A DNA stretch of 38,466 nucleotides from Chromatiales bacterium. GTDB taxonomy: Bacteria > Pseudomonadota > Gammaproteobacteria > Steroidobacterales > Woeseiaceae. The stretch covers positions 1 to 38,466 of the forward strand of contig JAIBDF010000015.1 in NCBI GenBank assembly GCA_024679535.1. The letters are read 5' to 3'. The position numbers and the translations under genes were made by a program. The notes under the pieces were generated by a model that saw only the letters and a list, made by a program, of their open reading frames with translations, searched no databases and was not told the DNA's origin. The first letter of the stretch is position 1, and each line of letters starts with the position of its first letter. This document shows, piece after piece, positions 1 to 38,466 of the stretch.

Positions 1-492
1 ATGCCAGGAAGCATCGAGGAGCAATGTGTCCATCGCGGCCACTATGCGCTTGTAGAAATCGCGATAGCGCTCGCCGCCCAAAAAGGTGGCGGCGTCCTGT
101 TCGGCTCGCCAGTGGGAGAATGCGACATCGCTCACGATGTCATAACCACCGGCTACCTCGCCTTTGACAGGACGTATTTCCTCGAGCTCGGCAACCACTT
201 CGAGTTCGATATCACGATCAGCGAGAATCGCCTCACCCGTCTCGCGCGTTCTGGGCAACCCCGTACAGATAGCTTTATCCACATGCACGTCGACGAACCA
301 TGCCGCCATGGACTGGGCCTGAGCCCTGCCCCTGGCGTTCAGTGCGACCAGGTCCGGATCCCCGAGCCAGTCGCCGTTTTCATCGATGTAATCGACGGCA
401 CCATGTCGGAACAGGTAAAGGCGACGGCGGCTCGATCCATCGATCGCGACGCGCTGGCGCTGCGTGCGATAAGGTGCCCGGGATTCGCTCAT
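1..492 (-). CDS. Histidine phosphatase family protein (partial, C-terminus beyond window)
   Basis: Reading the minus strand from an ATG at 492 gives an open frame of 164 codons that runs off the left edge without a stop. Residues 24-31 read RLYLFRHG, the RHG signature in which His30 would be the phospho-accepting histidine of the phosphoglycerate-mutase-like superfamily. TGLPRTRETGE at about 78-88 matches the second conserved Arg motif of these enzymes. The substrate cannot be told from sequence; the family covers mutases and small-molecule or protein phosphatases. An AGGAAAT ribosome binding site lies just before the ATG. No signal peptide is seen, so it is probably cytoplasmic. It lies 214 bp downstream of the AgmX/TonB-like gene on the same strand and could be the last gene of that operon or have its own promoter. 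A long plus-strand frame here is its antisense shadow. Confidence 0.85.
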   Translation of the reverse strand, partial: MSESRAPYRTQRQRVAIDGSSRRRLYLFRHGAVDYIDENGDWLGDPDLVALNARGRAQAQSMAAWFVDVHVDKAICTGLPRTRETGEAILADRDIELEVVAELEEIRPVKGEVAGGYDIVSDVAFSHWRAEQDAATFLGGERYRDFYKRIVAAMDTLLLDASWH

Positions 493-706
493 ATTTCCTG
501 GTACGGCATGGAGTGTTGGTAACCTTTTCCGGCATCATTGAAAAATTGTCGATCGAGTACCCGGCTGACAATGAGGTAGCGGCGAGCAGCAGTGCTGCAC
601 CGATCGCTACGATCGCTCTGGACGCCTACATGTTGCTTCACACGGCGCGACTTAATGCATCAATCCCTCATTATGAGTGAAATCCGCGGCAATCGACAAC
701 GATGGA

Positions 707-1651
707 TCAGGCGGGGAAGAAGTCGATCGGTTTTGTAGTTGTGATGGCCTCGACGTCCCTCGCCTCGAAACGGAACAACTTGACGCGTTGCACCAGCTTA
801 CGCTCCAACTCCGCGTCGTTGAGTTCGCTGGAGACGACTTCACACATCGTGACTGCGCCATTTGGCGCGATCGTCAGCCGCAGCACCAGCTTGCCTTCAA
901 GCGACGGATCCTTGCGCAGGGCACGATTGTAGAGGGCAAAAATTGCACCTTTATTCTTATCGAAAACGAGTTCGATTTCTTCGCGTGAGCGGGACGCCCT
1001 GCCACTGGAACCCGAGCGGCTCGCACCAGCTCCCTGGGCCAGGCCGGCGACCGGGCTGGAAACCTTGGTCGTACTCCGACCCGCAATACCCGTGCCACCG
1101 GTGTTGCGACTCATTGTGGCCGTATCGATACCACCTGACGCAGTGCCAGCTTTAGACGTGATCATCGAACGTTCATTCCGCTCAGCTTGGCCGACCGATG
1201 CGGTCAACGGGCGGCTGTCGGCAATTTGCAGCTCCTTATCGACAAGATCCGCAAGGTCCTCGGCAAACGGCATCAGCGCCGCCTGCGCTTCTTCGCGGGC
1301 CTGCTCTGTACGATCCACAACGGGCTCGGGCTCGGGTTCTGGCTCAGGTTCTGCCTCGACAACCTGCTCAGGCTCCGGCTCGTCGGGCTCGGGCTCCGGC
1401 TCCGGCTCCTCCTCCTTGGGCAAAGGCGGAGGCGGCGGCAGCGGCTCTTCTTCGAGCAACAGCTGCGCTATACGCGGTGGAATTTCTTCGACATCGAATG
1501 GATCCGGTTCGGGTGCAGGAAGAAACGGCCACACAATACTAAGTGCCATACAGACCAGGAAGATAATGCCCAGCAGACGCTGGAACTTCTTTTCCTGATC
1601 CTGGCCCGTCGTCCAGGGCAGCTCATATTCTCTGTAAAACGGTAAGTCCAA
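707..1651 (-). CDS. TonB-like energy-transducing protein with AgmX/PglI C-terminal domain
   Basis: This 314-residue protein has a short cytoplasmic N-terminus, one membrane helix at about 27-43, a Pro/Glu-Pro stretch at 69-111, a Gly/Ser/Thr-rich linker (about 165-222) and a folded C-terminal domain (about 222-314). That is the build of TonB/TolA-type proteins, which carry ExbB/ExbD energy across the periplasm. The C-terminal domain resembles the AgmX/PglI domain named from myxobacterial gliding proteins rather than classical TonB; this is recognised from pattern, not from a search. The start is TTG, with GGAG eight bases upstream, 31 bp after the second exbD stop, so it is very likely co-transcribed with exbB-exbD-exbD. 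It probably forms the arm linking the inner-membrane motor to periplasmic or outer-membrane partners, plausibly the TPR proteins encoded upstream. Confidence 0.85.
   Translation of the reverse strand: MDLPFYREYELPWTTGQDQEKKFQRLLGIIFLVCMALSIVWPFLPAPEPDPFDVEEIPPRIAQLLLEEEPLPPPPPLPKEEEPEPEPEPDEPEPEQVVEAEPEPEPEPEPVVDRTEQAREEAQAALMPFAEDLADLVDKELQIADSRPLTASVGQAERNERSMITSKAGTASGGIDTATMSRNTGGTGIAGRSTTKVSSPVAGLAQGAGASRSGSSGRASRSREEIELVFDKNKGAIFALYNRALRKDPSLEGKLVLRLTIAPNGAVTMCEVVSSELNDAELERKLVQRVKLFRFEARDVEAITTTKPIDFFPA
1322..1447 (-). repeat. Low-complexity Pro/Glu-Pro coding repeat
   Basis: This part of the AgmX/TonB-like gene encodes polyproline followed by runs of Glu-Pro dipeptides (residues 69-110). 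On the plus strand it reads as repeated GGCTC/CGGGCT units. Such stretches form an extended, stiff periplasmic spacer in TonB-like proteins. The DNA repeat could vary in length by slippage. Confidence 0.8.
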
Positions 1652-1682
1652 TTCCGTGACTCCTGATCTCTTGCAGCGCGTC

Positions 1683-2210
1683 CTAACGCGACGCCTGAAG
1701 GTCGTCCAGTTTGTCTGAACTCTTCTGCAGGACGGCCAGCGAGATCTGCCCGTAATCCGAATCCGTACAGGTCGCCATGACTTTCTTCAGCAGACGGTAC
1801 GGGATGTCCTTGTCCCCCAGGATCGTCACTTCACGACCCGCGACATCGTCCTTGGCCGCACGGCGCAACACACGGTCGTTCTGCGATAGCAATGCCTCAC
1901 GCAGCGCAGGAATATCGTTGCCCTTGGTGGCCATGACTTCGGCAATGTTAGCCACTGGTGTGCCCTGCACGAGAATGTCAGTCTTGCCAATCAGGATCGT
2001 GACAGTCTCTTCCGGTTTCCTCTCAGCGATGGACTCCGGCAATTTCATGTCCTTGGCATTGGGCAATGTCTGGACGTCCGATGAATTAACCAGGAGGAAA
2101 AACACCAGAATCGTGAAAATATCCATGAGTGAAACGAGATTGAGTGCACCAGCGCCTTTGTTACGCCTGTGGTGCTTCTCCATGCGTTTTGCGCGGCCCG
2201 ACTTGACCAT
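1683..2210 (-). CDS. ExbD/TolR family protein with intact membrane Asp (second ExbD)
   Basis: This 175-residue protein has a basic cytoplasmic N-terminus, one membrane helix at about 23-43 and a periplasmic C-terminal domain, the ExbD/TolR plan. The helix begins NLVSLMDIFTILVF, so Asp30 sits where ExbD/TolR proteins carry the Asp that takes protons through the channel. It should therefore be a working stator subunit with the ExbB homologue encoded upstream. Its ATG shares one base with the stop of the preceding exbD (TAATG), and a GGGGGT ribosome binding site lies inside that gene, indicating translational coupling. The substrate-side partner is unknown; family membership is firm. Confidence 0.9.
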   Translation of the reverse strand: MVKSGRAKRMEKHHRRNKGAGALNLVSLMDIFTILVFFLLVNSSDVQTLPNAKDMKLPESIAERKPEETVTILIGKTDILVQGTPVANIAEVMATKGNDIPALREALLSQNDRVLRRAAKDDVAGREVTILGDKDIPYRLLKKVMATCTDSDYGQISLAVLQKSSDKLDDLQASR

Positions 2211-2728
2211 TACGAAGTACCCCCGTCGAGAACTGGCGCATCACCGATAGAGATATCCGGAAAAAGATCCGATCGTATGATCTGCTCGTTTTCTTCGTCG
2301 ATGTCCTGCGCGACTCGTACCGTGTCCATGACCTGAACCAGCGTGTCGTAAGCAATATCCTGCTCAAGAAGTATCGACGCATTCGTTTTCGTCGGATAGC
2401 GCTCCTTGAGCTCAGCCAGTTTGTCCGCAAGCGCATCGTAGTCGTAACCTTCCACGCCGTTGGGGTAGATGCCCAACAAGCCCTGGTTACGATCGCCGAC
2501 TTCAATCTTATCCTGACGTACGATGACTTCGAGCTGGAATGTCTGTTCCTGCGGGTCCACGGGCTCATTAGAGGAGCCTGGCAGGTTCAATTCGAGAACC
2601 GCCAATCGCGAGAACACCGCGGTGATGAGCAGGAACGGAACCAGGATCACCATCAGGTTCATGAATGCCGTGATATTGAGTTCGGCCGTCTCGACATTGT
2701 GACGACCGCCCCTGCGGCTGCGGATCAT
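2210..2728 (-). CDS. ExbD/TolR family protein lacking the membrane Asp (first ExbD)
   Basis: This 172-residue protein has the ExbD/TolR layout: a basic N-terminus, one membrane helix (about 17-40) and a periplasmic domain. The start of the helix reads AELNITAFMNLMVILVPF. Asn24 is found where ExbD/TolR normally has Asp, and I confirmed the codon as AAC. It is thus unlikely to carry protons itself and may have a structural or regulatory role beside the second ExbD, which keeps Asp30. It follows exbB by 3 bp, has GGAG eight bases before its ATG, and overlaps the next exbD by one base. Confidence 0.88.
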   Translation of the reverse strand: MIRSRRGGRHNVETAELNITAFMNLMVILVPFLLITAVFSRLAVLELNLPGSSNEPVDPQEQTFQLEVIVRQDKIEVGDRNQGLLGIYPNGVEGYDYDALADKLAELKERYPTKTNASILLEQDIAYDTLVQVMDTVRVAQDIDEENEQIIRSDLFPDISIGDAPVLDGGTS

Positions 2729-2731
2729 GGC

Positions 2732-3373
2732 TTATGCTCCGCTCTGGTTCAGCTGACGTTCGGTAACCGCGTTCAGGAACTTAACGCTGGCCATTTCCAG
2801 GCTGTCCACGAGCGCATTCGTCTTGGTTTGCAGCAAAGCGTGAATCAGCAGCAACGGAATTGCCGCCATCAGGCCGAAGGCCGTGGTGTTCATCGCCGTC
2901 GAGATCGACGCCGACAGCATGTCCGCTTTCTCAGCCGGGTTAGCTTCGGCAACCGCCGTAAACGCCGAGATCAGGCCGATAATCGTGCCGAGAAGGCCCA
3001 GCAACGTCGCGATGTTGGCAAGCGTCGCAATATAATGCGTGCGCTTTTCGAGTCGTGGCAGAACCTCCATCAGGCTTTCTTCCATCGCCTTCTCGATGTC
3101 ATCACGACGGCGTGCCGACTTAACTCGATACAGGCCATAGGTCAGAATCGAGCCGATCGCGGCTTTCGATTTACCCGTAAGCGCAGCCGCTTCCTGGAAG
3201 TTTCCTGACTTAAGAAACGGCACGATCTTCTTCCACAATGCACGGTTGCTTGTGCCTGACACAGTCAGGTACGTCCATCGTTCGATCGCAATGGCCATAC
3301 CGAACCCGAATACCAACAGGATGGGGATCATGAAAGGTCCGCCTTCCTGGAAAAAACGCACTACAGTGCCCAT
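2732..3373 (-). CDS. MotA/TolQ/ExbB proton channel family protein
   Basis: This 213-residue protein has membrane segments at about 14-33, 113-138 and 160-182. The glycine-rich segment LGLLGTIIGLISAFTAV is the typical TolQ/ExbB/MotA core. Such proteins form the pentameric inner-membrane channel around an ExbD dimer and turn proton flow into movement of a TonB-like arm. The ATG is preceded by GAGGAG at a spacing of seven. Its neighbours downstream are two exbD genes and an AgmX/TonB-like gene, which makes a complete energiser. A 147-bp gap upstream, with a 17-nt palindrome at 3408-3424, might hold an internal promoter. Confidence 0.92.
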   Translation of the reverse strand: MGTVVRFFQEGGPFMIPILLVFGFGMAIAIERWTYLTVSGTSNRALWKKIVPFLKSGNFQEAAALTGKSKAAIGSILTYGLYRVKSARRRDDIEKAMEESLMEVLPRLEKRTHYIATLANIATLLGLLGTIIGLISAFTAVAEANPAEKADMLSASISTAMNTTAFGLMAAIPLLLIHALLQTKTNALVDSLEMASVKFLNAVTERQLNQSGA

Positions 3374-3407
3374 TTGTCTGCTCCTCTAAAACAGATGTGA
3401 TGACTCT

Positions 3408-3424
3408 TGCAGACGACGTCTGCA
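3408..3424. promoter_or_regulatory. 17-nt perfect palindrome upstream of exbB
   Basis: TGCAGACG-A-CGTCTGCA is a perfect inverted repeat with 8-base arms around one central base, lying 34 bp before the exbB start in the largest gap inside this operon. It could be a transcription-factor operator or a small mRNA hairpin. No T-run follows, so it is not an intrinsic terminator. The regulator is unknown. Confidence 0.4.
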
Positions 3425-3520
3425 TCTCCAAAACCAGTTCTTGCAAGTAACTGTGGGGGCGGCTTGTCCCGACATGCGTGATAGCAAGCCGCAAATTCGG
3501 GCCCATAAGCCGTCCTGCAG

Positions 3521-3934
3521 TTATTCCTCTTCCGTGCCGTACAAGTCCTTGTGATACTCGACTTGCCGAATAAATTCTTCCCGATCCAAAGGCGCCAGCA
3601 CCTCATCGATCAGCGTGTTAACGGGCTTGCCCATCAGGTCACCCGGATCCGACTTTTTCCAGGGTACGATATACAGAACCTTTGGCAGCTCCTGGTTGCC
3701 TGTAATTTCCGTACGTCCCAGCTCCATTGAATCCATCACACGGTTGCCCGAGGTCGTACGCGTAATATCTGCCGATGTTTCCGGAGCATCCTCGTCTGCA
3801 ACAGCCGCCGACGTATTGACGGCCGGCATCAAATCGTCGTCGTCCGTCGCATCCTGAGCAAAAGAGGCAAACGCTGCCAACAACATGGCGAGCATAATTC
3901 CGGTGCCGAATACTGATCTCATCCGAGTGCTCAT
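3521..3934 (-). CDS. Small acidic exported protein of unknown function
   Basis: About 137 residues starting MSTRMRSVFGTG. A signal peptide ends near AFASFAQ, then comes an acidic, probably disordered stretch rich in Asp/Thr/Ser, and then a conserved-looking C-terminus containing LPKVLYIVPWKKSDPGDL and APLDREEFIRQVEYHKDLYG. I do not recognise the family. Two starts are possible: ATG at 3943 overlaps the stop of the TPR lipoprotein gene as ATGA, but its GGCGGA sequence directly abuts it. ATG at 3934 has that sequence nine bases upstream and is preferred. It lies between the TPR lipoprotein and exbB genes, so a periplasmic partner of the energiser is the simplest guess. Confidence 0.75.
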   Translation of the reverse strand: MSTRMRSVFGTGIMLAMLLAAFASFAQDATDDDDLMPAVNTSAAVADEDAPETSADITRTTSGNRVMDSMELGRTEITGNQELPKVLYIVPWKKSDPGDLMGKPVNTLIDEVLAPLDREEFIRQVEYHKDLYGTEEE

Positions 3935-3939
3935 GTCCT

Positions 3940-4602
3940 TCATTCCGCCACGCTTGCCGTAGGCTGACGCGCCGCCAGACGGCGCTTCAGATCCGCAATC
4001 CACCTCTCGACCTGCTTATCCTCGCCAACAAGCGCCTGATACGCTTCGAAGTGCTTCAGCGCCGCTTCGAGTCGCTGCAGGTACAATTCGTAAAGAATGC
4101 CCAAATTGTAGTGTGCCAAGGCATAGTCAGGGGAGACTGTGATCGCCTTCAAATAAGTGGCCTCTGCCTCCAGAAACTTTCCGTTTCTGCGATGTAGCAG
4201 ACCGAGCTGGTTCAAAGCGGCCGGGTGATTGGGGTCCAGCGCCAGTGCCGCGTCCAGGACTTTGCGCGCCTCGTCCTCATTCTCGTTGCGTATATGAATA
4301 ATCGCAAGATTCACATACGCACCCGGGTATTCCGGGTAAACCAGCAGAAATTCCTTGAAACGCAGCTCCGCATCCGTCAGGTCGCCGGCCGCCTGGCTCG
4401 CCGTCGCCTGCTCGAACAACGTCAGAGCCTCGGGCGGAATGGTCGGCCCGGTTGCCGCGAGATTGTCTTCGGCGTCTTCAGTAGCGACATCCCTCGCGGG
4501 ACCTGATCCCGCGCAGCCCGCAAGAATCAACAGCAGCGCCACGAGTGCGAGGTTTTCAGTAAAGCGCGGTAACAACATCTTCGCTGCGCTCCTTCTTCGC
4601 AT
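3940..4602 (-). CDS. TPR-repeat lipoprotein
   Basis: The N-terminus has a signal sequence with the lipobox LILAGC, so Cys30 (counting from the first Met) would be lipidated. The +2 residue is Ala, which favours sorting to the outer membrane. After a linker, residues about 58-200 form at least three tetratricopeptide repeats (for example AYVNLAIIHIRNENEDEARK and ALNQLGLLHRRNGKFLEAEA). An internal Met at residue 9 (4578) is an alternative start that still leaves a complete signal peptide. The gene overlaps the end of the preceding 935-residue TPR gene and its stop overlaps the next gene. TPRs bind proteins, so it probably docks periplasmic parts of the system to the outer membrane. Myxobacterial Glt systems also contain TPR lipoproteins; equivalence is inference. 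Confidence 0.88.
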   Translation of the reverse strand: MRRRSAAKMLLPRFTENLALVALLLILAGCAGSGPARDVATEDAEDNLAATGPTIPPEALTLFEQATASQAAGDLTDAELRFKEFLLVYPEYPGAYVNLAIIHIRNENEDEARKVLDAALALDPNHPAALNQLGLLHRRNGKFLEAEATYLKAITVSPDYALAHYNLGILYELYLQRLEAALKHFEAYQALVGEDKQVERWIADLKRRLAARQPTASVAE

Positions 4603-7363
4603 ATCTCGCCGGCATCAGGCCGGCCAGTCGATCAAAACTATTTTGTACCCATTCGTCATAGACCCCATCGGCGGCTCGGTCCGTGTTCGCCTTATAAAGG
4701 TCTATGGATTTCTCCTCAAACGGGTAGGCCTGTTCCTCGAGCAGAATCTCGTACTGTTCCAGTGCATCGGCTTCCAGATTAGTAGGACGATCCGAATCCA
4801 AGAGGTCGGATGAAAACTGTTCGTAGACTTCGCCCAGACGATATGTGGACGCGGTTGTCACCTCTGCGATCGCAAAGTCGGACGCCTTCGTGTACGCCGC
4901 AATAACCTCCTCCATCAGGTCTCTTTTCAGCTTCAGGCTTTCCGCCAGTGGCTGCGTGAGCTTCACAACCTCAAACCGCCTGCGAACAGGCTCGGCGAGT
5001 TCCAGAGACGCCGTGGCAGCCAGATAGCGAGTGCGGTCCGAACGTTGTACGCCGGCCGTTGCATCAACCTGGATCAGGGTCTCGAGAATCGCCATGCGTT
5101 CTGCCTGATCGCCCAGCTCTCTCGCAATTTCTGCCATTCGGGCACGCGCTTCAATCGACTCAGAGACCGGCTCGGGATAGCGCGCAACAAGATCACCGAG
5201 GACGCGTTTTTCCTCGGCCAGTGAACCGGCCTCCCCATACAGTTCGGAAGCCTTCCAGAGTGCTTCGCGCCGCACGAGCTCGGTAGTCAAAGCCCCTACC
5301 GCAATCGTCTCGAACTCGGACGCTGCCTGTCCCGTACGCCCTGCACCCATGTACGTAACGGCAAGTTTTTGCGTTACATCATCAGCAAGTTCACTGCCGG
5401 GATAATCACGGCGAAATTGTTCCAGTACTACCGACGCGCGGTCCCAGGCCTGCATGTTAATGAGCACAGCAGCGGCGTCAAATTCGGCCGTTTCCCGGAT
5501 CGGTGAATCCGGAACAACCTGCCCAAGGCGCGTAAAGTGCCGTACAGCGTTTTCATTGGCACCCTGTCCCCTTGCCGCTTCACCCTGTTTGTAAATACTC
5601 GACGCAATGCGTTCCTTCAGGTCCGCCTGTGCGGCAACATCATCCACGGGCGTTAAGTTACGCAGGCTGTAATAAGAACTTTCCGCATCCTCAAAATTTC
5701 CCATATCGAAATGCGAGTATGCGATTACGGTCCAGGCTGTGCGCGCGTTTTCAGGCTTGGCCGGCGGCTGCTTGGTCACGACTTTTTTGCCAACGGCAAT
5801 AGCCAGGTCATACTGGCCCTGCAAGAAGAGGTCTTCCGCGACCGTTGTCAGCACGGCTCCTGACTCAGGGTGTTCCGGAAAGATATTCGCGAATCGCAGC
5901 CCGCTGTCGAGATACTGCTGATGCCAGGTGTCTTTACTGACGCCTTCCAGTGTCGCTTCATGCTCGCGGTACGCAAGCAACGCCGCATAACCCGCTTCGG
6001 CCGACCTGTCATTGAACGGGTAGCTGTAGGAAGTTCTCTCATACTCCATCATGGCAGCGTCAAATTCCCCGCTTTCATACAACGTTTCAGCCAGCAGGAA
6101 ATTCGTGTTTGCCGTATCCGCTTCGCCCGGGAAGTAGGCAAGATACTTGCGGTACCAGTTCGCCGCTTGCTGAAAATCGGTCTTATTGCCGCTCTTCTGA
6201 GCTTGGGCATGATAGTACTGTGCGAGATCTGTCAGGTTGGTCTTGAGGTGTACCGCCACGGACTCATTCGCCGCGCGTGGGTTCCGCATCCAGAACTCGC
6301 CGTCCATTCCATAACGTTCAACAAAGCTCTTCTTGCCCTCGAGCACGAGACTCGGAAATCCGCCTTGCTTGTAAGACTCGATAACCTGGACCTGCAGGGA
6401 CGGCGACATCGGGTGAAACGGGTCCTGTTCGACAAATGCCTCGTAGGTTTCCGCCGCGTCCTGAAAGCGTTCTTTCTCTAGATACAGGTCGCCGAGGTTG
6501 CTGTAAATCACATGGCTGTAACTTGGCAGGCCTCTCTGCGCGAGAAAGCCGTCGATACTGTCCGCGCCATCCATATAAGAGAAACTGATACTCAATACCC
6601 GGAAGGTGTCTTCGATCATCTCCCGCTCGGCGCGGCTCAGGGCTTCCAGGCGATTCTCGCCCTCACCAACGCGCAGACCGGCGATACGCCTGTCAAGAAG
6701 TTCAAAAAACGGGCTCAGGCTGTCCTCATGTATGCCCAACTTAAACTGCGACCAGCCGAGCTTGTAGAGCGACTGCTCGTAGAAACGGGATCTTTCGCCG
6801 TAAGCCCGGACATCCTGGTAGGCCGCTTCTGCATCGTCGTAGCGTTTGTTGAGGAACAACATTTCGCCGCGCCGAAACTGTACTTCGTCCACAAGCAGCG
6901 TGTCAGGAAAGCGCTCGATCAACTCGTTCAGTACCGTCAGTGCATCGTCGTTACGTCCGCCAACTTCATAGGCGCGGGCCAGCTGATAGAGGACCGTGTC
7001 ATTGCGGCGGTAATTGGGATAGGCCTCGAGAAGTCTCTGATAAAGCCCGACGGCGTTGTCGAAATTTCGCGAGTCCAGCGCTTCAATGTTCTCCGTCAGC
7101 TGCTCTACTTCCGTCGCTTCGAGCTCCAGGTCACCAAGACGCCGTAGTGCTTCCGCCTGGAGTTCGGCGTCAGTCGAAACAAGATCCAGAAAGTCACGGT
7201 AGCTTTCGCGCGCAAGCTCGGAACTGTCGAGGATTATCTTGCCCGGACGCACATCCACGCTCTTTTCCTCGAGGCTCTTGATCGTGTCATTGGCAGCAAG
7301 TGCGGCCGGCGCAGTAACCAGCGCCGCGATCAGAGGGACAGCGAACAGGAAGCGCACCGTCAC
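4556..7363 (-). CDS. Large exported TPR-repeat protein
   Basis: This 935-residue protein starts at GTG, with AGGAGG seven bases upstream, in a GTGA overlap with the preceding gene. A signal peptide (MTVRFLFAVPLIAALV, cleavage near ALAAN) is followed by repeated helical pairs of the TPR/Sel1-like type over most of its length. Clear ones include AVGLYQRLLEAYPNYRRNDT, ALTVLNELIERFPDTLLVDE and SLYKLGWSQFKLGIHEDSL. No enzymatic motif or further membrane helix is seen, so it is probably a soluble periplasmic scaffold. Its place between another TPR gene and the TPR lipoprotein gene suggests a multi-protein TPR assembly energised by the ExbB/ExbD complex encoded downstream. Confidence 0.88.
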   Translation of the reverse strand: MTVRFLFAVPLIAALVTAPAALAANDTIKSLEEKSVDVRPGKIILDSSELARESYRDFLDLVSTDAELQAEALRRLGDLELEATEVEQLTENIEALDSRNFDNAVGLYQRLLEAYPNYRRNDTVLYQLARAYEVGGRNDDALTVLNELIERFPDTLLVDEVQFRRGEMLFLNKRYDDAEAAYQDVRAYGERSRFYEQSLYKLGWSQFKLGIHEDSLSPFFELLDRRIAGLRVGEGENRLEALSRAEREMIEDTFRVLSISFSYMDGADSIDGFLAQRGLPSYSHVIYSNLGDLYLEKERFQDAAETYEAFVEQDPFHPMSPSLQVQVIESYKQGGFPSLVLEGKKSFVERYGMDGEFWMRNPRAANESVAVHLKTNLTDLAQYYHAQAQKSGNKTDFQQAANWYRKYLAYFPGEADTANTNFLLAETLYESGEFDAAMMEYERTSYSYPFNDRSAEAGYAALLAYREHEATLEGVSKDTWHQQYLDSGLRFANIFPEHPESGAVLTTVAEDLFLQGQYDLAIAVGKKVVTKQPPAKPENARTAWTVIAYSHFDMGNFEDAESSYYSLRNLTPVDDVAAQADLKERIASSIYKQGEAARGQGANENAVRHFTRLGQVVPDSPIRETAEFDAAAVLINMQAWDRASVVLEQFRRDYPGSELADDVTQKLAVTYMGAGRTGQAASEFETIAVGALTTELVRREALWKASELYGEAGSLAEEKRVLGDLVARYPEPVSESIEARARMAEIARELGDQAERMAILETLIQVDATAGVQRSDRTRYLAATASLELAEPVRRRFEVVKLTQPLAESLKLKRDLMEEVIAAYTKASDFAIAEVTTASTYRLGEVYEQFSSDLLDSDRPTNLEADALEQYEILLEEQAYPFEEKSIDLYKANTDRAADGVYDEWVQNSFDRLAGLMPARYAKKERSEDVVTALY

Positions 7364-9228
7364 TCGGAGACCTCCTCAGACGAACTGGAGATATCGTATA
7401 TCGCGGCCAGCGCAAATCGTGCCTGCACACTGTAGACACCGAGACGATCTTTCTGTGCCTGCAGTTCACCGACGGCAATCTCCTGCAGAAATTCACGCTG
7501 GCGAATTATTGCGTCCGCAATTTGCAGGCGCGTGCTTTCCAGGCGAGGTGCGAGGCCGTAAACGCGATCGCTTAGCGCCTCAAAACGCAGTGGTTCAGTA
7601 CGCATAACCTCATCGATCTGGCGACGCGAGCGTTGCGTTGCGACGAGCGCTTCGCCCGACAAGTAAAGATCCCGACGAATCAGCCCCAGGCGCTCCTTGA
7701 AATCCCGCTCGAGATTCCACTGCAGTACCCCTTTGAGCAGATCGACCTTATCGCGCACTTCGGCTGCTTCGGGAAGATCTGCCCGCACGGCCCGACCGCG
7801 CTCAAGGCCAGTGACCTCGTCCCACATGTCGAACTCAGACTTCTTCGCGAGCGACAACCAATCGTATGAACTCTCAATAGAGTCCACCGTCGAATCGAAT
7901 GAGAGCTTGGACTCAACCATCCGGTCGAGGTCAGCCCGCTCCAGCGCGGCCTCAACCAGGGGCAGTCTTTGCGCATACGCCTCTTTGCGTGTTTCAAGCA
8001 TATTTTCGAAGACGTCCACATTTCGCAGCCAGTCCTCGATATTCCGGTTCAGGTAGTGAAGATCCCGGTAGTTCTTCAGACCTTCCTGGAACTGATGCGT
8101 CGCCAACAAATGAAAGAGATACCGCGATTCCAGGCCTTCGGGTAAAGTCTGGAGATTCCAGTACCATCCCGAACTGTTGAGCGGATCGTTGGCAATAAAC
8201 TGATTGAAGAAATCGCCCGATTCGATAAAACCGATAGTCTCATCGAGCCGGTTGGACTCTTCGTTAAATGCCTCGATTGCGTTCAGGTAATGATCAGCCG
8301 CCTGGCTGATTGCATCCAGCTTCGCCATCGCAAACGGAATGGCCAGGAGCGACTCCTGCACGGCAGAGTCCAGCAGATCCCGGCCACGAAGCTCCATCCA
8401 GGGAACCAACGCGCGCCGGTAGCTACTCATTTCGGCGTCGGCCCAGCCCACGCCCAACAGAGCCTTGTTGGAAAACGGCCCCTCAAGCCGAACGCGCTGC
8501 AGGGGGATTTTTGCCGCCTGCGGCTGGCCATCCTGGAGTAAGGCATAACCGAGCGCCACGTTCGCCTTGTCACGCAATGCATCTGTTTCGTCGTTATATG
8601 GCGCCATGCTGCCGAGTTCATCCAACAGGACCCTGGCTTCCTCGATACGGCCGCTGCGCACCAGCGCAACGCCGGTATTGAATTTCGCGTATCGCGCCCA
8701 CTCGGTCTTACCCTTCCAGTTGCTCAACCCGGCTATGGCCTGATCGAAATTGCCAGCGTCGATTTGAATCTGCGCACCGAGCATCGCAGCTTCGTTTTCG
8801 AGGTGTTCGGGCAGTGCGCCGGCGATATTCGCCAATGCACCCCGTGCTTTGTCGAGGTATCCACGCTGGTACCAGATCTTCGCCAGAAAGAACCAGGTAC
8901 GATCCCGGATGTCCGGCGCCACATTACTCGCAAGCAAATCCTCGAAAATCTCGGCAGCTTCGAGGTGATGGCCGTAGGAGAGATACATACCGCCAAGCAA
9001 CAGGTCGGCTTCCTCGGCATGATCTGATAGCTGCTTCTGCTCCTTCGCGACAAGCAGTCTTACGATGGCAGGTACGTAATCTTCCTGGTAGAAATGGAAC
9101 AGCGCCTCACCGAACTGGGGATCCTTGATTTCTACAGGTTCCACGCGATCGCCGGCGGCCTGTACGACCGGGACGGTAACCAGGAGCAGGACGCAAAAGC
9201 GCAAGATAAATAAACGGCTTGCGCGCAA
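7360..9228 (-). CDS. Exported TPR-like protein
   Basis: This 622-residue protein starts at TTG, with GGGAG at ideal spacing, 3 bp after the previous stop. A signal peptide (FCVLLLVTVPVVQAAG) precedes TPR-like helical repeats over about residues 35-280, for example DLLLGGMYLSYGHHLEAAEI and TWFFLAKIWYQRGYLDKARG. The second half (about 290-610) is helical and probably coiled coil, without recognisable catalytic motifs. No other membrane helix is seen, so a periplasmic location is expected. Its end overlaps the 935-residue TPR gene by 4 bp. The function is unknown; I read it as a scaffold of the same envelope complex. Confidence 0.85.
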   Translation of the reverse strand: MRASRLFILRFCVLLLVTVPVVQAAGDRVEPVEIKDPQFGEALFHFYQEDYVPAIVRLLVAKEQKQLSDHAEEADLLLGGMYLSYGHHLEAAEIFEDLLASNVAPDIRDRTWFFLAKIWYQRGYLDKARGALANIAGALPEHLENEAAMLGAQIQIDAGNFDQAIAGLSNWKGKTEWARYAKFNTGVALVRSGRIEEARVLLDELGSMAPYNDETDALRDKANVALGYALLQDGQPQAAKIPLQRVRLEGPFSNKALLGVGWADAEMSSYRRALVPWMELRGRDLLDSAVQESLLAIPFAMAKLDAISQAADHYLNAIEAFNEESNRLDETIGFIESGDFFNQFIANDPLNSSGWYWNLQTLPEGLESRYLFHLLATHQFQEGLKNYRDLHYLNRNIEDWLRNVDVFENMLETRKEAYAQRLPLVEAALERADLDRMVESKLSFDSTVDSIESSYDWLSLAKKSEFDMWDEVTGLERGRAVRADLPEAAEVRDKVDLLKGVLQWNLERDFKERLGLIRRDLYLSGEALVATQRSRRQIDEVMRTEPLRFEALSDRVYGLAPRLESTRLQIADAIIRQREFLQEIAVGELQAQKDRLGVYSVQARFALAAIYDISSSSEEVSE

Positions 9229-9231
9229 GGA

Positions 9232-9828
9232 CTACTCCCATTCCTTGATGGCGAATTCCGGTTGTTGTTTTTTCACACTATCGGTGATTTCCAGCTCTAC
9301 ATACTTGGCACCGATACCCTTGTCAAAGGTCATCGTAGCGCCCCGGCGATAGTCCCTGACATTCGGGCCTTTACCTACAAACACTGCGACAAGCTCATGC
9401 TCGCCGGTCTTCAGGTTCGCCATATGCACACGATGCACACCACCCCGCATCAGCGCGTCAGCCTCGCGCGCCGTATACAGATAATTGGCAACTTCCTTGC
9501 CGTCGATCTTGATATTCACTGAATCGAGATTGAAGTACTCACCGACGTCCAGCGAGACGAAGAACGCGACCTGTGAATTCGCAGGGAAAAGCAGCTCCTC
9601 TTCCAGCAAAAACAGGTCTCGATTGAGATCAAGAACCTCTTTTTTTAGCGTCTGTACTTCCTGGTCGATAGCACGAAAGTCCTGTCGCGACCGGGCTTCA
9701 TCAGCACCGGCAGCGGTAGCCTTTTCTGCGGTTGTGCCAGCGCGGACAGGATCCGCGTCCTGCGCAACGGCAGCCAAACTGAACGCAAGCAGGGTCGTTG
9801 TGACAAGCGATATGAATATCTTGGTCAC
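9232..9828 (-). CDS. Exported coiled-coil protein of unknown function
   Basis: This 198-residue protein has a signal peptide (FISLVTTTLLAFSLAAVAQ), a charged helix likely to form a coiled coil (about 50-80, QEVQTLKKEVLDLNRDLFLL) and a C-terminal half rich in beta strands. That half includes VAFFVSLDVGEYFNLDSVNI and HRVHMANLKTGEHELVAVF, which looks like an immunoglobulin- or PEGA-like sandwich. I do not recognise a named family. It starts 1 bp after the tlpA-like stop and ends 3 bp before the TPR gene, so it belongs to the same transcript. A periplasmic structural role is plausible. Confidence 0.78.
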   Translation of the reverse strand: MTKIFISLVTTTLLAFSLAAVAQDADPVRAGTTAEKATAAGADEARSRQDFRAIDQEVQTLKKEVLDLNRDLFLLEEELLFPANSQVAFFVSLDVGEYFNLDSVNIKIDGKEVANYLYTAREADALMRGGVHRVHMANLKTGEHELVAVFVGKGPNVRDYRRGATMTFDKGIGAKYVELEITDSVKKQQPEFAIKEWE

Positions 9829-9829
9829 G

Positions 9830-10327
9830 TCATTCTCTCAACAGTGAACGAATTTGATTGAGATACATGTCCTCGTATCCCGGCTTGTACCCGTGATGTA
9901 CGTGGCGGACAGTACCCTGACGATCGACAATAACCGTTACGGGCATGGCCTCTACGTCGTAGAGTTTACTGACTTCCTTGCGGGAGTCGAACAGTACCGG
10001 AAAGTTGACGCCGAGCTCGTCCATCATGTCCATGGCGCGACCTGAATCGTCATCGATATTGACGCCAAGCAGATTGAAACCGACGCGCTGGTAGCGCGAA
10101 TACAACTCAGCAAGCAACGGCATCTCCTGCCGGCACGGGCCGCACCAGGTAGCCCAGAAATTAATCATGACCACGTCGCCACGGTACTCGGATAAACGCA
10201 TGTTTTCACCGGTCGAGCTCTTGAGAGCGAAGTCCGGTGCCTGCTGGCCCTCCATGCTGCCTGCTGCGAGGCTGGAGGCGGCAAAAACACCAAAAACCAG
10301 GGCGATAAGCGAATTCTTCAGTTTCAT
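9830..10327 (-). CDS. TlpA-family thiol:disulfide protein
   Basis: This 165-residue protein has a signal peptide (about 1-22) and a thioredoxin/AhpC-TSA fold. The active site is WCGPC (Cys62, Cys65), and AMPVTVIVD contains the cis-proline loop. It matches TlpA/ResA-like periplasmic reductases, which keep thiols of exported proteins or cytochromes reduced. An AAGGA ribosome binding site lies eight bases before the ATG. It is the first gene of the run of minus-strand genes down to the AgmX/TonB-like gene. No cytochrome c maturation genes are near, so the client could be a protein of this envelope system; that is inference. Confidence 0.9.
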   Translation of the reverse strand: MKLKNSLIALVFGVFAASSLAAGSMEGQQAPDFALKSSTGENMRLSEYRGDVVMINFWATWCGPCRQEMPLLAELYSRYQRVGFNLLGVNIDDDSGRAMDMMDELGVNFPVLFDSRKEVSKLYDVEAMPVTVIVDRQGTVRHVHHGYKPGYEDMYLNQIRSLLRE

Positions 10328-10428
10328 AGGTCCATTCCTTGTGTAACGAGCCCTGCTCCTTCCATTGGAAAAGCGGCCCAGACGGCACCAATCAACGACG
10401 AATGGTGACAGCCGAGCCCCTTCCGGGC

Positions 10429-10444
10429 CGTGATTATGGTCACA
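10429..10444. promoter_or_regulatory. CRP/FNR-family-like binding site
   Basis: CGTGA-TTATGG-TCACA differs at one position from the CRP consensus TGTGA-N6-TCACA. It lies about 100 bp before the tlpA-like start. The minus strand of the site includes CATAAT, which could itself be a -10 element, so the factor might repress rather than activate. Binding is predicted from consensus only. Confidence 0.45.
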
Positions 10445-10500
10445 ATTGCTCAGGTTTCTCTAAACATAATGACGCATAGTCCGATGAGACACGCCACACG

Positions 10501-10520
10501 CGTAATCGCTACAGATTACG
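10501..10520. promoter_or_regulatory. Inverted repeat CGTAATC-N6-GATTACG
   Basis: Perfect 7-base arms separated by GCTACA, about 175 bp upstream of the tlpA-like start. The size and spacing fit a dimeric transcription-factor operator. There is no T-run, so a terminator is unlikely. The regulator is unknown. Confidence 0.4.
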
Positions 10521-10644
10521 TTAAATTGACGCGAATCCCAATATTTCTAAAGAGGCGAATGTGCCGCTTAATGATAGGCCTATGAGTATGAATTTAAAGT
10601 GAATATCCGTCGCCTTTCAGCGACATCGACTGGCCTTCTCGCCA

Positions 10645-11685
10645 CTATTCGGGCGCGTCTGAGGCAGGCTGCATCAGGCCATCCGAATAGAAGACCCGAC
10701 CCTCGTCGTCAATCACGATGCTCTCGTAGTCGGGCAGGCTGCCAATCAACGTCAGACCGCGCTCCACACCCATGACGAATACCGAGGTCGACAGCGCATC
10801 CGTTATAACGGCGTCGGGGCCAAACACCGTGGCGCTGCGTACGCCGCTGGCAGGCTCGCCAGTGCTGGGCTGAATAATGTGGTGATAGCGGACGCCCCCT
10901 TCCTCGAAATAGCGCTCATAATCTCCTGAGGTCGAGATCGCCTCATCGGCCAATGGCACGGATATCGCGACCTCGCCATCTTTGCGCGGATCTCGAATAC
11001 CCACCATCCATGGCCGACCGCGCCGGTCACCGAGCAGCCTTGAGTCCCCACCCGCTGTTACAATGGCGTTCTGGACGCCGCGGCCCCGCAGGATATCGAT
11101 GCCGCGTTCAACCACATAGCCTTTGGCAATGCCGCCGAGATTGATGCGCACGCCCGGCTCCAGAAAATGCACCGTACTCCTGACCTGGTCGAGTTTTACC
11201 AGTCGGTAATCAATATGCTGGCGTTCAGACTCAACGGTTTCGGGGTCCGGGCGCTGCCCGGAGCGAAAATCATAGTACTGCCCGACGCTGTCGTACGTAA
11301 TATCGAAAGCGCCCCGCGTCAGGACCGAAATATCGAGTGAACGTTGAATCAGCCCAAACAGCTCACTGCCCGCCGCAACCTCGCCCTGTGCTGCGTCCCG
11401 ATTGATTTTTGATATTTCGCTCTTATCTTTATACGTACTCATGAGGCGATCGATGCGTGCCGCCTCCTGAAAAACCTCTTCAAGCGCCTCGCGACCAGCT
11501 TCGGGGTCGTCGCTCCAGAGGTGAATGCTGACCTCGGTACCCATCATTGCGCGGGCATCACTAAACCAGTCGGCCAGCGCAGGAGACGCCGACAACGTCA
11601 ACAGGAGCATTGCTAGTTTTGGTCCAAGACCGGGGTTATGCTTGGTACAACAATAATTAAGCAAGGAGCGAGACAGTGACTTCAT
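10645..11685 (-). CDS. apbE: FAD:protein FMN transferase (ApbE family)
   Basis: This protein of up to 346 residues attaches FMN from FAD to a Thr of target proteins such as RnfG/NqrC-type subunits, normally in the periplasm. Family hallmarks seen are MGTEVSIHLW near the N-terminus, INLGGIAKGYVVERG, AIVTAGGDSRLLG and the metal-site segment ITDALSTSVFVMG. A signal peptide (KLAMLLLTLSASPALADWF) precedes the domain, with no lipobox Cys. The ATG at 11685 overlaps the start of divergent lemA by 10 bp and has a poor ribosome binding site. A start nearer 11610 is possible, although it leaves a short signal peptide. No rnf or nqr gene is in the window, so the target protein must lie elsewhere. Confidence 0.93.
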   Translation of the reverse strand: MKSLSRSLLNYCCTKHNPGLGPKLAMLLLTLSASPALADWFSDARAMMGTEVSIHLWSDDPEAGREALEEVFQEAARIDRLMSTYKDKSEISKINRDAAQGEVAAGSELFGLIQRSLDISVLTRGAFDITYDSVGQYYDFRSGQRPDPETVESERQHIDYRLVKLDQVRSTVHFLEPGVRINLGGIAKGYVVERGIDILRGRGVQNAIVTAGGDSRLLGDRRGRPWMVGIRDPRKDGEVAISVPLADEAISTSGDYERYFEEGGVRYHHIIQPSTGEPASGVRSATVFGPDAVITDALSTSVFVMGVERGLTLIGSLPDYESIVIDDEGRVFYSDGLMQPASDAPE

Positions 11686-12266
11686 TCCTGATTTTTTTAG
11701 GGCTAATCGCCGCCATTGTGTTCTGGGCGATTGGTATTTACAACCGACTCGTCAACGAACGCAACAGGGTTAGAAACGGCTTTGCGCAGATCGACGTTCA
11801 GCTTACCCGACGTCATGACCTGATTCCGAATCTTGTTGAAGCCGTCAAGGGCTATATGAAGCATGAGCGCGAAACGCTCGAGGCCGTGATCCAGGCTCGT
11901 AATACGGCCGTATCGGCACTCGACACGGCTAAGGCAGACCCGGCCAACGCTGCAGCAATCAAGGAACTCGGCGGCGCCGAAGGCGCACTGGGCAGTGTTC
12001 TCGGGCGCCTGTTCGCCTTGTCCGAGGCATATCCTGATCTCAAGGCCAACCAGAACATGATGCAGTTTCAGGAAGAGCTCGCCACTACCGAGAACAAGGT
12101 TGCCTTCTCAAGACAGGCGTTTAATGACGCCGTAATGGGTTACAACAACACCGCTGAAAACTTCCCGAACAACATCATCGCCAACACGTTCGGTTTCGAA
12201 CTCGCGAGCTTCCTCGAAATAGAAGTGGAGGAAATGCGGGAAGTGCCGGAAGTTTCGTTCACCTGA
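11676..12266 (+). CDS. lemA: LemA family protein
   Basis: This 196-residue protein has one N-terminal membrane helix (about 3-20) followed by a long helical domain with the LemA hallmarks YNRLVNERNRVRNGFAQIDV, LTRRHDLIPNLVEAVKGYM and FNDAVMGYNNTAENFPNNII. LemA proteins are membrane-anchored helical bundles of poorly known role, very often encoded next to HtpX-type proteases, as here. The GTG start has AAGGAG eight bases upstream. The M48 protease gene follows after 22 bp, so they are probably one transcript. Its promoter must lie within the 5' part of divergent apbE. Confidence 0.93.
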   Translation: MTSFLIFLGLIAAIVFWAIGIYNRLVNERNRVRNGFAQIDVQLTRRHDLIPNLVEAVKGYMKHERETLEAVIQARNTAVSALDTAKADPANAAAIKELGGAEGALGSVLGRLFALSEAYPDLKANQNMMQFQEELATTENKVAFSRQAFNDAVMGYNNTAENFPNNIIANTFGFELASFLEIEVEEMREVPEVSFT

Positions 12267-12288
12267 TTTTCAGCTCGTTGCCGAAACC

Positions 12289-14238
12289 GTGAATTTCTTC
12301 GCCGCGCAGGACCAGGCACGCAAGGCGTCGCGACGCCTGATCCTCGCTTACATTGCAGCCACTGTCCTGATCGTTGCCGGCGTCACCGCTATCGTCGGAT
12401 TCGCACTGTTCAGTATTGGCAATACCGGCTATGACTACACGCCGGGCGGCTTCATTAGTGCGAATGCCGGCATATTGGCCGGCACCGCCCTGCTAACCAC
12501 GCTTTTCATTCTCGGCGCCAGCCTGTTCAAGACATCTGTGCTGTCATCCGGTGGCGGCGCTGTCGCCACCCAGATGGGCGGCACGCTCGTGCCCGCAGAC
12601 GTGCGCGACCCATTGCGTCGACGACTTCGCAATGTCGTCGAGGAAATGGCGATCGCCTCGGGCGTCCCCGTACCCGAGATCTATGTGCTCGAAGAGGAAA
12701 GCAGCATTAATGCGTTTGCGGCCGGGTTTACTCCCAGCGATGCAGCCGTTGCGGTGACGCGCGGCACCCTTGAACTGCTCGACCGTAACGAGTTACAGGG
12801 AGTTATTGCACACGAATTCAGCCATATTCTTAACGGTGACATGCGCCTGAATATCCGCCTGATGGGCGTCCTGTTCGGCATCATGGTGTTATCTCTGATT
12901 GGACGCCTGATCGTTCGCGGCGGCTATCATGCAAGCATTATTTCCAGTCGCCGCGACCGCGGCGCACCGGTCGTGCTCATTGTAGGACTCGGTCTTGCCA
13001 TACTTGGTGGCATTGGGATGTTCTTCGCGCGCGTTATCAAAGCAGGAGTCTCGAGGCAGCGCGAGTTTCTCGCAGACGCCTCCGCCGTACAGTTCACGCG
13101 CCAAAGCGAGGGCATTGCCAACGCGCTGAAGAAAATTGGCGGCTACAGTCAGGGTTCGCTAATTCAGGCAGCGGACCCGGAAGAAGTCAGCCACATGCTG
13201 TTTGGCTCAGGTTCGAAATTCGCCGGCATCTTCGCGACGCACCCGCCGTTGATCGACAGGATCCAGGCGCTGGACCCGGGCTTCAGGGAATCCGACTTTC
13301 CGCAGGTAGATCCGCGCCAGCACCGGTCGATGGAGCGCGCTCCCAGCGACACCGCAGCGGCATTCGCTGGTGGCGTTACCACCGCCATTGCCAGCGGGGG
13401 CGCTCAGGTGCTCGCTGAGTCAATCGCCGAAACGGTCGGTCAGCCGGAAAACGAGCATGTCGAGTACGCGCAGCATCTGCGGCAATCGACTCCAGAGTCG
13501 CTATATGAGGCCGCGCATTCCGCAGAGTTCGCCTACCTGCTCACTATCGCGCTTATTCTCGACCGCTCGGGGCGCATGGTCGACCGACAACTCGCACTGG
13601 CAAAGGAGCAACTCGGTACCGAGCGCGCCAGGCTGCTGCGACGGTACTATGATGAACTTGCCGCTACGGGGCCGGAATATCGACTGCCATTGCTCGAAAT
13701 CGCTTTCCCTGCACTCAAGCTGCGACCGGTGCAGGAGCTGAGTTACCTGGTGTCGCTCGCCACGCGCATGATCGAAATCGACGGCGAAATCGATCTTTAC
13801 GAGTATTGTTTCTACCGCATCTTGATGAGCAACCTTGGCAAGGCGGTGGACCCGTCTGGACGCCGCCGCGCGCTGCGCTCGAAACGCGGCGATCTGCAGG
13901 CATCGACGATCGGATTGTTGCGCGTCCTCGCCGACTACGGCCACGATAACGAAAGCGAACGAGAAGCAGCGTTTGCCACAGGTATTGAAACCCTGGGTCC
14001 CTGGGCACGGGACTACGTCTACGAGTCTGACCGCAAGTTCACAGTAGCGGTTCTGGACCACGGCCTTGACGTGCTGCTCGGGCTCAACAGTAAAGGCAAG
14101 GAATCTCTGCTTCGAGCAATCAGCGCGACTGCAGGTCATGACGGCAAACTCACTATCACAGAGGCGGAATTGATTCGGGCTGTCTGTGCCACACTCGACT
14201 ATCCCCTGCCACCTATCCTGGTACACAGATCGCGTTAA
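12289..14238 (+). CDS. HtpX-like M48 family metalloprotease with TerB-like C-terminal extension
   Basis: This 649-residue protein begins at GTG with the family-typical MNFFAAQDQARKASRR. Membrane helices lie at about 18-42, 58-80, 190-210 and 228-250. The zinc site is HEFSH (His175, Glu176, His179) with Glu259 in REFLADASAV as the likely third ligand. It is therefore an integral inner-membrane metalloprotease of the HtpX/Ste24 type, expected to remove damaged membrane proteins. It is about twice the length of E. coli HtpX: residues about 390-649 form a soluble helical tail with two segments resembling TerB-like acidic motifs (MIEIDGEIDLYEYCFYRIL, 494-512, and ISATAGHDGKLTITEAELI, 611-629). It is paired with lemA upstream and the SYLF gene downstream. 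The ribosome binding site is weak. Confidence 0.92.
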   Translation: MNFFAAQDQARKASRRLILAYIAATVLIVAGVTAIVGFALFSIGNTGYDYTPGGFISANAGILAGTALLTTLFILGASLFKTSVLSSGGGAVATQMGGTLVPADVRDPLRRRLRNVVEEMAIASGVPVPEIYVLEEESSINAFAAGFTPSDAAVAVTRGTLELLDRNELQGVIAHEFSHILNGDMRLNIRLMGVLFGIMVLSLIGRLIVRGGYHASIISSRRDRGAPVVLIVGLGLAILGGIGMFFARVIKAGVSRQREFLADASAVQFTRQSEGIANALKKIGGYSQGSLIQAADPEEVSHMLFGSGSKFAGIFATHPPLIDRIQALDPGFRESDFPQVDPRQHRSMERAPSDTAAAFAGGVTTAIASGGAQVLAESIAETVGQPENEHVEYAQHLRQSTPESLYEAAHSAEFAYLLTIALILDRSGRMVDRQLALAKEQLGTERARLLRRYYDELAATGPEYRLPLLEIAFPALKLRPVQELSYLVSLATRMIEIDGEIDLYEYCFYRILMSNLGKAVDPSGRRRALRSKRGDLQASTIGLLRVLADYGHDNESEREAAFATGIETLGPWARDYVYESDRKFTVAVLDHGLDVLLGLNSKGKESLLRAISATAGHDGKLTITEAELIRAVCATLDYPLPPILVHRSR

Positions 14239-14301
14239 TTAATAGCGGCCCTTTTTGTCGTATCATCGAACTCCGGAGCGATTCATTTGTCGGACTCAAC
14301 C

Positions 14302-15120
14302 ATGAAGACCCAACGCATTCTGGCCATCGTGACCTTGCTGGCCCTCTTTATTTCATCCTTTGCACACGCTGCGACGCGCGAAGAAAAGCGAGTTGCTGAT
14401 GCAACCGACGTTCTCGACCAGTTATCTCGAATTCCGGAGAAGAGCATTCCGCCCAACCTGCTCTCGAGGGCGTACGCTGTTGCTGTTATCCCGAACGTCG
14501 TGCGAGCGGCATTCGGGCTGGGTTTGCGCCGCGGCAAAGGCGTCATCGTGGTCCGGCAGGACGATAATTCCTGGAGCAATCCGGCGTTTATGACGCTAAC
14601 CGCTGGCAGTGTCGGCTGGCAGGCTGGAGCCGATTCAACCGACGTCATCCTGGTGTTCAAAACGCGTACGGGGGTCGATGGCATAGCCAACGGCAAGCTG
14701 ACGCTGGGCGCGAACGCATCAGTGGCAGCCGGCCCGGTTGGGCGACACACGAGCGCCTCAACAGATATCGTATTCAAGGCGGAGGTCTACTCCTACTCAC
14801 GCAGCCGCGGCTTATTTGCGGGCGTTGCGCTCGAAGGTGCAGGCCTGACGATGGATCGCAAAGCGAACGCGACATTCTATGGTTCGACCAGCATGACGCC
14901 CGAGAAAATCTTTGTGAGTTCGCCGAACCTTGCGCCCGATATCGCGAATACATTCGTCCAGATTCTGACCGCACAAACCACGCGACTACCAACATCACCT
15001 GGCATGCAGGCCGGTGCCGCGCAGTCCGATACCGGGGAAGCCGAAGCCGATGTACGTACTTTCGGTATGCCTGAGCCCGGCGAGGCGGATGACGAAACCG
15101 AATACGACCCTAGCTACTAG
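14302..15120 (+). CDS. SYLF-domain (Ysc84-like) lipid-binding protein
   Basis: This protein of about 272 residues has a signal peptide (MKTQRILAIVTLLALFISSF, cleavage after AHA) and a SYLF/Ysc84-type domain. Recognisable parts are PNLLSRAYAVAVIPNVVRA, FMTLTAGSVGWQAGADSTDV and YSYSRSRGLFAGVALEGAGL. SYLF domains bind phosphoinositides in eukaryotes; bacterial members are exported proteins of uncertain role. The tail after about residue 240 is acidic and disordered. The ATG at 14302 has GGA seven bases upstream. A TTG at 14287 behind GGAG would add five residues and is a fair alternative. It follows the M48 protease by about 60 bp and precedes an MscS channel, all on the plus strand. Confidence 0.88.
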   Translation: MKTQRILAIVTLLALFISSFAHAATREEKRVADATDVLDQLSRIPEKSIPPNLLSRAYAVAVIPNVVRAAFGLGLRRGKGVIVVRQDDNSWSNPAFMTLTAGSVGWQAGADSTDVILVFKTRTGVDGIANGKLTLGANASVAAGPVGRHTSASTDIVFKAEVYSYSRSRGLFAGVALEGAGLTMDRKANATFYGSTSMTPEKIFVSSPNLAPDIANTFVQILTAQTTRLPTSPGMQAGAAQSDTGEAEADVRTFGMPEPGEADDETEYDPSY

Positions 15121-15137
15121 AACCGGCGGAAACGCGT

Positions 15138-16211
15138 TTGGAAGAACTGATCGACAAGGTCCAGCAACTCGCGGAATTGATGGGGCCTAATCCTTACCTG
15201 CAGGCCGCGATTATTGCAGCTGCTTTCATTCTGGCAGGCAAGATCGCCGACTGGATCATGTCCGGCATCATCGGGCGGATTGCACATAGATCCACTAATG
15301 ATTTTGACGATAGTCTCGTCGATCTCGTCCACCGTCCCGTGTTTTTGTCCTTCGTCCTCCTCGGCCTGGGTCTTGCAACACTGCGAGTCGGCATGCCGGC
15401 CGCGCCTGAGTTCCTGACACTCGGCCTGCTCAAGACAATCGCGATCGTTGTCTGGTTCGGCACACTGGCCGGCTTTAACAATCTGATTGTCCGGTCGTTC
15501 AGGAAGTCGCCACAAAGCAAGCTGGTGCAAAGTGGCATGCTTGCGCTTTTGCACAATGTCGCCAAGGTCGTGCTCGCCGCGATGGCGGTGTATTTTATTT
15601 TCCTGGCTTGGAACATCGATGTTACAGCCTGGCTGGCCTCGGCAGGTATCGTCGGTCTGGCCCTGAGTTTCGCTGCCAAGGACACGCTGTCGAATCTGTT
15701 TGCCGGAGTCTCTATCGTCGTCGATGCCCCCTACAAGACGGGGGACTACATCATTCTTGATTCCGGCGAGCGTGGGGTCGTGACGGACATCGGCTTACGC
15801 AGCACCCGCATCCTGACGCGTGACGACGTCGAGATCACAGTGCCAAACGGCATTATCGGCAACAGCACAATTACCAATGAAGCGGGTGGCCCACCGGCGC
15901 AGCACAGGATCCGAATTGGCGTCGGCGTTGCCTACGGCAGCGACCTCGATCAAGTCATTGACACACTGCAGAAGGTTGCGGAAGAGAACGCCAGTATACT
16001 TCCTGGTCCGGAGCCACGAGTACGCTTCAGACTGTTCGGCGACTCAAGCCTGAACTTCGAGTTGTTAGGATGGATTGCGGACCCCGCCAACGGCGGTCGC
16101 GTAAGACACGAACTAAACTGCGCGGTCTACAGGGCGTTTAACGCACAGGGAATCCAGATTCCGTTTCCGCAGCGCGACCTGCATGTGCGCACTATGCCTG
16201 CGAGCGACTAG
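15138..16211 (+). CDS. Mechanosensitive ion channel family protein (MscS type)
   Basis: This 357-residue protein has about five membrane helices (near 22-40, 70-85, 98-112, 135-155 and 160-185). They are followed by the pore-lining and beta-domain signature of MscS: LSFAAKDTLSNLFAGVSIV, YKTGDYIILDSGERGVVTDI and ILTRDDVEITVPNGII. It should open under membrane tension and release solutes during osmotic downshock. The start is TTG, 17 bp after the SYLF stop, with GGCGGA upstream. It ends 47 bp before the convergent EexN-like gene with no clear terminator between. Confidence 0.93.
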   Translation: MEELIDKVQQLAELMGPNPYLQAAIIAAAFILAGKIADWIMSGIIGRIAHRSTNDFDDSLVDLVHRPVFLSFVLLGLGLATLRVGMPAAPEFLTLGLLKTIAIVVWFGTLAGFNNLIVRSFRKSPQSKLVQSGMLALLHNVAKVVLAAMAVYFIFLAWNIDVTAWLASAGIVGLALSFAAKDTLSNLFAGVSIVVDAPYKTGDYIILDSGERGVVTDIGLRSTRILTRDDVEITVPNGIIGNSTITNEAGGPPAQHRIRIGVGVAYGSDLDQVIDTLQKVAEENASILPGPEPRVRFRLFGDSSLNFELLGWIADPANGGRVRHELNCAVYRAFNAQGIQIPFPQRDLHVRTMPASD

Positions 16212-16258
16212 CCCGGCTGATCTTCGTCATTGCGGCGACGCAGTGCTTCGCGAACAAA

Positions 16259-16822
16259 CTATCGGTCGTCCGTTGCTTCTTCCTCGGGTACCTGCTCCGC
16301 ACTGGGCGCATTGCCACCGTCGGTCGGCAACACAGCGTCACCGTATGCAGAACCGGCCTCGTCCTGAGCAGCGGGCTCAGGAATGACGGCCATGGGGAGA
16401 TTGCCCTCAGGTAAGCTCTCGGACTCATCTGGGTCATCTGTCGGCGGCAACACGCCAAACTGCGCCAGGTATTCGGCTTCCTTACGCAGGCGTTCTGCTT
16501 CTTCGGCGCGACGCCGCGCTTCTGCAGTCGCTTGCTGCGTGCGTCGCAGCGCTGCGCGCTTGCGTTCGGACCGGGCCTCGAGTTCTTCGCGACGCGTGTC
16601 TTCTTCTTCCACCTGAATGCGCTGCACAGCCGCACGTGCGTTGATGCACTCCTGATCGTAGCGCGACTCCTCGCGATTCTGCTGGCAACGGACCATGGCT
16701 GCCTCGAGAAGCATGGGATTATCGATGAATTCGGTGGTCGTACGGACCGGTGGCTCATTCGGAGTACAGCCGGCCAACAGTCCAATCCCGAGCAATAATG
16801 CTGTCTTGTGGCTCGTCATCAT
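16259..16822 (-). CDS. EexN-like lipoprotein with coiled-coil extension
   Basis: This 187-residue protein has a lipoprotein signal (LLLGIGLLAGC, Cys19). Residues about 30-66 carry the pattern TEFIDNPMLLEAAMVRC then QECINARAAVQR, with the paired Cys, NP and CINA features typical of EexN-family lipoproteins, first known from entry exclusion of IncN plasmids. A charged Arg/Glu/Ala-rich helix (about 67-120) then suggests a coiled coil, ending in an acidic, Pro-rich tail. EexN proteins are usually shorter and stop after the first domain. No plasmid transfer genes are nearby, so exclusion is not implied. It is convergent with the MscS gene and divergent from the MFS/PlsC gene. Confidence 0.8.
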   Translation of the reverse strand: MMTSHKTALLLGIGLLAGCTPNEPPVRTTTEFIDNPMLLEAAMVRCQQNREESRYDQECINARAAVQRIQVEEEDTRREELEARSERKRAALRRTQQATAEARRRAEEAERLRKEAEYLAQFGVLPPTDDPDESESLPEGNLPMAVIPEPAAQDEAGSAYGDAVLPTDGGNAPSAEQVPEEEATDDR

Positions 16823-16881
16823 GGTTGGTCTTGTCCGAAAAGTTGATTAAATGGTAGAAAATTCAGCAAGCTGCAAGAGCT

Positions 16882-16890
16882 ATCATAGCA
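16882..16890 (-). promoter_or_regulatory. Putative extended -10 promoter for EexN-like gene
   Basis: On the minus strand TGC-TATGAT matches an extended -10 element (TGn-TATAAT with one mismatch), 60 bp before the start codon. No good -35 is seen, as allowed for extended -10 promoters. The same bases form a small GCTAT/ATAGC palindrome. Confidence 0.35.
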
Positions 16891-16928
16891 AAAATTTCAA
16901 AATCCCCTTTAGGGCAGGGTTCGCAGTT

Positions 16929-16959
16929 TTGACATGTGACGGGGGCTATTCGAGTTATA
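16929..16959 (+). promoter_or_regulatory. Putative promoter of MFS/PlsC gene
   Basis: A consensus -35 TTGACA (16929-16934) is followed after 19 bp by GTTATA (16954-16959), or with longer spacing by TATAGT. The spacing is somewhat long. It lies 33-60 bp before the TTG start, and a CGTCTGCAGACG palindrome sits just downstream at about +1. Confidence 0.4.
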
Positions 16960-16963
16960 GTGC

Positions 16964-16975
16964 CGTCTGCAGACG
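16964..16975. promoter_or_regulatory. 12-nt palindrome CGTCTGCAGACG
   Basis: A perfect palindrome immediately downstream of the putative -10 of the MFS/PlsC gene, where a repressor could block transcription. Its half-site CGTCTGC also forms the 17-nt palindrome before exbB (3408-3424). The same 12-mer recurs inside the S9 peptidase coding region near 33560, so chance is possible. Confidence 0.3.
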
Positions 16976-16991
16976 AGGTGGGTAGATACGA

Positions 16992-18893
16992 TTGTCAGGC
17001 TCAAACCAGTTTTCCCTGCTAGGCCAGCGGCGCTTTGCACCGTTTTTTGCGACCCAGTTTCTCGGCGCCCTCAACGATAATATCTTCCGCAACGGCCTGG
17101 TCATCCTGATCACTTTCCAGGGTGTCGTCGTCGCCGGAATGGATCACACCCAGCTGGCCAATATCGCGGCTGGCCTCTTCATCCTGCCGTTCTTCCTGTT
17201 TTCTGCAACGGCCGGTCAGCTCGCAGACAAGTATGAAAAGTCCCTGCTGATCCGGCGGGTCAAGATGCTCGAGATCGGCCTGATGATTCTGGCGGCTACT
17301 GCCCTGTTCACGGGCAGCTACGCGCTGCTCTTGGTGGTGCTCTTTCTCATGGGCTGCCAGTCGACGATGTTTGGCCCGGTCAAGTACGCCTACCTGCCAC
17401 AGCAGCTGGCCGATGACGAACTCGTGGGCGGCAACGCTCTGGTCGAATCCGGTACCTATGTCGCGATCATTCTTGGTCTGATCATCGGCGGCATCGTCGT
17501 CGGCGACGACATTGCCAACGGGCTTGGCTTTGACAAGCAGGCGATCCTTGGGGGGTGCCTGATCCTCGTCGCTGTCATGGGCTACCTGACCAGTCGCGAG
17601 GTACCAAAGACCCGCGCGGTCGACCCCGATTTGAAGGTCAGCTGGAACGCCTGGAAAGAAACCTGGAACATCATTCAGTTTGCGCGCGCAGAACGCAGTG
17701 TATTTCTGTCCATACTCGGCATTTCATGGTTCTGGTTTTTCGGTTCAGCCATGACGATCCAGATTCCCGCTTATACGCTGGACCTTCTGAACGGCAGTGA
17801 GTCGATTACGACATTTTTACTCGCCGCGTTCGCTATCGGCGTTGGCATCGGATCGTTGTTGTGCGAGCGCATGTCGGGGCACCGCATAGAACTCGGCCTG
17901 GTACCATTTGGCTCGATCGGCCTGACCCTGTTCGCAATGGACCTGTATTTTGCGCAACCAGAGGCAATCTCGGGCCCGGCGATTTCCATTGCAGAGTTTC
18001 TGGCCCGACCGGGCAGCTGGCGAATCTGGATCGATCTCGCATTAATCGGCGCATTCGGCGGCTTTTACAGCGTGCCGCTCTACGCATTGATCCAGAAACG
18101 CTCGAAGCGCCAGCACCTGTCAAGAATCATAGCGGCCAACAACATCATTAACGCCTGCCTGATGGTTGGCGCCTCCATCATGTCGATGATCCTGCTTCAC
18201 TCCGGCATTTCGATACCCGAGTTATTCCTGATTATCGCCGTACTCAACGCCATCGTCGCCGTGTATATATTCTCGCTACTGCCAGAATTCCTGATGCGCT
18301 TCCTCGCCTGGATTGTCATCAGCGTCGTCTATCGCATTCGGCCCGGGGGCCTCGACAATATTCCGGTGAAGGGACCCGCTATCGTAGTCTGCAACCATGT
18401 CAGTTACATCGACCCGATCATTCTGACCGGATCCGTACGTCGACCAATGCGCTTTGTCATGTGGTACAAAATTTTCCAGATTCCCATTCTCAACTTCATT
18501 TTCAGGAACATGAAGGCGATTCCTATAGCGGGAGCGCGTGAGGACCAGGAGATTATGGACGACGCCTTCGAGAAAGTAGATGCGGAACTCGCTGCCGGCA
18601 ACGTGGTTTGTATTTTCCCGGAGGGCGGTATCACGCGCGATGGAGAGATTGCGCGTTTTCGCCCGGGCATCGAAAAAATTATCAGGCGACGACCTGTTCC
18701 CGTCGTGCCCGCTTCATTGGGCAGGTTATGGGGGAGCTGGTTCAGCCGTCGCCACGATGGCGGCCTCCGAAAAATTCCAGGGCGCCTGTTCGCTCGAGTC
18801 ACGGTGACGTTTGGGGAGCCGGTGCCGCCGTCTGAAGTAACGGCCGCCAGACTGGAACTTCTGGTACGCACACTGCGCGGCGACGAGCGCTAG
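16992..18893 (+). CDS. MFS transporter / PlsC acyltransferase fusion (lysophospholipid remodelling)
   Basis: In this 633-residue protein, residues about 10-430 form a 12-helix major facilitator domain of the LplT type (early motif FLGALNDNIFRNGLVILIT). Residues about 445-633 form a PlsC acyltransferase with NHVSYID (His469 and Asp474 of the HX4D catalytic motif) and the substrate motif FPEGGITRDG. Such proteins flip lysophospholipids across the inner membrane and re-acylate them on the cytoplasmic face. Many homologues are three-part proteins ending in an AMP-binding acyl-ACP synthetase; that part is absent, so activated acyl donors must come from elsewhere. The start is TTG with GAGGTG upstream. 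Its TAG stop overlaps the convergent stop of the AAA/WD40 gene. Confidence 0.9.
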   Translation: MSGSNQFSLLGQRRFAPFFATQFLGALNDNIFRNGLVILITFQGVVVAGMDHTQLANIAAGLFILPFFLFSATAGQLADKYEKSLLIRRVKMLEIGLMILAATALFTGSYALLLVVLFLMGCQSTMFGPVKYAYLPQQLADDELVGGNALVESGTYVAIILGLIIGGIVVGDDIANGLGFDKQAILGGCLILVAVMGYLTSREVPKTRAVDPDLKVSWNAWKETWNIIQFARAERSVFLSILGISWFWFFGSAMTIQIPAYTLDLLNGSESITTFLLAAFAIGVGIGSLLCERMSGHRIELGLVPFGSIGLTLFAMDLYFAQPEAISGPAISIAEFLARPGSWRIWIDLALIGAFGGFYSVPLYALIQKRSKRQHLSRIIAANNIINACLMVGASIMSMILLHSGISIPELFLIIAVLNAIVAVYIFSLLPEFLMRFLAWIVISVVYRIRPGGLDNIPVKGPAIVVCNHVSYIDPIILTGSVRRPMRFVMWYKIFQIPILNFIFRNMKAIPIAGAREDQEIMDDAFEKVDAELAAGNVVCIFPEGGITRDGEIARFRPGIEKIIRRRPVPVVPASLGRLWGSWFSRRHDGGLRKIPGRLFARVTVTFGEPVPPSEVTAARLELLVRTLRGDER

Positions 18894-21800
18894 TCGCCGA
18901 GACGTTGTCGCCACTCGGTCAGGAGCTCTTCCCTGTTGCCAAACAATCCGGGGATTGGCGATCCGGGAAAACCCAGTTCGACCAATTCGATGAAACCGTT
19001 GCGGGCTGCGGGCAGGTAAGCCCGATTTGCCGTATCCGATCCGCTCGGCCCAAACACAATTCGCGCGCCGTTCAGTGGCTTCGGAGACAAAACGCTGTCC
19101 ACCCAGTGCAGACCATGAACACTGAGGCTTACACGATGAGTCCAGCGCGCTGTCCGAAAATAGGCACGGGCTCCACTGTGCCCGAAGGCAATCTCTTCAA
19201 CGGCACCAGGCATTTCCAGAGCCGGGCCGCTGACGCGCCCTTCGGAGAGGATAAACTGGTGCGCAAGTCCTGCCTCGTCAACGACAACCAGGTACTGGCC
19301 CTTTGGCGAGGCAGCCAACAATTGGATCGCATTGTCTCCCTGCCATAATTGCTGCATCGCCCAGACGCCATCACCATCCCGTGAAATGACACGTAAAATG
19401 CCGCTGTCACCGCCAACATAGATGCTGACGTCTGACACGAACACGACGCTCTCGTGTAATTCCCCGAATTCGAACCTGGCAACAAATGACCCGTCCTGAA
19501 TATTGAACAAATGCAGGACCGTACCGCTTAGAACGGCGAGCGTTCCGGCGTCCGGGGAAAACACCAAATCGTCGACCGAATTGCCATCCACCTCCAAATT
19601 CCAGGAATGAGGCTGGCCGCTCTCGGTATCCCACACGCGCACAGTGTTGTCCGCGGCGGCACTGGCAACCAGCGTCCCTGATCGATCGACAGCGAGGCGC
19701 ACGACTGCCGCAGTATGGCCAACAAAGCTGACATCGTCGCCATGGGCCCGAACCTCAGCAAGACTGGCCCCGCTCGGCAAAACGTGGACATGCCCGGCTG
19801 CATCCCCAATAGCCAGGCCACGATTTCCAGGCAATGCTGCCATCACCCCATCGCCTGACGGCTGCCAGAGCAAGTGGCCATTGTCTGTCGCGCTATTTTC
19901 TTCGACCGCCGGTATTTCCAGGGCCTTCCAGAATCGCGAGATGCCGCGGGGATTACCCGCAAATACGACCTGTTCGTCCTGGCTAAAGGCAAGCATTGAG
20001 CTGGTGTCAGCGCTACTGCGCATGCCAATTGGCGGGCCAACCAGTCGGCCATCACGGCTACTGTAGATCTGGAATCCCGTTTCTGCCCTGCCCGCGATCG
20101 CTTTCGCACCGGACTGCGAAAATTCCAGCTGCCAGTTGCCGTCTGCATACTCCTCCAGCAGCGGATCTTGCGGGCTCGAAATAGCCCACAACGATACTCC
20201 CGACTGGCCGTGCACCACGCCCAGCACATCGCCACCCTTGGCAAGATGTATGGTGCTGGGCTGCATCGGCAAATCGACCTGCGCCAGGAGTTCCCCGGTT
20301 GCAAAGTCCCAGACACGAACCGCCCGATCGTAATCCGCGACCGCGAGACGCGAGGCGGACGGATCTGTTGTGATAAGCGCCGGCACGCCAGCCACCACAA
20401 TCTCGGCAACAATGCTGCCTTGTTCGAGTGACCAGAGTTCCAGCCGGGTTTCGGTGTCGCCACGATGTTGCGCGAGAAGGTGCATACCATCCTGAGTTAG
20501 TGTGGCGCTGGCGCTGGCTGAGCCAACCGGCAATGTCATCACCCGATCGCCCGTGGCCGTATCCCAGAGGTTGACACTGTCCTGGGTCGCTGTGATCAGC
20601 CGGCGCGCTGCGCCATCAAGTCCGATCAACGTCTCATTCTCGTTGACGGCAATAGCACGCACAGGTTCGGCGAATGCCAGGTCCCAAATACGTGCGCTAT
20701 CGCTCTGCATGGCGCGTGCAACAGCATAGCGGCCGGTCTTATCGAACCACACGTTATCCGTCTTGCGCTCGACCGGATCCGGTATATTGAGCCCGCGCTG
20801 AAAATCCTCAACGGCACCCTGCGAATTCAGCTTCAGGTTCCAGCCCACCAACTGCCCTGCAACACCCATAGCCTCATCGCGCACACTGATCGACCACGTT
20901 CCCATGAGCGACTCACCGAGAAGGTCGCGGAGCTGCGCAACTGGAATCTGAATATCTTCGTTGCTGGACGCGCGCTCAGCGCCGGTTTCGACTTCGATCG
21001 TGCGCCCCGATGGCGCGATGATCTTGATACGCAAATCCGACATTCGCGCGTGGCTGATATTCAGGGTCAGGCCGATCCGATTGACCTGCCCTTCGCGGTC
21101 AATAATGACGCGACGCAATAACGGCACGACTTCAAGCGCAGTGACGCTCCACTCGTCTCTTTGCTGCAACGCCTGGGTCGCATACGACCACTGCGTGATA
21201 CTCGCTCCCTCAGCCGAGGTGAGGAGCATGCTATCCGGATCGAACACGGTCGTACTACCCTGCTGTGGAGGCAGGGTCGCAAGCAGAAGCGGATAGTCGT
21301 CCGCGACGAGACTCGCTGCTCGCTGCCTGCGTCGCGGTGTTGGCATGACCAGGGACTCAAGCGTTGCCAGCAGTGCTGCGTCCCTGTTTTCCCACCTGAG
21401 CGCGGCGCTTGTTTCGCGGTCCCAGAACGCGGCCCGCAGCATATCGGGAAGACGGCCTGCGGAGGGCAGCTCGGCAGACAATTCGGCCAACGCGCTGATT
21501 TCTTCGACACTGGTAGCCACTGCCGCGCGCTGCTCCACGAACCCGCGAAGCAGATTCTCGGCCGTGTCGGCATGCCCGGGAAACGACCTGAAATTCTCGT
21601 AAGCCGATCGAGCGGCATCCAATTCAACGGTCGGCGAAGTCAATGCGCTCATATACATCCGTGGCAGCCACTGCGTATACCAGAAAGGCAGCAACGTAAA
21701 CAACACGAAGACGGCAGCGACCACGGCCGGAATACGCAATCTCGTCGGCAGGTTCTCATTAGCCCAGCGGGCCGTAAACACCGTCTCGTAAAGTCGATTG

Positions 21801-22903
21801 CGAACCCTCAGAATGCCGTCGTGGTCGATCTCTATCAGACCGAAGGCCATCAGACGACGTTGCAATGGCGAACCCAGGTCCGCTGGAACCTCTACACCTT
21901 TACGGATGCGCCCATAGAGGTTCAGAAGCGGCTCCATTTGCTTCTCATCGTTAACAACAACCCGGTGAATGTGGCTCATGTGCGGTTCACTGTGCAGCGC
22001 CGCTCGCCCACCTAACTGAGTCGTTGCTATGCGATCAATCTGCGCTACAACATCACCATTGGACCCATCGCGTGCTATCTGACGTGCGAGCTTCTGACTG
22101 AGATAGGGCTGCCCTCGCGTCCAGTGGTAAATTCGATCAAGGGCTATGGCCGCTTCGTCGGGGTCCAGATTGAGCTCCGTCGCAAACAGATCGAGTTCTT
22201 CTCTCGTAAAGTCATCAAGAGGAATTGGTCGCGTCACGTTGAATGGCGACAACTCAGGCTCAGCAACCAGACTGGCAGGATCGCACTCGCCCAGGAGCAC
22301 GAACGTCAGTCGCGAGAAATTAGGGTCCATCGTACGCGCGTTATGTGCGGCGCGAATGCTGGCGAGCAACTGGTCCGCGAACGGCAGGTTCTCGATACAC
22401 TGAATTTCGTCGATAAAGACGACGATAGGCTCCGCCACGAATTGCAGAACAATTTCCGAGTAAAACTCCAGTAAACGCTGGCGGTTACTCAAGATGGACT
22501 TGTCATGCCACCACGTCTGCAGGTCATGACGAATTCTTAGCTGTCGTAACAGACGATAGGCAACGTTGTAGTACCAGCGACCCGGATCAGTGCCGCCATC
22601 GCGCACACCAATCTGCTCGAGATCAAGAATCGCAATCTTGCAACCGCTGGCTTCAAGACGGGCGGCGGTCGCCGCGATCAGGCTCGACTTGCCACTGCGA
22701 TCCGGCGCCAGCACATGCGCATACCGGCCGCTCAGAAGCGTATCGTACAGCAGGCCGTCAGCACGGCGGCGCACGTAGCCTGCCCGCACAGCATGCAGCG
22801 GCGCACCGACGCTGAAGAACTCGCCGGTGGAATCCTGGCGCTTGCGCTCCTCGGGCAGAACCTGCTTACTTGAGTCTTCGCTCATGCCGTATCGATCACC
22901 CAT
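18890..22903 (-). CDS. AAA-like ATPase / transmembrane / P-domain / WD40-repeat protein
   Basis: This 1337-residue protein has an N-terminal AAA-like NTPase (about 28-300) resembling the AAA-like domain often paired with WD40 repeats. Walker A is APDRSGKSSL (67-76) and Walker B is IVVFIDE (160-166). A winged-helix-like region (about 320-385) precedes one membrane helix (about 391-409). After a helical linker, residues about 600-695 look like a proprotein-convertase P (Homo B) domain: RIGLTLNISHARMSDLRIKI, APSGR, GTWSISVRDE and GQLVGWNLKL. WD40/quinoprotein-like blades then run from about 715 to about 1310, for example GTLVASAAADNTVRVWDTES. The layout suggests a membrane-bound sensor with a cytoplasmic ATPase and a large recognition module. 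ATG at 22903 abuts GGA; ATG at 22885 is an alternative. It is divergent from the kinase-like gene by 36 bp. Confidence 0.85.
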   Translation of the reverse strand: MGDRYGMSEDSSKQVLPEERKRQDSTGEFFSVGAPLHAVRAGYVRRRADGLLYDTLLSGRYAHVLAPDRSGKSSLIAATAARLEASGCKIAILDLEQIGVRDGGTDPGRWYYNVAYRLLRQLRIRHDLQTWWHDKSILSNRQRLLEFYSEIVLQFVAEPIVVFIDEIQCIENLPFADQLLASIRAAHNARTMDPNFSRLTFVLLGECDPASLVAEPELSPFNVTRPIPLDDFTREELDLFATELNLDPDEAAIALDRIYHWTRGQPYLSQKLARQIARDGSNGDVVAQIDRIATTQLGGRAALHSEPHMSHIHRVVVNDEKQMEPLLNLYGRIRKGVEVPADLGSPLQRRLMAFGLIEIDHDGILRVRNRLYETVFTARWANENLPTRLRIPAVVAAVFVLFTLLPFWYTQWLPRMYMSALTSPTVELDAARSAYENFRSFPGHADTAENLLRGFVEQRAAVATSVEEISALAELSAELPSAGRLPDMLRAAFWDRETSAALRWENRDAALLATLESLVMPTPRRRQRAASLVADDYPLLLATLPPQQGSTTVFDPDSMLLTSAEGASITQWSYATQALQQRDEWSVTALEVVPLLRRVIIDREGQVNRIGLTLNISHARMSDLRIKIIAPSGRTIEVETGAERASSNEDIQIPVAQLRDLLGESLMGTWSISVRDEAMGVAGQLVGWNLKLNSQGAVEDFQRGLNIPDPVERKTDNVWFDKTGRYAVARAMQSDSARIWDLAFAEPVRAIAVNENETLIGLDGAARRLITATQDSVNLWDTATGDRVMTLPVGSASASATLTQDGMHLLAQHRGDTETRLELWSLEQGSIVAEIVVAGVPALITTDPSASRLAVADYDRAVRVWDFATGELLAQVDLPMQPSTIHLAKGGDVLGVVHGQSGVSLWAISSPQDPLLEEYADGNWQLEFSQSGAKAIAGRAETGFQIYSSRDGRLVGPPIGMRSSADTSSMLAFSQDEQVVFAGNPRGISRFWKALEIPAVEENSATDNGHLLWQPSGDGVMAALPGNRGLAIGDAAGHVHVLPSGASLAEVRAHGDDVSFVGHTAAVVRLAVDRSGTLVASAAADNTVRVWDTESGQPHSWNLEVDGNSVDDLVFSPDAGTLAVLSGTVLHLFNIQDGSFVARFEFGELHESVVFVSDVSIYVGGDSGILRVISRDGDGVWAMQQLWQGDNAIQLLAASPKGQYLVVVDEAGLAHQFILSEGRVSGPALEMPGAVEEIAFGHSGARAYFRTARWTHRVSLSVHGLHWVDSVLSPKPLNGARIVFGPSGSDTANRAYLPAARNGFIELVELGFPGSPIPGLFGNREELLTEWRQRLGD

Positions 22904-22939
22904 TCCACGGCAGGCTATTCTGGCATTATTCTTGGCAAA

Positions 22940-23593
22940 ATGGACGACGAACAGATTCTAAAATGTGACCTGTTTGGCGAAGTTGTGCTCCGGCACGGTG
23001 CTCAGGGCCCCGTTATCGTGCGAAATGCCGGGTCCGCGCGCTGGTGGTTGCGCTGGCTCGCCCGCTATCTGCTCGGACGTGAGGCAAAGGCACTCGCTGC
23101 ACTCGATGGCATGGACGGCGTGCCGCAGCTCCTCCAACATGAACGCGACACCCTGTTTCGCAGCTATCTTGCGGGCAAACCACTGCACGAGGCAAAGACT
23201 GAAGACCTGCTGTGGTTTAAGGCGGCAGCTCGTCTCCTGCGACGCCTGCACGGGGCGGGCGTGTGCCATAACGATCTCGCAAAGGAACCCAACCTGCTCG
23301 TTCTTGACGACGGCAGCCCGGCATTCATCGACTTCCAGCTCGCCTGGCACACCGCGCGCCGCGGACGCCTTTTCCGTGGCGCGGCGCGCGAAGATATCCG
23401 CCATTTACTAAAGCACAAGCGCAGCTACTGTCCGGATCGCCTCACGCAGCGTGAACGCGCCATCCTCGCGAACCCGTCACCGATGTCGCGTGTTTGGGCC
23501 CGCACCGTCAAACCCATGTACTTTTTTATCACACGGCGCATCCTCGGCTGGGCCGATCGCGAGGGTGCAGCGGACCGTGGATCAACCCGCTAA
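22940..23593 (+). CDS. RIO-like/protein-kinase-fold phosphotransferase
   Basis: This 217-residue, compact kinase-fold protein has the catalytic loop GVCHNDLAKEPNLLV (HND about 110-112, metal-binding Asn in EPN) and a DFG-equivalent FIDFQL. It is close in size to the minimal RIO/LPS-kinase type rather than full Ser/Thr kinases. The N-lobe is short, with no clear glycine loop; RNAG or the GREAKAL segment could supply the lysine and glutamate roles. It may phosphorylate a protein, lipid A core sugar or small molecule; sequence does not decide. The ATG lies 36 bp from the divergent AAA/WD40 gene with a weak ribosome binding site, so the two might share regulation. Confidence 0.8.
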   Translation: MDDEQILKCDLFGEVVLRHGAQGPVIVRNAGSARWWLRWLARYLLGREAKALAALDGMDGVPQLLQHERDTLFRSYLAGKPLHEAKTEDLLWFKAAARLLRRLHGAGVCHNDLAKEPNLLVLDDGSPAFIDFQLAWHTARRGRLFRGAAREDIRHLLKHKRSYCPDRLTQRERAILANPSPMSRVWARTVKPMYFFITRRILGWADREGAADRGSTR

Positions 23594-23654
23594 TGCTTGC
23601 CCCGGCAATTCCGGTATACTCGCGCTGCTCGTAAGGCCAGCACAGGGAGTCACC

Positions 23655-23903
23655 GTGGATTTTTGCCATCATCACAATCTCGTCGAACCGGAAACGGCCG
23701 GCCGTGAACGTAACTTCGGAATTCGCGTGACGCTGCCCGCAACTGACACTTTGCGCAAAGTTCTTGGCGACGACTGGGAGCAACTGCACTGGTATGCAAG
23801 CGAGGCCGAACGCGATGCCGCTTTCGATAACATGGCGACGCGCCACGGCTTTTACCGCAAGACCGATTCTCCGACCCAGGTCCTCGAAAAAGTCACGCGT
23901 TAG
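23655..23903 (+). CDS. Small conserved-looking protein of unknown function (82 aa)
   Basis: GTG at 23655 has GGGAG five bases upstream, the best start in this frame. The protein begins VDFCHHHNLVEPETAGRERN and continues with FGIRVTLPATDTLRKVLGDD and WEQLHWYASEAERDAAFDNM. It has no signal peptide or membrane helix. The N-terminal Cys-His-His-His cluster could bind metal. Upstream, GGTATACT near 23620 could serve as a -10. It ends 6 bp before the convergent patatin stop. Codon use matches real genes here. The frame continues upstream to 23451, but that part overlaps the kinase gene out of frame and is not expected to be translated. Confidence 0.75.
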   Translation: MDFCHHHNLVEPETAGRERNFGIRVTLPATDTLRKVLGDDWEQLHWYASEAERDAAFDNMATRHGFYRKTDSPTQVLEKVTR

Positions 23904-23909
23904 ATCCGG

Positions 23910-26150
23910 TCAACGCGTCGGCGTGCCGATAAACAGGTAGAAATTCGATTGGCCGCGTTCGGCGAAGCCAGCCGCTAGATAGACAGGCCCAAGAAACGTG
24001 TCGAAGCCGACGAACAGACTGCCGTTGAGGATCATCGACTCGAAATCCATTTCCGAGCGGGTGCGCCAGACATTGCCGGCTTCCGCCGACGCGCCGAGAT
24101 AAATCGGCGTATCCATTATTCCGCTCGTATCGCCCAGGCGACGGTAGTACACAAGCCTGGCCAATGCGGCATGTGGCCCGGCGATCTCGCCGCGTTCGAG
24201 GCCTGACAGGCGCAGGAAGCCGCCCATCGGGAAGAAGTCCTGGACCGCGCTGTCTGCCTCGAGGGTCGTGGCATAGCTCAGCCCCAGCTGCAGACTGTTC
24301 TTGCCGCGACTCCATGTTTGCGTCGCCTCGCCCTCGATCGTATCGAAATTGATATCGGCCCCGAAGCCGGGGCGCGACAGCGTCCACTTGATATCACTGC
24401 GCAGACCTCGACGTGGAAATCGAGATTTGTCGACGGAGTCAAAACGCAGGCGCGCAAATGCGCCGCCGGTATTGAAGTCGTTATTGGGCAATGCCGGATC
24501 GCCGACTTTGACTCGTGCCTCACCGACGCCGCGAAATACGCCCACTCGAAACTCGCCGACACGACCCAACTCCCGCCCGATATCCAGGCCAGCCTCTGCT
24601 TCCGATATACGCAGTCGCGCAATCGTTGAATCGGCGGCGAAGGCGTTCAGGTTGGATTGTTGCAGGTTGATGTGTGGCGCAATGAACAGGCGCGAATCGA
24701 AATTCAGCGGTTGATAGAACTCCGAGAATAGCTTCGGATCTGTTCCAAGGCGCAGGTCATTACGCCACTCGGCGCCCAGGCGATTGATCCCCGCCCGGGT
24801 CATCCGAGCTTCGAGATTAAACGCCGTAGACCCTTCAAAATCATCTTCGAGCGAGACGCCGAACTGCAGGAAGTTGGGGCCCCAACTCTTGCTGCGCGCA
24901 CGGTACTCCACGCCCAGGCCGCTGCCCTCGTCCACCAGCTCGTAGCTGACTTTTTCATAAACCCCCAGGCCGTAAAGTCGATCGGCGTTATGTGCCAGCA
25001 CAGCATGTTCGATGGGGTCCCCGGCCTCCACGCTGAGCTTGGACGTCAGCACCTCGGGGGCAAGTTTGCCGTCGTGGATGACACGCACAAAGGCCAGGCG
25101 CGATGCCGGCGGAGCGACACGAGGGCGCTGCGCACGATAGATATCCCACGTAGCTTTATCGAGAGCGAGCGCCTCCAGTTTTGCCGTCTGGTCACGGGCG
25201 GCTGCCTCACCCGGCTCGATCGTATCCAGGATGTCGCCAAAATTCGTCGACGCAAAGGTACCGAGTTCGGGACGAATCAATATGTCCCGATCCCCGAGGT
25301 GCTCAATCTGGCGCAAGGTGTCCTTGCGAATCAGGATCGTGAGCATTTGCTCCGAAATCGTCAGCGCCGAGTCCAACTCATCAGGGCCGTAAAGAGGGAA
25401 CTCAACGTCCACGGCAATGATGACATCAACGCCCATTGCCTGCATGACATCGATGCCCAGATTGCCAACGAGGCCGCCATCAACGAGCAGCCGATCGTCA
25501 ATGCGTACCGGTGCGAATGCTCCGGGTACCGACATGCTCGCCCGAATGGATTGTGCGAGGTCGCCGCGTTCCATTACCCAGATCTCGCCGCGTTCGATGT
25601 CCGACGCGATGGCGCGAAACGGTATCGGCAAGTTGTCGAAGTTCTTGATCTGCGATACGTCCAGCGTCAATTCGCGCAACAGCAGATCAAGTTTCTGACC
25701 CTGGATCGCACCTTTGGGCAAAACGATCTCCGTACCACGCAGGCCCAGTTCGAGGTCGATCGGTATCTGGCTGTCATCCTGTTTGCGGCGGAAGCTAAGA
25801 TCCTCCCTGTCCGGCTTGTCAGATAATGCCGCGGCCCAATCGAGCGAACCGACGAGTTCCTCAAGATCGTCGGCACTCATCCCGGTGGCATAGAGTCCTC
25901 CGACGATGGCCCCCATGCTGGTCCCGACGATCGCATCAATGGGTATTTGCAGGCGCTCGAGCTCTTTGAGCACACCGATGTGTGCTGCGCCGCGCGCGCC
26001 GCCCCCACCGAGTACCAGGCCAACGCGCGGTCGTGACGATGCCGCTGTCGCGTCGTCGGCCATGCTTGCGTCCTGTGCGAGAACCGTCTGAACAGACAGG
26101 AGATACAAGAAAAATAATGCGCCCAGGAACCGGCGCCTGGCGATATTCAT
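23910..26150 (-). CDS. Patatin-like phospholipase with BamA/Omp85-type C-terminal barrel (PlpD/type Vd-like)
   Basis: Starting at ATG 26150 (746 residues), a signal peptide (FLGALFFLYLLSVQTVLA) precedes a patatin lipase domain (about 42-330). It has the oxyanion motif GGGGARG, nucleophile GTSMG (Ser78) and the catalytic Asp in DGG (Asp224). A POTRA-like segment (about 340-415) and a 16-strand-type surface-antigen barrel end the protein. This is the arrangement of PlpD-like type Vd autotransporters, which carry a lipase to or through the outer membrane. The open frame extends further upstream but overlaps glpD; the ATG 4 bp after the glpD stop with GGGG upstream is the sensible start. It is the last gene of the ilvH-proBA-glpD run and might supply glycerophospholipid breakdown products. 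Confidence 0.92.
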   Translation of the reverse strand: MNIARRRFLGALFFLYLLSVQTVLAQDASMADDATAASSRPRVGLVLGGGGARGAAHIGVLKELERLQIPIDAIVGTSMGAIVGGLYATGMSADDLEELVGSLDWAAALSDKPDREDLSFRRKQDDSQIPIDLELGLRGTEIVLPKGAIQGQKLDLLLRELTLDVSQIKNFDNLPIPFRAIASDIERGEIWVMERGDLAQSIRASMSVPGAFAPVRIDDRLLVDGGLVGNLGIDVMQAMGVDVIIAVDVEFPLYGPDELDSALTISEQMLTILIRKDTLRQIEHLGDRDILIRPELGTFASTNFGDILDTIEPGEAAARDQTAKLEALALDKATWDIYRAQRPRVAPPASRLAFVRVIHDGKLAPEVLTSKLSVEAGDPIEHAVLAHNADRLYGLGVYEKVSYELVDEGSGLGVEYRARSKSWGPNFLQFGVSLEDDFEGSTAFNLEARMTRAGINRLGAEWRNDLRLGTDPKLFSEFYQPLNFDSRLFIAPHINLQQSNLNAFAADSTIARLRISEAEAGLDIGRELGRVGEFRVGVFRGVGEARVKVGDPALPNNDFNTGGAFARLRFDSVDKSRFPRRGLRSDIKWTLSRPGFGADINFDTIEGEATQTWSRGKNSLQLGLSYATTLEADSAVQDFFPMGGFLRLSGLERGEIAGPHAALARLVYYRRLGDTSGIMDTPIYLGASAEAGNVWRTRSEMDFESMILNGSLFVGFDTFLGPVYLAAGFAERGQSNFYLFIGTPTR

Positions 26151-26154
26151 TGGC

Positions 26155-27741
26155 TTACCCCACTCGCAGCGACCTGGCGTACTGTGCGAGTCCATCAAGT
26201 TGCTGCACCTCTTGTTCCTGACTCCAGCCCGCCTCTCTAGCCGCGATCGCAGCGACTTGTGGGTACATCTTTCTGCCCTGGTCGGCATCAAAGCCGATCA
26301 TCATGCGGCGAAATACTATATCCGTGAGCGTCACCGCAAATTCCTCGCGCAGGGCAAACACAACCTCGGCTGCGAGAACCCGATTTTCGCCACCGACGGT
26401 AGCTGCGAGTTGGGAATCGGTGCTTGCCAGCTCCGCGATCGCCGCCGCACGACCGCCGTAAATGTGCAGCAGGCGCTCGATTCCGGCCGCCGAGAGCGTC
26501 CCCAGTTCAAACAGACGCTCCCTGGCGCGATCGATACCCCAGGCACCGGGGAGGTCGGTGTCGCGCGTACGGCACGACGGCAACTTGCGATGCTGAAGCT
26601 TTGCGATCGTGTCGACAGTCTGTTCCGCCAGATTGCGATAGGTGGTTAGCTTGCCGCCGATAATCGACACCAGGCCTTTCGCAACATTCTTGTTGACCTT
26701 GATGATGTGGCGCCGCGTGATGGCCGACTCCGGGCCCGCCTCTTTGTATGGCAGTGGACGAACACCCGCGTACGCGTAGTGTATATCCTCGCGCGACAAT
26801 GACGCCCGCGGAAACACGCGATTGGTCTCGGCCAGCAGGTAGTCGACCTCGGCCCCACTTGCACGAATATGATCGAGATCCTCTCTGTATCGAATATCCG
26901 TTGTGCCGACCAGGTACTGGTTGTTCCACGGAATAATAAAAAAGGGTCGGCCATCGGCCGCCGCCTCAACATAGAAAGCGTCTTGCGGCGCACCCGCAAA
27001 TTTGCCCACGATAATGTGACTGCCCTTGGTGCCACCGATCAGGCGCCGGGTCGTTGTCGGTGCAGCCTCGAGTACGCGGTCAACCCATGGACCCGCTGCA
27101 TTGACGACGGTATTCACTCGTACTTCCTGAGTGTTGCCAGCGTAATCTTCAAAGCTAAGCGCCTGCACTTCGCCACCCTCAACCACAATACGTGTGACCT
27201 CGCAGTGCGTCCGAATCTCGGCACCTGCAGATCTCGCCGCCAGCAGATTCTCCAGCACCAATCGCTCGGCGAAGGTCACCTGTGCATCGTAGTAGCGCGC
27301 GGCCGCACGCAGCCCCTCAACTTCGAGTCCGGGTTCGGCCTCATGAATTTCAACGCCGTTCAGCATCTCGTGATTCGGCACAGTCTTGCGGAAAGACAGC
27401 AGGTCATACGCGAGCATGCCGAGGCGAATCAGCAATGGCCCGCGGCGCGCACCGGCATACACAGGAATGGTAATGCGTAGTGGCTCAACCAGATGCGGCG
27501 CGGTTAGCCGCAGGTAGCGCCTTTCATGCAACGACTCATACACCAGTGGTATTTCGCCGTATTCCAGGTAGCGTAAGCCACCGTGCACCAGGCGACTGGA
27601 AATCGCTGAACAGCCGCTGCACATATCGTTCTTGTCGAAGATAATGACCTTCAGGCCGCGCAGGGCCGCATCGCGTGCGATACCCGCACCATTGATGCCT
27701 GCACCGATGATCGCCAGGTCGTATTGCTGTGCCGTAGCCAT
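26155..27741 (-). CDS. glpD: Glycerol-3-phosphate dehydrogenase (FAD-dependent)
   Basis: This 528-residue protein oxidises sn-glycerol-3-phosphate to dihydroxyacetone phosphate at the inner membrane and feeds electrons to quinone. The N-terminal FAD-binding motif is IIGAGINGAGIARDAALRG, followed by SRLVHGGLRYLEYGE and, further on, TTDIRYREDLDHI and GGKLTTYRNLAEQTVD, all typical of GlpD. The length fits the aerobic type. Its ATG shares one base with the proA stop (TGATG), and the patatin gene follows after 4 bp. No glpF, glpK or glpR is seen in the window, so its grouping with proline genes is unusual. Confidence 0.95.
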   Translation of the reverse strand: MATAQQYDLAIIGAGINGAGIARDAALRGLKVIIFDKNDMCSGCSAISSRLVHGGLRYLEYGEIPLVYESLHERRYLRLTAPHLVEPLRITIPVYAGARRGPLLIRLGMLAYDLLSFRKTVPNHEMLNGVEIHEAEPGLEVEGLRAAARYYDAQVTFAERLVLENLLAARSAGAEIRTHCEVTRIVVEGGEVQALSFEDYAGNTQEVRVNTVVNAAGPWVDRVLEAAPTTTRRLIGGTKGSHIIVGKFAGAPQDAFYVEAAADGRPFFIIPWNNQYLVGTTDIRYREDLDHIRASGAEVDYLLAETNRVFPRASLSREDIHYAYAGVRPLPYKEAGPESAITRRHIIKVNKNVAKGLVSIIGGKLTTYRNLAEQTVDTIAKLQHRKLPSCRTRDTDLPGAWGIDRARERLFELGTLSAAGIERLLHIYGGRAAAIAELASTDSQLAATVGGENRVLAAEVVFALREEFAVTLTDIVFRRMMIGFDADQGRKMYPQVAAIAAREAGWSQEQEVQQLDGLAQYARSLRVG

Positions 27742-29000
27742 CAGTCAGGCCTTACCTGGCCACTACCACGCACTACGTACTTGTAACTCGTTAGCTGGTC
27801 CGCGCCGACCGGACCACGCGCGTGGATGCGCCCAGTCGCAATACCGATTTCCGCACCCATGCCAAACTCACCACCGTCGGCGAACTGCGTTGAGGCATTG
27901 TGCAGCACAATTGCACTGTCGATTTCCCGAAAGAACTTTTCGGCCGCCCCCGCATCGTCGGTGATGATACTTTCCGTGTGCCCGGAACCATAGTGACGGA
28001 TATGGCTGATCGCCGCGTCAATATCGTCGACTACCCGGATCGAGATTACGGCATCCAGGTATTCGGTCGACCAGTCTTCTTCCGTCGCCTGACGGGCTTC
28101 CGCCAATATCGTCCGGACTGTCTCATCGCCGCGGATCTCGCAACCCGAAGCCAGGAGTGCGTCACCGACGAGCGGCAGCAACGCATTGGCGGCTGCCTTA
28201 TCGACCAGCACGGTCTCCGCTGCACCGCAGATTCCTGTACGACGCATCTTGGCGTTCAGCACGACGTCACGCGCCATGTCAAAATCGGCACCTGCGTGCA
28301 GGTAGACATGGCAAATTCCTTCGAGATGCCCGATGACCGGGACGCGCGCCTCATCCTGAACACGTTTTATCAGGTTCTTGCCGCCGCGGGGCACAACCAC
28401 ATCGACCCACTCAGCCATCGACGACAGCAAGAACCCCACCGCCGCGCGATCGGTCGTCGGAACCATTTGCACAGCTTTCTCCGGCAGGCCGGCTGCTTCA
28501 AGCCCCGTCCGAAGGCACTCATAGATGGCTGTGCTTGAATGAAAACTCTCGGAACCGCCGCGAAGAATGACGGCATTGCCTGATTTGACACACAGCGCCG
28601 CCGCGTCGGCCGTCACGTTCGGCCGGCTTTCATAGATGATGCCAATGACGCCCAGCGGCACGGCAACACGCTCGATGTGCAGGCCATTTGGCCGCTTCCA
28701 TTGCTCAAGTATGCGCCCGACTGGATCGCGCAGGCCGATGATCGTCTCAAGGCCCGCAGCCATGGCCTCAACTCGACCCTCGTCGAGGAAAAGCCGATCG
28801 AGCATGGATCCGCCCAGCCCGCGCTCCTTTGCAGCCGCCATGTCCTTTTCATTCGCAGCGAGTATTGCCGTCGAGCCGCTTCGCAATGCTGCCGCCGCGG
28901 CCGCCAACGCAGCATTGCGCTGGTCACTGCTCGTGGTCGCCAAGTCCGTGGCCGCCGCACGCGCCGCTCGGCCCAACGCCGTCATCGTTTCAGCTATCAC
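27741..29000 (-). CDS. proA: Glutamate-5-semialdehyde dehydrogenase
   Basis: This 419-residue protein catalyses NADPH reduction of gamma-glutamyl phosphate to glutamate semialdehyde, the second step of proline synthesis. The aldehyde dehydrogenase fold is clear: [29 protein letters not shown], and [15 protein letters not shown] with the catalytic Cys. The listed GTG start overlaps the proB stop by 11 bp. ATG at 28985, four bases after that stop, is equally possible; neither has a strong ribosome binding site, so coupling to proB translation is likely. Confidence 0.96.
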
Positions 29001-30117
29001 TGTCGAATAACACCAGTTCGTCTCGATGCACCATGACCGACCGGCCCCGATACCCGAGTTTCTTCTCTATCTGCTCTGAACGGCAGCCGCATATTCGGCT
29101 GGCCTCAGAGTGCGAATACTCCGCCAGGCCGCGGCCGAGCTCGCCGCCATCCGGGCCAAAGATTGTCACAACGTCACCGCGGCTGAACTCGCCATCCACG
29201 CTAACCACGCCGACCGGGAGCAGGCTGTTGCCGCTGCCCAGTGCACGCCTTGCACCGTCATCTACATGCACCGTACCACGCACGTCCAGCACCCCCGCAA
29301 GCCACTGCTTGCGGGCAGCGGCCGGCGTCCCTTCCGCTTTGAAAACCGTGCAGCGAGCGCCTTTCGATAGCGCCTGCAAAGGGTGCTCTATGATGCCGCT
29401 GGCAATAATGGTCGAGCAACCGGCATGAGTCGCGATTCGGGCCGCCTGGACCTTAGTTGCCATACCGCCGCTGCCGATATCGGAGCGGGTCTCCCCGGCC
29501 ATCGCCTGCATCTCACCTGTGATGCGATTCACCTCGGGAATGAATTTCGCGTCCGGGTCTTTTCCCGGATCCGCGGTGTAAAAACCGTCCACATCGGACA
29601 GGAGCACTAATGCGTCCGCCATGACCAGTTGCGCCACGCGTGCTGCAAGTCGGTCATTGTCGCCATAACGAATCTCCTCCGTTGCGACCGTGTCGTTTTC
29701 GTTGATGATCGGTATGACGGTTTGCTCCAGGAGACGCGCAAGCGTACCCCGAGCGTTAAGGAAGCGGCGGCGATTTTCGGTGTCTTCGGGTGTCAGGAGA
29801 ATTTGGGCTGCCACTATGTCGTGCCGTCCGAGCACCTCCTGGTAGGCATGAACGAGCTGTACCTGTCCGGCAGCCGCGGCTGCCTGCAGGTCCTCGAGCC
29901 TGGCCCGCGCCTTGCTCATGCCCAGCACCTGGCTACCAATCGCAATGGCGCCTGAGGAGACGATGAGAACTTCGTGGCCGTCTCTTTGCAAGTCGCTCAG
30001 GTCGTGAGCGAGCGTTTCGAGCCACGGGCGGTTGAGGCGCCCGGAGTTGTCGACCAGAAGCGACGACCCGACCTTGACGACCAGTCGTCGGAAGTCCCTG
30101 AGCCCCGTGGCGGTCAC
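28990..30117 (-). CDS. proB: Glutamate 5-kinase with PUA domain
   Basis: This 375-residue protein phosphorylates glutamate to gamma-glutamyl phosphate, the first and proline-inhibited step of proline synthesis. An amino acid kinase domain (about 1-260) starts [14 protein letters not shown] and contains [10 protein letters not shown] and [16 protein letters not shown]-terminal PUA domain (about 280-370) follows, as in E. coli ProB. The start lies 2 bp after the ilvH stop and the end overlaps proA, so it sits firmly in the ilvH-proB-proA run. Confidence 0.96.
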
Positions 30118-30119
30118 GC

Positions 30120-30641
30120 TCAGCCGACTAGCAGGTGCTGCCGATCGAACGACGTGAGCGTTACTTCACCTTTCGAAACGGCGACCGTGCCGCTGCGCGC
30201 CACAGCCGAAATATCTCCGACCGCCGCGGTTTCTCGCACAAACTCGTCAACCTGGGTGAAGCTGCCAGTGAGCTGCATGGTGCAACTGTTGGCATCTTCA
30301 TCGAGCATCTCCGCACCATATAGTTTGGCCAGCGACATCGCCTTGGCAAGACCGCCTGTACCGAGCTTGACCTTGACGATGGCAAGTTCTCTTTCGAAAT
30401 GCTCACCCAGTGTCATGTCGTGGATGTTCACCACGTCCACCAGCTTGGCAAGCTGCGCATTAAGCTGCGCTATGGCGGCATCGGACCCGGTCACCACCAG
30501 TGTCACGCGTGACACGCGGGGGTCGTAGGTAGGCGCTACATTCAACGTTTCGATGTTGTAACCACGGGAAGAGAACATGCCGGTCATGCGCGTCAGGGCA
30601 CCGACCTCGTTCTGCAGAAGTACTGAAATCGCATGTCGCAT
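30120..30641 (-). CDS. ilvH: Acetolactate synthase small (regulatory) subunit
   Basis: This 173-residue protein has an N-terminal ACT domain (about 3-76) starting RHAISVLLQNEVGALTRMTG, which binds valine for feedback control, and the usual C-terminal activation domain (about 80-165). It is the partner of the catalytic subunit IlvI/IlvB. Normally the small-subunit gene directly follows the large one; here the two are head to head, 133 bp apart, with the small subunit leading the proBA-glpD-patatin genes. The ribosome binding site is weak. Confidence 0.95.
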   Translation of the reverse strand: MRHAISVLLQNEVGALTRMTGMFSSRGYNIETLNVAPTYDPRVSRVTLVVTGSDAAIAQLNAQLAKLVDVVNIHDMTLGEHFERELAIVKVKLGTGGLAKAMSLAKLYGAEMLDEDANSCTMQLTGSFTQVDEFVRETAAVGDISAVARSGTVAVSKGEVTLTSFDRQHLLVG

Positions 30642-30774
30642 GATGAATTACAATTGAAACCGATTTTGCTGAGGGACTAGGCGGATGTTCGCCCAGTTTC
30701 TGCAGTATTGCAATGGACCTTAAATTAGTAAACACTCGCCGAAAATCCGCTAATTACCGTGACATCGCAGACTC

Positions 30775-32625
30775 ATGAATGACAAGGCCAGTACCGCACA
30801 GGTAACCCGTCACCCACTTGCTGGAAATTCGCTCTCAGGAGCCGACACAGTTGTACAGGTCCTGGCTGACGAAGGCGTCGATACGGTATTCGGCTACAGC
30901 GGTGGCGCGATCCTCCCGATCTATGACGCGGTATTTCGCTACAACGACAATCATCCCGTTGCGGACCGTGAAGCGGCTATTCAGCTGGTTGTACCTGCGA
31001 ACGAGCAGGGCGCGGGCTTTATGGCAGCCGGCTACTCACGAGCCAGTGGCAAAGTCGGTGTTGTCATGGTGACGTCAGGTCCCGGTGCTACCAATACGGT
31101 GACACCCGTGCGTGACAGCATGGCCGACTCGGTCCCGTTGGTCGTAATCTGTGGGCAGGTACCGACAGCGGCCATTGGCACCGACGCGTTTCAGGAGGCA
31201 CCCGTCGCGGCCATCATGGGTGCCATAGCGAAGCATGTCTTCCTGGTGACCGATGCCGACAAACTCGAAGAGACGATGCGCAGCGCGTTTGAGCTTGCGC
31301 GCACCGGTCGTCCCGGCCCGGTCGTCGTGGACATTCCAAAAGACATCCAGAACTGGGAGGGTGAATTCCGGGGACAGGGCACCCTGCCCCTGCAAGGCTA
31401 CCGCCGGCGTCTGGCCAAAGTCGAAGAAAACCACCTCAGCGATGACGCTTGCGAGCGCTTCTTTACGATGCTTTCGGAATCTGACAGGCCACTAATTTAT
31501 GCCGGTGGCGGCGTGATTAATGCCAATGCAACCAAAGCCATGCGGCGCCTGGCCAATGCATACGGCATACCCGTAACGACTACCTTGATGGCGCTGGGCG
31601 CCAGCGATACGACTCATCCGCTGGCGCTGCACATGCTCGGCATGCATGGCGTTGCATCTGCCAACTATGCGGTTGAGGACTGCGATTTCCTGATTGCTAT
31701 TGGCGCCCGTTTCGATGACCGCGTCGCAGGCAATCCAGGTCAGTTCGCTCCGCGCGCGAAGAACATTGCTCACTTCGATGTCGATTTTGCCGAAATCGGT
31801 AAGGTTAAGCGCGTGAACTGGCATCATGTCGGCATGCTGGAGCGCGACCTCATGGATCTGCTCGCTTACGGGAAGCGCATCGGTTTTGCCAAAGTATTTG
31901 GTGGCTGGCATGAAGAAATTGCAAAGCTTAAGACGGACTATGCGCTCAACTACGATCGCAACTCGGACCTGATCCAGCCCTATGCTGTTGTCGAAGAGAT
32001 CAACAAGCACTCCAAAGGCGAAGCGATTATTTCGACCGGCGTCGGACAGCACCAGATGTGGGCCGCGCAGTATTTCGACTTTCGCGAACCACGCCTGTGG
32101 CTCACCTCGGGCAGCATGGGCACGATGGGCTTCGGCCTGCCGGCTGCCATTGGCGCACAGTTTGCCCGACCGGATAGCACCGTAATCGACATCGACGGTG
32201 ACGGCAGTATCCGCATGAACATCGGTGAACTCGAAACGGCGACGACCTATAACACACCGATCAAGGTCATTGTGTTGAACAACTACGGCGACGGCATGGT
32301 CCGGCAGTGGCAGAACCTGTACTTCGGCGGGCGCATGTCCGGTAGCGACAAGTCACTACACCGCAAGGATTTCGTGAAGGCCGCTGAGGCCGATGGCTTC
32401 AAGTTCGCGAAACGCCTGGACAAACCGGAAGACCTGCCGGCTGTTATACGGGAGTTCATGGACTACGAGGGCCCGGCGTTTCTCGAAGTCATCATCGACC
32501 GCGATGCCGGCGTCTACCCGATGGTTGGGCCGGGTCTGGGCTACGACAACATGATCACTGGCGAGTGGATCAAGAGCCGGGAGAAGCCGGCTCATGACAC
32601 TCTCGATCCGAGTGAGATGTTTTGA
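30775..32625 (+). CDS. ilvI: Acetolactate synthase large (catalytic) subunit
   Basis: This 616-residue thiamine-diphosphate enzyme condenses pyruvate units to acetolactate or pyruvate with 2-oxobutyrate to acetohydroxybutyrate, the first common step of Val/Leu/Ile synthesis. Seen are VFGYSGGAILPIYDA, the ThDP-activating Glu in PANEQGAGFMAAGYSRASGK, GQVPTAAIGTDAFQE and the Mg/ThDP motif GDGSIRMNIGELETATTYN followed by VLNN. Odd points: the usual HEQ is NEQ, and there is extra sequence between the first glycine motif and that Glu. The ATG has a poor ribosome binding site. Its stop is 1 bp from the convergent S9 peptidase stop. The symbol could equally be ilvB. Confidence 0.94.
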   Translation: MNDKASTAQVTRHPLAGNSLSGADTVVQVLADEGVDTVFGYSGGAILPIYDAVFRYNDNHPVADREAAIQLVVPANEQGAGFMAAGYSRASGKVGVVMVTSGPGATNTVTPVRDSMADSVPLVVICGQVPTAAIGTDAFQEAPVAAIMGAIAKHVFLVTDADKLEETMRSAFELARTGRPGPVVVDIPKDIQNWEGEFRGQGTLPLQGYRRRLAKVEENHLSDDACERFFTMLSESDRPLIYAGGGVINANATKAMRRLANAYGIPVTTTLMALGASDTTHPLALHMLGMHGVASANYAVEDCDFLIAIGARFDDRVAGNPGQFAPRAKNIAHFDVDFAEIGKVKRVNWHHVGMLERDLMDLLAYGKRIGFAKVFGGWHEEIAKLKTDYALNYDRNSDLIQPYAVVEEINKHSKGEAIISTGVGQHQMWAAQYFDFREPRLWLTSGSMGTMGFGLPAAIGAQFARPDSTVIDIDGDGSIRMNIGELETATTYNTPIKVIVLNNYGDGMVRQWQNLYFGGRMSGSDKSLHRKDFVKAAEADGFKFAKRLDKPEDLPAVIREFMDYEGPAFLEVIIDRDAGVYPMVGPGLGYDNMITGEWIKSREKPAHDTLDPSEMF

Positions 32626-32626
32626 G

Positions 32627-34627
32627 CTAGTGCCTGGCGACCGCCTCGCTCTCTGAATCTGAGTTTTCGCCGGACCAGCAGTCGTTCTTCAGAAAATCGA
32701 TGATCGACGAGTAAAGCTCCAGTTTGTGGTCGTAGAACATCGTATTGGAAAAATGCCCCGCGCCCTCTAACTCAACGAATTTGTGTGGCTTGTCGTACTT
32801 CTTGAGTTCCGCCAGATACTCTCTCGCCTGGCGCGGCAGAACACGATGATCCACGCTGCCGTGGATCAACAGGACCGGGACGTTTACTTTGGACACCTCA
32901 TCCGTTGGCTGGACCGACCCGTAAAGGTAAACCTCGCGCCAGATCTTGCCCGCGCCATCATTTCGGTTAACAAAGTCGTTCGCCTGACGCCGCGGATTGC
33001 TGACGGCGGCACCTGCGATTACGCACTGATAGATCTGCGGGTCACGGGACGCGGCAACGAGTGCTGCGTAGCCACCGTATGACCAGCCGAACATCGCCAT
33101 TTTGTCCGGATCTGCGAAGCCTTTCTCAACCAGGAACAGCGCGCCGTCATCCTTGTCGTCCTGCATCTGGCGGCCACCCTGGCTGCCGTCGATGAACGCA
33201 CTCTTGAAATGGTCCAAACCGTAGTTCAGTGACATCCGGTACTGTGGCTGCAATACCATGTAGCCGTTGTTGGCGAGCATTTGCGCCCACTCATCAAAGA
33301 AAATTGTCTCACGTACGTGCGGCCCACCATGTGGCAACACGATCAACGGATACGGCCTCTCACCTGACGAGGGCACCGTCACGAACGCGGGCACTTTTCG
33401 ACCATCGCGGGCTTTGTACTGTATGTACTTGACGTCAGCTAGCTGCTCTTTGTCAAGCAAGGGTTTAGTGTTGCCAATTTGCAGCAGCTCATTATTGCGG
33501 TACAGGTAAAACGTTCCAGGGTCCTTTGGACCACGATTAACTATGGTTAGCGTATTACCGTCTGCAGACGTCGACGTTATATCGACATAGAACGCGCCAG
33601 GAATAAGTCCTTGCAGCTGCTCGTGAATCGCACCTTCGAGCGGATCGAAAAACTCGAAGTGGTAGTTGTCTTTGTAGTACCAGAGACCGCTGGGCTTGTC
33701 CGGGTTCTCCCAGATGTTGCTATGGTAGATGATGCCGCCGACGTCAACATCCGGTCGCCTGTACAGCAACTCATCGAACTTCAAAGTCTTGGTGTTGTAT
33801 GACCAAAGCCCTTGTTTGTCGTCGCCGTTGTGCGCGAGAACCAGCACATTGCCAGGCACTCCCGGATCATCCCAGAGTACGCCGTCACCGTGCCAGGACC
33901 CCCAGTCGTCATCCGAGATCCGATAGATTTCCTTCCAGCCTTTCTCTCCCTTGTCGCGGAAATAGTAAACCTGGTCTCGGGTGGCTGAATCTATGCCACG
34001 GGCATGTCGAGGGTTGCCTTCCTGATCAAAACCGATCCTCCCAACCTCGAGCTTGCCGCGAATCAAAAGCATCTTATTGCCCGTTTCAAGATCCATTTCA
34101 TAGTAGGCGCGAGGGCGAAAGGCTTCGCTAACGCTAAGATCAGGCTCCGCGCCTGGCTGCTCCGAAATAATGATTTTTCCAGCTTTTAGAGGCAGGCTGT
34201 TCTCGAAGACCGGCCGCGCCGCGTCGAAATCTTTGAACTCTTCGTTCCTTAGATCGAGAATTGCAATGCGGTAGCCATAAACGTCGCGCTCGCGACCTTT
34301 GACAATATTCGAGACCTTTTGCCGAAAGGTCATGACGATGTAGTGCTCATCTGCCCAGTCGTAGTCGATGATCTCCATCTTCTCGGAACCGACAACAAAC
34401 GCGTCGCCCTCAAGGTCATCCGTGTCAAAGACATGCAGCAGCGGATTACCCTCGCGCGTCAGGATCTTGAGCATCGCGAGCTTATCACCACTCGGCGAAA
34501 GCTGAACATTGCTCATTGAAGACCGCAACGCAAAGTACTCGAGCGGATACGGCTCGGCTACTAGCAGTGACGGCGAAACAAGAGCGATAAGCAGCAAGAC
34601 GATCTTCAAATGCAGAGTTCTTTTCAT
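32627..34627 (-). CDS. S9 family peptidase (prolyl oligopeptidase/acylaminoacyl peptidase type), exported
   Basis: Starting at ATG 34627, this 666-residue protein has a signal peptide (LKIVLLLIALVSPSLLVA), an N-terminal beta-propeller (about 30-400) and a C-terminal alpha/beta-hydrolase. The nucleophile motif is GWSYGGYAAL (Ser516), with LIHGSVDHRV (Asp) and GAGHFS (His) completing the triad. Such enzymes cut short peptides after Pro or remove N-terminal acylated residues. AGG eight bases before the ATG supports this start; the frame continues upstream only through a TTG. It lies downstream of, and in the same direction as, the TonB-dependent receptor but beyond a strong terminator, so it probably has its own promoter or relies on readthrough. 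Confidence 0.93.
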   Translation of the reverse strand: MKRTLHLKIVLLLIALVSPSLLVAEPYPLEYFALRSSMSNVQLSPSGDKLAMLKILTREGNPLLHVFDTDDLEGDAFVVGSEKMEIIDYDWADEHYIVMTFRQKVSNIVKGRERDVYGYRIAILDLRNEEFKDFDAARPVFENSLPLKAGKIIISEQPGAEPDLSVSEAFRPRAYYEMDLETGNKMLLIRGKLEVGRIGFDQEGNPRHARGIDSATRDQVYYFRDKGEKGWKEIYRISDDDWGSWHGDGVLWDDPGVPGNVLVLAHNGDDKQGLWSYNTKTLKFDELLYRRPDVDVGGIIYHSNIWENPDKPSGLWYYKDNYHFEFFDPLEGAIHEQLQGLIPGAFYVDITSTSADGNTLTIVNRGPKDPGTFYLYRNNELLQIGNTKPLLDKEQLADVKYIQYKARDGRKVPAFVTVPSSGERPYPLIVLPHGGPHVRETIFFDEWAQMLANNGYMVLQPQYRMSLNYGLDHFKSAFIDGSQGGRQMQDDKDDGALFLVEKGFADPDKMAMFGWSYGGYAALVAASRDPQIYQCVIAGAAVSNPRRQANDFVNRNDGAGKIWREVYLYGSVQPTDEVSKVNVPVLLIHGSVDHRVLPRQAREYLAELKKYDKPHKFVELEGAGHFSNTMFYDHKLELYSSIIDFLKNDCWSGENSDSESEAVARH

Positions 34628-34649
34628 CAATCCAACCTGATAATCACGT

Positions 34650-34690
34650 TCCAAAAAAACAGCCCGCGAAATGACTCCCGCGGGCTGTTT
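34650..34690 (-). terminator. Intrinsic terminator after the TonB-dependent receptor gene
   Basis: On the minus strand a perfect 12-bp stem (AAACAGCCCGCG / CGCGGGCTGTTT, arms 34679-34690 and 34657-34668) encloses a 10-base loop and runs into seven consecutive T (34659-34653). It begins 27 bp after the receptor stop. This is a textbook rho-independent terminator for that gene. Confidence 0.9.
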
Positions 34691-34716
34691 ATCCTAACAA
34701 AAGCTTAGATCAATTC

Positions 34717-37700
34717 TTAGTCGAATCGAATCGCAGCGTTGAAGAAGTACGAACGACCGTTGATGTCGTAGCCCGAGCCAAACGGCGTGTTAAAGGCAGA
34801 GAATACGACACGACCGTCAACCAATGGCGGCGCTTCATTCAGCACGTTGCGCGCACCGGCACCGATGGTCCAGACGTCACCGCGATAATAGACGGAAAAG
34901 TCGTGGCGGAAGTAGTTGTCCGCCCAGCCAATCGGTCGGCAATTGACGTCGCCAGCAGTCGGTCCAAGGCAGGTCAGCCCGGCGCCTTCCAGCCAGTTGT
35001 CGAAACCATTCGCCTCGAGGATGTCGGCATCTGCCCGGACACTGCTAATGTAGCGGGTTGACCACGTCGCCCGGTAGTCACCGATATCGGCTCGGAAGAT
35101 GCCCTGACCTTCCCACTCTGGAAAGCCAAATTCGCCGAGGTCGCTGTCAGCACTTACGTCACCATTTACCGGGTCGATGAATACATCCGAGAACTGCAGC
35201 TTGCGGTTAAACGTCAGGTCAGCACCGAGGTCCACGGCGCGACCAAACATTTCCGTCGGCCAGTCGATCGACACGTTCACGTCGACGCCACGCGTCTTCA
35301 GCTTGTCTCTGTTAAGGAACGCCTCGTCTGCCCCGATAATCAAGCCATCGCCCGTGAGATTACGGGAAACATTGCGGCAGTAGGGGCTGTCGAGTTCTGC
35401 ATCGTCGTAACAGGCATTAATACTGAACTGTGAAGTCAGTGTAATGATCTCGTCGCGCAAATCGATTTCGTAGTAGGTTGCACCCAGTGTCATGTCAAAG
35501 CCTTCAAAGAACGGCTGCTCCCAGGCGAATCCCACTGTCCACGATTCAGATTTCTCTTCAACCAGGTCGGTCTGACCTACACCGCGGAGAACCTCTACCG
35601 AGTAGGTGTCGATCGACTGACCGCTGGTCGTAATTCCGAGATTTTCCGGGTCCACGCCTTGTGCTACGCAGTTGTCAAGAACTGTCTGGGTTCGTGTCTC
35701 ACCTGCGGGATCGTAGATGAATCCACCCGGGTTATTCGGGTCAAGACCAATGGCACTTTCCGGTGTTACGCAGGGATCGAACAGACCACGGAAACCACTT
35801 GTGCCAAGCAGGAAGTTCTCGCGCAGGTTCGGTGCTCTGTAAGAGGTTCCTACGCTCGCCTTGAGCAACAGCGAATCGACCGGACGCCAGCCAAGCTTGC
35901 CTGAGTAAGTCCAGGCACCGCCGTAGAATTCGTCATCCGTATGGCGCGTCGAGAGGTTGACTGTCAGCTCACTGAAGGCGGGGATATCGGCCAGCAGTGG
36001 AAATTCAACCTCTGCGAAGAACTCATTAGTGTCCTTCTCGCCTGTCGCGCCGAGGTCTTTGAAGAAACCAACCAGCTCACCATTCTTCGCCACATCATTC
36101 GGAATTGACCGAATCTCATCATTGCGGAACTCATAACCGACTGCGGCAGCTACCGTTCCTGCCGGCATTTCAAAGAGATCACCCGTAAACATCAAAGTCG
36201 CGAGTGTTTGCTCGTACTCGGTGTCGAATGAACGCACGTCAAACACGTAGTCGCGCTCGGCCTGAGTCGCAAAATCGTTGCGTGAGAGGGCCTGGTAGAG
36301 TGACGGAGCAAACATATTGACCGGCACACAACCGTCGGAGCCATCGCCACACGTGATTGCGCCGGATAGCGGATCCACAACTGTTGTGTCAAGTGAGTAG
36401 CGCAGCTTCGTTTCGCTAACGCCGCGTCGTTCAGATATGCCACTCGAATCAGAGTAGACAAATGCCGCGTCGAACGACCAGTTATCAACACTGCCGAAAT
36501 TGATAAACGGCAGGTCGCCCTTCAGCCCGCCTACAAGACGCAGCTGACTGACGTCGGACTTGACGTTGTCGCGATCGCCGCGAACTGAAACCTGTGGTTC
36601 AAGCGAGATCGGGCCGGACTCACCGCCCGGGAAAATACCAAACAACGACGGGGTACAATCCGCCAGATCAAAACCGAAACTTGCACAAAGAGACTCGTAG
36701 CGTGCACCGAAACTAGTAATGTAGTTCGGGTTTGTGAGCACGCTGTCCCATGCCAGGCCGCAGTCAACACCATTCAAGCCGTCCGGATTACACGGGTTGT
36801 AAGGGTTGTCGCCAGAAATATTGATTGGGTTGGTGCCGATCAATGCTCCAGGCGCGCTCTGCGCATTCGTTTCGCGCTGGTTGTAGTTGATTTCAAAATA
36901 CGGCGTCAGGTTTGCTTCACCCATGAATGTGTATTCACCGTAGGCCATAAAGCTGACCCGGTCCTGCTCGGGCAACAGATGCTCGACGCCTTCCTGCGTT
37001 GTGATGAAGTAATCCGTAAAATCGACGTCAGGAACACCGTCGCCGTTGATGTCGAGTACCGCGTCGAACAAAGTCGCTTCCGAGAAATTCGGAATACCTG
37101 TGTTGGTCTGGCCATCGGTGTAGTAAATCGAGCCAAACAACCCGGCTTCGTTGTCGAAAACGCGCTGCGAACCGAAACCGATCGTACAGGGCGAAGACTT
37201 CATGCCGAAGTCTGCCTGGTAACCGATAAACTCGGTGCGAATTTGACCGTTCTCGTCGACATCGTAGTAGCTTGTGCAGCCTGATGACCAGGGGCGGTTG
37301 CCACGGTCGACCGGCTCCAGATGCGATGCATCAACACCAAACCCGATAACGCCACGGTCACTGTTGTAACCCCAGGACGCTGACAAAGTCACATTTTCAC
37401 CGTCGCCGTAGTCAGGCACCGATGTGTAGGCTTCCAGCTCCAGGCCGTCGAAGTCCTTGCGCAGGATAATGTTAGCAACACCCGCTACTGCATCCGAGCC
37501 GTATACAGAGGAAGCACCGTCCAGAAGGATTTCATAGCGGTCGACGAGTGAGCTTGGAATGACATTGAGGTCGAGTGCAAACGGCGCTCCTTCAACACCC
37601 ACCGGCGCGGCGCGTCGACCGTTGATCAGTACCAGCGTTCGCTCGGCACCCAGGCCGCGCAGGTCGATCGTCGACGCGCCCGGTCCATTGTCGAGCACGA

Positions 37701-38031
37701 AGCCCTGAAACGTAATATCGATCTGCGTACCGCCGGCTGACGGCGACTCCTGCAGAATCGTGCTTGGATCGATCGAACCTATTTCACGCGCCACTTGGCC
37801 TGAAATAACCTGCAAAGGTGAAATACTGCTGTAAGTGTCACGCTTCAGACGTGAACCGGTTACGACCACCTCGTCCACAACGCGTTCGTCTTCCAATGCA
37901 GCCAGATCATCGAGACTGTCACTGTCCTGTGCGACCGCCGCAGGACCCGCAAGTAAAAACAAACTTGCGAAAACGATAGCGAATGGACTGAGTACACGCG
38001 CGGACAAAGCGCGATCTTCACTAACTCTCAT
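34717..38031 (-). CDS. TonB-dependent outer-membrane receptor
   Basis: This protein of about 1104 residues has a signal peptide (SPFAIVFASLFLLAGPAAVAQ), a TonB-box-like EVVVTGSRLKRD, a plug domain (LQVISGQVAREIG through SSVYGSDAVAGVANIILRKD) and a large 22-strand-type barrel. It includes the loop region TSYRAPNLRENFLLG typical of the family and ends in AAIRFD. The last residue is Asp rather than the aromatic usually seen. Length and plug type resemble Oar/Caulobacter-type receptors for peptides, glycans or other large nutrients; no siderophore signature is evident. ATG at 38031 is chosen because GAGGG lies seven bases upstream; the next upstream Met has none. Two inverted repeats upstream and a terminator downstream make it a single-gene unit. 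The S9 peptidase beyond hints at peptide uptake. Confidence 0.93.
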   Translation of the reverse strand: MRVSEDRALSARVLSPFAIVFASLFLLAGPAAVAQDSDSLDDLAALEDERVVDEVVVTGSRLKRDTYSSISPLQVISGQVAREIGSIDPSTILQESPSAGGTQIDITFQGFVLDNGPGASTIDLRGLGAERTLVLINGRRAAPVGVEGAPFALDLNVIPSSLVDRYEILLDGASSVYGSDAVAGVANIILRKDFDGLELEAYTSVPDYGDGENVTLSASWGYNSDRGVIGFGVDASHLEPVDRGNRPWSSGCTSYYDVDENGQIRTEFIGYQADFGMKSSPCTIGFGSQRVFDNEAGLFGSIYYTDGQTNTGIPNFSEATLFDAVLDINGDGVPDVDFTDYFITTQEGVEHLLPEQDRVSFMAYGEYTFMGEANLTPYFEINYNQRETNAQSAPGALIGTNPINISGDNPYNPCNPDGLNGVDCGLAWDSVLTNPNYITSFGARYESLCASFGFDLADCTPSLFGIFPGGESGPISLEPQVSVRGDRDNVKSDVSQLRLVGGLKGDLPFINFGSVDNWSFDAAFVYSDSSGISERRGVSETKLRYSLDTTVVDPLSGAITCGDGSDGCVPVNMFAPSLYQALSRNDFATQAERDYVFDVRSFDTEYEQTLATLMFTGDLFEMPAGTVAAAVGYEFRNDEIRSIPNDVAKNGELVGFFKDLGATGEKDTNEFFAEVEFPLLADIPAFSELTVNLSTRHTDDEFYGGAWTYSGKLGWRPVDSLLLKASVGTSYRAPNLRENFLLGTSGFRGLFDPCVTPESAIGLDPNNPGGFIYDPAGETRTQTVLDNCVAQGVDPENLGITTSGQSIDTYSVEVLRGVGQTDLVEEKSESWTVGFAWEQPFFEGFDMTLGATYYEIDLRDEIITLTSQFSINACYDDAELDSPYCRNVSRNLTGDGLIIGADEAFLNRDKLKTRGVDVNVSIDWPTEMFGRAVDLGADLTFNRKLQFSDVFIDPVNGDVSADSDLGEFGFPEWEGQGIFRADIGDYRATWSTRYISSVRADADILEANGFDNWLEGAGLTCLGPTAGDVNCRPIGWADNYFRHDFSVYYRGDVWTIGAGARNVLNEAPPLVDGRVVFSAFNTPFGSGYDINGRSYFFNAAIRFD

Positions 38032-38093
38032 TTCAAAACCCTCATGCCTATACAAGTTCGACGTGGCTTATTACAAACCTTGATCGCCGGGCG

Positions 38094-38108
38094 ACCGGAA
38101 GTACCGGT
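38094..38108. promoter_or_regulatory. Inverted repeat ACCGG-AAGTA-CCGGT
   Basis: Five-base perfect arms around five bases, 63 bp upstream of the receptor start. Together with the repeat at 38122-38141 it marks the probable control region of the TonB-dependent receptor. No known consensus is recognised. Confidence 0.3.
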
Positions 38109-38121
38109 GGTGCTGCACAAA

Positions 38122-38141
38122 ATGTTGCGAAATAACAACAT
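38122..38141. promoter_or_regulatory. Inverted repeat ATGTTG-N8-CAACAT
   Basis: Perfect six-base arms about 91 bp upstream of the receptor start in an AT-rich patch. The geometry fits an operator for a dimeric regulator. It does not match a Fur box well. The rest of the 284-bp gap between the receptor and the gene starting at 38316 shows nothing I can name. Confidence 0.35.
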
Positions 38142-38315
38142 GTGTTTTAACGACGGAGCTCATAAAAATGGAGCCTCGTTTAACATATGTCGTAAAATTG
38201 CAACGATCTGATAAAGCATACCTAAAGCATGTTCAGTGTCCGTACGTAGTACCCCGAATAGCCCTTGTACAAACTCCCTATCTAGGCTGCCAGACAGGCT
38301 GATTCTCGAGCATTC

Positions 38316-38466
38316 ATGACCAGATTGACTGGCAGGCAGGTGCGAACGATTTCGGGGTACGTTGCGACCCTGCTCGACTATCCGCGCTGGTTTATCGAGC
38401 GCGAGGTCGACTTCACCAACTGCCACCTGCAGGGCCGCTTCGAGCAGGACGACCGCTGCTGCGAAG
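38316..38466 (+). CDS. Unknown protein (partial, 5' end only)
   Basis: An ATG at 38316, downstream of an in-frame stop at 38283, opens a frame to the right edge: 50 codons starting MTRLTGRQVRTISGYVATLL, then DYPRWFIEREVDFTNCHLQ and a Cys-Cys pair near the edge. High GC at third positions matches the genes in this window. GAG five bases upstream is a weak ribosome binding site. No signal peptide is seen. I do not recognise the family; several Cys residues could mean metal binding. It is divergent from the TonB-dependent receptor. Confidence 0.5.
   Translation, partial: MTRLTGRQVRTISGYVATLLDYPRWFIEREVDFTNCHLQGRFEQDDRCCE

Follow-up and report, generated by a model that had tools for sequence, protein, structure and literature searches.

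The DNA considered here, a window of 38,466 nucleotides from a genome of the Woeseiaceae (contig JAIBDF010000015.1), holds the motor and periplasmic (inner) half of a larger system, which I call type A. I propose that in type A a motor of the Glt kind works an outer-membrane redox complex, by placing, gating or moving it in a force-dependent manner, a reading to which I give about an even chance. It is supported by the collinearity of nine genes, their direct linkage to and co-occurrence with outer-membrane genes, the haem-protein genes upstream of the core and the barrel predicted for the DUF3570 protein. Support comes also from a second type of core, type B, that has no redox markers, and from M. 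xanthus, where GltA and GltB are outer-membrane barrels that bind GltC (PMC4488436). The parallel with Agl/Glt and the gammaproteobacterial core were already known (PMC3169522); what is new is the set of nine constant genes, the outer-membrane module of type A, type B itself, the motor-less clusters and an axle protein with asparagine.

The sequence-only reading of this DNA had described a run of ten minus-strand open reading frames at 707-10327, and all ten are found there (Table 1), tightly joined. TlpA and P9 are 1 nt apart and P9 and GltC 3 nt, GltC overlaps GltD by 4 nt, and GltD/GltE and GltE/P5 overlap as well; further on, P5 and AglR are separated by 147 nt, AglR and ExbD1 by 3 nt, and ExbD2 and GltG by 31 nt, while ExbD1 and ExbD2 overlap by 1 nt. 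The true start of P5 is probably downstream of the start codon listed first (4003), and perhaps the same holds for other genes. ApbE, which is encoded on that strand too and begins the next gene upstream after a gap of 317 nt, is to be counted with the system. A scan for promoters gave 6 sites against 6.0 in shuffled sequence and one for terminators 15 against 12.0, and therefore no claim is made about transcription. The same window contains a frame of the TonB-dependent receptor type at 34717-38055, about 24 kb off.

Table 1. Genes of the ten-gene run and its upstream neighbour, in window coordinates
Feature	Coordinates	Strand	Evidence and remarks
ApbE-family flavin transferase	10645..11685	minus	PF02424 269 bits; apparent signal peptide
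TlpA/ResA-like thiol-disulfide oxidoreductase, CGPC site	9830..10327	minus	PF00578 (AhpC-TSA) 113 bits
P9, exported coiled coil and eight-strand beta domain	9232..9828	minus	alignments, model; without named family
GltC-like exported TPR protein, 622 aa	7360..9228	minus	position and weak TPR matches
GltD-like large exported TPR protein, 935 aa	4556..7363	minus	named by position
GltE-like TPR lipoprotein, 220 aa	3940..4602	minus	TPR; GltE model 37.9 bits, below cut-off 225
P5, small exported protein	3521..4003	minus	alignment; conserved C-terminal motif
AglR/ExbB/TolQ-type proton channel	2732..3373	minus	MotA_ExbB 101.9 bits; alignment
ExbD1, axle protein with Asn24	2210..2728	minus	PF02472 63.0 bits
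ExbD2, axle protein with Asp30	1683..2210	minus	PF02472 57.2 bits
GltG-like TonB-type arm	707..1651	minus	NF033768 66.3 bits, cut-off 40

The run is not a product of chance: its nine constant genes, P9 to GltG, keep their order in 25 of 26 loci from relatives and in 30 of 50 drawn from the class. The counts took loci with P9 and enough downstream sequence, and the window, though it has all nine genes, fell below the length filter. In a sample of 321 genomes from the class, 69 have P9. A draw from the phylum, in which the share of other classes is not listed, gave matches in 10 of 299 genomes, all of the same class. According to Luciano et al. (PMC3169522), Geobacter and Fibrobacter also hold the core, so it may be spread more widely.

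Profile searches of each protein agree with what had been read from the letters: MotA_ExbB, two ExbD, AhpC-TSA, TPR families in three proteins, of which the one of 622 aa matches weakly, and an AgmX/PglI tail. The best NCBIfam matches of the GltD-like protein are the YbgF and BamD TPR models, and the GltE-like protein scores lower on the GltE model than on other TPR models (PilW, for instance, gives 47.6 bits). No GltC or GltD model is among the NCBIfam matches, a collection that may not hold such models, and homology of GltC, GltD, GltA and GltB is putative, drawn from Luciano 2011, position and family names. A separate GltC is absent from five class-level loci; four of these (L144, L146, L147, L159) have a GltD frame of 1415-1518 aa, so GltC may there be fused to GltD. 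P9, the first gene of the conserved core, matches no family above cut-off in profile searches. Its predicted structure has a pLDDT of 85.5; Foldseek returned no PDB match at E <= 0.001, the best being a transthyretin-like hydrolase at TM 0.32, and sequence comparison gave nothing below E 0.3. P5 keeps the C-terminal motif TGNxELPKVL[VY]IVPWK and adjoins gltE on its 3' side, the place of gltF in M. xanthus. TlpA lies upstream of P9 in most relatives of type A, as does ApbE in many type A loci. TlpA-type proteins often have a maturation role. TlpA was considered as a member of the core and rejected: near type B cores, TlpA-type genes were seen only on the opposite strand (L068, L062).

The motor has two axle proteins that differ at the proton-binding position. 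ExbD2 has the proton-binding aspartate in 134 of 135 rows, with one gap, whereas ExbD1 has asparagine in place of the expected aspartate in 117 of 138 loci. The arm consists of one transmembrane helix, a proline-rich spacer and an AgmX/PglI C-terminal domain, with no FHA domain in the profile search. It falls far short of the full-length GltG equivalog model of NCBIfam (44.8 bits against a cut-off of 650) and of the GltJ model (35.3 against 450), passes the general TonB-family model TIGR01352 (31.1 against 27.1) and is borderline on Pfam TonB_C, at 22 bits as a single protein and 24.7 in the genome scan, where the cut-off is 24.6. The energy transducer TonB carries a histidine in its transmembrane helix within an SHLS motif (PMC12204202); histidine occurs in 9 of 131 GltG transmembrane segments. 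With its AgmX/PglI tail, then, the arm is something other than a plain TonB, in line with the sequence-only reading, even if it still passes TIGR01352.

What the arm might act on lies outside the window. The sequence-only reading had called the machine complete, which is wrong because the outer-membrane part is on another contig (C82) of the same genome. In many other gammaproteobacteria the run opens with genes for a cytochrome lipoprotein of the HZS_alpha family, for barrels of the outer membrane, for DUF4266 and a divergent DUF3570, and for ApbE; haem-protein genes stand upstream of the core in type A loci. The order OMP-TlpA-DUF4266-DUF3570-ApbE-(TlpA)-P9-core is seen directly in L112, L115, L212, L225 and L244, for example. 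Among cultured strains, Aquabacterium sp. A7-Y (L237), from the environment, has the linked form, and Steroidobacter agaridevorans (L203) the core alone. Among the linked barrels, OMP_myx_plus scores 167 bits (cut-off 60), and the SH3 barrel matches weakly (24.9 bits). The DUF4266 copy on C82 (PF14086, 82 bits) ends in CGCN, a C-terminal CxC, as do 31 of 31 other DUF4266 frames. The DUF3570 protein is predicted to be a 16-strand barrel, whose best PDB match is PelBC, an exopolysaccharide pore, at TM 0.52, with FadL and OprD similar. The flavin motif [ST]GA[ST] occurs in 12 of 36 divergent DUF3570 frames, never twice; the copy on C82 does not have it, but SSAS. Nor was D..[ST]GA[ST] found in the labelled core, TlpA or ApbE frames of the window, L043-L061 and L105-L162.

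Core and module keep company across genomes. In one draw of 321 genomes, with counts that ignore shared descent, P9 accompanies OMP_myx_plus above cut-off in 49 of 49 genomes, HZS_alpha in 44 of 47 (3 without P9) and divergent DUF3570 in 51 of 53 (2 without P9), "divergent" being defined by a cut at 160 bits picked after the scores were seen. The association persists when the genes are separated: of 58 divergent DUF3570 loci, 20 lie off the P9 contig, a situation met in the window's own genome too. Weak OMP_myx_plus matches below cut-off occur in 51 further genomes. The core also runs without the module, since all three outer-membrane markers are missing from 16 of the 69 genomes with P9, and this weakens the proposal, as do the mostly missing flavin motif, the separation of the two halves in the window's own genome, the 39 of 118 non-B loci with no ApbE, DUF3570, DUF4266 or OMP within 5.5 kb upstream, and the markers found without P9.

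Then there is type B, a paralogous core without the outer-membrane redox module. All 17 type B loci whose upstream sequence is long enough lack the four redox markers, and in 15 of 18 the core is followed by a large frame. The partner thus follows the type of core. In the window's own genome the proteins downstream of type B cores are one DUF11 and one OmpA-domain protein, names that apply to these two; elsewhere type B was assessed by the presence of a large frame or by clustering on similarity. Some clusters have no motor, and in nine genomes a single motor goes with two P9 loci: the motor is separable from the rest of the cluster.

Luciano et al. described in 2011 a gammaproteobacterial "core complex" of aglRQS and gltCDEG, of unknown function, and the run fits it: one AglR, two ExbD-type proteins, putative GltC, GltD and GltE, and GltG in one cluster, with duplications and one additional gene that Myxococcales and Bdellovibrionales lack (PMC3169522). 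The likeness to Agl/Glt rather than to nutrient uptake, put forward for the window, is upheld and the gene order is conserved, the parallel itself having been published in that paper. The constant P9 and P5, types A and B and the redox module of type A go beyond it, the module being unmentioned in its available text. With M. xanthus Agl-Glt the system shares a motor, a TonB-like arm, TPR proteins and outer-membrane barrels beside GltC; unlike it, the arm has no FHA domain, the run has no frame the size of GltI and no second AgmX-tailed gene, and the linked module holds haem proteins, DUF3570, DUF4266, TlpA and ApbE. NCBIfam names none of GltA, B, F, H, I, J or K in the window, although the OMP_myx_plus barrel and, weakly, the SH3 barrel could be GltA/B, and P5, by its position, GltF. 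As in Agl-Nfs, a second, motor-less cluster could borrow the motor of another, but there is a redox module here and no known context of sporulation. ExbBD-TonB and TolQRA have a related channel, axle and arm; they differ from the present system, which has two unlike axle proteins, the AgmX/PglI tail, a TPR scaffold and a run without receptor or Pal. ApbE, DUF3570, DUF4266 and thioredoxin also adjoin in the clusters of Meheust et al. 2021 (PMC8238504); the DUF3570 considered here differs in being divergent, in mostly lacking the flavin motif and in its linkage to a proton motor. The words ExbD, MotA and tetratricopeptide do not appear in the main text of their paper, where TonB is mentioned a single time and in a different connection.

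The proposed mechanism is as follows. AglR and the ExbD1/ExbD2 axle would make a proton-driven 5:2 motor, whose force the TonB-like arm GltG would transmit across the peptidoglycan to a scaffold in the periplasm, assembled from P9, GltC, GltD, the lipoprotein GltE and P5. The scaffold would work the outer-membrane module: the SH3, OMP_myx_plus and DUF3570 barrels, the lipoprotein DUF4266 and the c-type cytochromes, among them one with the hydrazine-synthase-alpha domain. TlpA would keep thiols in working order and ApbE would supply flavin, which the divergent DUF3570 might carry, electrons presumably passing through the complex. The surface redox complex would be handled much like the Glt adhesion complexes and the Nfs-bound polymer of the spore coat, both of which AglRQS moves.

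The same parts might serve other ends. It is rather unlikely that the machine serves, like Nfs or Tol, to spread or export a polymer at the surface or to keep up the outer membrane, and that the redox genes have a part only in the maturation of the machine's proteins (disulfides, haem, flavin) and none in electron transfer. Maturation is indeed often the task of TlpA-type proteins, AglRQS-Nfs shifts spore-coat polymer in M. xanthus (PMC3858216), and PelBC is the best match of the DUF3570 barrel, though at a TM of only 0.52, with FadL and OprD scoring alike. The module, however, is not confined to maturation enzymes but includes complete haem proteins and a barrel from a family of ApbE substrates, and no polysaccharide synthesis gene was seen by eye in 22 neighbour clusters, six of them profile-scanned. 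Movement or adhesion, as in myxobacterial gliding, is a good deal less probable. The motor and arm are homologous to the gliding system, a large frame usually follows the type B core (DUF11 and OmpA-domain proteins in this genome), and, should the barrels be GltA/B and P5 GltF, the set would amount to the AglRQS plus GltA-G that Luciano et al. speculate makes a bacterium a potential glider (PMC3169522). The same authors consider motility by the core alone unlikely, and the partners of type A are haem and redox proteins, no known adhesins. Movement, named earlier among the conceivable jobs, is set aside as the main one: linkage and co-occurrence connect this copy with outer-membrane barrels, c-type cytochromes, thiol-redox proteins and ApbE, none of which but TlpA the sequence-only reading had named.

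Nor would I expect gated uptake, in which a metal or some other substrate would pass the DUF3570 or OMP_myx_plus barrel once the motor opens it, with reduction at the surface or in the periplasm. The arm is TonB-like, the iron transporter VIT1 is found in 25 DUF3570 clusters (PMC8238504), and the CGCN tail of DUF4266 could bind metal; yet no TonB-dependent receptor was seen by eye in the 22 neighbour clusters, and the few transporter-like neighbours, namely a Kef-type antiporter in 6 loci, an ABC ATPase in 4 and an EamA-like protein in 4, stand mostly downstream. A plain TonB system serving ordinary receptors is very improbable. It can point to the TIGR01352 and genome-scan TonB_C matches and to the receptor-type frame in the window, but the tail does far better on NF033768 (66.3 bits), the genome has seven other TonB_C matches, one of them the arm of type B, and its fixed neighbours are TPR proteins rather than receptors. 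The tail, the lack of the histidine and this linkage led to its being set aside.

The redox reading can be carried a step further, to motorised electron transfer, which is possible but doubtful: a Glt-type motor with a heterodimeric axle of one aspartate would use proton force to assemble, gate or move an outer-membrane conduit of c-type cytochromes and a flavin barrel for redox chemistry at the surface, the type B core with its large surface-type proteins would have a different job, and one motor would serve two clusters. In 2013 the gammaproteobacterial Glt core was put forward as a possible basal transport machinery, and AglR was reported to bind GltG and AglRQS to drive Nfs as well, moving spore-coat polymer (PMC3858216). 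A review of 2022 lists heterodimer pairing of two ExbD-type axle proteins as unknown (PMC9389320), and the ExbD1/ExbD2 pair, with one aspartate, is a natural case for that question. The pattern of types A and B suggests one chassis with different surface modules, and the near-exclusive outer-membrane partner of type A gives a first specific, testable assignment to the core described in 2011.

The ten minus-strand ORFs that the sequence-only reading had described as an Agl/Glt-like trans-envelope machine agree, in coordinates and description, with the ORFs found here. Profile search identified in this run a MotA/TolQ/ExbB channel, two ExbD proteins, a TlpA-like thioredoxin and TPR proteins, and the AgmX/PglI tail of the TonB-like arm, GltG (66.3 bits; cut-off 40). 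It placed neither P9, an exported protein with coiled-coil and beta parts, nor P5, the small exported protein after GltE, in any family above cut-off. The window spans all of contig C139, one of 237 in a draft genome. Among the matches listed, in a search that may omit records very close to the window, GltD is closest to that of a MAG titled only Gammaproteobacteria (L175, 91% identity), and several of the next (71-74%) are titled Woeseiaceae.

Features of the window and of contig C82 of the same genome
Feature	Sequence	Position	Strand	Remark
Ten-gene run	window	707-10327	-	
P5	window	3521-4003	-	within the run
P9	window	9232-9828	-	within the run
ApbE	window	10645-11685		upstream of the ten-gene run
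LemA-like and M48-type protease genes	window	11676-14238	+	by eye; divergent from ApbE
NTPase-like protein, 1337 aa	window	18890-22903	-	by eye; WD40-type repeats, inserted convertase-P-like stretch
Large TonB-dependent receptor-type ORF	window	34717-38055	-	by eye; opposite contig end, positionally unrelated to the core
DUF4266 lipoprotein (in locus L261)	C82	1860-2102		ends in CGCN

The LemA-like/M48-type pair is retained beside ApbE in several relatives, and a second LemA-like gene adjoins DUF3570 on C82.

The nine genes P9-GltC-GltD-GltE-P5-AglR-ExbD1-ExbD2-GltG form a core whose order is conserved. Counts of P9 carriers, each with the own genome included, are 32 of 40 among relatives, 69 of 321 genomes at class level and 10 of 299 at phylum level. 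The loci compared were 32 from relatives and from the own genome, 58 from the class and 80 named ones, the last being the top 80 among 550 or more GltD matches. Order was counted only in loci with P9 and enough downstream sequence, so that 6 relatives', 8 class-level and 21 named loci were dropped as too short, and 1, 0 and 10 for want of a P9 match (9 of these 10 named loci begin within about 1.7 kb of GltD). The survey of gene order that the sequence-only reading had proposed finds all nine genes collinear in 25 of 26 relatives' loci, 30 of 50 class-level loci and 42 of 49 named loci. The one exception among relatives lacks GltE. Those in the class comprise 12 loci without the motor quartet (AglR, ExbD1, ExbD2, GltG), 5 without a separate GltC, 1 without GltE and 2 whose order is different as scored; among the named loci 6 lack GltE and 1 differs in order. 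Three P9 loci without motor (L118, L121, L145) miss further core genes too, and are perhaps decaying or split clusters.

The core of the window (type A) is linked to an outer-membrane module. Many type A runs start with the OMP_myx_plus barrel, TlpA, DUF4266, DUF3570 and often ApbE, ahead of P9. In the own genome the module families lie together on C82 (the PSD2-like and Tat-type proteins assigned there by weak profile or resemblance), except for TlpA and ApbE, encoded in the window; the barrel scores 167 bits with TIGR04565 (cut-off 60). Among 110 loci, an SH3 barrel is found further upstream in 24 and a large lipoprotein family in 31, with 2-3 CxxCH in 23 of the lipoprotein ORFs, the other 8 being truncated by the locus end. 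The own copy, like all three lipoprotein ORFs that were scanned, contains a hydrazine-synthase-alpha middle domain, with PD40 matches. Another upstream arrangement has a PSD2-like haem protein (14 loci), a LamG/haem protein (18) and a Tat-type protein (20). The DUF4266 lipoproteins have an unusually rigid C-terminal tail, CGCN, in the own copy and in 31 ORFs elsewhere. I propose that the motor is physically coupled to the module, that flavin is loaded and that the function is a redox one.

Module markers co-occur with P9 across the 321 class-level genomes. The barrel is above cut-off in 49 genomes, all with P9 (51 further genomes have weaker matches only); HZS_alpha is found in 47, of which 44 have P9. 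DUF3570 is divergent (best score below 160 bits, a threshold chosen after the scores were seen) in 53 genomes, 51 of them with P9, and canonical in 45, 21 of them with P9. An AglR-type channel (E <= 1e-80) occurs in 70 genomes, 64 with P9 and 6 without, and is missing at that threshold from 5 P9 genomes. P9 is accompanied by all three module markers in 41 genomes and by none in 16. P9 covers 39 families, divergent DUF3570 29 and both together 27. Fisher p-values for the three markers with P9, about 1e-32 to 1e-42, are given little weight because they ignore shared descent.

The paralogous core (type B) keeps other company. That of the own genome is broken by contig ends, with P9 on C156 and GltE to GltG on C71; its arm, of 478 aa, carries a long, apparently coiled-coil stretch N-terminal to the TM segment. 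Taking as type B the loci with GltD and an arm of at least 440 aa gives 18, without L114 (extended frame) and the split own locus. An ORF of at least 600 aa lies directly downstream in 15 of the 18, and also in 12 of 112 other loci, where some are perhaps spurious; downstream of the own copy are a 2192-aa DUF11 protein and then a 1692-aa OmpA-domain protein. ApbE, DUF3570, DUF4266 or the barrel is found within 5.5 kb upstream in none of the 17 type B loci having at least 2 kb there, versus 79 of 118 other loci (0 of 7 versus 20 of 42 in the class draw alone). Each type of core has its own partners.

The P9 model (mean pLDDT 85.5) has a signal helix, a coiled coil (38-80) and, from residue 85 on, a domain of eight strands; it has no confident match in the PDB. 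The DUF3570 protein of L225 is modelled with 16 long strands (pLDDT 81.7, pTM 0.77) and resembles outer-membrane barrels (a PelBC entry, FadL, OprD; highest query-based TM among the matches listed, 0.52). Its conserved D73-S79 segment may lie near the outer end of strand 3, as read from loop lengths rather than computed. Among 36 divergent DUF3570 ORFs the motif [ST]GA[ST] occurs in 12, once in each, and the own copy lacks it; the relaxed D.[IVL][ST].A[ST] occurs in 33.

How is the motor built, and is it shared? Of 138 loci, 117 have Asn in ExbD1 at the position of the proton-binding Asp, and the other 21 have Asp; in ExbD2, 134 of the 135 rows show Asp and the remaining one a gap. Many of the loci are closely related. 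PMC3858216 reports that in M. xanthus the corresponding exchange in AglQ, D28N, stops proton conduction and leaves the Agl-Glt machinery paralysed. One would thus expect a homodimer of Asn-type ExbD1 to be inactive, which implies an axle either of two ExbD2 chains or of ExbD1 paired with ExbD2, a heterodimer having a single active Asp; PMC9389320 states that the AglQ-AglS pairing is unknown. The 21 Asp loci (L056, L194-L197, L200, L202-L205, L207-L209, L213-L216, L218, L228, L239, L243) show that this axle residue has switched in nature, and include 6 of the 7 loci titled Steroidobacter, Peristeroidobacter or Steroidobacteraceae.

An AglR profile search covered 20 genomes, picked mainly for clusters seemingly without a motor. 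Nine have two P9 loci and a single AglR-type channel above 300 bits, two of them (G216, G323) being only 72% complete. Solitary AglR-ExbD1-ExbD2-GltG quartets lie on a contig different from that of P9 in G094 and G231, where the sequence retrieved around them holds no further core gene, and are also found in G166, G115 and G175. One motor with two P9 loci resembles M. xanthus, whose AglRQS serves both Glt and Nfs (PMC3858216). Gene counts in these draft genomes suggest that one motor may serve two clusters.

The linkage of motor and redox module is not reported in the literature searched, which excluded most subscription papers, supplements and preprints. For DUF3570 or DUF4266 it yielded one paper, PMC8238504, with accession searches adding two, for PF18582 only. 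The main text of PMC8238504 has ApbE-DUF3570-DUF4266-thioredoxin clusters, with no mention there of ExbD, MotA or tetratricopeptide. PMC12758564 deals with HZS_alpha homologues and contains neither 'gammaproteobacteria' nor 'Pseudomonadota'. The passages of PMC12175321 on Woeseiaceae list exbB, exbD and tonB for iron, and also mtrABC, without mention of the P9-to-GltG cluster.

The motor and arm are homologous to those of Agl/Glt; position and family suggest the same of the TPR proteins and their Glt counterparts, and P5 corresponds by position to gltF of M. xanthus. Mechanism is taken from PMC12204202, PMC4488436, PMC5349195 and PMC13104615. Luciano et al. 2011 (PMC3169522) found aglRQS and gltCDEG clustered in gammaproteobacteria, plus one extra gene, perhaps P9 or P5, and treated the cluster as one complex whose function was unknown; PMC3858216 views the same core as possible basal transport machinery. 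Since both already describe the core, the kind of system is known. Its form with type-specific partners is new, and its function is testable now.
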